Shown piece by piece: positions 1-64,000 of a stretch of DNA of 64,000 nt. This DNA is from Mya arenaria (taxonomy: Eukaryota > Mollusca > Bivalvia > Myida > Myidae): assembly GCF_026914265.1 (NCBI RefSeq), contig NC_069125.1:22184966-22248965 (forward strand), given 5' to 3'. The notes under the pieces are model-generated. The model was given only the letters and a program-made list of their open reading frames with translations, searched no databases and had not been told where the DNA came from. Numbering within the stretch: the first letter of the stretch is position 1; each line of letters starts with the position of its first letter. Both the position numbers and the translations under genes were made by a program.

Positions 1-2411
1 GACTGTAGCAATCATTGCTTTGGAACACGTTCAAAAGCACTGTAGTTTATCAAATGACCATATATCTCTATGCTGGTGGTCATAGCTGGGGGACACGTTC
101 TAAAGCACTGTAGTTTAACAGTTGACCATATATCTTTATACTGGTGGTCATAGCTGGGGGACACATTCTAAAGCACTGTAGTTTATCAAATGACCATATG
201 TCTTTATACTGGTGGTCATAGCTGGGGGACACGTTCTAAAGCACTGTAGTTTATCAAATGACCATATATCTTTATACTGGTGGTCATAGCTGGGGGACAC
301 GTTCTAAAGCACTGTAGTTTATCAAATGACCATATATCTTTATACAGGTGATCATAGCTGGTGGACACGTTCTAAAGCACTGTAGTTTATCAAATGACCA
401 TATATCTTTATACAGGTAGTCATAGCTCGGGGACACATTCTAAAGCACTGTAGTTTATCAAATGACCATATATCTTTATACTGGTGATCATAGCTGGGGG
501 ACACATTCTAAAGCACTGTAGTTTATCAAATGACCATATATCTTTATACTGGTAGTAATAGCTTGGGGACACGTTCTAAAGCACTGTAGTTTATCAAATG
601 ACCATATATCTCTATACTGGTGATCATAGCTGGGGAACACGTTCTAAAGCACTGTAGTTTATCAAATGACCATATATCTTTATACTGGTAGTAATAGCTT
701 TGGGACACGTTCTAAAGCACTGTAGTTTATCAAATGACCATATATCTCTATGCTGGTGGTCATAGCTGGGGGACACGTTCTAAAGCACTGTAGTTTATCA
801 AATGACCATATATCTTTATACTGGTAGTCATAGCTGGGGGACACATTCTAAAGCACTGTAGTTTATCAAATGACCATATATCTCTATGCTGGTGGTCATA
901 GCTGGGGGACACGTTCTAAAGCACTGTAGTTTATCAAATGACCGTATATCTTTATGCTGGTGATCATAGCTGGGTTACACGTTCTAAAGCACTGTAGTTT
1001 ATCAAATGACCATATATCTTTATGCTGGTGATCATAGCTGGGTTACACGTTCTAAAGCACTGTAGTTTATCAAATGACCATATATCTTTATGCTGGTGAT
1101 CATAGCTGGGGGACACGTTCTAAAGCACTGTAGTTTATCAAATGACCATATATCTTTATGCTGGTGATCATAGCTGGGGGACACGTTCTAAAGCACTGTA
1201 GTTTATCAAATGACCATATATCTTTATACAGGTAGTCATAGCTCGGGGACATGTTCTAAAGCACTGTAGTTTATCAAATGACCATATATCTCTATACTGA
1301 TGATCATATCTGAAGGACACGTTCTAAAGCACTGTAGTTTAACAGTTGACCATATATCTTTATACTGGTGGTCATAGCTGGGGGACACATTCTAAAGCAC
1401 TGTAGTTTATCAAATGACCATATGTCTTTATACTGGTGGTCATAGCTGGGGGACACGTTCTAAAGCACTGTAGTTTATCAAATGACCATATATCTTTATA
1501 CTGGTGGTCATAGCTGGGGGACACGTTCTAAAGCACTGTAGTTTATCAAATGACCATATATCTTTATACAGGTGATCATAGCTGGTGGACACGTTCTAAA
1601 GCACTGTAGTTTATCAAATGACCATATATCTTTATACAGATAGTCATAGCTCGGGGACACATTCTAAAGCACTGTAGTTTATCAAATGACCATATATCTT
1701 TATACTGGTGATCATAGCTGGGGGACACATTCTAAAGCACTGTAGTTTATCAAATGACCATATATCTTTATACTGGTAGTAATAGCTTTGGGACACGTTC
1801 TAAAGCACTGTAGTTGATCAAATGACCATATATCTCTATGCTGGTGGTCATAGCTGGGGGACACGTTCTAAAGCACTGTAGTTTATCAAATGACCATATA
1901 TCTTTATGCTGGTGATCATAGCTGGGTTACACGTTCTAAAGCACTGTAGTTTATCAAATGACCATATATTTTTATGCTGGTGATCATAGCTGGGGGACAC
2001 GTTCTAAAGCACTGTAGTTTATCAAATGACCATATATCTTTATACAGGTAGTCATAGCTCGGGGACACGTTCTAAAGCACTGTAGTTTATCAAATGACCA
2101 TATATCTTTATACAGGTGGTCATAGCTGGGGGACACGTTCTAAAGCACTGTAGTTTATCAAATGACCATATATCTTTATACAGGTGGTCATAGCTGGGGG
2201 ACACGTTCTAAAGCACTGTAGTTTATCAAATGACCATATATCTTTATACAGGTGGTCATAGCTGGGGGACACGTTCTAAAGCACTGTAGTTTATCAAATC
2301 ACAATATATCTTTATACAGGTGGTCATAGCTGGGGGACACGTTCTAAAGCACTGTAGTTTATCAAATGACCATATATCTCTATACTGGTAGTAATAGCTT
2401 GGGGACACGTA
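1..2411 (+). repeat. 68-bp satellite array, forward orientation, about 35 copies
   Basis: A head-to-tail array with a 68-bp period: the anchor TAAAGCACTG recurs at 101, 169 and 237 and onward at the same spacing. Monomers contain TTCTAAAGCACTGTAGTTTA, then CAAATGACCATATATCT, then CATAGCTGGGGGACAC, and differ by a few substitutions (CATATGTCT, AACAGTTGACC, AGCTCGGGG). The array runs off the left edge and stops abruptly at about 2411 in AGCTTGGGGACACGT. The period is not a multiple of three and no frame stays open. The same satellite recurs inverted at 10.7-12.05 kb. Confidence 0.97.
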
Positions 2412-2625
2412 ATTTGTTAAGTGTTAAATCATAAGGAAAGGAGTGTTAAAACAAAAATAGCAAAAGCTGGAACCCTTTAGCAAAATAATGTTGAAGACCA
2501 CAATTTCAAACGTGTATTCAAAATTAATTACGGCTGATGTGTTGTTTGATTGGTTGATTGACAATGTATCATGTGATATAATGAATGTTTCCATAAGGGG
2601 CCAACATATCCACCATTTTTGTTAA
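2412..2625. other. AT-rich spacer, nothing recognised
   Basis: Non-repetitive flank between the 68-bp array and the SINE at 2626. I see no frame, splice pair or repeat here. Confidence 0.4.
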
Positions 2626-2728
2626 AGTCCCGGTGGCTGTGTTGACTAGCCGGCTGTTTTTTTTACTGTTTACTTGGTTTTTCCTGGCGTGGGTTTGAAC
2701 CCCACAAAAACCAAAATAAATTTTTATG
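2626..2728 (+). mobile_element. tRNA-derived SINE fragment
   Basis: The stretch has two RNA polymerase III promoter-like blocks: an A-box-like GGTGGCTGTGTTGACTAGCC near 2632-2651 and a strong B-box-like GGGTTTGAACCCC at 2691-2703, followed by an A-rich stretch. Spacing of roughly 55 bases between blocks suits a tRNA head with an expanded loop. No CCA end or complete cloverleaf could be drawn, so a SINE relic is preferred over a working tRNA gene. Confidence 0.5.
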
Positions 2729-4383
2729 CACTGGATTTTTTTCTGCATTATTCATAACATAAAAAAATGATAAAAATAGTTTTTTTCAGATGCATTACCG
2801 GGAAAACTAATATTTGGTCCAAAAACAAAAGCGAGTCACTTTTAAGTACTGCATTCAGTTTACTTGGTATATGCCTTCCAGATGCGTAGTCAGGCTTTAC
2901 TGAATGTTATGCACGAAAGGGGGATGGTGTTGAAGGAGGAATATCCCTGTAGCTGTAGGGGGGCTCCCCAAGGAAAAAAAATGAAATATAAAACTAACAT
3001 GTTGGGCACTGATGTGTATTTGGAGGGATTTATAGGTTCGGGGCCCCCGACCTTGTAGTAACCAAGTGATTGATTTAGGCTCAGTAAGCTATCCAACACA
3101 GAGAAAAAATGCTTACTATAGCTGATCTTCCCTTTATTCTGATATCAATATTTAGCTTAGCCCTTGAATTTGATGCCATTTTTTGCCATATTTATGTTTT
3201 CATTTTTCAAATTGATGTTACACACATGCGTAAGTGCATAATGCTGGCTACGCCCCAGCCTTCAATGCTTCATATGAGTAGTTATGGCGGTGACAGCTGA
3301 TGTGAAGTTCTAAATCTTAAGCAATGCAGTTTATCAACTGATCACTTGGAATCATGACTTGAAATTGGATGTTCACCTGGATACACTTGAGGAGCAAAGA
3401 GGTCATGTTATGTTTGGAAAACTATGAAAAAAAAGTTGTTTGATTTGAAGTCTACAGATAAAACTCAGGATATATACAAGTGTAAGAAATGTGGTTAGAA
3501 TCAGTAAAGACTTAAAAGAAAGTCTTCACTGGATGTGTTAAGAAATAGGTAACTTTTGGTTTAATGAAGACATGGAATTAGAGAAAAAAGGTCACATTGG
3601 ATTAAGAAAGTGATCTACAAGAATAGGTTTATGTGAAGAAAACTACTAGCTCAACAATTGGATTCACCTGAGGAGTTACAAGAACATTGGATTAAGAAGA
3701 TATACAAAAATAGGTTGGATTATGTGAAGCAACTACTAGTTAAACGGATTTGGATTCACCTGAGGAATTACAAGAAACTATATGATAAAGGTCTTTTTTA
3801 CTGTGCTTTGAAAAAAGTTCATCTGAAATGGGCCAAAGTTGAAGAGAAGATTGAAAAAATATGAAAGAATTGTGTGGATTTTAGATGACATGATTGAGTC
3901 TGTGACAAATAACACTTCCATTGTTGGTAGTTTTCTATGCTTGGTGAAATTGAGAAATAATTTTTCATACAAGTATGGTTACTTATCTGCATGGAAAAAT
4001 CAACATAAGCGGAACTTATGTGAACTGTGCCACAAATTAATTCTCCTGAAAGTACACAGTAACTATTATACACTTTCGTTTGCAAATCACCCTGGAATAC
4101 ATAGATCAAGGGTCTGAAGCATTGATTGATCTTGGCTTTTGTTCACGCTTAAACCACCAAGTGAATTTCCTTTCAAGTCTGACAGCTATGGCCTGTCATT
4201 TAACTTCATGCATCATTTTGCTAACATCATCTGCAATTTGACCTGCTGTTTAACTAATCACATAGAACTTTCTACCAAAAAAGTGGGCTCATTTCCACAC
4301 AAACCATCCATGTTCAGTTTGCATTGATCTCCCCTTCACCAGGGCTTTAAAGTATGCTTGCAACAACTGCATGGTTACAAAGG
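2729..4383. other. Low-copy AT-rich region with one degenerate satellite unit and a 91-bp duplication
   Basis: No recognised gene. Near 3305-3342 is a decayed monomer of the 68-bp satellite (TTCTAAATCTTAAGCAATGC followed by AGTTTATCAACTGATCA). At about 3594-3778 a unit of about 91 bp occurs twice, each containing CATTGGATTAAGAA and GGATTCACCTGAGGA. The second unit lies in a 68-codon open frame (3658-3864) that I do not recognise and that closes quickly. The stretch to 4383 has many stops in every frame. Confidence 0.4.
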
Positions 4384-4992
4384 GAAATCTTTAAAGAGTT
4401 GATCATGACTACCTGGGTTATCTTTTAAGAGTTGATCATTACTACCTGGGATATCTTTGAAGAGGGGATCATGAATATCTGGGATATTTTTTAATAGTTG
4501 ATCATGACTACCTGGGATATCTTTGAAGAGGTGATCATGACTACCTGGGATATCTTTGAAGAGGTGATCATGAATATCTGGGATATTTTTAAAGAGTTGA
4601 TCATGACTACCTAGGATATCTTTGAAGAGGTGATCATGAATACCTGAGATATTTTTGAAGAGGTGATGATCATGAATATCTGGGATATTTTTAAAGAGTT
4701 GATCATGACTACCTAGGATATCTTTAAAGAGGTGATCATGAATACCTGAGATATCTTTGAAGAGTTGATCATGACTGCCTGGGATATCTTTGTGAAGAGG
4801 TGATCATGACTATCTGGGATAGATATCTTTGAAGAGGTGATCATGACTACCTGGGATAGATATCTTTGAAGAGGTGATCATGAATACCTGGGATATCTTT
4901 TAAGAGGTGACCATGCATACCTGGGATAACTTGAAAGAGTTTATCGTGACTACCTTTACCTGGGATATCTTTGAAGAGTTCATCATGACTAC
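4384..4992 (+). repeat. 33-bp minisatellite, about 18 copies
   Basis: Tandem units with a 33-bp period: ATCATGACTA begins at 4501 and again at 4534. The unit contains GATCATGACTACCTGGGATA then TCTTTGAAGAGGT, with variants GAATATCTGGGATA and TTTTTAAAGAG. Several units carry short insertions (for example GATAGATATC), so the array is imperfect. One forward frame reads an 11-residue repeat of the type IMTTWDIFEEV in the best units, but stops occur in many others. Confidence 0.95.
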
Positions 4993-5528
4993 CTGAAGGT
5001 GGTATAAATTAACCATCTGCTTTTTGCAAAATGGAAAAATGATTTTAATCATGCCTTAATACATGTAACAGATACTTTTTCAAGCTTCCTGTTGACCTTA
5101 TAAGGATTGTAGTAATCACTTCATACAAGAAATCAACATTTTTAAATACTTTATTTGAAATCATAATATGAAAATAAAATAAATCCATTCAAACAAGTGC
5201 TGACACAGCAATTTGACAAATGTTCTGGACAGGGTTTACTTTACACAGAAAGCCAATTGTTCAATTTTCTGTTTGCATACATAAAAGCCCATATTAGGGA
5301 GAAACATTTACAGATGTGCATCATGATGAACCCACTGGTTCAATGAAATTTTAAAAGTTTGAAGGCAAAAGCTGTTACATTTGAGATGAACAGTTACCTT
5401 AAATGGAGCTTTAAGCAAAAATCTTAGCAATACACAATCTAATATAAAAGTAAGGTAAAAAAAGTTCTTAGTTTCAGCTAACTTCTAAAATAAATAGGGT
5501 TGGTCAGTATGCTTTTTTTCTAAAAAAA
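4993..5528. other. AT-rich spacer, nothing recognised
   Basis: Non-repetitive AT-rich sequence between the 33-bp array and the pearl-like element at 5529. No credible frame, splice pair or hairpin was seen. Confidence 0.4.
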
Positions 5529-6637
5529 AACAAGAGGCCCATGAGTGCCTATGCTCTAGTGGCATGGCTCATGTGGTTATTTTTGATCCAGAGCATGTAT
5601 GTATGAGTAATAGCCAACAAACATATTGTTCACGTTTTGTGTTTGAGTTAGCTTAAAACGTTGCACATTTAACATCTGAGAACAGAAAGTGTTGTAAGCA
5701 GATTAGTTGCATGAACTACTAGTATTCTAATATGTGCCAAGTAAAGGTCATCTGAGGAGAATAAAATTTGCTACAAAACTGTACTATTGGTCAAATTTTC
5801 ATTTTTGTAGCTTTAAAAGGACAAAATAGATGGTGGCCCCGGCCCAGGGCACATAATTTCAACTGTTTTGCTAGACGGTCTACATATAATGCTCCACAAC
5901 AAATATCAAAGATATGAGCCTTGTGGTTTGAAACAAGAAGATTTTGAAAATATTTCTTAAAAAACTTGTGACCCCTGGGGGCAGTGCCAGTTTTGACCCT
6001 AGGGGCATAATTTGAACAACCATGGTAGCAGACCAATAAAATAATCCTTATTCAAAATAACAAGGGTCTGCATAGTTGTTTCAGACATAAAGATTTTCAA
6101 ACATTTCCCAATTTAGTATACCAAACCGGTGAACCCAGTGGCGTGGCCAATAATGACCCCAGGGGCCTAATTTGAACAATTTTTCACATGAATTTGTGAC
6201 TTTACATGTAAACTTGTCTAAAAATAGACTTCGCTCATGTAGACTTGGCTAAAAATAGCACTTTTGAGGTCCATAATCTAGGTATGCATGGGCAGATCTG
6301 GTTTTCGAAAGGAACCAAGCTCTAATTGATATCTTAATACTGTACAAGTTTCATCTATATACAATTAAAACTGAAGACTGTACCATGTTCACAAGCAATT
6401 GTTTACAGTCGCACAGACGTTCAAGGCCTATAATCTAGGCATGCATGGGCAGATCTGACTGGCTTTCGAAAGGAACCGAGCTCTATTGGATATCTAAATA
6501 CTGTTTTATTGAGATACAATCATAACTAAAGACTGTATGGTGTTCACAAGCAATTGTTTACAGGCGCTAGGAAGCACATACTACGTACACATTACCATCA
6601 CATCAGATATTCTGATCTTTGGCCAGTAAAGCTAAAA
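5529..6637 (+). mobile_element. Pearl/Helentron-like non-autonomous element, family 2
   Basis: It starts AACAAGAGGCCCATGAGTGC, with a short hairpin (GGCCCATGAGTGCC) and a subterminal GCTCTAGTGGC. It ends with TCTTTGGCCAGTAAAGCTAAAA; the terminal GCCAGTAAAGC is the near-inverse of the 5' subterminal motif. The interior has repeated blocks with GGCATGCATGGGCAGATCTG-type sequence and AAAGGAACCNAGCTCT about 165 bp apart. No coding capacity. A shorter relative is at 40,678-41,235. Similarity to bivalve pearl elements and Helentron-associated elements (subterminal inverted repeats, 3' hairpin, central minisatellite) is from memory of those families. Confidence 0.75.
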
Positions 6638-6707
6638 TTAAAACCGTGATAATGTACCAAAACTACCTATATCAGGGTATATCACTATTGTATTCTTTTT
6701 AGGATAT

Positions 6708-7267
6708 ACAAGAGCTGTCATGGGGCAGTGCCCTCAACTATATGCTGCTTTGTCTTAGAAATGAATACAATAATGATAAAGGTAATATGCAATAAAGAGA
6801 CAAAATAAAAATTAAGCATGAAATGCTGCAATGCAAAAAAAACAACAAGTTTTCAATGATTGACAGACAAACCTAATTAATTAAGCCTTTGTTGTGCGAT
6901 TAAGTTTCAATATTTTTCTGTTTTAGTGACCTTGATCCTATGGGCCCCGAAAGCAATTCTATAATACTTTGTATACTAAGTTTGTAGATGTATTTGATGC
7001 TGCCCTCCTCCTGGCCTGCCAACACAATGACACAGTAATGTCATTTTTATAACCAGGTTTCACTTTACAGGTTAACAAGAGCTGTCGTAAAACAGTGCGC
7101 TCTACTACGCCTCTTGGAATTGGACGAAAATACAATAATAGTGTGATATGTGCCTGTAAAAAGCAATAAAACAATCAAATAAAAAAAGTGAATAAGAATC
7201 ACAATGTGACAAAACAAGGTTTGATTTGGTTAAGATTATAAAAATGTGCCTGTCAAAATAAAAAAAT
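6708..7267 (+). mobile_element. Two stacked 5' ends of ACAAGAGCTGTC elements
   Basis: Two copies of a related 5' terminus occur in the same orientation: ACAAGAGCTGTCATGGGGCA at 6708 and ACAAGAGCTGTCGTAAAACA at about 7075. Both are followed by CAGTGC and then sequence rich in GAATACAATAATG. Neither has its own 3' end before the next 5' start at 7268. They look like truncated copies, or successive insertions of elements sharing one 3' end. Confidence 0.6.
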
Positions 7268-8369
7268 AACAAGACGCCAACGCGGCAACGCCGCATAAAG
7301 CTTGATTTTTTATTTGACAATGCAATTTTGCAAACCTAGGATTTGAGCTAATGACCTAGTATTTTTAACCAAAAAGACCCATATTTATATTTATCGGAGA
7401 TATCATTCATACAAATAACCTGATCAACAGAAACTATTCCATTTGTGTGAGGAAAAACGAACATTTTATAAATACATCAGCTTTTCCAAAAAGATCTGTC
7501 CCAGAGACCTAGTTTTTGACCCTAGATGACACACTTTATCATCTAAGATTTCATGTACACAAATATTTTTAAAGTTAATTAAAATTTAAATTTTTGAAAA
7601 ATATGGTTAGATCTGAAATTCATGATTGGGATGTGTGTTTATAAAATAACAATTGAATTTAGTTATTAACTGATATGGATAGCTTTGGTAAGCATAGATT
7701 TTTTTTATGACATCAGGAAAGTATTTCCTAAGATTTGACCTAGTGACCTAGTTTTTGATCTGAGGTGACCTATATTCACAAATGATTAAGACAACATGTA
7801 GACAAATATTCTGACCAAGTTTAAAAAAAGATTTGACTAAAATTAATGAATTTTTATGACTGTGGGATTCTTTCTTCTAAAATTTGACCTTGTGACCTAG
7901 GTTTTGACCGGGGATGACCCATATTATAAAACTTTTAAGATATTATGCAGACAAATATTCTGACCAAGTTTCATAAAGATTTGACAAAAATTGTTCAATT
8001 TATGATGTGGAATGATTTTCCTAAGATTTGACCTAGTGACCTAGAATTTGACCCGGGATGACCCATATTAAAAAACTTTCAAGATAGTATGCAGACAAAT
8101 ATTCTGACCAAGTTTCATAAAGATATGAAAAAAATGTTGAATTTATGACATGGAAATATTTTCTCTAAGATGTGACCTAGTGACCTAGAATTTGACCAGG
8201 GATGACCCATATTCATACATCTTCAAGATAACATGCCGACAAATAGTCTGACCAAGTTTGATTACCATTGGATAAAAACTCTTGATTTTATTACATAAAA
8301 TGAAAACTTTAACGCAGAATTGTTAATGATAGTATAGCCCACCTATTCTTCGAATAGTCGAGCTAAAAA
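7268..8369 (+). mobile_element. Pearl/Helentron-like element with ~130-bp internal repeats
   Basis: It begins AACAAGACGCCAACGCGGCA and ends in the hairpin CTATTCTTCGAATAG followed by TCGAGCTAAAAA, the same 3' end as the elements at 39.5 and 49.6 kb. The interior has about six degenerate repeats of roughly 130 bp with GACCTAGTGACCTAG, GATGACCCATATT and ACAAATATTCTGACCAAGTT. No frame of note. Confidence 0.75.
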
Positions 8370-8760
8370 TGAACAAATAATAATTTGCAATGCTAATAAG
8401 CTCTTGCTCAATTTCATCATGTCCCTTTCACATATGAGTTGGACTGATATATCAATCACTAAATATTAATGGTCCTAGGTCAAAGAATTCAAGGTTCATT
8501 GTGCAGAATAACCACTGTTAGCCATTACCTTCACCTTCGACCAAAAAACTCCGAAAACAATACTTGTCATGTTCTGGTCAAATATAACCTACCATTAATG
8601 TTTCATGGTGTGAAGTCAACCTACAAAATGTATTTTCAAATTATTCAAAAATATAAATGTGTCTGTTTGAAATATAAATGTGTCTGTTTGAAAACATATG
8701 CTAAAACATATGCCCATTTGTTTTTACAATAGTGGCATAATACATATAAAATACAATAAA
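8370..8760. other. Spacer, nothing recognised
   Basis: AT-rich. It contains a perfect short duplication of AAATATAAATGTGTCTGTTTG at about 8650-8690. No gene evidence. Confidence 0.4.
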
Positions 8761-8951
8761 TCAATGACACAATGCAGCACAAAAGAGGTCTTTTATATCA
8801 CAGATTCTCTGCAAGCCAAGGTAGGGTAATTCCATCCAAAGAGCATGCAAACTGACAACAGCTTGTTGAAGAGATTTTCCTGAGGAACAATCCTGGGTAT
8901 TCATTCCCTTCCTTCTGTCAGAGTAGAGACGTTTCAAACTGACAGCCTGCA
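8761..8951 (-). CDS. Candidate 3'-terminal exon of an unrecognised minus-strand gene
   Basis: On the minus strand a splice acceptor (ACATTAAAATTGCAG) precedes a stretch with one open frame of about 63 codons ending in TGA. The product starts AVSLKRLYSDRRKGMN and ends DIKDLFCAALCH. The other two frames close within ten codons. I do not recognise the protein. If this exon follows the exon at 9932-10101 directly, the phase selects another frame that stops after nine codons, so either an intermediate exon exists or the protein ends early here. It could also be chance: an open frame of this length is not rare. Confidence 0.3.
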
Positions 8952-9106
8952 ATTTTAATGTACATATTTGAAAACTGTTTATATTCACAGTGACTTTTTA
9001 TAAATTTTTTTACATAAAGTGATGTTACATAAAATGTTGCCCATATGCAATAAAATGATTAAACAGACTATCATAAACAATAAGTCTACAAGTACGGTAT
9101 AAGGCC

Positions 9107-9775
9107 TTAAAGGGACTGTACACCAGATTGGAACTAAAAAAGTTTTTTTTCTGTAACATATCTCAGGACAATTATTTAATAGAATGTGTTACGCTTTTAT
9201 GTCATAATTGTAAAAAAAGTACAAACATGTAAAAAAAAATGTGTCACCGAAATTGAAGTCCAGTGTTGAATCAACTGTACTACGAAGGCTTACTTTTTAC
9301 ATAAAGTGATGTTACATAAAATGTTGCCCATATACAATAAAATGATTAAACAGACTATCATAAACAATAAGTCTACAAGTACGGTATAAGGCCTTAAAGG
9401 GACTGTACACCAGATTGGAACTAAAAAAGTTTTTTTTCTGTAACATATCTCAGGACAATTATTTAATAGAATGTGTTACGCTTTTATGTCATAATTGTAA
9501 AAAAAGTACAAACATGTAAAAAAAATGTGTCACCGAAATTGAAGTCCAGTGTTGTATCAACTGTGCTACGAAGGCTTACTTCAATCAAGTGGTATATTAA
9601 AGCTATACACCTAACTTGGTTATATCATGTGATAACATCGACTAGCCAATCACGCATAAGAAATTAATTCTACTAGGTAGACATACCCAGTAATCTTTTT
9701 GAATGGAAAAATATGAAATAACTGCTAAACTTAATAAACTTGCAATTTGATCATCTGGTGCACACTGTTGCTTTA
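9107..9775 (+). mobile_element. TTAAAGGG-ended MITE-like element with an internal duplication
   Basis: The left end TTAAAGGGACTGTACACCAG is inverted, in diverged form, at the right end (ATCTGGTGCACACTGTTGCTTTAA). A tandem duplication with a 287-bp offset (about 9008-9297 and 9298-9584) repeats the left end and its upstream flank almost without change, so it is recent. A minus-strand tRNA-like A-box block (TAGCACAGTTGATACAACA) lies inside, near 9555-9575. A shorter, inverted relative lies at 47,675-47,950. Confidence 0.7.
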
Positions 9776-9931
9776 ACAGCAATTAAAAAAAAAACACATT
9801 CATGAAACAAATTATATAATTTACTTTGCCTGTATATAATTATTTAAAACTATATTTATTTATTTTTAAATTATTTTTCGTTTTAAATACAGAAATGCTT
9901 ATGCTGAGGACTTGGAAAGTTCTATTCTTAC

Positions 9932-10101
9932 ACATGGAAGTGGTGCAGAATGTATCCATTAATAGCCACGGCCGCAGATGTAATTCTGTAGATGTTTTCA
10001 TGGACTCAACGGCATGGTCAACTGTTGGTCCAGGCAGCGATATATCTGCCATCTCTGTGGAAGGCTCTGGATGAAGGGCGGCAAAGGTCCATGACCAACT
10101 C
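9932..10101 (-). CDS. Candidate internal exon, minus strand, unrecognised protein
   Basis: The minus strand shows acceptor TTTTGCTATTAG and donor GTAAGA around 170 bases. Joined to the exon ending at 12,254 (which ends CG, two bases into a codon), its first base completes an Arg codon and the frame is open throughout. It reads SWSWTFAALHPEPSTEM... and ends ...LLMDTFCTTSM plus one base. The matched phase of two independently chosen splice sites is the main support. No domain recognised. The proposed intron would contain the whole inverted 68-bp satellite array. The plus strand here also has an open frame, which I treat as a shadow. Confidence 0.4.
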
Positions 10102-10734
10102 CTAATAGCAAAATGAATTATTATTCAGAGTATGAGATGCACTATTTATTGAACATGTAAATGTACATGGGTATATCATTTTTGTTCTCACTCATCAACT
10201 CAATACTCTTTAAATCGTTGTTTATATTTCAATCCTGTACTTGTGTATAGACCTGTACTTGTTCATAAACATTTCCTTTAGGCCTGGCGGAAACAATAAA
10301 TGTCTTATCATACAAAATTACAAACACAAAGCACAGTCTTACCAGTTGGCGTTTCAACACAGTTTGTTCTTCAACATTCCAGAAGCAAGCACGTGTAGAC
10401 AGACACCAAGCACACACTTTAGGGTGATAGTGGTGGTGGTCATTTTGTGCTATTGTGCATCTAATAGCTTGTTAACTGCTACAGGTCTTTTTAGGCCAAA
10501 TCTAAAAAAAATGAACATCTGTCAATTGACCTACAGTGCATGAGAAAGTCACCTTTATAGAGTTATATGGTAAGAGAATTTAATAAAAAAACAGAGCTTT
10601 TAAGGTAAAGTCCAGTCAAAATCTCTAATATAAATGTGTATGGTCAGTGGAATAAGAACACAGCTGAAGACAATATACTTCCTGCCATATAAACCAGTGT
10701 TAGGTATAGATATGTACCGGAGTATATACAGTCA
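10102..10734. other. Intron-like spacer, no clear feature
   Basis: Sequence between the candidate exon and the inverted satellite array. A 100-codon plus-strand frame (10,241-10,543) has no recognisable content. The last 50 bases lead directly into the array. Confidence 0.4.
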
Positions 10735-12050
10735 TCTGTTAACTACAGTGCTTTAGAACGTGTCCCAAAGCTATGATAACTAGTATAGAGATATATGGTC
10801 ATTTGATAAACTACAGTGCTTTAGAACGTGTCCCCCAGCTATGACTACCAGTATAAAGATATATGGTCATTTGATAAACTACAGTGCTTTAGAACGTGTC
10901 CCAAAGCTATGATAACTAGTATAGAGATATATGGTCATTTGATAAACTATAGTGCTTTAGAACATGTCCCCCAGCTATGACTACCTGTATAAAGATATAT
11001 GGTCATTTGATAAACTACAGTGCTTTAGAACGTGTCCCCCAGCTATGACTACCAGTATAAAGATATATGGTGATTTGATAAACTACAGTGCTTTAGAACG
11101 TGTCCTCCAGCTATGACTACCTGTATAAAGATATATGGTCATTTGACAAACTACAGTGCTTTAGAATGTGTCCCAAAGCTATTACTATCAGTATAACGAT
11201 ATATGGTCATTTGATAAACTACAGTGCTTTAGAACGTGTCCTCGAGCTATGACTACCTATATAAAGATATATGGTCATTTGACAAACTACAGTGCTTTAG
11301 AACATGTCCCAAAGCTATTACTACCAGTATCAAGATATATGGTCATTTGATAAACTACAGTGCTTTAGAACGTGTACCCCAGCTATGACTACCTGTATAA
11401 AGATATATGGTGATTTGATAAACTACAGTGCTTTAGAATGTGTCTCCCAGCTATGACTACCTGTATAAAGATATATGGTCATTTGATAAACTACAGTGCT
11501 TTAGAACGTGTCCCCCAGCTATGACTACCAGTATAAAGATATATGGTCATTTGATAAACTACAGTGCTTTAGAACGTGTCCCCCAGCTATTACTACCAGT
11601 ATAAAGATATATGGTCATTTGATAAACTACAGTGCTTTAGAATGTGTCCCACAGCTATGACTACCAGTATAACGATATATGGTGATTTGATAAACTACAG
11701 TGCTTTAGAACGTGTCCCAAAGCTATGACTACCAGTATAACGATATATGGTGATCTGATAAACTACAGTGCTTTAGAACGTGTCCCCCAGCTATGACTAC
11801 CAGTATAAAGATATATGGTCATTTGATAAACTACAGTGCTTTAGAACGTGTCCCCCAGCTATGACTACCTGCATAAAGATATATGGTCATTTGATAAACT
11901 ACAGTGCTTTAGAACATGTTCTCCAGCTATGACTACCAGTATAAAGATATATGGTCATTTGATAAACTACAGTGCTTTAGAACGTGTCCCCCAGCTATGA
12001 CCACCAGTATAAAGATATATGGTCATTTGATAAACTACAGTGCTGTAGAA
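10735..12050 (-). repeat. 68-bp satellite array, inverted orientation, about 19 copies
   Basis: The unit is the reverse complement of the array at 1-2411: CTACAGTGCTTTAGAACGTG, then TCCCCCAGCTATGACTACC, then ATATATGGTCATTTGATAAA, 68 bp per unit. The last unit decays (GCTGTAGAAAATGAGGCCC) before unique sequence. Together the arrays form inverted satellite blocks about 8.3 kb apart. Confidence 0.97.
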
Positions 12051-12253
12051 AATGAGGCCCAACTAGGACTACCATTATAAAGCCAATTGTCATTTGTTTA
12101 ACTTGTTTAGGTTAGTTTAGGTTAAATGTCAATAAATTTGTAAAGGTCAAAATTCAGCTCATTCCCACCAAATCACTGTGTGCTTTGCTGAAAAAAATGA
12201 TTTGCAAGCATCAATAGTTAAATAATGCATAAAATTATGGAAATATTTAATAC
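12051..12253. other. Short spacer between array and candidate first exon
   Basis: It contains a duplicated TTAGGTTAGTTTAGGTTAAA motif and otherwise unique AT-rich sequence. Confidence 0.4.
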
Positions 12254-12381
12254 CGTCTTCTCAAAATTCTTCGTACTAGAGTCAGGCACAAATTATCTTG
12301 CATTTCCAGCTCCTGGATTTTCCTTAAAGCCTCTTCCAAGGTTTTACAAACCAGCAATTTTGTTCGCTGTGGTGTACTCAT
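12254..12381 (-). CDS. Candidate first coding exon of a minus-strand gene
   Basis: An ATG at 12,381 opens a frame starting MSTPQRTKLLVCKTLEEAL and continuing through RKIQELEMQDNLCLT to LVRRILRR. Residues 12-40 are rich in Leu, Glu, Lys and Arg, suggesting a short amphipathic helix or coiled coil and a basic tail. A donor (GTATTA, weak) follows two bases into the next codon. Without splicing the frame closes two codons later (44 aa), so a very small unspliced protein is the alternative. Upstream lies a promoter-like stretch with CRE and ETS motifs. No family recognised. Confidence 0.4.
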
Positions 12382-12399
12382 GTGTTTTACACAGATGTC

Positions 12400-12523
12400 A
12401 ATGACGTAATTGTGTAAACACGCACCTGCCTAAATCCACACTGTCGTTTATCAAAATCCATACTGTATTTAATTTTTACGTCATCATTTCCAACGAAAAC
12501 AACACAAGTACGGAAGTAGACGG
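12400..12523. promoter_or_regulatory. Probable divergent promoter with two CRE-like sites and an ETS site
   Basis: TGACGTAA occurs at 12,402-12,409 and its inverse TTACGTCA at 12,477-12,484. An ETS-type CGGAAGTA lies at 12,511-12,518. On the minus side a coding ATG begins at 12,381. On the plus side a strong donor (GACGG then GTAAGT) sits at 12,523/12,524 and a strong acceptor at 12,742, consistent with a spliced plus-strand transcript. CRE and ETS sites are typical of TATA-less divergent promoters (general knowledge); activity here is inferred. Confidence 0.4.
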
Positions 12524-12742
12524 GTAAGTTTGGACTCTCTCACCGTTTAACCCACGGAAACTGCCGAACACCTGAATTTGCTGTCGAGAGTGGTCTCCCG
12601 TATATAGTAATTTGCGCAAGAATTTGACATTTTTATTGGTTCCCTGTAATGTTATAATGCACTTACCAGAATAAAATTTTCGTTGTACTGCAAATTTACA
12701 TATTTATTACTGCCGTGTGTGTTGGTTTTTTTTTTCTTTCAG

Positions 12743-12844
12743 GGAAACTGTTCTATAAAAAAGAACCAAATGGCTGCAAACATGAATAATGTAAATTCCA
12801 AAAGGCAGTAACAATCAAGTTAAGAAATACGAAAGATCCACAAG
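12743..12844 (+). ncRNA. Candidate non-coding exon of a plus-strand spliced transcript
   Basis: A long pyrimidine tract and acceptor (TTTTTTTTTCTTTCAG) ends at 12,742, and a possible donor (AAG then GTAGTT) is at 12,845. The exon is short, and its only ATG-led frame encodes MAANMNNVNSKRQ and stops. With the donor at 12,524 it would make a spliced, probably non-coding transcript from the divergent promoter, or a 5' leader whose coding exon I cannot find. Confidence 0.25.
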
Positions 12845-13688
12845 GTAGTTAATTGCTCGTTACATTCAGTAGGCGCGAAGGAAAACACAGAATGCAGTTA
12901 TGAATAGTATAAATAAACATTTCAATATTGCAGTAAGCAAACAAAAAGGTTGAACGCACTTGTGAATATCATGCAAGAATTAATGATATTCATGAAAGGA
13001 TTGTTTCCTTAACAATAAGAAGCAAGAAAGATGAATTGCTTGTACATCAAATGTAAGAAACTAAAATGCAGTTGTCATGTTGCAGAACGCATAAGCAAGT
13101 TAATAACATCAGAATGTCATTTAGCAGTATGAATGTCCTGGCGGATATTCCCTTCCATAATTCCAGACCATGACACAAATTGTAGCAGGTCGATAGCCTG
13201 TCAACGCTTTACACGATTTGATTTGAATGGTAAACGTGTATAATACTCATTTAGTAATGGTTAAAAGTTTGTTAGTATGTATTTACACAAGAGAATGGTT
13301 TAATACGACACAGATTTTACAAATACAATTAAAAACTAACAAACTCAATAAAAAACGTCAAGTATTAGCAGATTTAGGCAATTTAAAACAGCGAAAATAT
13401 GCTTATGAATGCACTACAATCACCAAAAAAACTGATTGTAGGATAAACTGAAGTATTTTAATTTCATTTAAAACATTATGAATTGATATTTCACGCATAA
13501 TTAGCATTTAAATGCATCATAATCCATATTTTTCCGGGTTTTAACGACTTCTCAGAGTTTATTTCCGGGGAATAAACGTGTACGAATGCGATGACCCACA
13601 TTCTATTCTTAAATACAATGTACATGTAGATATTATCGGTTCTCGACCGAAACAAAATCTAAACTCACGTATATAGGATTCTGCTTTT
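12845..13688. other. AT-rich spacer
   Basis: Includes a 74-codon unrecognised plus-strand frame at 13,227-13,451. No splice-supported exon, repeat or known motif was identified. Confidence 0.4.
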
Positions 13689-14223
13689 TGGACGGTGCCC
13701 GCTCAGGGCAGCGTTCATAGTAGGGGCAATCGGCTGAAAAGTTACAAACCGATTTACCGCCTGTCTCGGTCGAAGTAAGAGTGCGGTTTTTCAATGCTTA
13801 AAACACCAGTAATATTCAATAGCTTACAAGAACATTTATAATTATGCAATAAACCTTTAATTCTTAAGCACAAAGGATATGTTTAAAATACATTACTTAA
13901 GAATGCATGATTTATTTTATCTTGATTTTTTCCTGCGCGAGCTGACCGTTACATTTAATGACATTGGACTTTTACCTTTTTTTGGCACCAACCATATTAC
14001 TTGCTAGAATAAATCCGGACTCCAAGCTTTACTAGAATAAGGGCCAGTTTTATTAAACTTCGTACGAAGTCTGTTTTGCTTACGAACTTTGTACGATGTA
14101 TCTCAGGCTGTTTAGCCGTTTTATTAAGAATTTCGTACGAACAAGCACCTGTTTCTTCGTAGATCTACGAAAATTATTTCTACGGAAGCTCTTACGGTGG
14201 CGTACGAACTTCGTAGACTAAAA

Positions 14224-14343
14224 ATGGCCGCAACAACCACAGAAATATTCTATATTGGCGATCTTTCATTTATTATGGTGTATTTTAACAAAACCAACTG
14301 CCAATTTCAAGACAGAAGACGACTCTGTGGAATCTGCAACCCG
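14224..14343 (+). CDS. Candidate first exon inside the Harbinger-like ends
   Basis: An ATG just inside the left palindromic terminus opens 40 codons (MAATTTEIFYIGDLSFIMVY, then FNKTNCQFQDRRRLCGICNP) that end exactly at a consensus donor GTGAGT (phase 0). The tail has a CxxC pair, but no domain is recognised. The next clear acceptor is at 14,870 (ACATTGCAG), where phase 0 would give a short tail ending in WLTGP. The exon may belong to the surrounding transposon or to a captured host gene. Confidence 0.3.
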
Positions 14344-14870
14344 GTGAGTAAATTAACAAATCGTTAAGACGCCGTTTTGACTAAATTTTCAGGGGACGCA
14401 ACCTCGCGCCAACTGTCAAAATGTTTTGAAAAACAAAATGCTCTTATTTCGATGCATTTCAAGAGTTTTGTTGTGATAAGAACACTGGAATATAGACTGA
14501 AATACTATCCAACCATTAGACTCATGGTATTTGAATTTTACGGCGTTTAAAGTAAAACAGCAAGCTAAAAACAGACTGATTTTATGACAGTGTTTACACT
14601 GATCTGTCATTTTTTAATAACTTGCTTTGACTTATATTTACAAGATTATCATGTCTCTAATAGTGTTCAGAAAGTCTAAATCAACATTGAAGCTTATAAA
14701 TTTAAAAGTTGCCTGGGGATGGGGATGCGGAGGGTGGGATGGGTCATTTTTTAAAAATATCTAGAGCAGCCAGATGGTAAGCATAAGCTCTATTGGTCAC
14801 AGTTGGGAGACTTGTTTGTCCCAAACTACTTTTTTTTTTCAATTTTCTTGCGGTTCTGAAAACATTGCAG
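14344..14870. other. Possible intron
   Basis: Sequence between the GTGAGT donor and the acceptor at 14,870, including a pyrimidine tract at 14,831-14,851. No other feature. Confidence 0.3.
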
Positions 14871-17800
14871 CTAGTAATGGGACTTGGACTGGGGACTCCC
14901 TTAAAGTCATTCTAAAATGCCGTCCAGGCTTTTTTTAATGATGGTTAGGCTGGACGTCATTCATAACAAAATTCAAAAACATGTAAAAACTGTCTATGAA
15001 ATGAAATGTTCTTCATTTGTATTCTGTGGCTTAAGACTGCCAATAAATACCTTAATTCTTATCAATAACCATATCCATTTTGCAAATTCACAAGCTATTT
15101 CTTCAAAAAAGTAATTTAAATACCTGATTTCAGTTGACAGGAGCTTTCTTACTGCCAAAAAGAAAAAAGGTTACACACAACTATACTTTAAGGTTTCAAT
15201 CTGAAGTAGTATTTTTAGTATGGATTACCTTCCCCTAACACTATCATTATCAGTTACCACACTTTTGAACTTAATGAATTTGAAAAACATTTATCGTCAC
15301 ATACAGGATTCAAGATTTATTTACAAACTATTCTATGGGCAATGTGGACAATGCATACTATTATACACATGTATTTAACATAAGACTAAATATTAAAAAA
15401 AAAACATGTATATCAACAGCATTGTTACACTAAGTGAATCAAAATGTTTTATTGTGTAACCTATTAATCAAAATTCGACTTCAACACGACAATCCAAGTT
15501 TACAATAATCAGAGATTTTGCTGACTTATCAATTTATTATGTATATATATATATATATATAGTTTTGCTAAAAAGATGTTTCATGATGATATTTTTATTG
15601 TTGTTTGCTTATTTCCGACTAGAGTGCGTTTTATCGTCAAGCTTAAAGCTTATAGGAAAACAACTAGAGTTAGAATTGTTGTGTGTTTTTTAAAAGAACT
15701 ATATTGGTAAACAGAAGTAACGTTCATGTGTTTAAGGGGTTAAAACATGACAAAGCCGGGACTCTGTGTGAGAATTGGCCTTCATGCTCTTATAGAATAT
15801 GCCTCGGGTTGTTATGGGACACTTGTGCAATCTTCGCCGACTTTACATTTAAAATGTCATCTTATAGAAGGTCATATGCCCAGTTTGTGACGTGAACGCG
15901 CCAGCGGTTCAAAGAGACGCTATAAAATTTAACAAAGCTTATAAAGGCAAACCGGTAATTTTACCTAGTATTCTAATTTCTGTCATACAAAGTAAAAGCA
16001 CACATATAGTATTTATAATGTATGGTCGTTTTTAGACGGAAGGCTAGGTGCGTGTGGGAAAGGGGAAAGAAATGTAGAAATGTTTTTATGTCAAAAGATG
16101 GCAATCAAAAACCTCCAAATAATTGCAGAATTTCAAACCGTCATGGCAGGTTTTTGTCAACATACATACAAATGGTCGTTCACTGGGGAACACCAGAAAA
16201 CTTACTCGCCTACTGGTAGGAAAAAGGTAGGGAGGAGAGAGCTCGTACAATCACCAGTTGGTACCTGAGGTTGCTCTTACCGCAAGTTTGTGACAAGTAG
16301 TACTTGAAAAAGTTTTTTTTGTTGTGTGTCAGAATCTGGATGCTTTAAAGAAACCAAACAAAAGATATTAAGCATACAAAAGTTCAAAGACATCCAAGTG
16401 AGCGCAAATGAGGGGTAAATTACAAGAATAGAAAATAATGATACGAACTGAAAAAAATGCCATGCATGCAAATGAAAATTCTTCCCATACTTTGCATGAT
16501 AACATTCCACAAACTCAGGGTTCCCGCTGGCGATCGCCATTGTCGCCATTTGCGACAAAATCGCAAAAGTGGCGACAACTTTTCAAATTTGGCGAATTTA
16601 TGGCGACAACGATTTTTTTCTAAAATATTTTCTTAAAATGACTTAAGTGGTGACCATGCGGCCTGCATGATAATCGATTCTGTCACTGTCATAAATCAAG
16701 CGCATCTGCTGGTGCGACAACAAAAATTAATCCGATAATTAGGGCAAGCAGTCACGGCCCAGTCAACACCTCGCTAATTATTGCAGAATTTTATTGCTTT
16801 CACGGATAAACAATGACATCCTTTAACTGTTATGTCTCTTATTAGCAAACAATTTCAATATATAGCTCAACAGCCTTGTTATTGCGTTATTATCGTGTTA
16901 GTTTTAAATATGCAAATCGTAGAATTTTATGTTGTCGGAAAGTCACGTGATATGCAAATTTCGTAATGACGTTTACGCGCTAAAAATAGATTTGCTTTCG
17001 GTTTTGTCGCAATTTGTAATTGCTATAAATTCAGCATTCTAAGAGTTTAAAAAGTGTCAAAAAGATTAACAGAAATCAAATAAATAGGATTAAACCCCAT
17101 TTGATAAGGCTTCTAATATGTTGGCTGGAGTAAAGAGTAGGTAGACAAATTTCTATTAGGAAAGTTATGGCCCTAGTTTGACAATGTATATTTCTTTGAG
17201 TTTCCATTTATTTTAAATTTATCTCATAATTTCACAAATGTATTCTTTTATTGTATGCAGGCATTAGACTGAAATCAACATATTGATGTTTATGTCACAT
17301 TTTTTGCAATATTTTTTTATTTATATACTAGTCCATATACAATGAATTTTGTCAACAGAATAACAATTTGCTATTAATATCTTGTGCTTCATGTACAACA
17401 AAATGTTATGATTTGCACGACAATGCAACTTAATGTTTAAGTTTAACTTAATGATATTGCTATTTGATTCATTTTGCAAAAACTAAATGTCTTTATTCCA
17501 ATATACTAACAAAAGTAATAAATGTTTGTAAACACTTCATTCTTAATTTATTTTGAATAATTTACAGGTTTACAATAAGTTGCCTTAACAAAACTACTGC
17601 CAATGACACTACAGCTCGTACTGAGCTGTACTAAAGTAACTAATAGTCATGTGTAACCTTAAGCAGAGAAAAGAAAATGCATTTGGATATTCTCGGCTAC
17701 ATTCGTTAACAAAAACAATGGTGTTTGGTGAATTTTGATGGGTGTTTGAAAATGTATGTTGTTTTAACAATTCGGAACGCGATTATTTTATACAATATAT

Positions 17801-18262
17801 TGCAATTGATGTAAAAAGGATTACTTTTAACAGGTACAGTGTTCTTTTTTTGTTTAAATAGACTAAATTGGAAAATTCTTAATAAATGTGCGACCAAATT
17901 TTGATCGGCATTTTGAACATGTTTACGAATTTTGTTATGAATGACGTCCAGGCTAACCATCATTAAAAAACAAGCCTGGACGGCATTTTAGAATGACTAG
18001 GGACTCCCTGTTCGCAAGTTTGTGCTCTATCAACTTGGCTCACAGGCCCTTAGAACTTAAAATAACTTGCAGTCGAATTGTTCAACCAGCTCTACAAACT
18101 GTTCCTGATAACTTAATTTGCAAACAATCTGACCTTTGTGGGTTAGTACTGGGACACACTCATGAACCGTATAATATTAGTACGGTAAACCTGGGTGCAA
18201 AAGTGGGACAGGTTCAGATCTTGAACCCCACGACTGATGAGCTCAAGCAATGGCTTTATTAA
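14871..18262 (+). pseudogene. Unrecognised exon-like frame split by a Mutator-like insertion
   Basis: An acceptor (CTGAAAACATTGCAG) opens an exon-like stretch at 14,871-14,901 that is interrupted by the element at 14,902-17,999 and resumes at 18,010. Ignoring the insertion and one copy of its target duplication, one frame is open for about 94 codons to a stop at 18,260-18,262. It includes SNGTWTGDSLFASLCSINLA, later SDLCGLVLGHTHEPYNIS and the end DELKQWLY. I do not recognise the family. The insertion adds stops, so the gene is either inactive or uses another acceptor. Phase does not match the exon at 14,224-14,343 in this frame. Confidence 0.35.
14902..17999. mobile_element. Mutator-like (MULE) element, 3.1 kb
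   Basis: Terminal inverted repeats of about 85-90 bp: the left TAAAGTCATTCTAAAATGCC continues GTCCAGGCTTTTTTTAATGA and the right is its near-perfect inverse, ending GGCATTTTAGAATGACTA. The insertion is flanked by the 10-bp direct repeat GGGACTCCCT (14,892-14,901 and 18,000-18,009). Long inverted repeats with 9-11-bp target duplications are the signature of Mutator-like elements (established). The interior has no transposase frame, only short open frames, a (TA)n run near 15,541 and a GGCGATCGCC-rich patch at 16,530. It is a non-autonomous copy. Confidence 0.75.
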
Positions 18263-18734
18263 AACACCTTGCATTTAAAGATAAATGTCAACCATATTTT
18301 AAGCTTCAGAAAGAAAACAGCCTGTTTATAAATAAATAGATTATTCATTTTTTATTTCAGATCTTGACATGGATCCAAGATGCTGGTAACTAGGCGGGAC
18401 AGATTGTTACACAGAACTGCAGGTTTTTGGATGGGTAACTAAATTTCCATATTTCCGGTTTACTTGTGTTATTTATAAGCAAGATAAAAGTAAATACACC
18501 GCAAGAGCGAATCAAGTGGAAATCGTGCATTATGTATGTATTTACAGTCAGTTTGTAGCATTTTTTTTACCAAATCTCAATTTAATACAAACTGTTAAGC
18601 TTATCATGCATATAGTTTGATGCACATTCTATAATTATAATATTAAAGATGTGCAGCATATATATATGGAATGATCCACATCACTGGATACTGTATATAT
18701 GTAACATTGCATGTGAAAATGCATAGCAACAAGT
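18263..18734. other. Spacer with an isolated acceptor-like site
   Basis: After the stop at 18,262 there is AATAAATAG near 18,330 and an acceptor-like TTTTTTATTTCAG at 18,348-18,360. No open frame follows it. It may be the 3' flank of the split exon. Confidence 0.3.
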
Positions 18735-18972
18735 GATATAAGACTGCTGAAAAAATCACATTGCAAGTTTTCATATTTATTTTCAAAAATTGATGTTTTA
18801 TGCATTTTTCAAAAACATTAATTTGCGACAGAAATATGAAAAACTGCGATAAAATCTTTTGTCAGCATTCTTGTATCGCTGGTTTTCAGATGTTTACACA
18901 AAATTTGCTCATTCCTGGACAAAAGATAAAATATTATTAAAACTGTTAATCTGTAAGAGTGCAGCCTTGAGG
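18735..18972. mobile_element. Diverged copy of the TTAAAGCTGCACTC MITE
   Basis: It shares ATAAGACTGCTGA, AAAAATTGATGTTTTATGCA, TTTGCTCATTCC and the end AATCTGTAAGAGTGCAGCC with the element at 50,853-51,219. The left end is eroded, so only the right inverted repeat is easy to see. Confidence 0.65.
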
Positions 18973-19902
18973 AGAACAAATGAAATAAAAAGGTTTTTTT
19001 AATGATTTCTAGCAGATAAGTCTGTTGTCAAAGAACCAAATTCAAGGTATCATTATAGCCGTCTGTCATGTCAGACACAGTACACTAATGTTATTGTATT
19101 ATATTTGTATATGATGTATAGGTCCTAATTATTAGGTCTATAAATCTGGCTTTAAGTGATTTTGAGTTGTGCCCTTTATTTAACTGAGAAAACAACTGAT
19201 GTTTTATTATACATATTTTACAAGTGGCTCTGTGAAATATTCTGTGACTGTTAAAAGGTGTAAATTTGAAATATATTGTATATGTACTCAATTTGTTTTT
19301 ATCATTGTTTTTTTGCTCTTAAATATTTTTGTTTTTCTTTCAGAGACTCAGCGCCATGTCACAAATACTTCAGAACCTAGAATGAAAGTTACCGAAAGAG
19401 CAATAGACTTTCCAATCTCTACAAAATTCATCTTAACTGTTTTTCAAGGTGATACTTGAGACTACCAAAGACTTTTCAAGGACAGAATTCACAAAACAGT
19501 TTATGCCACCATCTCATATCAAAGGATTGTGCTTGAGTTGAACAGCCTTCTAACAGAAACTGCTTCAACACCTTCAATGGATTCATTCTGATTCAGTTTA
19601 CCCTTGCTGTGATCTGAGCAACTATTTACATCAATTCAACATTGTAAATTATTTAAACTTGAAAATTCTGTCTTCGTGCAACTCACATGAATCTATTTAC
19701 TGTGGACTTTGATGTTGACTCTATACAGGAAGAAGAGACCATCTTTATACATGCTGGCATATCTTTTAAAAAGGAAACAAATATTATAACCAACATACTA
19801 CACTGTTATGTCATCCAAGGACTCAGCTACTGACTCAATTTATAAATACTTCAAAGGAAAAATGTCTCTGTCAATGTAATTACTGCTGTGCATAATAAGA
19901 CA
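18973..19902. other. Spacer with one acceptor-supported short frame
   Basis: A strong acceptor (TTTTTGTTTTTCTTTCAG) ends at 19,342. The following frame reads ETQRHVTNTSEPRMKVTERA and closes at 19,459. It could be a small terminal exon or chance. A palindrome around GCATAATAA (19,890-19,915) abuts the next element. Confidence 0.25.
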
Positions 19903-21161
19903 TTTTTTATTATGCACCCCTTCTAAGAAGAGGGGTATATTGCTTTGCACATGTCGGTCTGTCGGTCGGTACCGTCTACCGGCTGTAGACCAAAGCTTGT
20001 CCGAGTGATAACTCAACAATTCCTGGACGTATGGTCATCAAACTTGACATGAAGGTTGGGCCTGACCAGTAGATGATTTAAGGGCTGATCGGGTCAAGGT
20101 CACAGTGACCTTGAATGGTAAATTAATTTTAAAGCTTGTCCGGGTGATAACTCAACAATGCCTAGACCTTTCGTCATCAAACTTGATATGGAAGTTGGGC
20201 CTCACCATTAGATGACCCCTATTGGTTTTGGGGATCATCGAGTCAAAGATCAAGGTCACAGTGACCTTGAATGGTAAAAGGTTGTCCAAGTGATAAATCA
20301 ACAATGCCTGCCCCCATGGCCCTCAAACTTGACTCGGAGGTTAGGCCTTACCAGTAGATGACCCCTATTGATTTTAGGGGTCAAAGGTCAAGGTCAAAGT
20401 GATCTTGAAAGCAAACTCGACAATTCCTGGACCAATCATGCCATTCAGTCTGAATGGTCATCAAACGTGACATAAAGGTTGGGACTGACCAGTAGATGAC
20501 CCCTTTTGACTTTGAGGGTCATCAAGCCAAGGTCAAGGTCACAATAACCTTTAATGCAAAAAAGATAACAAATCCTCTCTCAGGGACATCTCGACAATGC
20601 CTGAACCTATGATCATCAAACTTGACATGGAAGTTGGTCCTGACAAGGAGATGACGCTTATTGATTTTAGGAGTCATTGGGTCAAAGGTCAAGTTCACAG
20701 TGACCTTGAATGCGAAAATGTTTCGAGTGATAACATGACAATGCCTGTACCCATGGCCCTCAAACCTGACTTGGAGTTGTGTCTGGCCTGTAGATGAGTC
20801 CCTTTCATTTTAGGGGTCAAGGGGTCAAACGTCAAGGTCACAGTGACATTGATTAAAAAAGCTTGTCTGTGTGATTACATGTCAATGCCTGAACCCATGT
20901 CCCTCAAACTTGACATTTAGATTTTTGTAGACCAGCTGATGACTCATATGGATTTTGAGGTCATAGAGTCAAAGGTCATGGTCATAACACACTCTATCCT
21001 CACACTTTGAATGGTCAATTTTAAAACTGATTCAACTGCATCCAATGTCAGTGACTAATCAGCTGTCATTTCGGTCCATGCTTATTTCATTCAATTGTTC
21101 ATATAATCCTGACAACATGGCGCTCAGGTGGGGGCATAATGTTTGACAAACATCTCTTGTT
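19903..21161 (-). mobile_element. Pearl/Helentron-like element, family 3, with ~165-bp internal repeats
   Basis: Read on the minus strand it starts AACAAGAGATGTTTGTCAAA (hairpin ATGTTTGTCAAACAT), then TTATGCCCCC. It ends with a hairpin of the CCCCTTCTTAGAAGGGG type and GTGCATAATAAAAAA, the subterminal inverse. The interior has about seven units with AAGCTTGTCCGGGTGATAAC, CATCAAACTTGACATGG, AGATGACCCC and AAGGTCACAGTGACCTTGAA. The TGACCTTGA half-sites recur about every 165 bp. Frames inside it (for example 20,597-20,797) are by-products of the repeat. Confidence 0.75.
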
Positions 21162-22139
21162 GATACTTGGCTCATTTTTTACATGTAGCTGTAACATTTT
21201 GGGCAACTTCTCAATTATTTTGTTTAAGACATTTTCATCTAGCTCATCTAAGCCTAAGTTAGTGTTCATGTTAACTTTTATGACTGCCTGTTTATTGTAC
21301 TTTTTATAAATCATTTTTAATGACTTTCTCAAGAACCATTTGGCTAAGTATGTCTCCTCCTGAAATAGACTAATTCTTTTAGCTCCAGTTGTCTGTCTGT
21401 CCGTCTGTAACAAATTGTGTCTGCTCCATGTCTCTTTAACCTTTTGAAGGATTTGATATAACTTCCCACAAATGTACACCATATTGAGAGGAAGGGTTTA
21501 TTATTACAACTGTTGAGCAGTTTCTGAACTTGACTGTATTATATCTTGCATTTACCTCAAGCTGTTAAGTGAACAATATAACATTGACCAATACAAGGAA
21601 CTTAACCTTCTAGGTCACCATTTTGGAATAAAGTAATACTTAAAGCTCATATTTCCATAAGAATCTGCTCATATACAGTTTAAATAGCTTATACAAGTAT
21701 ATCATTTCAACATAACATCAGATCCTCCACTGTTTTATGTTTAAACTTTGATTTATACATCATGACTTTTTTGAACAAATACCAAACAGCAACTCACAGA
21801 TCTATACTCATTTGGGCAGACTTTTGTAAATCCAAGCATTGTCATTTGATATTCAATGCTTTTGGCAAATTGGGGCATTTTCTGTCATATTAAAATCATT
21901 ATTAACAATAAATCTCCATTTCAATATTCTCATATTTTTGTGCCCATTCTTTGCCAATTAATTGTTTGTCTATTGGTATACATGTATGTTTATTCATACT
22001 GTTTTTCAAAATAACAAATTAATAAAAAGTTTGAAATATTTTATTTGTTCATAACTTATTTAATATAACAAAAAGATGACTGCATTTTGTTTTATTTCAC
22101 ATCATGATCACTCATAGAGCAAGACTTGAAGAAGTATAG
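21162..22139. other. Spacer
   Basis: Unique AT-rich sequence. A 127-codon minus-strand frame (21,099-21,482) begins here and runs into the end of the pearl-like element. It is not recognised and I do not call it a gene. Confidence 0.4.
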
Positions 22140-22215
22140 TGATATAGCCACAAGTGTTTGTCTGACTTTCTCCTACCCAAGAGGGCATGTGTTTGAATCC
22201 GAAGTTGGAAAACAC
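22140..22215 (+). mobile_element. tRNA-like SINE fragment
   Basis: An A-box-like TATAGCCACAAGTGTTTG and a B-box-like GTGTTTGAATCC at 22,189-22,200 lie about 40 bases apart. A and B boxes at this spacing are typical of tRNA-derived SINE heads. The tail is not identifiable. Confidence 0.4.
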
Positions 22216-23583
22216 AGTTCAAAGGTCAGTTGATGTATCCTGATTGCAGGCAAAGAGAAACACTCTATGATGGGCACCTGTAAAACAGAAGATACATAAT
22301 CTTTACTATTATCTATAAAACGTGAGTTGTCAGTAAAGTAAAAGAAATGGTTTAACATTTTTTTCAAATACAATTCTTGATAATATTTCTTGTAAAAGTA
22401 CACATTTATCTTAAGAGATAAAAAACACTACAGTACAAATTTGTTTTGTAAAAGCCATTTCTCAAATTCAAATGAAATGCCTGCCTTGACAGTGATATTT
22501 TGTACTAAGATTACATATATTGGTTAAAAATCGGTAGTTTGCAAGAAGCAGAAGCAAGTATTTTCTTATTTCATACTATGTTATAATGGCAATTGCATCT
22601 GTTTTTGAAAGACTGGGTCTAATAACACGAAAAAATATAATAATAATCCTACTCCCCGATTACTGTTTGCAATAGTTGGTTTAATCATACACTGAGGTAT
22701 ACAGTCATACCCAATGCTTTTCAGTGCTGCAACACTGCATCTCAGATGACTGAGCTTTTCTTTCAAAAGATTGCCTGCAATGAAAAACTTAATAAATCAT
22801 ATCAATAACAAACAAAGAGGATACTGTTATTGACAATAGGTCTACCTATTTGTAATGACAAATATCATTTGTATACTGGTTAGTATATAGAATTGTATAT
22901 TAAAACATATTTGAGTGTGTAAACTTACATACGTTAAGGAAACAGTTCAAATAATATTCGCTAACTAAACTCTTTCTTAAATTTGTACTTCCGGGGTTTT
23001 CAATCGAATAGAACAAAGAATTAACGAACGTAATAGTACATTTACCTTTTGGGATGTGATTATTTAACATGTTAACAGCATAACAATTATTATACACAAT
23101 ACAAGCGATAAGAAATGAATATAGTTGGTATCGAAATGTGTCATGGCCTGAAAGCATTGCAATGTGACACAGGAAACAGCTGTTTAAACGGGTCAAACTA
23201 TGTCGTAGCAACCGTAGTCGACAAAACGTTACCACCCACTATATTTATTAAAATAAATAGTAAATGTCTATTTTGATTATTCGAAAAGCGAAGCAGATCA
23301 AATCACTATTTGCGAATTTGTTTCAGTATACTCACATCTACGGTTTGTTTACATTTTCGTCCGATCCTTCCCCATTTTGAAGAGTAATTACGTACGAAAG
23401 CGTTAATAAAACGGTCGCAGTAATCTTCGTATGTAACTTCGTACGAAGTGATCGCTTGCTTAACATGCATTCATAAAAAAATAGTCATGCATGACGAAAG
23501 TTGGCTCTTGAAATAACCAGACTGTCAATAGTTGATAACAACGACACGATTTTGAAACCAGGCAGCTCTCCATGTATATTTTT
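22216..23583. other. Spacer with minus-strand exon-like signals
   Basis: On the minus strand, acceptor TTTTTCATTGCAG (about 22,780) precedes an open stretch starting NLLKEKLSHLRCSVAALKS (22,581-22,779). A 111-codon frame lies at 22,900-23,235. Neither is recognised and no consistent chain could be built. The stretch ends in the right palindromic terminus (23,330-23,461). Confidence 0.25.
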
Positions 23584-23621
23584 CTGCACATACACCAGAG
23601 GCACCGTCCCTCAGCACTTTC

Positions 23622-26216
23622 AGTGCTTTGATTATATTGTGTTCTGTAACTCGCCGATACGAAAATAATTGCTTTTTTGTACAAATTCAATTGCGTTATT
23701 AAACGCAAAACGCAGCTTATTTGAACTATATTAACCGCCTAATATAGGTTATAAACTCATTACAACGCAATTTATAGCAAGCTTATAAATATGCAGAGCG
23801 CTTACTAGGTATTGTCGATGTAAATGTTAATGTAAGTTAGGTCGGTGACCACCGCAGTTCAAACCGCTCTGGGGTTGATACGCCCGTGCGCGCATTAATT
23901 CGCCAAAAGTTAAAAATGTTATGTCGATCTGCCGATGCGATTTCCGAGATACGGTTATAAAAGTCTGCAGGCCTAGCGGCCTACAGCTTGAAAATTGTTC
24001 ATTCGGTGAAAAAGTGTTCCTTCGTGAGTTTCCGTAAAAATAGAACGTTTACTACTGCTTCAATTCAAACAGTGCAGACATTATTATAATGAATGAAATG
24101 GGTTCTAAAATTTTGTGTATGAATAGAGGAAGGTCTAATTTACATGACTGCCACAAAGGCACACAAATCGAAATGCTAAAAAGAGAGTGATTACAATCGA
24201 AACCTCAAAAATCGGCAATATTATGTCAGTATCTTGGCAGTTGCTATGGAGATTTCCCAAAATGCAAAGCAGAAGTAGCTCATTTAAGATGGCTGCCCCC
24301 ATACATAACGACTTGCTCTTTAATAATTATTCGAAAAAAGGGGTACATATAAATTGTGGCTGAATAAAAGTGAGTTAGTTTTATGTTTTAAACTATGGTT
24401 AAAACTTTAAAGGAAAATATGGATGCTGTCATAACATATTACAAAAGAAACAACTTTGTTTACATGGTAAACATTGAAAATACAAACATGTGCGAATAAT
24501 GAAGATTCGTTGAAAATTCTGGGATATTACAATATATATATATAGTGCTGTAAAGAAAACTATTATTATTGCCTCTAATTACTCTACTAGCATATAGGCA
24601 ATATAACACGAGGACAATGCATTTAATAACTTAAATGTTATATACAATAAACGAAATATAAATTAGATAAATAAATCCAATCCTCAACTTGTATGAACGA
24701 AGTTTTCACTAAATGAAGAATTTTAATAAAATTCTCCCTGGATAGTGATGATGTTGCATTATGTGTTGAATGAAACAATATGAATTATGCATTGCTTCTA
24801 TTGAAATAAATCGTTGAGGTATGATATCGTTTTGATTAAATATCAAACAATGTTTTCTTTTATTAACTTCAATAATTCAAAACTTGCCTAAAATTATAAA
24901 ACATAATTATGATGTTGGATACTTCACTTTTTCCAAAAATGACGTGCAGACTGATAAAGAAACAATATCAAGTAAATGGACGAACATTTCATACATAAAA
25001 AGCCACGTAAGTTACTAGGAAACGGCAGCCGTTTTACATGTAAGCTTACATAAATAGAATAGTTCATTTTTCCTAAACTTATTGTACTAAAACCTTAAAA
25101 TGACATTTTCTTAACTTCTGATATATTCATTCTCATAAAATAATTGTGTTGTTTAGACAGTTTTTGTGAATAATAGGTGCATACATTTAAACCACACTAA
25201 CTAGCTAAGAGAGGCCATTTTGTAATAAATTATTTTTTATCAATAGTATTAATGTTAATCTTCATAAATGTTTTAAATGAAATTTTTCAAAAATAAGTGT
25301 AGCATCCGTTCTCAAAATGAACTAGATACAAAAAGTTTGAGGTGAATTAGAAGTATATTTATTAGAAAAATATCTCAACTTTTGTTGATTTTGCTTTACT
25401 AGGAGATTTGCCTTTTTTATCTGACTTTGTTATATTTTACTTTTAACAGATACAATTTGCAACACGAAAGTGTTTATATAAATGGCTGTATATTATTTGA
25501 AGTATTTTAATTGTTAAAAAAGCAATATAAAATGTTGATACCATGTTGATATCCCCAGTGTTTGAATTACAATTATACATTAACTATGGAAGTGGTATGA
25601 GACTACTGCATCACTTACTGTCTTTAATGTGGCTTAAAATAAATCATAAACATTTTACATGATTTATCACAATTCTGATTCTTTATGCATCCCGGTATTT
25701 ACGCAAGTAGCTTAATTATCAGTCAATATATATGGTCAGAAAATAGGAAAACAACAAATTGGCTCTGAGCGCTCTTTTTTTAAAGACAGAACAAGATATA
25801 AAGTTGAAACGTTTATTGAACATACTTCTTCATCATAATTATTTGATTTAACATGAACTACGGTGTCCAACGCTAGAAGATGTAAGTTATTTACCATTGA
25901 TTCGGATCACTCGGTTAATCAGCAATTTTAGAACAAAGGAAAACAATTATTAATTGTTTTATAAATTGGGTTGTACATAACTCTTGGGTTACAGCGGTTA
26001 CTTCCCTTACTTATTTCTTATAACAATGCGATTTGTTCTATCGTGAAATAATTCGGTCCTATACCATTGTCTGAGGTCTTATGTCCTGAAACAATTTTCA
26101 ATTTTCGCATTGGACTGAATTTTCATGGCATTATAAGGCGGTTTAGTCTTTCAAGACAGTTGGCAGCTGTCATATTCAATTATGGATTGACATCTTGGCA
26201 GATACTTTAAGTTACT
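23622..26216. other. AT-rich spacer, mostly nothing
   Basis: 2.6 kb without a frame of note. It contains a (TA)n patch at 24,532-24,543. The final 60 bases probably belong to the eroded Harbinger relic that follows. Confidence 0.4.
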
Positions 26217-26420
26217 TTGTGGTATGCTTTCATGAAAGGTAGATTGCTATTATCAGCTCAAGAGACACTTGGACAAAGCCGCATTGCTTCAGTTCGAATC
26301 CATGTTGAGAGAGCCATCAAAAACCTGAATTGTTTCCGAACATGGGGTCTGTTACAAACATGGACAATACAATGCGTGTGCTTTCTACACTGCAACGTCA
26401 AAGGCTATTAATTTAAGATG
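26217..26420 (+). pseudogene. PIF/Harbinger DDE_Tnp_4 transposase C-terminal relic
   Basis: The frame reads FMKGRLLLSAQETLGQSRIA then SVRIHVERAIKNLNCFRTWG. The block I-A-S-V-R-I-H-V-E-R-A-I is diagnostic of the DDE_Tnp_4 family, and its Glu is the last acidic residue of the catalytic triad. In the next frame MDNTMRVLSTLQRQRLLI and a stop match the usual family C-terminus, so a frameshift separates the two parts. The two upstream Asp-containing segments are absent. It is a dead fragment of about 65 codons of a protein normally near 350-400 residues. Confidence 0.85.
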
Positions 26421-26670
26421 AAATATCGGACAACTAAGTCCTTTCGCATACTTGTATGAAACATTTTGTGTAACTTTGTTATGGTAATATAATAACTAGT
26501 ATAACATACAATAGTTTTGTTTATAAAATATAAATGTATATGCAATAGTATGCATATACATCGATACTGTGTTGGAGACATTTAACTTCTTAAATTGCTG
26601 ATGAAAAGGACTTTGTGATTTTGTGAAAAATGGTCTGGTTGTATGGCTCCTTCTGGTCAACTACTATCCC

Positions 26671-27793
26671 TGATTGAGTAACCTGCTCCCCTGTTGTATT
26701 TTCAAACTATAAGCGCGCTTTCAGCTTCATGATTGAGTAACCTGCTCCCCTGTTGTATTTTCAAACTATTAGCGCGCTTTCAGCTTCATGTTTGAGTAAC
26801 CTGCTCCCCTGTTGTATTTTTAAACTATTAGCGCGCTTTCAGCTTCATGTTTGAGTAACCTGCTCCCCTGTTGTATTTTTAAACTATAAGCGCGCTTTCA
26901 GCTTCATGTTTGAGTAACCTGCTCCCCTGTTGTATTTTTAAACTATAAGCGCGCTTTCAGCTTCATGTTTGAGTAACCTGCTCCCCTGTTGTATTTTTAA
27001 ACTATAAGCGCGCTTTCAGCTTCATGTTTGAGTAACCTGCTCCCCTGTTGTATTTTCAAACTATAAGCGCGCTTTCAGCTTCATGTTTGAGTAACCTGCT
27101 CCCCTGTTGTATTTTCAAACTATAAGCGCGCTTTCAGCTTCATGTTTGAGTAACCTGCTCCCCTGTTGTATTTTTAAACTATAAGCGCGCTTTCAGCTTC
27201 ATGTTTGAGTAACCTGCTCCCCTGTTGTATTTTTAAACTATAAGCGCGCTTTCAGCTTCATGTTTGAGTAACCTGCTCCCCTGTTGTATTTTTAAACTAT
27301 AAGCGCGCTTTCAGCTTCATGATTGAGTAACCTGCTCCCCTGTTGTATTTTCAAACTATAAGCGCGCTTTCAGCTTCATGTTTGAGTAACCTGCTCCCCT
27401 GTTGTATTTTCAAACTATAAGCGCGCTTTCAGCTTCATGTTTGAGTAACCTGCTCCCCTGTTGTATTTTTAAACTATAAGCGCGCTTTCAGCTTCATGTT
27501 TGAGTAACCTGCTCCCCTGTTGTATTTTCAAACTATAAGCGCGCTTTCAGCTTCATGTTTGAGTAACCTGCTCCCCTGTTGTATTTTCAAACTATTAGCG
27601 CGCTTTCAGCTTCATGTTTGAGTAACCTGCTCCCCTGTTGTATTTTTAAACTATAAGCGCGCTTTCAGCTTCATGTTTGAGTAACCTGCTCCCCTGTTGT
27701 ATTTTTAAACTATAAGCGCGCTTTCAGCTTCATGTTTGAGTAACCTGCTCCCCTGTTGTATTTTTAAACTATAAGCGCGCTTTCAGCTTCATG
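26671..27793 (+). repeat. 59-bp satellite array, 19 highly uniform copies
   Basis: The period is 59 bp (AGCGCGCT at 26,712 and 26,771, and onward). Units read GTTTGAGTAACCTGCTCCCC, TGTTGTATTTTTAAACTATA, AGCGCGCTTTCAGCTTCAT. They differ almost only at three positions (T/C in TTTT[T/C]AAAC, A/T in TAT[A/T]AGC, and GATTG/GTTTG), so the array is recent or homogenised. Each unit holds the palindrome AGCGCGCT. Confidence 0.97.
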
Positions 27794-29593
27794 TTTTAGT
27801 CCGTGTTGAGTTGCACTGTTCCTTTGCCTTGAACCGCGGTTATCTTATATCTTAGTGTTATCTTATATCATAGTGTACACAAAATCGTTTGGATTTGCAC
27901 GCTGTTTTTGGCAATACATGAACGTTGCTGTTTAAAATCCGCAGTTTATGCACACTTACCACAAAACTAATGACTGCTATGAGGTAGCATCACTTGTATC
28001 AGCCTTTGTTTCAATGCATAGGTTTATACATTTGTCATAGAAACCCCTTACACATTTGACATCTAACATCATTAACTCGTTTCGAACTATCTATGCCATG
28101 GTCTGTATGCGCTAGTGGCAACCTTTCAAAAATAATCCTTTCTTAAGCATTTAGCATTTTGTAAAGCATTGTACGATTCCATAAAGGTTGTGTGCTAGAG
28201 TCACTTCCATGATTTTCTATGTCATTCCTACAAGCGTGTATGAAGTCCAAATTTTGTGAATACTTCGAGAACTTGAAATGTGTTAAAATGTTGAGTTGGG
28301 TTTAGTTGAAACACCTCGAAGAATGACATTTTGAGCCAAAACTCATAAAAATTAAATAATTAGAGGCGCGAGGATTACAGACTGTGAAACACGAAATTTT
28401 TACAATGACTATCAGATTTAGGGCTGGACAAATTGATAGTGTTTTGCATGAACAATGCAGGGACGGTTTTGGAACAAACTGCTTTTTTGGCAGGAAATGT
28501 ATTGCATTTCACTATTTCTGGCAAAATATCACTATAAGTTAAATGTATTTATATTGTCTGCTTAATCAAAATACATCATTACCTGGTTTTCACAACTTTT
28601 GCCTCTTTGTTTAAAAAACGAATCGTCTGCATTCAAACAAGCACGCAAAATATCCATTAGATGAAATTTTGACTGCGAACACTTCTGTGAAAAGATGTGT
28701 AGAACTGTGTCTGTAACTTTAAGGCGTTTTGGCCCTTTATGTCATTCTTCCTGGTTTTTCAACTGAAGTTGAGTTGAAAAACATGAAGAATGGCATTTTG
28801 GGCCCAAACTCCTTAAAATAACAGACACACCGGCGCTATGATGACAGCATGTATAACTTCTGACACTGGAAATCAGGTTTAGCTAGTCTTGGAGCTGGAC
28901 TAATTGAGTGTTTTTAATAAACAAGGCAGGGACGGTTTGGGACCAAACTGATTTTTTTAAAATGACCTTTTGAACAGGAACTGTATTGCACAGTTCCTTT
29001 CAAAAGTATCACTATCAAATAATTGTAATTGTTTTGCGCGTTACGTCGTATAGCACAGAACATATGTCTTAAGATAACGTTCATCATAAAAGTTTAAGTT
29101 TGTGCGTGTTATTGACGCGTTTTATGTCACGTGATGTATGGTCAGTCGATGGGTAAGGCGGGAATATGCACGGGGTTTTATTGTATCGGTCAGTACTACG
29201 CTAGACTTCGAGCGGTTAAGTTGATTTAATTCAAATTCGAGTCGTATGATGTTGGCACAAAGATGTTTTATACATTTTATGTTATTATAACAATCGGGAA
29301 ATTGTTAAGTTCATTGGGAACGTATAAATAAACATATAAACATGTCAGTTCAGTTGTTTGTTAGAAAAAACGAAGGTCACGAAATTATAATTGAAAAAGT
29401 ATTGACGAATAAGTAATGAAATACAGATACATTTTGATGTCATAGAAAATATGAATGCATATAAATGAATATGAATGAATATTGGGTTTTAGTACATACG
29501 TATATTTCTTTAAAGTCTGTCTCAAAAAAAAAATCGATCGCAAGTCTTGCTCAAAGCAACAAAAGTGTTTGTGTTTTGTGTTTAGCTGTGAGA
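27794..29593. other. Spacer containing a diverged ~240-bp duplication and a strong hairpin
   Basis: Segments at about 28,312-28,555 and 28,786-29,030 share GAAGAATG[A/G]CATTTTG, CAGGGACGGTTT and a run ending in TATCACTAT, about 475 bp apart. Before the second copy, CATTCTTCCTGGTTTTTCAA and its near inverse form a 20-bp-arm hairpin (28,743-28,792). No gene. Confidence 0.5.
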
Positions 29594-30003
29594 AGTGTAA
29601 AATGGATAGGAGCAAATCACCGTTTTACGATGATTTGCTCCTTAACGAGATTTTGTCCTTGGAATGACCCTTGGGAGGGGTCAAGACTCCTTTTGTATAC
29701 TGTGATGGTCCTTTACGATATAAGTAAACGAATTGACAATGATGCGAGTGTGTATAAGTAAACATAAATGAAGAACGGTATTGTTCTTTATAGTATAAGG
29801 GAAACAACTGCTACACAACACGACGTGGAAATACGGAGAAGCGTTATTCTTCTTAACTACAGTCGCTGGATTGCGAGTATACTTTAAATTAGTACTTGGT
29901 GTTGTAATTCCTGATCGATTGTTTATATTTAAAAGCGAAGATTATAAAGCCCCTTTGTGTAGCTAAATGCTCATTCGATGTTCGACCAGTACCCTTATAA
30001 CTC

Positions 30004-30560
30004 ATGGATAATAAAGAAAAAGAATACATTTTAGAGCGATATTATTTTGATGAGAAAAATCCCGCTGCTTACGCTGGTGCGAAGAAACTGTTTCGTGTTC
30101 TTGATGATAAATATCCTGGAATATTTACTGTGTCCTACGTAAAGCAATGGTTAAACGATCTGGACGCTTACTCGCTTCAGAAGCCGAGACGACACAAATT
30201 CAAGAGAGCGAATGTGCGAGTGATGGCTATCGGCGAGCAGCTGGACATTGATCTTTTGTCGTTTGTCGATGTTTAACATAGCTGATGAGAATGATGGTGT
30301 GGATTTTTTGCTTTGCGCCATCGACATTCTGTCCAGGAAACTGTGGGTGAAACCATTGTAAAACAAAACAAAGGAAGTTTTAAACGCTACCAAGGACATG
30401 ATGAACGACATTTCTCCGATAGAAATCCGCAAGGTTCGAGCGGATAAAGGTAGCGAGTTTTCTAATCAATGGTTTAGGAAATACATAAAGAATAAGAACA
30501 TACATTTTTTCACCACCAATAACTTTCCGAAAAGTAATTTTGTCGAACGAGTGCATCTTG
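30004..30560 (+). pseudogene. Polinton-type integrase relic, left copy
   Basis: It corresponds along its length to the integrase at 55,429-55,983 and lies about 410 bp inside the terminus, as expected of Polintons, whose rve-type integrase sits near one end. The copy is broken, with two or more breaks. Recognisable parts are the N-terminal region (DNKEKE..., PAAYAGAKKLFRVL) and the core with D-I-D-L and the A-D-K-G-S-E-F block. Same age class as the parent element. Confidence 0.8.
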
Positions 30561-30627
30561 TGTAATATAAACTTATATAATCAATTCCTTTTGAATGGCT
30601 TGATGAATATGATGTATGATCTTCAAT

Positions 30628-31494
30628 CACGCCGGGTAATCATTGAAGCCATAACATTGTGTTATGTGTTGAAAATGCTCCAACGCGTCTTCCCTTATAG
30701 TGCCAGTGAGTGGAATATGGATGTAAACAGTGAGTATGGTTTCTTATTTTTCCTTTTTAGAGGTTTATTCGAGTAAATCAGAAAAAAATGGAGAATGTAG
30801 TTCCACATAGGAATGGCTATGAGTTGTTCTAAAGGTAAGAGTTCTGAATAAAATTTAATATCTAATCGTCTAGAACTTTCGTAACTTGCTAGACGTTAGT
30901 GTTGACAACGTAAAAATCTGGATTTTCGTGAGAATTGTTCTCGTTCCTTAGGTTTAAGCATTTTCTTTACATGTGCGTGGCTTTTTATTGACAAAAGGTT
31001 GCCGCGTTACAAATTTTAGAACTTTATTTGTAACTCTTGCTGCACTACGCTCGATTTTCTGAACGTTGTGGTGCCAATGAATAGGTTGTGGTGTTCATGA
31101 ATAGTAATCTAGTAGGAAACGAATTGTGAAAAATCTGTAGCAATTTCATAACATGAAAATTAACAATTAACTGAATTAATATCATTTTCTATCTTTTTAA
31201 AGTATGACCTACTACCACACCGCTTCGCGGACTTTAAGGTTCATTTGGTGTTTAATAAATTAATACTTAATAGCAAATGGTCGTCGTAATTCTATATCTG
31301 TATTTCCAGGTATTATAAGGCAAAAATCTATCGATTGTGTTTATATATTTTCAGATGGGTGTCTTTAAAGGGAGAAAGAGGCGGGTTTATTCATGTCGAG
31401 AAAAAAATCACTCCGTAGCTCAAAATTTGCAAGAAAAGGTATTTTACAGTCAGTCACCTAAATTAACAAGCACTCCATTGCCATCTCAGAAAAA
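30628..31494. other. Segment present in left Polinton copy, absent from right copy
   Basis: Sequence either inserted into the left copy or deleted from the right. It contains an acceptor-like TTTATATATTTTCAG followed by a short unrecognised frame (MGVFKGRKRRVYS...). No transposon ends were found, so a deletion in the right copy is the simpler reading. Confidence 0.5.
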
Positions 31495-31604
31495 AAGAAA
31501 TTGGTTTCCAACACATTTCAATTTACAAAATCGTCCACCCGGAAACAAATATGTAAAACTATGTTAAACAAGAGTGCCAACGCCTAACATAGGCCTAAAA
31601 AAAA

Positions 31605-32042
31605 AAAGGTTTGTTTCCTGTTACATGCCCAAAAAAACATGGGTTGGTAGGTAGGGTTTTTATTTTTATTTTTTTTTTTTTTTTTTTTTTTTTGACTTTC
31701 TTTATAAAATGGAACATCAAAATGAATGAGTTCGTTAAATTCTACCACATGATAATATATGTCATTTTTGGGGGTAGTGGTGTGAAAGTAATATATATTT
31801 ATTACTCAATTTCAGATCTGAAGTGACTATAATAAACCAAGGAAGATGTTTGATACAGGCTAAACTGTCATGTAAACTCTGGGAATAAAATAAAATTACT
31901 TTGAAAACATGAGACTTTGCATTTCAATTGAACATTTATTATTGACTAGAATGAATGTCAAAAACATTAGTAACAAAGAAACAGTACATTAAAATAATAA
32001 AAGTAATACTTTTTTCAAAGTGAATATGTCACATCTCTGTAA
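31605..32042. other. Interior of element Z, T-rich
   Basis: Contains a T-run of about 26 bases at 31,668-31,693. No gene. Confidence 0.5.
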
Positions 32043-32300
32043 TATATGTGTCCAAGACTGGAGAAAAGGAGCTTATGGGCCTTCAAAAAGTAGACATTAA
32101 CCAGTTGTTGTTGTAACAAAACAGACATCTTAACAGGCTCTACACTGTTTTGGATCTCATCAAATCAATACTATGTTTGTTCTTAATCACTGAAAATTGT
32201 GTTGACTAAGATCAGACGCCGCGTTTCCAATGCGACGGCTGATCTGAGTCAACACCGTTTTCAATCCCATAAGCCCCTTTTCTCCAGTCTTTGACACATA
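32043..32300. mobile_element. MITE with ~36-bp terminal inverted repeats, copy 1
   Basis: The left ATATGTGTCCAAGACTGGAG continues AAAAGGAGCTTATGGG. The right end is the inverse, reading CCCATAAGCCCCTTTTCTCC then AGTCTTTGACACATAT. The 258-bp element also has inner inverted motifs around GATCAGACGCCGCG and GCGACGGCTGATC. Confidence 0.85.
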
Positions 32301-32914
32301 TTACTCAATAGATACACATTTTATCAAATGCGAGACCAATGTACTACCAGATCAGCCTGCGCATCTGTCTGATCAGGACCTCAATTGTTCACTTTTCAGT
32401 CAGAAATTCATCAATGAAAATAGTTAGCGAACATTGCAGGCTGATCTGGATCTACACTGGTCACACACATGATTAAATGAGTATTCATGAAGTATAAATA
32501 GTTTACCAAATGAGTTAACTTTTTCACTCCTAGGGCCACATATTTGCGCAACTATTGGAACTGACATTTGAATACATCAATTTATGATAAATAGAGCATT
32601 TGCTCATCAGGAGCAAATGCTTTATTTCCCATAATGTATTCAAAACCTTTGAAATCAAGCAATACTTTGCCTATGAGACTATGTTTTAACCCTTGGCATG
32701 TGAACATAAAACAATAATAATATTAATACCATTGACTAGGAACAAATGATTAGACTTGTATTACAACCCCTGGAATGTTAACATAAAACATTGAATGTGT
32801 ATTTATGAATGACTGAAGACTCAGAACTGGACACATAATATAAAACATATGGGAGGCAAACATCGTGGAAGCTGACCAGATATGAGTATTATATGTAAGG
32901 TTTGGTGACTTAGA
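32301..32914. other. Spacer between two MITE copies
   Basis: Contains GATCAGCCTGCGCATCTG and GCAGGCTGATCTGGA, related to the MITE interior, plus a short palindrome GAGCATTTGCTCATCAGGAG at about 32,593-32,612. No gene. Confidence 0.45.
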
Positions 32915-33157
32915 AACATATGTGTTAGCAACTGGAGAAAATGGGACTGAAAACAGTGTTGACCCAGATCAGCCGCCGCATTGAAAATGGGGCGGCTGGT
33001 CTTAGTCAATAGTGTTTTTAGTAATTAATAACAAACGTAGTGTTGCTTAGACGTGTCGAGTCTGTTTAGACGCCTTCGTTGTTAAAGCAGCAGCTAGTCT
33101 GTGGCTACTTTTTGAAAGTTCATAAGCCCCTTTTCTCCAGTCGTTGATATGCATACA
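32915..33157. mobile_element. MITE copy 2 (diverged)
   Basis: The same family as 32,043-32,300: left ACATATGTGTTAGCAACTGG then AGAAAATGGG, right CATAAGCCCCTTTTCTCCAG then TCGTTGATATGCATAC. Its centre holds GATCAGCCGCCGCATTG and GGGGCGGCTGGTCTTAG, again inverted motifs. Confidence 0.75.
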
Positions 33158-33362
33158 ATTTTCTGTACGGACAGCAATCAGCGAAGACGCCATTCTGTAC
33201 CAGACAAATCGGCCCCTTACCAAATCGGCCCCTAGCTCAAACGGTTACCTTTTCGGCCCCTTACCAAATCGTCCCCATCCCGTAGACGTTTCGGCCCCTG
33301 ATTACCGAGACGTTTCGGCCCTTATTTTTATTTTATTTTTTTATATCTAAATACATTGTTTA

Positions 33363-33617
33363 AGTAAAAAACATGTAATTTCATTTTATTTTTTTTAATA
33401 GACAAAGCTATATACATGCATACAAAGGTATAGATAAAAATAGATTTAAAGAAAATATCTGTACACTTGAAAACATATTTTTATTTTAATTCTAAATATA
33501 AGTAAAAAAACATGTAATTTCATTTTTTTTTATTTTAAGAGACAAAGCTATATACATGCATACAAAGATATAGATAAAAACAGATTTAAAGAAAATATCT
33601 GTACACTTGAAAACATG
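33363..33617 (+). repeat. Tandem duplication, about 139-bp unit, two copies
   Basis: AAGTAAAAAACATGTAATTT ... GACAAAGCTATATACATGCA ... TCTGTACACTTGAAAACAT occurs at 33,363-33,475 and 33,502-33,615 with very few differences. It lies inside element Q. Confidence 0.85.
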
Positions 33618-33778
33618 TAAAGATTTATTCACGAGATATTTTAATAAAACAAAATAGAGTTGAAGAAGAAATGTTTAAACTTTTTTTTAAAATAATCTTT
33701 AAATATTATACATAACTATGTTGCTAATACTATGTATAATGACATGTCCATTGTCTAACATCAGTCTTGACCAAACAC

Positions 33779-33898
33779 CTATCGCCCGCCGTAGATGGCA
33801 CCAACATTTTTCAGGAACTCCTCGCAGGTGACCTTATGCGAATCGTATGAGTCCCACTCATCCATGATCCTGGCGTTGATGTCCCTGTAACGCTCTCG
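33779..33898 (-). CDS. Coding-like terminal exon carried inside element Q
   Basis: On the minus strand a GC-rich island in an AT-rich element reads ERYRDINARIMDEWDSYDSH then KVTCEEFLKNVGAIYGGR and a stop. Possible acceptors (TATATCGAG or CGAGAG) lie just upstream. Composition and codon use (ATC, GAC, CTG, GTC, ACC) differ sharply from the surroundings, as expected of a real protein-coding exon. The D-S-Y-D-S-H-K-V-T-C-E-E-F stretch vaguely resembles an EF-hand loop but lacks its Gly. I do not recognise the family. It could be a captured host exon or the last exon of the element's own gene. Confidence 0.45.
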   Translation of the reverse strand, partial: RERYRDINARIMDEWDSYDSHKVTCEEFLKNVGAIYGGR

Positions 33899-34930
33899 AT
33901 ATAAGTTATAAATTTTATGAAATCCAGTTATTTATATTCAAATCAGGTATATATAAGGATGAAAAAAATCTATTATTAATCTTATATTGAATACGTTTGC
34001 AAAACCAAACTGGCTTAAACAGTGATTTTAGACAGACGGTCTTATGGCGAATTGTCACATTCCACAGAGGTATCAGGCGTTGAAATTGTGACACTTTGTG
34101 TTTACAAGCTTGTAAATACGTCTACAAGGTTTGTTCCGACTTTCCCAACCGCTAATTCTCACACTTACACTGACAAGATTAATACCAATTATCTCTTCGC
34201 ACCTCAAACAGAATATTATTTCAATTTTTTATTACGTATATATTGTTTTACTCTTTTTAAAATGCATTTGAACTATCAAGTTGTATCTTGTTTGCAATTC
34301 ATATCTATAAAACAAACATTATTTCCTAATTATGTTTAGATGAACCACTAATTGTCAAAAATAATAATTAATAATTATTCTGGAGCAATAGTATACCACA
34401 TAGATAACAAATTAATGGTTGAAATGTAAAGGCATTTTTAAAAAACTCAACACGTTTAAAACAAATGGTACCCACTTTTAGAAACGATTTAATATATGTA
34501 CTTACGTTGTTTATATTACTCAAATCTTCTTCAATCAACTCTAAATAACATTAACAAATTAAAGACAATTATTCATTCACACGTCTTTGAATGTCTTTTT
34601 CACACCCACAACACTAACAGTTTGCCTTGCAAAAAAAAACGCATGGTTCAAAGACAAATTTTCTTTGAAGTCTTTAATGATCAATTAAAAATTAACAGTT
34701 ACAACAAATAAAATTTCTTAGATTTTCTAACATTTTATATTAAAAATCAGGGTTAATAGTTATTTAGATTTTAATTATATTTTTATATCAGTCATATCAA
34801 TGTTTTTCATGCATATCTGTCTATTTTTAAATTTAAAGATTTTATTTACAACTTATTTACAGATCTCATTGACATTTATAAGACGACCTACAATGTTTTT
34901 CTTTATACTCAAGATAAAAAATAAAATAAA
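33899..34930. other. AT-rich interior of element Q
   Basis: A 105-codon plus-strand frame at 34,022-34,339 (LCVYKLVNTSTRFVPTF...) is unrecognised. Otherwise nothing. Confidence 0.35.
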
Positions 34931-37264
34931 ATTAAGGGGCCGAAATGTCTCTATTGAAACTCACTAAGGGGCCGAAACGTCTCGAGTCATTTAAATTAAG
35001 GGGACGAAATGGCAGGGCCGAAACGTCTTAGGGGCCGATTTGGTAGTAGGCCGATTTGGTAAGGGGCCGATTTGTCTTGCCGGTCATTGTAGCAACGGTT
35101 CTGGTAATCTATATCGCCTAGGCGTATGCAGTGAGGATTTATAACGAGATTTCGAGCGTCTAAACGACACGGTGCCGGTGCGTGAAATTTACTTGATCAT
35201 GAAAATCACAAAAATATCTCGAACATACGATGCCGACATTTTTGGACATAAAAACTTTTGAGTCGGCGGTTTAAATAGAGGGTCGGTCGGGTAACCGGAA
35301 ACAAACATATTTATTTTTTAGGCCATATTAATTAAAAGCCGCTGAGACATTATCAGTGGGTTTTTATATATATATGGTTTACCTGGTATACATTGAACTC
35401 ATTCTCAAAGTTGCTTGGAATAGCATCATAAAAAGAAAAGCAGACTTCCAGGAGCCGACACCAATCGTGTAAAACGTAATATTTAATTCAGCATACTTTA
35501 CAGCACCTTGGACCAATATCAAGTGATATTTTACTCTCAGACAACACGTACAAACATATCCAATTTCCATACGTGTATGAAGTTTTTAAGTTTTAGATGA
35601 CAGTGAATTGTATCCATAGGTTTCTCTAAATACTTACCAGAGCTTACAATATCCACGTTTAAGTAGACTTTAAAATGCCTTATCGCATTATTCCCTGCGA
35701 ATGACGCGGGAAAACATTCTAGATACAACAAGGCATTCTTTTCTATTTTACTACGATTCACTCATGAAACCTTTTGTTTTCCTGTCTGAATGTAGGTCTC
35801 CGGATTTCACTTATATTTATTGCTAAAATGGTTACTTTATTATCCGAAATTATTCGCTTTATTTTGAGACATGCGATGTTTCATTGATATTTATCGAATA
35901 AAACATTCAATCACTTATTACGATTTAGATATTATAGTTCTTTCAGTTTAATAATCCTTTTGGCGCACAAAAATAGTTTTATCCGAAGATTCAGCCACTT
36001 GTATGTCACCTCGCTTTGACTGTCATTTATTACAAGATCTTAAGTTGTATAACCGATATTTTTTCTTCCCCTGTTCACTCAAGTAATAACGAATTGAATT
36101 AAATCGCTTCAAGCCTTTTGTATTCTTTTTTCATTTAACAGTTTTAGTTTTTATACCTAAATCAGCGATAATGAAAGTTATTGACCTTGGAGTAGCAGTC
36201 AACAGTTACATTGCGTTAGACGCGTATTGACAATCCCCTACTGAGTGATATCCCTTTTCATGCAAAGAAAATATGTGCCGCCGCGTAAGGCAACTAACTT
36301 GATTTGAACTTATTGTATCTTATTTTTTGAATACTTGATAAAGTGCGTGTATTAATGTAATATTGTATTTAAGTTTCACGAAAGAACGTTTAGTTTACGA
36401 TAAATAAAAAAAAATACGTAAAAGAAAATTTTAACCGTTTTGAATGCCGTCACCTGATTATTATCATGTAACACACGAAAGGGTTAACACAATTATGAAT
36501 GATGCTTTAAGAATAAACACTCGCCACCTCCCCTAATTCATCTGTTTCTGGTATTATCAAATAATCTTAACAAAAAAATCGTTCTGCAGTTGATGCTACT
36601 GTCCTTTGAATGATAGGTTCTAGTTCTTTTCAGAGTCTTCTTCCGCCGCATTAATATGTACCTCAATTTCAACAGGATTCAGGAAAGATTGAGGAGGACA
36701 CAGGAGGCAGGAATGAGGAGTGTTGGGGACGCTTTAAAATGAGTTTCTAGTAGTGTTTTCCGGGCATTAGGAATACGTAAGGGTTACAATGTGCGCACCC
36801 CTTTAACAAATATACTTGTGTTGAATTAAAGTCAGTGTCCGGCGACATATCGTTGATTGATCTGCATTAATGATGGGTCGAAACGAGAGAGAAATTTCTC
36901 TATAGTCGTGCGTCAAATGTAGCTACTTATTCTTGTCCTGGAGGAATCTGTTAAATCATTTACGAGTATGGCATACCTGTGCGTATTATTTCTACACATG
37001 TATATGCTGTGAGCAAACGTTTCGGGATCGGAAAACATTTTTCTTGCATTTGAAGAAAAGACTTGGTACAAACCCGCGCGGTTAATGATGCTACTATAAA
37101 ATCAAGTATCATGAAGTTTTCAACCTCAGTGAGTGTTTGGATGACAAGTAGTCAAGTCGTACATTAGTGCTAAAAATGGATCTATTGGATACACGAAAAT
37201 ATAAGATGAGGAGAACATTGAAAAGCAGTGCGTCTCGAAAAAGACATGACCCTCTCTCCAAAAT

Positions 37265-37579
37265 TTGCCCAGTGCAAAGTGCCCAGTGCGGATGTTATCG
37301 GTAATAATGGCAACAAGAAACCTAGAAAAGTGGCACCATCTGGACAGAATACGCCGAGACAAACTTCAGAAAAGTCCGAAAACATCGTTACCATCGGGCA
37401 GGTATAAAGCTGAATGTTTCACTCGCTCCTCCTCATTAGCGCTAAAGGATTTCGTCGCGATGCACCAGTGTGATATTTGTTTGAAAAAATTCGGAAGACG
37501 CGATAATATGTTGCGACATAAAAGGTCTAGGCATTCAAACGAAGACGAAGATACGGATGAAGACGCTATGTCTGACTAG
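37265..37579 (+). pseudogene. C2H2-finger protein relic of the left Polinton fossil
   Basis: Contains LDRIRRDKLQKSPKTSLPSG and one C2H2 finger (H-Q-C-D-I-C-L-K-K-F-G-R-R-D-N-M-L-R-H-K-R-S-R-H), then an acidic tail. It matches the frame at 45,226-45,864 in the right copy but ends early, where the similarity between copies ends. It is truncated. C2H2 proteins occur as accessory genes of some Polintons; its role is unknown. Confidence 0.6.
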
Positions 37580-37689
37580 TCAGGTGTGGCTATACAATAA
37601 AGATGCGCTCTGTTGAACCCTTCTATATCTTTATAAGTCCGCCATCTTTATTTATTACCTTCAAAAGGGAAACGAGGCTCAAGGAAGGG

Positions 37690-37840
37690 TAAGACGGTCC
37701 TCGCAGTGACTCCGGAGGTTTGAGGAGGGTATTAGGAGGCCCTCGGAGTGACTCCGGAGGTTTGAGGAGGGTATCAGGAGGCCCTCGGAGTGACTAAGGA
37801 GATTTGAGGAGGGGGTCAGGAGGCCCTCTGAGTGATGGAG
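37690..37840 (+). repeat. 42-bp G-rich minisatellite, 3-4 copies
   Basis: CCTCGGAGTGACTCCGGAGG followed by TTTGAGGAGGGTAT-AGGAGG repeats at 37,698, 37,740 and 37,782. Purine-strand bias is strong. Confidence 0.85.
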
Positions 37841-38519
37841 GAAGGAGTCATGATCTTGTTTAAGTGTTCGGGGAGAGCCTGTCCATTCTATAGCTTTAGG
37901 AAAATCAGAAAACCAAACAGAAGGTAAATTGATATTTTTTATCTTCAAGTAAGAGCTAAGAAATATGCAGTATCAGTATTATAAGAACAGGTATAAAATA
38001 CAACAACAAAAATGTGAGCGTTGAGTTTATCAAATATCATGGATGTGTTCGATTGAAACAATCCGACGGAGATCGCTTGATTGCTAGCAGAGTTTTAATT
38101 CACGATGGTCGGAAGTATTATAGACATTTCTCGCTATTGGTTTCCTATATTTTTCATCAATAAATGGCAAGCAATGTTGTACAAGGATATAATCAGCACT
38201 GTTCGATTTATTTTAAAACTGATAACAGTAGTCAAACTAGGATTGAAAAATAACTCGAAACACCAGTCGAAAAGGCATATTTACAGCAGTCTGGTTACGG
38301 GCGCAGACTTAAACGCATATTATAGATATAGTATTGCAGATATCAAAGGCGAAGAAGGATTTGCACTGTTGCAGATGACATACACAATGAATGTGTTAGT
38401 AAACGCATATAACATAGAGATATAAAAATAGAACATAACCTGTAGACATACAAGTTGGGTAATAAAATGTCATCGAGAATATTACTTATGTAGTATGTAT
38501 GAATTGTAACCAGATATAA
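37841..38519. other. Flank with an unrecognised 106-codon frame
   Basis: A plus-strand frame at 38,105-38,425 (VGSIIDISRYWFPIFFINKW...) is unrecognised. Another frame in the same stretch looks equally coding-like (LIASRVLIHDGRKYYRHFS), which suggests decayed coding sequence. It may be a relic of the neighbouring fossil element, but no partner exists in the right copy to test this. Confidence 0.3.
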
Positions 38520-39560
38520 ACTTACTTGATTAAATTCTATAAAGTCTCAATGCAATACATCGAGTAGTTGCTGAGAAATTTACCTATGTGTGCTTACACG
38601 CAAAACCTTAACTAGAATTTCTGTGTCGAATAATAAGGGCAACTATTTGCATTTAATGAAACTAGAGCTATCTTACATGGGGGAGTTTGATGATTGAGTA
38701 CAATTATATGAGTCTCAATGCAATACATCAAGTAGTTGCTTTGATATTTATATAATGTGTGCTTGCACACAAAACCTTAATCAAAATATCTAAGTCGAAT
38801 AATAAAGGCCTATCATTTGCATTAAATGCAAAGTCAAGTTATCTTATTTGGTTAATTAATTAGATGGTTGAGTACCTTGTAACATGTCTCAATGCAATAC
38901 CTCAAGTAGCTGCTGAGATATTAACCTATGTGTGCTTGCACACAAAACTTTAACCTGAATTTCTAAGTCGAATAATAAAGTCCTATTATTTGGATTAAAT
39001 GCAAACTACAGTTATCTAACTTTGTTAATTCAGTAGATTGGATTGTTGAGTACCATTGTATCAAGTCTCAATGCAATACCTCAAGTACTTAATGAGATAT
39101 TTCCCTATGTGTGCTTGCACGCAAAACCTTAACCAGAATTTCTAAGTCAAATAATAAAAGCCTATAATTTGCATTAAATGCAAAGTAGAGTTATCTTACT
39201 TGGTTTATTATGTAGGTTGGATGGTTGAGTAACATTGTTTCAAGTCTCAATGCAATACCTCAAGCACTTAATGAGATATTTACCTATGTGCGCTTGCATG
39301 CAAAACCTTAACCAGAATTTTTTAGTCAAATAATAAAAGCCTATAATTTGCATTAAATGCAAAGTAGAGTTATCTAACTTGGTTAAATAAGTAGGTTGGA
39401 TGGTTGAGTACCGTTGTATCAAGTCTCAATGCGATACCTCAAGAAGTAACGGAGATATTAACCTATGTGTGCTTGCACGCAAATCCTTAACCAAGGTGTG
39501 ACGCCGACACTTGGGTGAGTAGTATAGCTTTCCATATTCTACGAATAGTCGAGCTAAAAA
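38520..39560 (+). mobile_element. Pearl/Helentron-like element, family 1, with six ~178-bp repeats
   Basis: Six units start with AGTCTCAATGCAATAC at about 38,547, 38,710, 38,887, 39,064, 39,242 and 39,420, and contain CTATGTGTGCTTGCACGCAA and AAGTCGAATAATAAAGGCC. The 3' end is GTGTGACGCCGACACTTGGG, then TATTCTACGAATAGTCGAGCTAAAAA. No 5' ACAAGAG end is visible, so the left side is truncated. Same family as 48,891-49,634. Confidence 0.8.
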
Positions 39561-40677
39561 TTGATATGATAATACCATCTGTATGCAGACAGAACATGGA
39601 AACAAACAACATAGCAAATGAAAAGTGTTTTGTACAAACAAGTAGTACAATGTTGTATTTACATATCAAAATCAACGTAAAGTAGTAATACATTCAGTAA
39701 ATGTCTGTTTTGGAAATATGTATGTGAGCAAACTATGCATGTTTTCATGAGGTTGGCAATAAACACATGTGTAAATATACATGAAATATGTCAACATTAT
39801 CAACACTGAAAGAACATGTACAAATGTATGAACGAAACATTGATGTGTTGTCAGTGTTTATGCACCATTTTCAAAAAAGTTTCAGTATAAAGCAACAACT
39901 GGTACAAAAAAATGTGGACATTGCAACATTGCTATATTATGATAGATGGCACAATGTAATTGCAAGCATGTTTAGTTGTGGAATACGAATGAGTAAGAGA
40001 TGCTTATGAGTAAGACTGTTTGTCATTATTCAGTAAAATTTACATCGAAATTGGCTGATGAAATAAACAGAGCATCTGAAAAGTTTATGGTCAGTTCGTG
40101 GTACATCTGATATCCAAAACAAGTGACAGTTTGTGTGCTCCTCCTCATAATGATTTCCATGGCAACAGAGCAATGGTCCATTTAGAACGTCTGAATGTTC
40201 TTCGGATAGTGGCTTGAAGGCATGTTACATCGCAGCTGAGTACATCAGAGCTGAATAAATCAATATCATGGTGGCACTGACTTCCTGAAGGCTTCAGTTT
40301 TCTGAAAGTACATGTACCACATACATAGTCATTAATATTCATTGCATGATAGAGGGGGGAACAGACTTCAAAACTCATATAGTTCATTCAGTTTGGAAAT
40401 GATATATTAAACAATAAATGATTGAGACAAGTATTAGCACCTGTGGTATTTTCATAAAAAGCAGAAACAGCCATTTCCCTCAAATGGTAAGCTGCAAACC
40501 TTTGAAGAGCCATTATTTCCTTATGCATTGGAATAATCTGACCAAGTAAAGTTTTCCTTGTTGCTTTCAATGGTCTCTACAGAACAGCACCACAAAAATG
40601 ACCTGCCTACTCTTATAAGTTTTTTTCTAAGAAAAATAAGGTTTTCGCACTTCTTTTGCGCTTAGAGTTTTATATAA
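39561..40677. other. Spacer with one exon-like minus-strand frame
   Basis: On the minus strand, acceptor GGTGCTGTTCTGTAG at 40,577 precedes a 62-codon open frame to 40,388 (RPLKATRKTLLGQIIPMHKE..., ...AAYHLREMAVSAFYENTTG). It has protein-like composition but no family I recognise. It could be a downstream exon of the minus-strand gene starting at 44,120, though no chain of exons connects them. The remainder is unremarkable. Confidence 0.25.
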
Positions 40678-41235
40678 ACAAGCGGCCCAAAAGGGCATAT
40701 GCTTTACTGGCTGAGTGGATCTGGCTGGTTTTCAAAAGGAACCGAGCTCTTATGGATATGTAGATACTGTACAAGTTTCATCGAGATACAATCAAAACTG
40801 AAAGCTGTATCATGTTAACGAACAATTGTTAACTGACAAACTGATTTTTTTTTATACTATCAAGGCCCATAATCTAGGCATGCCTGAGCGGATCTGGCTG
40901 GTTTTCGAAAGGAACCAAGCTCTTATGGATATGTAGATACTGTACAAGTTTCATCGAGATACAATCAAAACTGAAGGCTGTATCGTGTTAATGAGCAATT
41001 GTTTACAGGATTTTTATACGATCAAGGCCCATATCTAACCAAGCATGGTCGGATCTGGCTGGTTTTCAAAAGAAACCGAGCTCTAATGGATATGTAAATA
41101 CTGTACAGGTTTCATCAAGATACCATCAAAACTAAAGGCTGTATCGTGTAAACATGAATTGTTTACAGACGTACAAACTACGTACAAATTACCATCGCAT
41201 AAGCTGTTCTGGCCTTTGGCCAGTAGAGCTAAAAA
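40678..41235 (+). mobile_element. Pearl/Helentron-like element, family 2, short copy
   Basis: 5' AACAAGCGGCCCAAAAGGGC then ATGCTTTACTGGC; 3' hairpin TGGCCTTTGGCCA followed by GTAGAGCTAAAAA. About three internal units of roughly 165 bp contain GGATCTGGCTGGTTTTC, GGAACCGAGCTCTTATGGAT and TACTGTACAAGTTTCATCGA. It is the closest relative of 5529-6637. Confidence 0.85.
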
Positions 41236-42938
41236 TGACATAGAGCCAAACTGAAATGCTTCAACTTGTCAAAATTTTGTTTTTCTTATCCACTTATATA
41301 AAGGTAACAGAACTGTTCAGTTTAACAAAAGAAATTTAGTGATAATGTGTTTATAGACAGTCTAAACACCACTATATGCCAAACTGTTTGCTTCAGGGAC
41401 AAATGGCGCAACAAAAGAAATTATAAAAAAACACCAAAACTGAAAGATTCATGACAACTGCTAGTGTTTTCATGTATGAGGTGGCTACATGATGTAGAAA
41501 ATGCAGAGATAGCATTAATATGCCCATTTTTAATTTTTTTTACTTTAAGTATCTGTTTTGAAGGCTAGATTTGGCATTAAAATCAGAGTACAGCACTTCA
41601 CCAATGTCTATAAGTTGCTTATTTACACCTGATTTGCTATAAATCTCACTCTTGTGATCATTTACACACAAACAAGTACTACAGAGTTGACTTACATATT
41701 CATTCTCCTGAAATATTGGATTCAGAGCTGCATCTCCTGGATTCAGATTGAAGGACTACCGGTGGGAGGAAAAAAGGCACAGCTAACTGGAGCTTATTGG
41801 CACATCATGATCTGCAAGCAAGACACAAAAGCAATGTTTTACACTTATAAAACTATCTGCCAATACTGTTAAAGCTTGAAAAAGGCATGTAAACACTCAT
41901 TTGAGGCATACACAACCTTTTATGTGGTCATAAATGTGATAAATATGCAGAAAAGCTCATGAATTGAAAGATTTTCAGGACAAATTTTATGAAATATATA
42001 GTCTTTTGGACATTTTGCTATCAGATTTTAATAATTCAAAGGTTAATCTCATCTTATTGAGTACCCAGATGCATTTTGAAAGCATTAAAACCAGACATGC
42101 TTAGAATTTCTTCTTATTTGGAGACAGTATTCCTTTCTCTGAAATCCTTGCTGAATGCCGGTATGGAAAACCACATGAGACCACATTTTACCAGCACTGG
42201 TTCTTGTCCTTGAAAATTCCCCTGTGGATACAGGTTGTTGTTTTTAATGCATGAAGGGAAAAAGCTCTAAGCTTTATGAAAGTGGCTCAGTTTTTATTTG
42301 TTTTGCCTTAAGAAATGTAAATTCCCCTGTGGCTACAGCAACCATGCTGGCTATTGAAATAAACAATACATTAGGGTTTTAAGACATTTATAATGTATTA
42401 AGGTTGATTTTTTTAATGCATGAAGGGAAAAGGCTCTAATCTTTATGAAAGCGGTTCACTTTTCATTTCTTTTGCCTTAAGAAATGTCAAGTTTTTCAAT
42501 GTATAAACTGCATAAATAAATGAATATATATGAATGATCGATGGAATGAATTAATGAATTAATGAAAGGTGGCATAATTTCTTTAAAATAGGGATCTCAT
42601 TGTGTTGCTGTGATTGTTGAAGTAGATGTTTTCTTGTCCATAAGCTCAAAATCATATGCACACTAAATAAAACATCATTCTGCATCAAATGTGCAGTAAG
42701 TTTTGTTTATTTGCTTATAGAATTTTAAATTAGTGTAATGTTTGCTTAAAAGAGCAAACAAAATGTGGGAATTGATGCACAATACAGACCAAAGACTTAT
42801 ACGAGTCAGCAGTGTCATTAGAAAATAATATTATTATCAAAGCCGCACCAGAAATGATCGAGAAACAACATGAAAGGAATTCATTTAGGAATGGAACAAA
42901 CACTATCAATGGGCTTATATGACCCAAACTTACTCAAA
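41236..42938. other. Spacer, possible intron or 3' region of the minus-strand candidate gene
   Basis: Contains two related segments (about 42,195-42,300 and 42,305-42,490) sharing AATTCCCCTGTGG, TGCATGAAGGGAAAA-GCTCTAA and TTTTGCCTTAAGAAATGT, a diverged local duplication. No exon could be supported. Confidence 0.4.
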
Positions 42939-43095
42939 TTATACTTCAGTTTGGATACAATTTTCCATAATATGATCTTGAAGTTCTAACAAATTACAGC
43001 ATGTCGGCATGTTGACATACACAAAGTACAGCTCGGCCGGGTGGGCAGCTCGGCGGGCGGGCTGTCTGGCTGGTTCTTTACAGTTCCTCCCGGGT
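42939..43095 (-). CDS. Candidate second exon of a small minus-strand gene
   Basis: A strong acceptor (TTTCTTATTATTTTAAACAG) precedes a GC-rich exon. With the exon at 44,092-44,120 the phase gives ...CVL then PGRNCKEPARQPARRAAHPA, ELYFVYVNMPTCCNLLELQD and HIMENCIQTEV, then a stop: 61 residues in all. Seven bases after the stop codon is a consensus donor (GTAAGT at 42,933), implying at least one further untranslated exon, or that the transcript is non-coding. The protein is not recognised. An Arg/Ala/Pro-rich part precedes a Cys-containing C-terminal half. Confidence 0.3.
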
Positions 43096-43151
43096 CTGTT
43101 TAAAATAATAAGAAAGGAAAATAGATAAATCAACAACACCCAAACATACAA

Positions 43152-44091
43152 TCATTGACGCCCTTATAGCCTACACAACATACTCAATAACACATCCCTG
43201 GCATACCAGTTTAAATTGATGGGTTCAACTTTTAAGTGATCCACCACTACCAAAAGCTGCTCATGACAGGTGCGATGAAGCCAACACTTGAAGATGAACC
43301 CAATATCACACATTTCAGTTAGAAAACTACTGATGTAACCTAAATCTGGAATTTTTCTCGGGCTTTATTTTATATAAACACGTCTTTATTACATACTGTA
43401 AACATATTTGTGAACGAAACGGTACGGAACTGGGGACGAACACAAACTTTGTGAAAAAACATGTTTTTTAACAAATATTTAAAGAACAGACATAAAATGT
43501 ATTCATTCTTAATGTTTACACCTATTTACACAAGGTGTACTTGCATTTTGAAGCTGTCAGCAACTGTTTCATACATTAATCATCAAACATCTGACTAAGT
43601 GAAAACTGTACCAGGCCTCAATTTCTCGTAACTTCTTAAGCTCAACAGGCTTAAGTAGCTTATTTTAATTAGCCAAAATACATACTTAAATTGAATCTTA
43701 ATAAATGAAAAATGGTTTAATGTGATTTAAGTTATGATAATTCCTATCCAAAGTATAAAAACTCTTAAAGAAGTTAATATTACGCAATTTGTTGTAAACC
43801 AAAAATAGTGAGGTTAGAAAAGCATAATATACGTCATCAAAATAAGCTAGATGAACTACACAAATTCACATCGTAATCTAAACAAATTAAATAATAGAAT
43901 AAACACGCAGGTTCATGATTTAGGCCTCTCAATTAATGTAGGTCACGCACATAAACAACGCAGGTAAAACACAGATATTTGCACAAAGAACAATATGTAT
44001 ACAGTGCAAATAATGAAGCAATTTCAATAACTGTCATGCCACACACACGTAGAGCCGTTCATGTGTAACAATATGATTATAAAATACTTAC
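43152..44091. other. Putative intron 1 of the small minus-strand gene
   Basis: Contains CTCAATTTCTCGTAACTTCT TAAGC-type sequence at 43,619-43,643 that resembles a transposon terminus, without a matching second end. No other feature. Confidence 0.3.
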
Positions 44092-44120
44092 AATACACAT
44101 TTAATCCAGCTGAAGTCCAT
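44092..44120 (-). CDS. Candidate first coding exon of the small minus-strand gene
   Basis: The ATG at 44,120 has a good context (G at -3 and +4) and encodes MDFSWIKCV plus two bases before a consensus donor GTAAGT. Joined to the acceptor at 43,096 the frame stays open. Immediately upstream is a promoter-like YY1 motif. Confidence 0.3.
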
Positions 44121-44170
44121 GACACACTCTTAGGCAGGGCGCTTACAAAATGGCGACGATCGAAAAGTGA
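44121..44170 (-). promoter_or_regulatory. YY1-like promoter motif
   Basis: CAAAATGGCGACGATCG on the plus strand (CGTCGCCATTTTG on the minus) lies about 25-40 bases upstream of the candidate ATG. The AAGATGGCGGC/CAAAATGGCG class of YY1 site is typical of TATA-less promoters, close to the transcription start (established in animals). Confidence 0.35.
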
Positions 44171-45225
44171 AATGATCATGCTAAATAGAGGCGGCGTAAT
44201 CTGTATAATATACTTTATCGATATACGGTTTCCAAAAAGCATTCACTTCGTTTGTTTGTTTATTGATCAATGAAATAGTGTTTACACATCATTTCATTTT
44301 TAAGGAAATTTTTGAATTGTTTGGAATCGATTAATCAATAATGGTAACTACTTCTTATAACCGACTCACACCTGTAACAATACACTTAGTTTTTCGCCGT
44401 TTTCGAGCGGTTGCGTATAAATATGTTGTCTTCATTTTGTGATTTTTTTCAGCTGCATTTTCAGGGATATGCAAAATGTACGAGTTCAAGTGTACATTAC
44501 TATACATCAATTCAGTTTTGTTGAAGTTTAAAGATGTCATGTGTATTCAAGCATTAATGAGCGCATTATTTCGACCGAATCACCGTGTAATCATTTGTAG
44601 TAACGATCTGATGTGCCTACTATGAACGTGGCCCTGAAGGGCCCCCGTTCAAAAACGAGTTCATTATTTGGACAGTTGAAATGTCTAATTATAAGCACAC
44701 CTTTTTACAAACAAAGAAGTATGACTGAAAACAATATTAACATAATATTCTAATGCAATCATTATTATTTTTAACTGATCTGGCGGCGTCTTTGATACCC
44801 AGCATCAACATTTGTCTTGTTTCTATATGGAAAACGCTTAAAACATAAATAAAACTACAACTAAAACACACAACAACAACAACTACTCCGTTTCGTATTA
44901 TAAGACGTTTTATTTTACATCATTAAAGACATTTATTTTACTTAAAAACAAGTACGTGTTGCAAAAATATCAGATACAATTGTGTTATGGAATTAAATGG
45001 CGTCTGTATTCTGCATTGTGTAAGGATTGAAAACAAATAAATTCCCAAAGAACTCTAGTCCGAACGAATTAAAGTATCTTTGAATGATTTTCACTGTTTT
45101 GTTTCTTCCTCTTGCTCTGCATCCAACTGAGGAACGTCGTAACTGTCCAAGACCTTATCGAACAGAAATCTCGGCTTAAGGATATCGTACTTAACGGCTT
45201 CATGTTCGTCGTAGTCCTCTGTGTC
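44171..45225. other. Spacer with a solo element-X/Y-type end
   Basis: At 44,608-44,655 is GTGCCTACTATGAACGTGGC then CCTGAAGGGCCCCCGTTC, like the right end of element X, in plus orientation and without a partner. The last part (about 45,060-45,225) probably still belongs to the right Polinton fossil. Confidence 0.4.
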
Positions 45226-45864
45226 TTAAAGTTGATTAACTGTTTTCTTTGTGGTCTTATAGATGGTATCTCGCTTGATAGAGTCAAACCAAATCAGCTT
45301 TGCCCCAAAACTATTCATCAGGGCCTTTCTGTAAGTACCTCGCATATCCTCAAAGACATCCTTCTTGACTTCGCTTTCACTAAGGTCGGTATCATCCTGG
45401 ATAAGTTCACGCACATCCTCCTCATACTGAGATTGACACTCTTGAAAAGCCTCATCGACAATTTCCTGCCATAGATCAATACCCGAACAGTTCTCCGAGG
45501 TTACAGACATGTTATCGTCGCTATTATCAGACTCGTTTCCATCAACAGACCCAAAAAATATCCTCTTGGTCAGTAAAGTCAGACATAGCGTCTTCATCCG
45601 TATCTTCGTCTTCGTTTGAATGCCTAGACCTTGTCGCAACATATTATCGCGTCTTCCGAAACTTTTCAAACAAATATCACACTGGTGCATCGCGACGAAA
45701 TCCTTTAGCGCTAATGAGGAGGAACGAGTGAAACATTCAGCTTTATACCTGCCCGATGGTAACGATGTTTTCGGACTTTTCTGAAGTTTGTCTCGGCGTA
45801 TTCTGTCCAGATGGTGCCACCTTTCTAGGTTTCTTGTTGCCCTTATTACCGATAACATCCGCAC
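45226..45864 (-). pseudogene. C2H2-finger protein relic of the right Polinton fossil
   Basis: A minus-strand frame of about 212 codons with WHHLDRIRRDKLQKSP, one C2H2 finger core (HQCDICLKSFGRRDNMLR) and an acidic C-terminal half containing GIDLWQEIVDEAFQECQSQY. Compared with the left copy it extends further. It carries at least one break. Acidic-tailed single-finger proteins as Polinton accessory genes are plausible; function unknown. Confidence 0.6.
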
Positions 45865-47674
45865 TGGGCACTTTTGCCCTTTCGTGTTTTGCTGGCTTCT
45901 TTCATTCTTTGTAATTCCAAGTCAATCAAAGTCCCTTTAGGTTTCGACTGACAGTCGAGCATGCTTTTGGCGATAGCTGTCGTCTGTTCAGCCGGGAGAA
46001 CCATCTGTATATAAATTTTGGAGATAGGGTATTTTTCGAGACGCACTGCTTTTCAATGTTCTCCTCATCTTATATTTCCGTGTATCCAATAGATCCATTT
46101 TTAGTACTAATGTACGACTTGACTACTTGTCTTCCAAACACTCACTGAGGTTGAAAACTTTATGATACTTGATTTTATAGTAGCATCATTAACCGCGCGG
46201 GTTTGTACCAAGTCTTTTCTTCAAATGCAAGAAAAATGTTTTCCGATCCTGAAACGTTTGCTCACAGCATATACATGTGTAGAAATAATACGCGCAGACC
46301 ATGCCATACTCGTAAATGATTTAACAGATTCCTCCAGGACAAGAATAAGTAGCTACATTTGACGCACGACTATAGAGAAATTTCTCTCTCGTTTCGTTCC
46401 ATCATTAATGCAGATCAATCAACGATATGTCACCGGACACTGACTTTAATTCAACACAAGTATATTTGTTAAAGGGGTGCGCACATTGTAACCCTTACGT
46501 ATTCCTAATGCCCGGAAAACACTACTAGAAACTCATTTTAAAGCCTCCTCAACACTCCTCATTCCTGCCTCCTGTGTCCTCCTCAATCTTTCCTGCATCC
46601 TGTTGAAACTGAGGTACATATTAATGCGGCGGAAGAAGACTCTGAAAAGAACTAGAACCTATCATTCAAAGGACAGTAGCATCAACTGCAGAACGATTTT
46701 TTTGTTAAGATTATTTGATAATACCAGAAACAGATGAATTAGGGGAGGTGGCGAGTGTTTATTCTTAAAGCATCATTCATAATTGTGTTAACCCTTTCGT
46801 GTGTTACATGATAATAATCAGGTTACGGCATTCAAAACAGTTAACATTTTCTTTTACGTATTTTTTTTATTAATCGTAAACTAAGCGTTCTTTCGTGAAA
46901 CTTAAATACAATATTACATAAATACGCGCATTTATTAAGTTATCAAAAAATAAGATACAATAAGTTCAAATCAAGTTAGTTGTCTTACGCGGCGGCACAT
47001 ATTTTCTTTGCAGGAAAAGGGATATCACTCAGTAGGGGATTGTCAATACGCGTCTAACGCAATTTTAACTGTTGACTGCTACTCCAAGGTCAATTATTTT
47101 CATTATCGCTGATTTAGGTATAATCAAAGCACTGAAAGTGCTGATGAACGGTGACATTGTTCGGTCTGCTGCAAGTATAGAACTAAGTCCTTTCTCTTAT
47201 AAACACAAAAAATCATCGGAACCTAATCTTGAATATAGAAGCATAATTTGAACACTCTTAGGTGAGGACAATTAGACAATGCTTCAAACCAAATATCTAA
47301 GCTTGATATTTATTTTCCAAACATAATTATTCATCTTAATGCTGTAGCTTTGAAAAGTTGATGAAAAGGTCACCTAGCAATATCATCGTTAATGTTTGTT
47401 TGCAGAACTACTTCAAAATTTCATTCCAGTTGCATAACAAATACGCCAAAAGGACACAATCATGATAACTGAAGCATAACATTAACATATGTTTTTTAAA
47501 ACAGTATACATGGTCCAAAGTTCAATGTTGTACTCAAAATTAAAAACGTAGGCCTTAGCTGAAGCAACTGTGCACAAGATGATCAATCTGCAAGAAAAAC
47601 AATTGTCGAAAACTGACATAAACTTGGTATTAATGTGTACAATGCATTGAATCTTACTAACTGAAGTACCACAT

Positions 47675-47950
47675 AGTTTACAATTTATTTTAGCTAAGCA
47701 GTGATTTTGTATTTTTCCATTAAAAATATTACTGGGTATGTCTACGAAAGTATATAGCTTAAAAATACCACCCGTTTGGAGTAAGCCTTTGTAGCACAGC
47801 GGATACAACACTGGACTGCTATTTTTTTTTACATTTTGGTCCTTTCTCTATAATTATGATTCAAAGCTTAACACATTCTATTAAATAATTGTCCTGAGTT
47901 GCGTTACAGGAAAAAAAAATTGGTGCCAATCTGGTGTACAGTCCCTTTAA
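47675..47950 (-). mobile_element. Second copy of the TTAAAGGG-ended MITE, inverted
   Basis: It shares TATTACTGGGTATGTCTAC, GTAGCACAGCGGATACAACA, CTATTAAATAATTGTCCTGA and CCAATCTGGTGTACAGTCCC TTTAA with 9107-9775 in inverse order. Internal parts are deleted. Here the tRNA-like A-box block is on the plus strand. Confidence 0.75.
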
Positions 47951-48890
47951 AGTAACCCGAGAACAACAATGATGAATTGTTTTCCAAACATAGCAACATT
48001 TTATTGCAGAGGCCACAAAAATAGATAAAGTAAGTGAAAATGTCACAATCATGGTAAGCCAAACACAACATTCATAATTATTCTTAAAGCAGTACATTTT
48101 ATGAAAGAGGGTCAAAAGGTCACAGTAAAGAAGATCTGAGGACAACATTGATAATTGTTTTGCAAAACTTACTGAACTTTCGTTGCAGTACCTTAGAATA
48201 GAAAAGATGGTCAAACGGTAATTATCAAGGTTATCCAAGTACAAAATTGATATTTGTTTTAAAAGTTATACACATGGTCTAAAAAAATTTGCTGTTGCTT
48301 CAAAAATAGAATGTTTGTCAAAAATCATATTCTATGTCATCAAAGCACAACATTGCTTTTTGTTTTGAAAACTGTACTAAAAAACTTTCATTGAAGTAGC
48401 TTAAAAATAGGAAAGTATGTCGAAAGGACAACGTTATGAAAGCACAATTTTGATTTTTGAGTTCGAATCAATGGTCTTAATTTCATGGCTGAAGCTTCAA
48501 ATTTTAATGTGTGTCAAAAGGCCACAATCTAGGTCATCAAAAGACAACATTAAATATTGTTTTCAAAACTGTCTAAAATGCTATAGCTCTAAAAAATAAT
48601 TAGGTAAAAAAGGTCCCAGTCAGGGTCATCCTAGAACGACATATATAAATATATGTTTGTTTTCAAAACAGTACTGATGTCAAGTTTTCATCGATGAAGC
48701 TTTAAAAAACATATTCAACAACTTCAGGAAATGTGTAAATAACTTAGCCTTTGTCGATCTTACTAACATATTTCCTTGACGAGTTGTATAATACAGTCTA
48801 TTATATGATGACGAGTTTTAGTATCTTTTTATCAAAATATTCTTTAAGTAAAGACAACAAAAACAACTTACCTGTTTTACTTCTCTAGTA
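47951..48890. other. Interior of element X with degenerate repeats
   Basis: Diffuse repeats of about 130-140 bp (AAAGGTCACA, ACAACATTGAT-TTGTTTT-CAAAACT, TTGAAGTAGCTTAAAAATAG) cover this stretch. It looks like an old minisatellite of another pearl-like element. No gene. Confidence 0.45.
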
Positions 48891-49634
48891 AACAAGAGCT
48901 GTCACAGAGACTGCGCGCTCGACTATTACGTCGCTGTTCAGTGTAAGGATTAAAAAGTTTTGGCGAAACATGGATCACTGTAAAATTAGATTAGATTTCA
49001 ATGCAATACATTATGTATTTGTTGAGATATTAACATGAATGTGGTTACATGGAAAATTTTAAGTCCAATACTTGAAACTTAAACAGTATTTCTAAGTTGC
49101 ATAATAAAGGGGCAAAAATGATAAAATATAAAAGATAGAGTTATCTTTCCTGATTATTTAAGAAGGTTGAATAGTTGGGAGCCTGTGTATAAAGTTTCAA
49201 TGCAATACATGATGCATTTGAATTTATATGTCAAATAATAAAGCAAAACCTTAACTAGAATTTTTAAGTCGAATAATAAAGGGTCATTATTTGCATTAAA
49301 TGCAAACTAGAGTTATCTTACTTGGTTAATTAGGAAGGTTGGATGGTTGAGTACTATTGTATAAAATCTTAATGCAATACATCAAGTAGTTGCTGAGATA
49401 TCAACCTATGTGTGCTTACATGCAAAACCTTAACCAGAATTTCAAAGTCAAATAATAAAGGCCCATTTTTTGCATTAAATTCAAATAAGTGTTATCTAAC
49501 TTCATTAATTTAGTAGGTTAGATAGTTGGGAATACATATCTAAAGTTTCAATGCAAAACCTTAACCAAGGTGTGACACCGACGCTTGGGTGAGTAGTATA
49601 GCTCTCCATATTCTTCGAATAGTCGAGCTAAAAA
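48891..49634 (+). mobile_element. Pearl/Helentron-like element, family 1, complete ends
   Basis: 5' AACAAGAGCTGTCACAGAGA then CTGCGCGCTCGACTATT; 3' hairpin TATTCTTCGAATA overlapping AATAGTCGAGC, then TAAAAA. The 5' GCTCGACTATT and 3' AATAGTCGAGC are exact inverses. Three to four internal units of about 178 bp match those at 38.5-39.5 kb. This is the clearest full-length member of the family. Confidence 0.85.
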
Positions 49635-50852
49635 CAGGATACATGTACCATTAAAGCGATGCTATTCTCTGGACTACAAGCATGCATTGCAAAAATTTGT
49701 ATTAGGAAAAAATTCAAACCAAAGAATCATGCGATCATTCTCACACTGTTTGTAAGAAGAATACATATAAAGGTGATATCAAGTACAGCAGAAAGGAATA
49801 ACAACAAAAAACTAAACTCTTTTTAATTGTGACATCATAATGGTCAGTGGTAAGATGAAGTCATAGATTACTATGTGTTCATGACGTCATTTCCTATTTA
49901 AACCAATATATAGTACCCCATTCAGTACCCAACGTGATTAAAAGTTTTTATCAGGAGATAACATTTTCCTCTTAAGAATTGGTTGGAAATTTAATTTTAC
50001 ATTTTTTTCATCACAATGAATACAAAATGACAAATTGTCATTTGAAAAAAACATTCTTGTCTATGAATTTGTTTAAAAACATGTGGAAGGATACTATAAG
50101 TTCCATGGTCAGTAGGTAACCCGCGATATGGGATATTCAATGTAAAGGAAACCATATTGCGGTGGAGTGAAGCTCGAACCTAAATATGGATTCTTCCCCC
50201 CCATATTTCCAATACTATGTCACCTACTAACCAGGTAATGTAAGTATAACGTTGACAACCTGTTCTCCTGTTTAAATGTTTTATTTATTCATTGAAATAT
50301 TCATCAAATCCGAATAAAGACGCCATTTTGTTGTAATTTAAATTTGGAAAATGGAAAAATGTGGAGTCACCGCGTGACCTGTCCTTGACCAACAGCGGTG
50401 TTTCATAAATATTGGGAGTCGTGACATTTTTTTGACCAATAGAAATAGACCAATGTTATATTGATATCCCCATGTGTATTTAGGAGAGAAAAATGTGTGA
50501 TGGCTGTATTTAACTGGATATAAAGTATACAAGTAAATAAAAAAACACGAAAAAAAATAAAATCTTTATGAATAAACATTATTCAGAATGGGTGGAGTGA
50601 TTGATGATAATGAGCCCTTCTTAATCATTAAGCTAGTTACTTTAGGTCATTTAATTGACTTAGAAAACAACCTCATTGTCTAATTCATTGTCGACGTAAA
50701 ATCTTATGCAGGGATTGTGCATCAGGTGAGTGACAGTAGGCTGAGGTGAAACCCAACTTGAAGAATGAAATTGTTAATGATTAAGGATAGCACTTCATTT
50801 ATACCTATCTGAAATTTCATTTGCTTAATTGTAGGTTTGTTCTATTTTTGTT
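49635..50852. other. Interior of element X, nothing recognised
   Basis: AT-rich, with no frame longer than about 64 codons and no repeat ends found. Confidence 0.4.
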
Positions 50853-51219
50853 GTTAAAGCTGCACTCACACAGATTGAAAGTATTGAAAACTTCTTTATT
50901 TTTTGTTTCCGAACGAGCCATTTTTTTGCGAAAATCCATGGAAACCAGTAATATAAGACTGCTGACAAAAAATCAGATCATAGATTCTTAAACTTAAGTT
51001 CAAAAATTGATGTTTTATGCATTTTTTTTAACCGTTAGTATCAGTTTAAGCCATTAAGCATCAATTTTTGAACGTAAATATGAAAATCTAAGATCTGATA
51101 TCTTATCAGATATCTTATTATTGGTTTGCACATATATATTTACGCAATAATTTGCTCTTTCCAAAACAAAAAATAAAAGAAGCTGTTAAAATAGTCAATC
51201 TGTGGGAGTGCAGCTTTAA
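50853..51219. mobile_element. MITE with TTAAAGCTGCACTC ends
   Basis: The left TTAAAGCTGCACTCACACAG continues ATTGA, and the right is the inverse TCAATCTGTGGGAGTGCAGC then TTTAA. The centre has further inverted segments (CAAAAATTGATG/CATCAATTTTTG). TTAA at both extremes could be the target site, as in TTAA-specific superfamilies. A diverged copy is at 18,735-18,972. Confidence 0.85.
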
Positions 51220-53105
51220 GGGCTCATTATTTCTTAGTCTAAACAAGTTGATGTTCAAATTAAGAGTCTTCTTATCTATAAACATCTATTAAAACAAGTT
51301 TTTAAAAAAGAGGGTGTTTTGAAAATATCAAAATTGAATTAAGGAAAAGAATTTCATATTTATCAGGTTTGAACTGACATTTTCAAATGCTTTACCCTTT
51401 GGAACAAGCCATGTGGTAACTAAGAAATATGTCAAGTCCATGATATACGCATTAGCATAAAATTAATCAAGCACAATTTTGATCACAATTCACACACTGT
51501 GCAAGCATGTCAAAACATGGCCATGTTAAAATTGCAAAATTTCCTTCTGATTGAAAAAAAAATCACAGACTGTCAGACTAAATTACTGACACTCCTTTTC
51601 TATAAAAGTTCATGCTGTCTTCAGAAATAAATTGAAATAACGAATAAGGGTAATGTAACATTCTGCCAAAGGGGGAAGTGCATTCATAGTATGTGGATGT
51701 CCTGGATTAAATATGCAAATTAACATACCAGGTCTCTGTTTGGAGGGAGAATATATGTAGATAAAAGGGTTATGCATGATTTTCTCTGAAGGGATCTGTT
51801 GGCCTTGAACATTTCAGTAATATGGCTTGTTTTTATTGATCTTTTTTAGACATACATGTTTGATGCTTGATAGGCATACCAATGAGAATGATTTGCCCAA
51901 AATTGCAACAGAACAATTTCAGGGGCGTAGCCAGCGTTACACACTTACGCACATGCGTAACATCAATTTGAAAAATGAAAATAATGGTCAAACATGGCAT
52001 CAAAGTCGAGGGTTATGTTTTGACATCAGAATAAAACCTTAAAGGGTAGATCAGCTATAGAAAGCATTGTTTCTCTGTGCTAGATAGCTCCTACAGCGTT
52101 AAAAATCACTTAAAAAAAATCCGTGGGGAGCAGCCCCCCCCCCCCCGAACCTCCTACGGTTACAGGGATTCCCCATCCCATAGCCTCTCACATTTAGTAC
52201 AGCCTGGCTACACCCTTGAATTTAATTAATTGCCAAAAAATGTCAAAATCCTGTCTACATTTTAGTATTTTGATTTTTTTTTTCATTGAGTAAGACCCTT
52301 TTGAGCTATTTAAACACTGTAAATATCCGTAAAGCTATATGCATGTATACAATATCGATATCCCCAGCATGCACAATTAAGTTATGCATTATCTTTTACC
52401 ATTGTTAATTTTAACATACAAGAAGATACTGTATTTTACACTTACCTAAAAAATGTGTAGACAATGATAGAGAATAATAAGTGGCAGATTTCAAATCAAG
52501 GCATTTAAGGCTCACCAGGGGCTTAGCACCATCCAGATAATACAGACAGGCTAGCTCCATGTCCTAATGCCAGGATCATTTATAGTAACTTTATCTTGTT
52601 GAAAAGTTTAATACTTGACTAGTCCAAATAAACAGCAACTTCAGAGTCTTGGACAAGTTTTGTTTTGGCGAGTCTTCATGTCCACATCCAACTTTTTCTC
52701 CTAGCTAAGAATGACATTTCAAGCACTAAGTTTATTTAGTTCAAATAATTGTACATTGAATGATTTTTTACCATTTTTGATATGGCACGTCACATAGTGA
52801 ACACATCTATAATTTTCGACTTGATGTATATTGAGCTTCAAGATGACGCGCATCAGCTAGATAGGTCCAAAATGGCAATGCTATGTTGACAGAAGCTGAT
52901 CGGAATTTAAGTGTTTAATGAAACACTTGTGTAATTATACACACTTGTGTGATTAAACAATGATATTGGCTCAAGATAAATTATGTGAAACTTTCGTGTT
53001 CCTATTTTGCAATGCAATGTTTAATATTGAAGTGTTGTTACAGTTGAAGAAAATATTGTATTATGGTAGGAATCAGATCAACATGGCATAAAGGGAACCA
53101 AATTA
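51220..53105. other. Interior of element X, nothing recognised
   Basis: Includes a C-run at 52,134-52,146 and TCAGGGGCGTAGCCAGCGTT at 51,920-51,939, similar to the common GGGGCGTAGCCAG start of invertebrate repeats. No gene supported. Confidence 0.4.
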
Positions 53106-53457
53106 TGCACTGGTCAGTCAATTGTAACCATGCCCACCCCCCCACCCCCCCACCCCCAGATCTTGGGAATAGCGGGGACTTGGACTTTCAGTACAGCCAA
53201 CACCGGCTAGATTCCATGCCATGCGGAGACGTACAGTTGGTAAAATCCCCACCAAAGTCCCTGCACCCCGGGGACTCTAGGCAAGGCCAATTACCCGCTG
53301 TATTTAAAACAGACAAAACCACCGCATTTACCCGGCAATGTGTAGTTGGACTAGGCAATGTGGGGCCACCTGCCAAGCATAAACACGACCCATTTCACCC
53401 GCTATTCCCCGTATATCCCCGGACCTGGGTTGGCCGTGGTAACAATTGACTGGTGCA
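53106..53457. mobile_element. PIF/Harbinger-type MITE with TTA target duplication
   Basis: The left TGCACTGGTCAGTCAATTGT continues AACCATGCCCACC. The right is the near inverse, reading GGTTGGCCGTGGTAACAATT then GACTGGTGCA. TTA flanks both sides (53,103-53,105 and 53,458-53,460). A 3-bp TWA duplication is characteristic of PIF/Harbinger. The GC-rich interior makes long chance frames on both strands. Confidence 0.85.
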
Positions 53458-53460
53458 TTA

Positions 53461-54360
53461 ATATCACAATTTTAACGAAAATCTGAAGTACCTACTGTAC
53501 TGTAATGTATGTTTTATGCAGAAAGATGACAACTGTGACGCAGATGCAAGTTGTTTCGAGTTATTTATATTATCATTATTTTTCACATCAATATTTGCAA
53601 CAATTATTGGCACGAAGCAAAACGACGTCATTGTTTTTTGGATTTTCACTAAGTTTGTATTTCCGTGTTTTACTGCAACTTACTTTTAGTCGTGGGTGAC
53701 CTTTCACCAGATGTATATCAGTCATTAATTGTATTGCGTTAAATTCAGCCAATTTGACCACAAGGTGATGATGTTATTCAATTAATTATTTTTAATTCTC
53801 CTTTTTAGCACTAACAATTCATTGTAAAACTCGAGTGTGATGCCTTAAATCCGATTTGACACCTGAAATTCCACGGACATGTGTTGATTCATCCGCCATC
53901 TTGGATAAACCGGGTCATTTTGGGTCATGCCATTAACACATCATATTTTGATGATTCTACTTAAAGAGTCTACAGTATGATATATATTTTAAAATATTTC
54001 GATAGTTCAAAGTATTTAATTAATTATGTTTAGCGACAATGTACTTCAGTATTCAGTTCGAAACATTTACGGATTTATTTTTATCGATACAGTAAAATGG
54101 CCGAGGAGTTCCGAATGCACTTTTGTAGCAATGTAGTGGAACTATTTCCATGTAGTAGTCAATATTGGCGAAATGATTTATCAATATAAAAATTTGATTT
54201 CAGTACCAATTGTCAATAAATTATACATGACCCACTTCTCTCACTATTCGCCCAGACATTTTAGAAAAAAACTATGTAACAGCCACTTTAAATCAGCTGT
54301 GTATTCAAAACAATGATGAGAACTATTTACTGAGCGCACTGGCGTTCTTTGGCTTGTAGT
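53461..54360. other. Right interior of element X
   Basis: AT-rich. Contains TCCGCCATCTTGGATAAACC and AGTAAAATGGCCGAGG, which are promoter-like (YY1-like) words but have no adjacent frame or splice sites. Confidence 0.35.
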
Positions 54361-55428
54361 TTGCTCGGCTGGTGTGCCTACTTAGTATGGGCCCTGAGGG
54401 GCACCGTCCAAAAACTAAAACTGTTAAATGAAAAAAGGATACAAAAGGCTTGAAGCGATTTAATTCAATTCGTTATTACTTGAGTGAACAGGAGAAGAAA
54501 AAAATATCGGTTATACAACTTAAGATCTTGTAATAAATGACAGTCAAAGCGAGGTGACATACAAGTGGCTGAATCTTCGGATAAAACTATTTTTGTGCGC
54601 CAAAAGGATTATTAAACTGAAAGTACTATAGTATCTAAATCGTAATAAGTGATTGAATGTTTTATTCGATAAATATCAATTAAACATCGCATGTCTCAAA
54701 ATAAAGCGAATAATTTCGGATAATAAAGTAACCATTTTAGCAATAAATATAAGTGAAATCCGGAGACCTACATTCAGACAGGAAAACAAAAGGTTTAATG
54801 AGTGAATCGTAGTAAAAAAAGAAAAGAATGCCTTGTTGTATCTAGAATGTTTTCCTGCGTCATTCGCAGGGAAAATGCGATAAGGCATTTCAAAGTCTAC
54901 GTAAACGGGGATATTGTAAGCTCTGGTAAGTATTTAGAGAAACCTTGTATATATGGATACAATTCACTTAACTGTCATCTAAAAAAAACTTCATACACGT
55001 ATGGAAATTGGATATGTTTGTACGTGTTGTCTGAGAGTAAAATATCACTTGATATTGGTCCAAGGTGTAAAGTATGCTGAATTTAATATTACGTTTTACA
55101 CGATTGGTATCGGCTCCTGGAAGTCTGCTTTTCTTTTTATGATGTTATTCCAAGCAATTTTGAGAATGAGTTTAATGTATACCAGGTAAACCATATATAT
55201 GAAACCCACTGATAATGTCTCAGCGGCTTTTAATTAATATGTTAGGCGTTGGCACTCTTGTTTAAAATAATTTTACATATTTGTTTCCGGGTGGACGATT
55301 TTGTAAATTGAAATGTGTTGGAAACCAATTTCTTCTAAATTATTTTTTTTAAAACTGAATGACATCATTGAAGATCATTCATCATATTCATTAAGCCATT
55401 CAAAAGGAATTGATTATATAAGTTTATA

Positions 55429-55983
55429 TTACACAAGATGCATTCGTTCGACAAAATTACTTTTCGGAGAGTTATTGGTGGTGAAAAAATGTATGTTCTT
55501 ATTCTTTATGTATTTCCTAAACCACTGATTAGAAAACTCGCTACCTTTATCCGCTCGAACCTTGCGGATTTCTATCGGAGAAATGTCGTTCATCATGTCC
55601 TTGGTAGCGTTTAAAACTTCCTTTGTTTTGTTTTTCAATGGTTTCACCCAAAGTTTCCTGGACAGAATGTCGATGGCGCAAAGCAAAAAATCCACACCAT
55701 CATTCTCATCAGCTATGTTAAACATCGACAAAAGATCAATGTCCAGCTGCTCGGCGATAGCCGTCACTCGCACATTCGCTCTCTTAAATTTGTGTCGTCT
55801 CGGCTTCTGAAGCGAGTAAGCGTCCTGATCGTTTAACCATTGCTTTACGTAGGACACAGTAAATACTCCAGGATATTTATCACCAAGAACACGAAACAGT
55901 TTCTTCGCACCAGCGTAAGCAGCGGGATTTTTCTCATAAAAATAATATCGCTCTAAAATGTCTTCTTTCTCTTTATTATCCAT
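55429..55983 (-). CDS. Polinton-type integrase, right copy (reads as one frame)
   Basis: A single frame of 184 codons. Residues 1-55 form the N-terminal region (PAAYAGAKKLFRVLGDKYPG). The rve/DDE core follows: L-D-I-D-L near residue 80, VDFLLCAIDILSRKLWVKPL near 98-117, R-A-D-K-G-S-E-F near 142-149, and N-F-V-E-R near 177-181, giving an acidic triad with the last two about 33 residues apart by my count. The layout follows Polinton/Maverick integrases near the element terminus. The element around it is a gutted fossil, so whether the frame is expressed is unknown. It is short at the C-terminus compared with typical Polinton integrases, which often add a chromodomain. Confidence 0.75.
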   Translation of the reverse strand: MDNKEKEDILERYYFYEKNPAAYAGAKKLFRVLGDKYPGVFTVSYVKQWLNDQDAYSLQKPRRHKFKRANVRVTAIAEQLDIDLLSMFNIADENDGVDFLLCAIDILSRKLWVKPLKNKTKEVLNATKDMMNDISPIEIRKVRADKGSEFSNQWFRKYIKNKNIHFFTTNNSPKSNFVERMHLV

Positions 55984-56445
55984 GAGTTATTAGGGTACTG
56001 GTCGAACATCGAATGAGCATTTAGCTACACAAAGGGGCTTTATAATCTTCGCTTTTAAATATAAACAAACGATCAGGAATTAGCAACACCAAGTACTAAT
56101 TTAAAGTATTCTCGCAATCCAGCGACTGTAGTTAAGAAGAATAACGCTTCTCCGTATTTCCACGTCGTGTAGTGTAGCAGTTGTTTCCCTTATACTATAA
56201 AGAACAATACTGTTCTTCATTTATGTTTACTTATACACACTCGCATCATTGTCAATTCGTTTACTTATATCGTAAAGGACCATCACAGTATACAACAGGA
56301 GTCTTGCCCCCCCCCCCGGGTCATTCCAAGGACAACATCTCGTTAAGGAGCAAATCATCGTAAAACGGTGTTTTGCTCCTATCCATTTTATAGGAGCAAA
56401 ACATTGTAAAACGGTGATTTGCTCCTATCCATTTTACACTACTGC

Positions 56446-56839
56446 TGTGTTAAGACATGCATTTTTATTCTCTGGTTAGCCAATATATACACAAACCAAT
56501 CTTTACAACATCTTTCGTAATGGTATTATACACTATCACCTTTTCCCCCTTCAAAACCACACTTCTTGCACATTGCAACAGTTCAAACACACAAGTCATG
56601 TTCAGTATTGACGGAATTTCAATTGATGTTAACCTCATCTCTCAATCACTTCTTAAATTCATTGCGTCACCTATCCTATCCGTAAACACATTTAATCTCA
56701 TTAAACCAGAATTTAAGAACCCAAATGAAGCCAGAGATTAAGCTTAACTGGTAATATTAACTTCTTAGCCACAGCGCATGAAGCACATAAAAATTCAGAG
56801 TCTATCGATTTAAAGAAAATAAAGATCACTTTGACAATC
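56446..56839. other. Flank between fossil element and satellite
   Basis: An open plus-strand frame of 94 codons (56,457-56,741) is present but unrecognised and without splice support. Confidence 0.35.
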
Positions 56840-59315
56840 TAGAGTGATGTTACTCTATTTACTTTGAAAAATCGGGTTGAAGCTACTCTATTTATTTTGA
56901 ACCTCTAGAGTGATGTTACTCTATTGACTTTGAACATCTAAGGTGATGTTACTCCATTTACTTTCAACATATAAGGTGATGCTACTCTATTTACTCTGAA
57001 CATCTAGAGTGATGTTACTATATTTACTTTGAACATTTGAGGTAATGTTACTCTATTTACTTTAAACATCTATAGTGATGTTACTTTATTTACTTTGAAC
57101 ATCTAGAGTGATGTTACTCTATTTACTTTGAACATCTAAGGTGATGTTACTCTACTTACTTTGAACAACTAGAGTGATGTTACTCTATTAACTTTTAACA
57201 TCTGAGGTGATGCTACTCTATTTACTTTGAACATCTAAGGTGGTGTTACTCTATTTACTTTGAACATCTAAGGTGATGTTACTCTATTTACTTTGAACAT
57301 CTAGAGTGATGTTACTCTTTTTTTTGAACATCTAGAGTGATGTTACTCTATTTACTTTGAACATCTAAGGTGATGTCACTCTTTTTACTTTGAACATCTA
57401 AGGTGATGTCACTCTTTTTACTTTGAACATCTAAGGTGATGTTACTCTATTAATTTTGAACATCTAGAGTGACATAACTCTATTTACCTTGAACATCTAG
57501 AGTGATATTACTTTATTTACTTTGAACATCTAGAGTAATGTTACTCTATTGACGTTGAACATCTAGAGTGATTTTACTCTATTTAATTTAAACATATGGG
57601 GTGATGTTACTCTATTTACTTTGAACACCTAGGGTGATGCTACTATATCTATTTTAACAACTAGGGCGTTATTACTACTCTATCTATTTTAAATATCTAG
57701 GGCGATGTCACTCTATCTATTTTTAACATCTTGGGTTGTCCGGTTAGCGCAGTGGTTAGCGCACTCGCTTCTCACCTAGGCGACCCGGGTTCGATTCCCG
57801 GCTTGGGCGCATGTGAGTTTGGTTTGTGGTCACCAAGCCGGACAAGTGGGTTTCCTCCGGGTTCTCCGGTTTCCCCCACAACACAAGACCACACTCTCGC
57901 GTAATATCGTGCCAACGAGAGTGATTAATATAATGTTGTAATAACTTGTTTCACAATCGTTGTAAAATAAATATGTTTAAACTAACATCTTGGGCGATGT
58001 CAATCAATTTACTTTAAACAAATAGGGCGACGTCACTCTACTAACTTTTAACTCCTAGGCGGATGTATCTCTATTAACTTTAAACATTTAGGGCAATGTC
58101 ACTCTATCTTAAGCAATTAGGGCGATGTCACTCTATTAATTCTAAACATTAAGGGCCATGCCATTCTATTAACTTTAAACTCTTAGGCGCATGTCACTCT
58201 ATTTACTTTAAACATTTAGGGCGATGTCACTCTATTTATTTTAAACATTTAGGGCCATGTCACTCTATTAACTTTAAACTCTTAGGCGCATGTCACTCTA
58301 TTTACTTTAAACATTTAGGGCGATGTCACTCTATTTACTTTAAACATTTAGGGCGATGTCACTCTATTAATTTTAAACATCTAGGGCGATGTCACTCTAT
58401 TTACTTTAAACATTTAGGGCGATGTCACTCTATTAACTTTAAACATTTAGGGCGATGTCACTCTATTAACTTTAAACATTTAGGGCGATGTCACTCTATT
58501 AACTTTAAACATTTAGGGCCATGTCACTCTATTTACTTTAAACATTTAGGGCGATGTCACTCTATTTACTTTAAACATTTAGGGCGATGTCACTCTATTT
58601 ACTTTAAGCATTTAGGACCATGTCACTCTATTTACTTTAAACATTTAGGGCCATGTCACTCTATTTACTTTAAACATTCAGGGCGATGTCACTCTATTAA
58701 CTTTAAACATTTAGGGCGATGTCACTCTATTAACTTTAAACATCTAGGGCGATGTCACTCTATTAACTTTAAACATTTAGGGCGATGTCACTCTATTTAC
58801 TTTAAACATTCAGGGCGATGTCACTCTATTAACTTTAAACATTTAGGGCGATGTCACTCTATTAACTTTAAACATCTAGGGCGATGTCACTCTATTAACT
58901 TTAAACATTTAGGGCGATGTCACTCTATTTACTTTAAACATTTAGGGCGATGTCACTCTATTAACTTTAAACATTTAGGGCGATGTCACTCTATTAACTT
59001 TAAACATTTAGGGCGATGTCACTCTATTTACTTTAAACATTCAGGGCGATGTCACTCTATTAACTTTAAACATTTAGGGCGATGCCACTCTATTACCATT
59101 AAGCATTTAGGGCGATGTCACTCTATTAACTTTAAACATCCAGGGCCATGCCACTCTATTAACTTTAAACTCTTAGACTCTAATTACTTTGAACTCCTAT
59201 GCGAATGGCACTCTATTTACTTTGAACTCTTAAGCGCATGTCACTCTAAATACTTTGAACTCCTATGCGGATGGCACTCTATTTACTTTGACCATCTAGG
59301 CGGATGGCACTCTAT
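56840..59315 (+). repeat. 33-bp satellite array with two sequence domains, interrupted by a SINE
   Basis: The period is 33 bp. The left domain (to about 57,650) has GATGTTACTCTATTTACTTT then GAACATCTAGAGT or AAGGT. The right domain (from about 57,990) has GATGTCACTCTATTAACTTT then AAACATTTAGGGC. Intermediate units (CTAGGGTGATGC, AGGGCGTTATT, TTAGGCGCATGTC) surround the switch, where the SINE is inserted. About 68 units in total. The terminal units at the right are degenerate. Stops occur in every frame. Confidence 0.97.
57736..57982 (+). mobile_element. tRNA-derived SINE with 12-bp target duplication
   Basis: The tRNA head has an A-box-like TAGCGCAGTGGTTAGCGCAC and a B-box GGGTTCGATTCC about 57,789-57,800, then a body with GTGGGTTTCCTCCGGGTTCT and CCGGTTTCCCCCACAACAC, and an A/T-rich tail. 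TAACATCTTGGG flanks it exactly on both sides (57,724-57,735 and 57,983-57,994) and belongs to the surrounding satellite. This proves insertion into a pre-existing array. The GTTTCCTCCGGGTTCTCCGG core resembles conserved central domains shared by metazoan SINEs (from memory). Confidence 0.9.
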
Positions 59316-60224
59316 TATGTTTCAATTGTGAATATATTTTTCTCCTAATAAGCATTATTGTAGTGATATGATGCTGTTAATTATCAATTGTGTAAATTGT
59401 CCGACAATATTTACCTGATACAGATCTTAATGCATTTATAGTTACTAAAATGTACGGTGATTACCGAAGGATATCAGTTTTCGTGAGCGATTTGTTCATT
59501 CCCTGTAAATTCTGTGACAATCTTAAACAAAGGTTGCCTATGTCCAATTATGTCATAATCAGTTTTAAAGTAAGTTTGATATCATGTTAAGGACTACTTA
59601 TATTTTTTTCCAGAAATATCTAGGTTGGAATGGCGGTCACATCAACCCTTTTCGATTTTTTTTTATTTTACTAGTATATATTGACAGTAGACCAAAAGTG
59701 CTTGATATGCACGAAGGTAATTCGCAGTCAACACGTATGTTGTAGCTCAGCATCTGTGAGGAAATACTCAAAATTCGAACATTTAATAATTTACAAAAGG
59801 GAGAATCAATAAAAGTATGTTAATTTTACTTAGATACAAGCGTGCAACCAACTGACTAATTGCATCAGTCATGAGTGAACTTTGAAATGACAATGCTTTT
59901 ATTTAACCACATGTATTAAACACAATGTCAGATTCGAACAAATCCGAATATATATTGAAAAACTATCTCAGCTATGAAGTTATGCTTATATAGGTCAGGA
60001 GATAAGGTCAACTCACGTAAAATAATCAACTAGTACCGTTTCTTTAAAATCGTCCATTGAAAGCAACGATATGCATCGGCTTGAGCGTTTTACATTGATT
60101 ATTGAGAAACACTAAAAGGACTAAATCAATACCGAACATAACAGTTGTCAAGAAGATAAATGTTATCGTAAGTAGTATGCTTATTATATAAAATGATTCT
60201 GTAGAACAGTAACAATCGCTTACT
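59316..60224. other. Spacer downstream of the protease relic
   Basis: AT-rich. I searched the minus strand for Asp-102 or GDSGG-type protease exons and found none. Confidence 0.4.
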
Positions 60225-60402
60225 CTAATTGGTTGACACAGTGTGCTGCTGTGACGAACCAACGGGAATGCACCAAAAGATGTACCAAATGAAGTCCAAC
60301 CCCAAGCAATAAGTGGAGACGGGCCAGGGGAGGGGATTGCTCAGAGTGGGTTTCGCCCACGATCTTGCCATAGTCTCGGAGTCCTTACCGAACCGGATCC
60401 AT
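60225..60402 (-). pseudogene. S1 serine protease His-57 exon, decayed
   Basis: On the minus strand the exon-like block contains activation-site I-V-G-E-T-H-S-E-Q and the catalytic-His block SRWFVTAAHCVNQL, 41 residues apart as in the S1 family, and ends at a consensus donor GTAAGC (60,224). Other landmarks fall in other frames: PLPWPVST (the P-W-x-V-S-L element) and G-T-S before the second half (where C42-G-G is expected). The frame shared by IVG and TAAHC lacks Cys-42, and a stop precedes IVG unless a later acceptor is used. This suggests several compensating frameshifts. No later exons (Asp, Ser) follow, so it is a pseudogene fragment of a second protease in a tandem cluster. Confidence 0.6.
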
Positions 60403-62028
60403 CTGGAGTTCATGGTTTTAAATATCTTAAACATGTAGTTTTATTTCTATGGCTAAATATATCAGGCGTTGTTGCATTTTATTTATTGGATTTTTTTACT
60501 CGAAAAGTTACTTGCCATTGTTGATATTATCTAAATCTGAAGGATGTTCACGATATCTGAAGTCCTTCAAAAATATTTTTTGTTGTTTTGCTGAAATATC
60601 TCCTTCAGGCGTACGAAATGTTTTCGTTTTAAATAATGATTATTGACATAAAATGTCGATATGTCATAATGTGTATGGCCCTTCGCCATCATGAAAGAAA
60701 GATGTCGGACGGAACGGATCGGGCCTTGATCCTACTACGTGGTTCCAAGCAATCGGGTTATGAAGGAGATTTTCTGGCGCTACGGAGAACCTCACAGCAC
60801 GGAGCAAAACCTTGTGGTTGTTGGGGGCCCGACAAACCACATAAGGCCAAACATCTAAATGGTAAAATACAACGTTTAACAGCTAGGTATATGCTCAACA
60901 TCACTCTTGTGAATAATACTGTGTACCGCCAGTTGGAAAAAGAAAACACTCAGGCATGTGCAAAACGGCACCAAGACAAATCTTACCGCTGCATTTTCAA
61001 ACCTGTGCATGTTAGTAGCTTTTTAACGGGGAAACGTACTGTACTGTGTGTGTAACACTTGCACGTGTGATCATTGAATTAAATGACTGTCATGGTGTTA
61101 AGGTTTAAACCACTCGGATATGCGCATGCCTACTATTTTGCATGTTCTCCTCAAGTGGTGATATTTTTGAATATTTCCCTTTTTGACGTGTATGATCGCC
61201 CCGCCATTTGGTGCATTTGTACACTTTCGCCCCACCACATGGCACATTTTAGCCGTTTCGCCGCGAAATTTCGAGAACACTAAATGGCAGAAGTCGTCTA
61301 CTTTATATTTCCAATATTACCTTTTAAACGAATCTGTGAGTGACAATGTATTCAAATGTAAGTCTCCCATTGAAATATATTTTATATGCTTTATGTTAGG
61401 GATATATCTGAATAAATATGCGTGTTTACACTAGAGCCTCTATGATTGAAAGCCACAGTAGACATTTGCTACCTTAATTTCTAAAGTTGAGGGAATAAAT
61501 ATATATGCTTAAAACACGGCCTTTCTCCTGAAACATACACACAATGAAGCAATTTTGAATATTTCTTTGCTCAACAACAAACACAAGCTTTAGTTATGTT
61601 TCCGTAAGAATTGTTAAACATATTAAAGAAATATTTTCACAGTATTGATGTGAAGTATTTGGCTACGCAATTATTAGACATCGGAAAACGTGTAACTGAT
61701 ATAACATTTCACATTCAAACTTGTTCATATTATGTCACTTAACAGCTTGTTTGATTTGCAAATACTTTAAAGTTACAATATATTATATTTAGTATGAGTT
61801 TATCATTTTTATTTGCATGAATAACATAATGAATAACACAGTTGTTTTTACAATGGCAAGTTTCCGGGAATAAGCACATTAAAATCGTTTATACACAAAC
61901 GCGGAATGAAGCTAAATACGTACCAAACATCAGTATATCTTGCATACGTTGTAATGTATTACATTCACATTGTCACAAGAATCGCAGTACGGAAATATTC
62001 CAATATAAATAAAACAAAACAGTTCATG
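60403..62028. other. Intergenic region with one unrecognised 139-codon frame
   Basis: The plus-strand frame 60,636-61,055 is the longest open frame outside the Polinton fossils. From its second ATG it reads MSDGTDRALILLRGSKQSGY and EGDFLALRRTSQHGAKPCGC. It is GC-richer than its surroundings, but I recognise no domain and no splice signals decide it. The opposite strand is also open in part. The rest is AT-rich intergenic sequence between two protease loci. Confidence 0.3.
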
Positions 62029-62193
62029 TTATTTAGTATTTATAACCGCTTTAAACCAGTCGGCGTAGAATGACGAACGTGTGTAGACGTTCGGGTAAGA
62101 CGGTGCGCACGTGCTGCTGCCTATGTAAGACGCGATACCTGTCAGCCTCCACTCATGTCCTACAGCGCACACCAGCGGGCCTCCGCTATCCCC
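62029..62193 (-). CDS. S1 chymotrypsin-like serine protease, terminal (Ser-195) exon
   Basis: The minus-strand frame GDSGGPLVCAVGHEWRLTGI continues ASYIGSSTCAPSYPNVYTRS and ends WFKAVINTK before a stop. GDSGGP carries catalytic Ser-195. Cys-201 and Cys-220, Ser-214 (GIAS) and P-N-V-Y-T are in place, and G-S-S-T-C is chymotrypsin-like. The acceptor CATGAAG is chosen because it joins A-C-S to G-D-S-G-G-P, restoring the invariant C-x-G-D-S-G-G-P spacing; a TTTGCAG acceptor upstream would insert nine residues. Asn replaces Gly at position 226. Likely a secreted digestive or immune endopeptidase. Confidence 0.9.
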   Translation of the reverse strand, partial: GDSGGPLVCAVGHEWRLTGIASYIGSSTCAPSYPNVYTRSSFYADWFKAVINTK

Positions 62194-62934
62194 CTTCATG
62201 AAATAAATGTGGTACTGCAAAGGTCGATTATACAGCCATAGAAATTAGATGCATTTTCTGCTCCGGAAGAATCTGTTTTAAAATATACTACTTATTATAT
62301 AATACGTATCGGCGTTCATACTCCAACTTCTCGTTAAGCTGTGTCATTTTCTTCTGTATTGCTATGTATTTGTGTGCAAGTTAAAAAATGATTCACCCTG
62401 CGTATGTAAATCATGTGCTTATGAACATTATAATGATTTTTATTTCCATAGAGTACTATTACGGATAAGTGGTCTAAATATGTACATTTGTAAATAATGT
62501 GTTATACTGACTGACTTTGTTTAAGGTTTGGTCAGAATTGAAGGAGTATTTTATATTCTATTGTGCTCACATTCTCTTAGAATTGAAGTTGATGTGCATA
62601 ATAGAATAATAACTAGTTTAAAAGTTTAGTTGAATCTGAATACCACCTTTTATTATGATGTACGTTTTATTCGCCGAATCAGTATGGTGGGTGGGATGGG
62701 TTGTGAGTGGGGTTTGAGTGGTGAGTGAGTGAGAGAGCGGACGGGTGTGTCGGCAGGTTGGGTAGGTGGACGGGCATGCGTGAGAGCGAGCGAACGAGTG
62801 CTATGCTATCATTCATATGATCTTTTTTGAATGTAACATCGAAGGAATCAAGTCGTTCAGCACTATGAGTGCTTTGATTTATTTAGGAGGGGAGAGAGGG
62901 TTACATCCCGTCTAGCATCAAATTCTGGATCTGT

Positions 62935-63060
62935 CCCTGCTGTAGATCTACCGGTCATTCCCTGCTGTAGATCTACCGGTCATTCCTTGCTGTAGATCTA
63001 CCGGTCATTCCCTGCTGTAGATCTACCAGCCATTCTCTGCTGTAGATATACCGGTCATTA
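62935..63060 (+). repeat. 25-bp minisatellite, five copies
   Basis: TGCTGTAGATCTACCGGTCA followed by TTCCC repeats five times, the last two with substitutions (ACCAGCC, AGATATACC). Lies in the protease intron. Confidence 0.9.
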
Positions 63061-63218
63061 TAAGTTCACCTTGTTGGTGATTAATCTTAAAGTGTTGCAA
63101 TAGTGTTTTCAAAGAAATAATCATTTGATGACAATATACATGTGTTGGCTGTGTGAACATTAGCTGCCGAAGTAAGATACATGTATGTGTGCGATATAAA
63201 AGATTCTTTACTACGGTG

Positions 63219-63357
63219 TATTATAACCTTTAGGCTGACACCCTCTAAATGTCTCCTCAATATTTGTCTTGAACTGAATTTGTTTGTATGCAAGAAATAC
63301 AAATATACAAATATTGACGAGACATTCAAAGGGTGTCAGCCTAAAGGTTATAATGCA
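63219..63357. mobile_element. Hairpin MITE with ~47-bp inverted repeats
   Basis: TTATAACCTTTAGGCTGACA then CCCTCTAAATGTCTCCTCAA on the left is inverse to TTGACGAGACATTCAAAGGG then TGTCAGCCTAAAGGTTATAA on the right. The loop is only about 45 bp. Almost the whole element is a stem-loop. Confidence 0.85.
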
Positions 63358-63759
63358 GCATTGTAAGTGTAATTATTAAAACCGTCAGTATATATTGTGT
63401 TCCTGTTGAACTTGAGTACATATATGTTTGTTTATAGAGTAAAAGGGCCATTACCTTGCAAATTCGGTAACCTAACATTTACCTATTGCGACATTTGATA
63501 GTTTTGTAAATTTTCTTATCTCTTAACTTTTGATGTTTTTGGTTTTGGTCCGTGTGCCAGGAAATTGTGATTGTTCATGTACTTTCCATTGTTACCTTTA
63601 CATGATATGTCGTTGTCTTAATTTATATGGTAGTCTTAAATGCAAAACAGACAGGATAAGAATTGCAAACTGTTTTTATCAAACTAAATGCTACCAAAAG
63701 ACGAGGCCCCGTCCAACTGCAATCGCTTATGACATGAAAATGTGTCCCTTTAAGCTTAC

Positions 63760-63902
63760 CGAGCAAGCGGAGGCCACGTGACTAAAGATACAAAGTTGCG
63801 AGTCGGATACGACATAGTTGTACACGCGACATTCGGTGTGGGAGAGGACCGTCATCTCGCTCTGTTGAAGGTAGTCGGAAAAGAAAGACTGGTCCACAGT
63901 GC
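63760..63902 (-). CDS. S1 chymotrypsin-like serine protease, penultimate exon
   Basis: Bounded by acceptor TTGTACAACAG and donor GTAAGC. The frame (two bases, then TVDQSFFSDYLQQSEMTVLS and HTECRVYNYVVSDSQLCIFS, HVASACS) covers the region from the conserved W-G-T loop to Cys-191. Cys-168 (T-E-C), Cys-182 (Q-L-C) and Cys-191 (A-C-S) are in place. Counting back from Ser-195, residue 189 at the base of the S1 pocket is Ser, as in chymotrypsin, rather than trypsin's Asp. The gene runs minus-strand; the exons with His-57 and Asp-102 should lie beyond the right edge. Confidence 0.85.
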
Positions 63903-64000
63903 CTGTTGTACAAAACAAGCATACATTTATAGATAAACAATAAAATAATAATAAATAAAAGTCATTTTCAAATCCCTCCATGCATGACAAAGTTAAACTC

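Follow-up and report, generated by a model that had tools for sequence, protein, structure and literature searches.

Helitron2 transposons, as described by Bao and Jurka (2013, PMC3627910), carry hairpins on both ends together with asymmetric terminal inverted repeats (ATIRs), the 5' copy being terminal and within the hairpin and the 3' copy lying 20-30 bp from the end, upstream of the hairpin; some families insert after TTTT without duplication. Helentrons and HINEs (Thomas et al. 2014, PMC4067079), whose anatomy and target are similar to those of Helitron2, possess subterminal inverted repeats and a 3' palindrome and insert at T-runs, again without duplication. In the account of Thomas et al., Helentron partners join Rep, helicase and endonuclease, the RGSPH motif is diagnostic of Helentrons, an endonuclease is denied to Helitron2, and the HINEs of a mite derive from their partner by simple deletion. 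Among molluscs, Cg_HINE of the Pacific oyster is reported to contain central repeats, mostly of 140-180 bp, and to target TT without duplication (PMC7492417).

The window analysed here, a stretch of 64,000 nucleotides from the bivalve Mya arenaria, contains a 7.3-kb insertion, element X, lying on the minus strand (Table 1). Its ends match the anatomy published for these groups (PMC3627910, PMC4067079), its target is a T-run and an ordinary duplication is absent; X is therefore very probably a non-autonomous transposon of the Helitron2/Helentron type (in Helentron nomenclature, a HINE), one that inserts after a T-run. It is a new family of a known kind, and a puzzling insertion is thereby settled as a known class, whose family in this animal genome has clear boundaries. 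The first-pass annotation had suggested an undescribed non-autonomous family, which stands as regards a new family with no recognised gene and fails as regards an undescribed superfamily; its premise that no known superfamily combines hairpin ends with the absence of a duplication is contradicted by Helitron2, which has both (PMC3627910). The papers retrieved on Helitrons together with Mya arenaria, judged by titles and the starts of abstracts, contained nothing on the X family.

Table 1. Coordinates of element X, its signals and target, element Y, and the C10 coding element
Feature	Position	Strand	Basis or remark
Element X	47122..54409	-	5' end 54409, 3' end 47122; junctions of other copies, empty sites, near-full-length copies
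5' ATIR GGACGGTG	54402..54409	-	sequence
5' hairpin	54385..54409	-	outer stem decayed in the window copy; family form GGACGGTGCCCCTCAGGGCCCGTCC
3' asymmetric inverted repeat	47146..47153	-	CACCGTTC in the window copy; 24 nt from the 3' end
3' hairpin AGCACTTTCAGTGCT	47128..47142	-	fold and sequence
3' terminus TTGATT	47122..47127	-	last TT is X or duplicated host TT
Degenerate ~180-bp repeats and tail within X	48985..49634		related to array 38534-39560
Host target run TTTTT, 5' junction	54410..54414	-	flank counts; same run in left arm
Insertion-free site, left arm	36148..36152	+	TTTTT, then ATACC
Element Y, same kind as X	13690..23633	+	25-bp 5' and 31-bp 3' ends common to X
C10 element, 14.6 kb	5' end 53764696; Rep 53769789; PIF1 53771682; 3' end 53779250		all on one strand
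C10 endonuclease-like piece	within 53772900-53774000		between PIF1 and 3' end

The insertion had first been placed at 47123-54409, and this proved nearly exact, within one or two bases: the unit inserted spans 47122-54409, with the bases at 47122-47123 (TT on the minus strand) assignable to either X or host. The uninterrupted site noted near 36,150 in the left copy is borne out by BLAST alignment of both flanks, in which 35324-36152 matches 55241-54410 and 36151-37266 matches 47123-46013, the two alignments overlapping by the 2 bases 36151-36152 at the end of TTTTT (36148-36152).

Read on its own strand, X begins with GGACGGTG inside the 5' hairpin and ends in the family order CACCGTCC-ATC-AGCACTTTCAGTGCT-TTGATT, so that one ATIR stands at the very 5' end (0 bp) and the other 24 nt short of the 3' end. 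GGACGGTG is identical at all 28 distinct 5' ends examined (pattern allowing 3 changes), AGCACTTTCAGTGCT is present in each of the 17 distinct X-type 3' ends examined (pattern allowing 2 changes), and every other X 3' end examined carries CACCGTCC as its 3' ATIR. TTGATT opens all 17 of the distinct X-type 3' flanks, and the base that follows varies (A 12, G 3, C 3, T 1 in 19 X-type flanks, among them L079 and L082). When folded as single-stranded DNA, the family 5' end reaches -11.4 kcal/mol (z -4.67; equalled in 0/200 shuffles), as against -4.7 kcal/mol (z -3.83; 1/200) for the family 3' end, and both family ends thus bear the hairpins characteristic of Helitron2/Helentron anatomy. The window copy retains its 3' fold (z -4.42; 0/200), and its 5' hairpin has decayed (z -0.51; 58/200). 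Both the hairpin ends and the ACGGTG/CACCGT tips of the initial description are borne out, and other copies show them too. A canonical Helitron (Helitron1) whose ends had diverged would share the 3' hairpin, which is common to both kinds, but this reading is next to impossible: X starts with GGACGG rather than TC and ends with TTGATT rather than CTRR, as the first-pass annotation had already remarked, its target is TTTTT rather than A-T, and it possesses a 5' hairpin and ATIRs.

The target is a T-run. Exactly five T precede the element in 38 of 47 distinct 5' flanks, and insertion-free paralogues are known for five insertion events, namely that of the window and 4 of 11 joined-flank sites. In 11 of the 14 insertion-free sequences from these events TTTTT pre-existed and the net gain is TT only, in keeping with the earlier remark that there is no clear target duplication; in the other 3 the T-run differs. 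For the four joined-flank events, 10 of 13 paralogues hold TTTTT exactly at the junction, the others reading TTTT, TTTT and TTGTT. A target duplication of the ordinary kind is absent at X, although the gain of TT would look the same had it arisen as a 2-bp duplication. These sites bear on the division of the Ts between element and host, which is called unclear in PMC4067079.

The same TT could be taken as a 2-bp duplication left by an element of an undescribed superfamily, of either the cut-and-paste or the tyrosine-recombinase kind, given that TT stands at both X junctions and once in the empty site, and follows TTGA in 17/17 X-type 3' flanks. This is very improbable, as the inverted repeats are asymmetric, one lying at its terminus and the other 24 nt inward, a near-identical 3' terminus (2/32 positions differ) lies downstream of two same-strand Rep-PIF1 loci, and Helitron2/Helentron anatomy fits X.

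A genome search for both ends, which had been named beforehand as the check, produced 250 matches to the left-end and 144 to the right-end pattern (at most 2 mismatches, 1.216-Gb genome), with 0 and 0 for the reversed patterns used as a chance control. Among the ends placed (110/250 left, 105/144 right), 66 of the 110 left ends pair with a right end at a median of ~7.36 kb; these 66 paired places exclude a single-copy X. The family is dispersed through the genome, and the window holds a full copy of it. At least 7 copies besides that of the window are related to X over all or nearly all of its length at 96-97%, 23 of 24,899 first-look candidates having been scored, and near end-to-end copies occur on several contigs. 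Most copies with both ends have unrelated flanks; segmental duplication accounts for some copies, whose flanks are shared. A chance or composite block of segmental duplications and nested repeats, immobile as a unit, could be read from those common flanks, from other repeats within the interior, and from an 8.29-kb tandem array unit carrying only the 3' 217 bp of X, but it is extremely improbable in light of the unrelated flanks at most two-ended copies, the empty sites for five insertion events, and the near end-to-end copies on several contigs. The array concerned (C11:48.16-48.20 Mb, five left ends at ~8.29-kb spacing) was rejected as a rolling-circle concatemer; because the one unit read holds only that 217-bp piece, what is tandemly repeated there is other DNA.

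Unpaired 5' ends were sampled as ~1-kb pieces, 20 of 39 being fetched. X-like interior extends over at least 670 bp in 14 of the 20, while L086, L087, L096, L097, L101 and L102 show earlier divergence or rearrangement. Six-frame translations of 7 of the 20, and of three extended stretches, revealed no Rep domain by eye; the genome-wide Rep search also covers these pieces. One extended stretch enters other coding DNA.

Like Cg_HINE, X is a molluscan element with central repeats, a TT target and no duplication, but its degenerate ~180-bp units number only about three and occupy little of its 7.3 kb. It differs from Helitron2 in that these 7.3 kb contain no recognised gene, and from the mite HINEs in how little its interior has in common with the 30 Rep loci compared: there is one 53-bp match (L042), and the flanks of two other loci share short repeat-like stretches of at most 240 bp.

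The RGSPH form was found in 25 of the 30 fetched Rep loci, the motif not being matched in the other 5. A Rep/helicase partner, as the first-pass annotation had advised, was the right thing to look for. Two of 55 TACCGTCC ends sit 8.2 and 9.5 kb downstream of a same-strand Rep hit (0.03 expected), with a PIF1 match in between at both loci, and their 3' terminus differs from that of X at 2/32 positions, with a matching ATIR change. The C10 element, one of this kind, adds an endonuclease-like piece, setting the nearest coding element apart from Helitron2 as PMC4067079 characterises it; that match (E 5.4e-4) is below Pfam's cut-off, the C10 copy contains an in-frame stop, and the C4 PIF1 match also contains a stop. 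The advice thus yielded a Rep-PIF1 element with nearly the same 3' end and none with the exact ends of X, the 66 X pairs enclosing no Rep hit (80 tested out of 85, the other 5 being neighbouring pieces of tested ones). A partner may be among the X ends beyond those listed.

Three other candidates were rejected. The C5:8830169 family encodes Rep, PIF1 and endonuclease (PF03372, 35.5 bits, above cut-off), but no X-like end was found in the 5.5 kb downstream; the family with a 2422-aa Rep (C7, C2) has a 3' boundary, defined from two copies, without the X hairpin signal; and C6:27654931 is 11 kb from an X end on the wrong strand.

Rolling-circle transposition of X is proposed by analogy, and its trans-mobilisation, strand polarity and ATIR pairing are likewise putative. 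A Rep-PIF1 helicase protein acting in trans, probably with an attached endonuclease, would nick the 5' end beside GGACGGTG and peel one strand off, until the 3' signal (ATIR, hairpin and TTGATT) stopped the transfer. The stop would be marked by pairing of the two ATIRs, with the 5' hairpin given up, in line with the proposal of Bao and Jurka (PMC3627910). The single strand would then join the host directly after TTTTT, so that no ordinary target duplication would arise.

The interior of element Y overlaps that of X in only one repeat, present inside both. Of its 3' ends, 38/67 have a partner among 82 Y 5' ends no more than 20 kb away; with 70 of 85 Rep hits used, no Rep was found within 10 kb downstream of Y 5' ends or near the Y-type 3' ends listed. 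Additionally, the 3' variant TACCGTCC (TACC-type) has 55 exact copies, 17 of which are preceded on the same strand, at up to 16 kb, by the matching 5' TTTTTGGACGGTAC (opposite strand 0; 0.035 expected); the remaining 38 lack an exact 5' counterpart over that distance. The 17 matched pairs do not amount to 17 independent compensatory changes because few families are involved. It is possible, though less likely than not, that one genome harbours several otherwise unrelated Helentron families with nothing in common but their outermost ~25 bp (5') and 31 bp (3'), some of these families measuring 7-10 kb and lacking a recognised gene, and that the two ATIRs form a matched pair, a changed 3' TACCGTCC accompanying a correspondingly changed 5' GGACGGTA. 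If so, ATIR end-pairing would serve as the code for recognition or termination in rolling-circle transposition, and a single coding element could move many passengers; matched ATIR variants within one genome make the pairing hypothesis testable. Mismatched ends occur at 1/55 TACC-type ends, with an X-type 5' end upstream, and at 1/110 X-type ends, with TTTTTGGACGGTAC.

X, a 7,288-bp insertion at 47122-54409 on the minus strand, interrupts one of the two arms of a large inverted repeat; its site survives without the insertion in the opposite arm. When the arms are aligned by BLAST, 35324-36152 pairs with 55241-54410 and 36151-37266 with 47123-46013, the two alignments sharing two bases, TT. The extent that the first-pass annotation had assigned to X is right, as are the hairpins and terminal tips it had described. 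X is a non-autonomous family of the Helitron2/Helentron kind, the two taken jointly, an ordinary class that is well documented here; the family is new, the kind already known. The Helitron2 description (PMC3627910) reports hairpins at both ends and families that insert after TTTT without duplication, and duplications of 7-19 bp for certain other Helitron2 elements; the positions of the asymmetric terminal inverted repeats (ATIRs) that it gives are those of X. Ends similar to those of X, a T-run target and the absence of a duplication are described for Helentrons and their non-autonomous HINEs (PMC4067079), and likewise for oyster HINEs (PMC7492417). Every structural feature of this kind that was tested was found in X.

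Allowing up to two mismatches, the left-end pattern matched 250 times and the right-end pattern 144 times in the 1.216-Gb genome, while neither pattern, when reversed, matched there at all. Positions were available for 110 of the left and 105 of the right ends; 66 of the 110 placed left ends had a right end in the correct order within 25 kb, giving at least 66 pairs with a median span of about 7.36 kb (7.0-7.6 kb in 31 of the 66). A search with the whole of X, in which 23 candidates were scored, recovered seven copies besides that of the window, at 96-97% over all or nearly all of the length, one of them beginning at base 11. The family has moved as a single unit together with its interior. 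A tandem array at C11:48161913-48195103 has five left ends spaced at about 8.29 kb; the single unit that was read contains two different 3' ends of the Helitron2/Helentron kind, and this array, the one looked at, is not a concatemer of X.

On the minus strand, nearly all 5' junctions read consist of a T-run followed by GGACGGTGCCCCTCAGGGCCCGTCC, and all listed X 3' junctions except that of the window read CACCGTCC-ATC-AGCACTTTCAGTGCT-TTGATT. Folding gives the family 5' end a hairpin of -11.4 kcal/mol (z -4.67) and the family 3' end a value of -4.7 kcal/mol (z -3.83); in the window copy the outer stem of the 5' hairpin is gone (z -0.51), and CACCGTTC replaces CACCGTCC.

Exactly five T are present at 38 of the 47 distinct 5' flanks, a few of which are segmental duplicates of one another; six T occur in four flanks, seven in one, four in one and two in three. 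Insertion-free paralogues were sought with the joined flanks of 11 copies, and the best 40 of 2,992 candidates, which were scored, supplied them for four of the 11 sites. TTTTT stands whole at the junction, with no added base, in 10 of the 13 paralogues read; L115 and L119 have TTTT, L115 also lacking the following base, and L120 has TTGTT. These three exceptions may reflect later changes in the paralogue. With the window site included, five insertion events and 14 insertion-free sequences are represented, TTTTT being found in 11 of the 14, and in these 11 the insertion adds exactly TT besides the GGACGG...TTGA core. Because every 5' flank counted ends in TT, the gained TT fits an element-borne and a duplicated origin alike.

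A third end type, the TACC-type, has a 3' end, TACCGTCC, that differs from the X-type at 2 of 32 positions and occurs in 55 exact copies. On the premise that both ATIRs have to match, the 5' end expected for this type is GGACGGTA. Searching with TTTTTGGACGGTAC returned 97 matches versus 93 for the reversed control, so this pattern by itself is no better than chance. Of the 55 TACC-type ends, however, 17 have it upstream on their own strand at a distance of up to 16 kb (0.035 expected), and around these 55 it was found neither on the opposite strand nor downstream. Mismatched ends are rare: the pattern is upstream of none of 67 Y-type and one of 110 X-type ends, and an X-type 5' end is upstream of one of the 55. 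The six TACC-type 3' ends read fall into two groups with only the last 51-77 bp in common; since the TACC-type copies belong to few families, the seventeen cases count as no more than one or two compensatory changes.

Of the 85 PF14214 (Rep) hits in the genome, 70 were tested for a TACC-type end downstream on their own strand, and two have one, at distances of 8.2 and 9.5 kb (0.03 expected). A PIF1 match adjoins Rep at both loci, on contigs C4 and C10. At C4 the Rep reading frame matches PF14214 at 4.3e-29, and a stop lies inside the PIF1 match. The C10 element runs from its 5' end through Rep, PIF1 and an endonuclease-like reading frame to its 3' end; the 5' end is preceded by TTTTT and has a hairpin fold with z -2.52 (3 of 200 shuffles as good), the endonuclease-like match is weak and below cut-off (E 5.4e-4), and this copy has a stop in frame. 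The RGSPH motif, given as diagnostic of Helentrons in PMC4067079, is present at 25 of the 30 Rep loci fetched, with no motif match at the other five. None of the 80 Rep hits tested of the 85 lies inside the 66 X pairs located, and the mobiliser of X is therefore one that we infer.

Coordinates of the coding element on contig C10 (contig positions) and of the second element, Y (window positions)
Feature	Position	Strand	Basis or description
C10 element 5' end	53764696		TTTTTGGACGGTAC search
C10 Rep	53769789		PF14214 hit
C10 PIF1	53771682		PIF1 match
C10 endonuclease-like reading frame	within 53772900-53774000		weak PF03372 match
C10 element 3' end	53779250		exact TACC-type end
Y	13690-23633	+	9.9 kb, Helitron2/Helentron-type

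The ends of Y and X are alike over 25 bp on the 5' side (96%) and 31 bp on the 3' side (94%), and their interiors match in one repeat only. There are 67 exact copies of the Y-type 3' end; 38 of them have a partner within 20 kb among the 82 Y-type 5' ends. The window also has another 5' end of this kind, its third, TTTTTGAACGGGGGCCCTTCAGGGCCACGTTC, at 44655 (-), with no matching 3' end on that strand within 30 kb, and at 62859 (+) a solitary 3' end, AGCACTATGAGTGCTTTGATT, that shows no obvious ATIR.

The large inverted repeat around X (29598-37577 and 45577-56390, 95-98% identical over the aligned pieces) presumably resembles large Polinton-like elements; at 55429-55986 (-) there is a fragment with a weak, below-cut-off match to the rve integrase core (E 3.6e-6). 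Arrays of one 68-bp repeat, about 90% identical and in opposite orientation, occupy 25-2410 and 10741-12103. Arrays of a repeat of about 180 bp lie outside X at 38534-39560 and inside it at 48985-49634, with a common 82-bp tail (94%), and a palindromic repeat within X (50854-51219) has relatives in Y (18712-18972) and in L125 and L126, two loci that are nearly identical.
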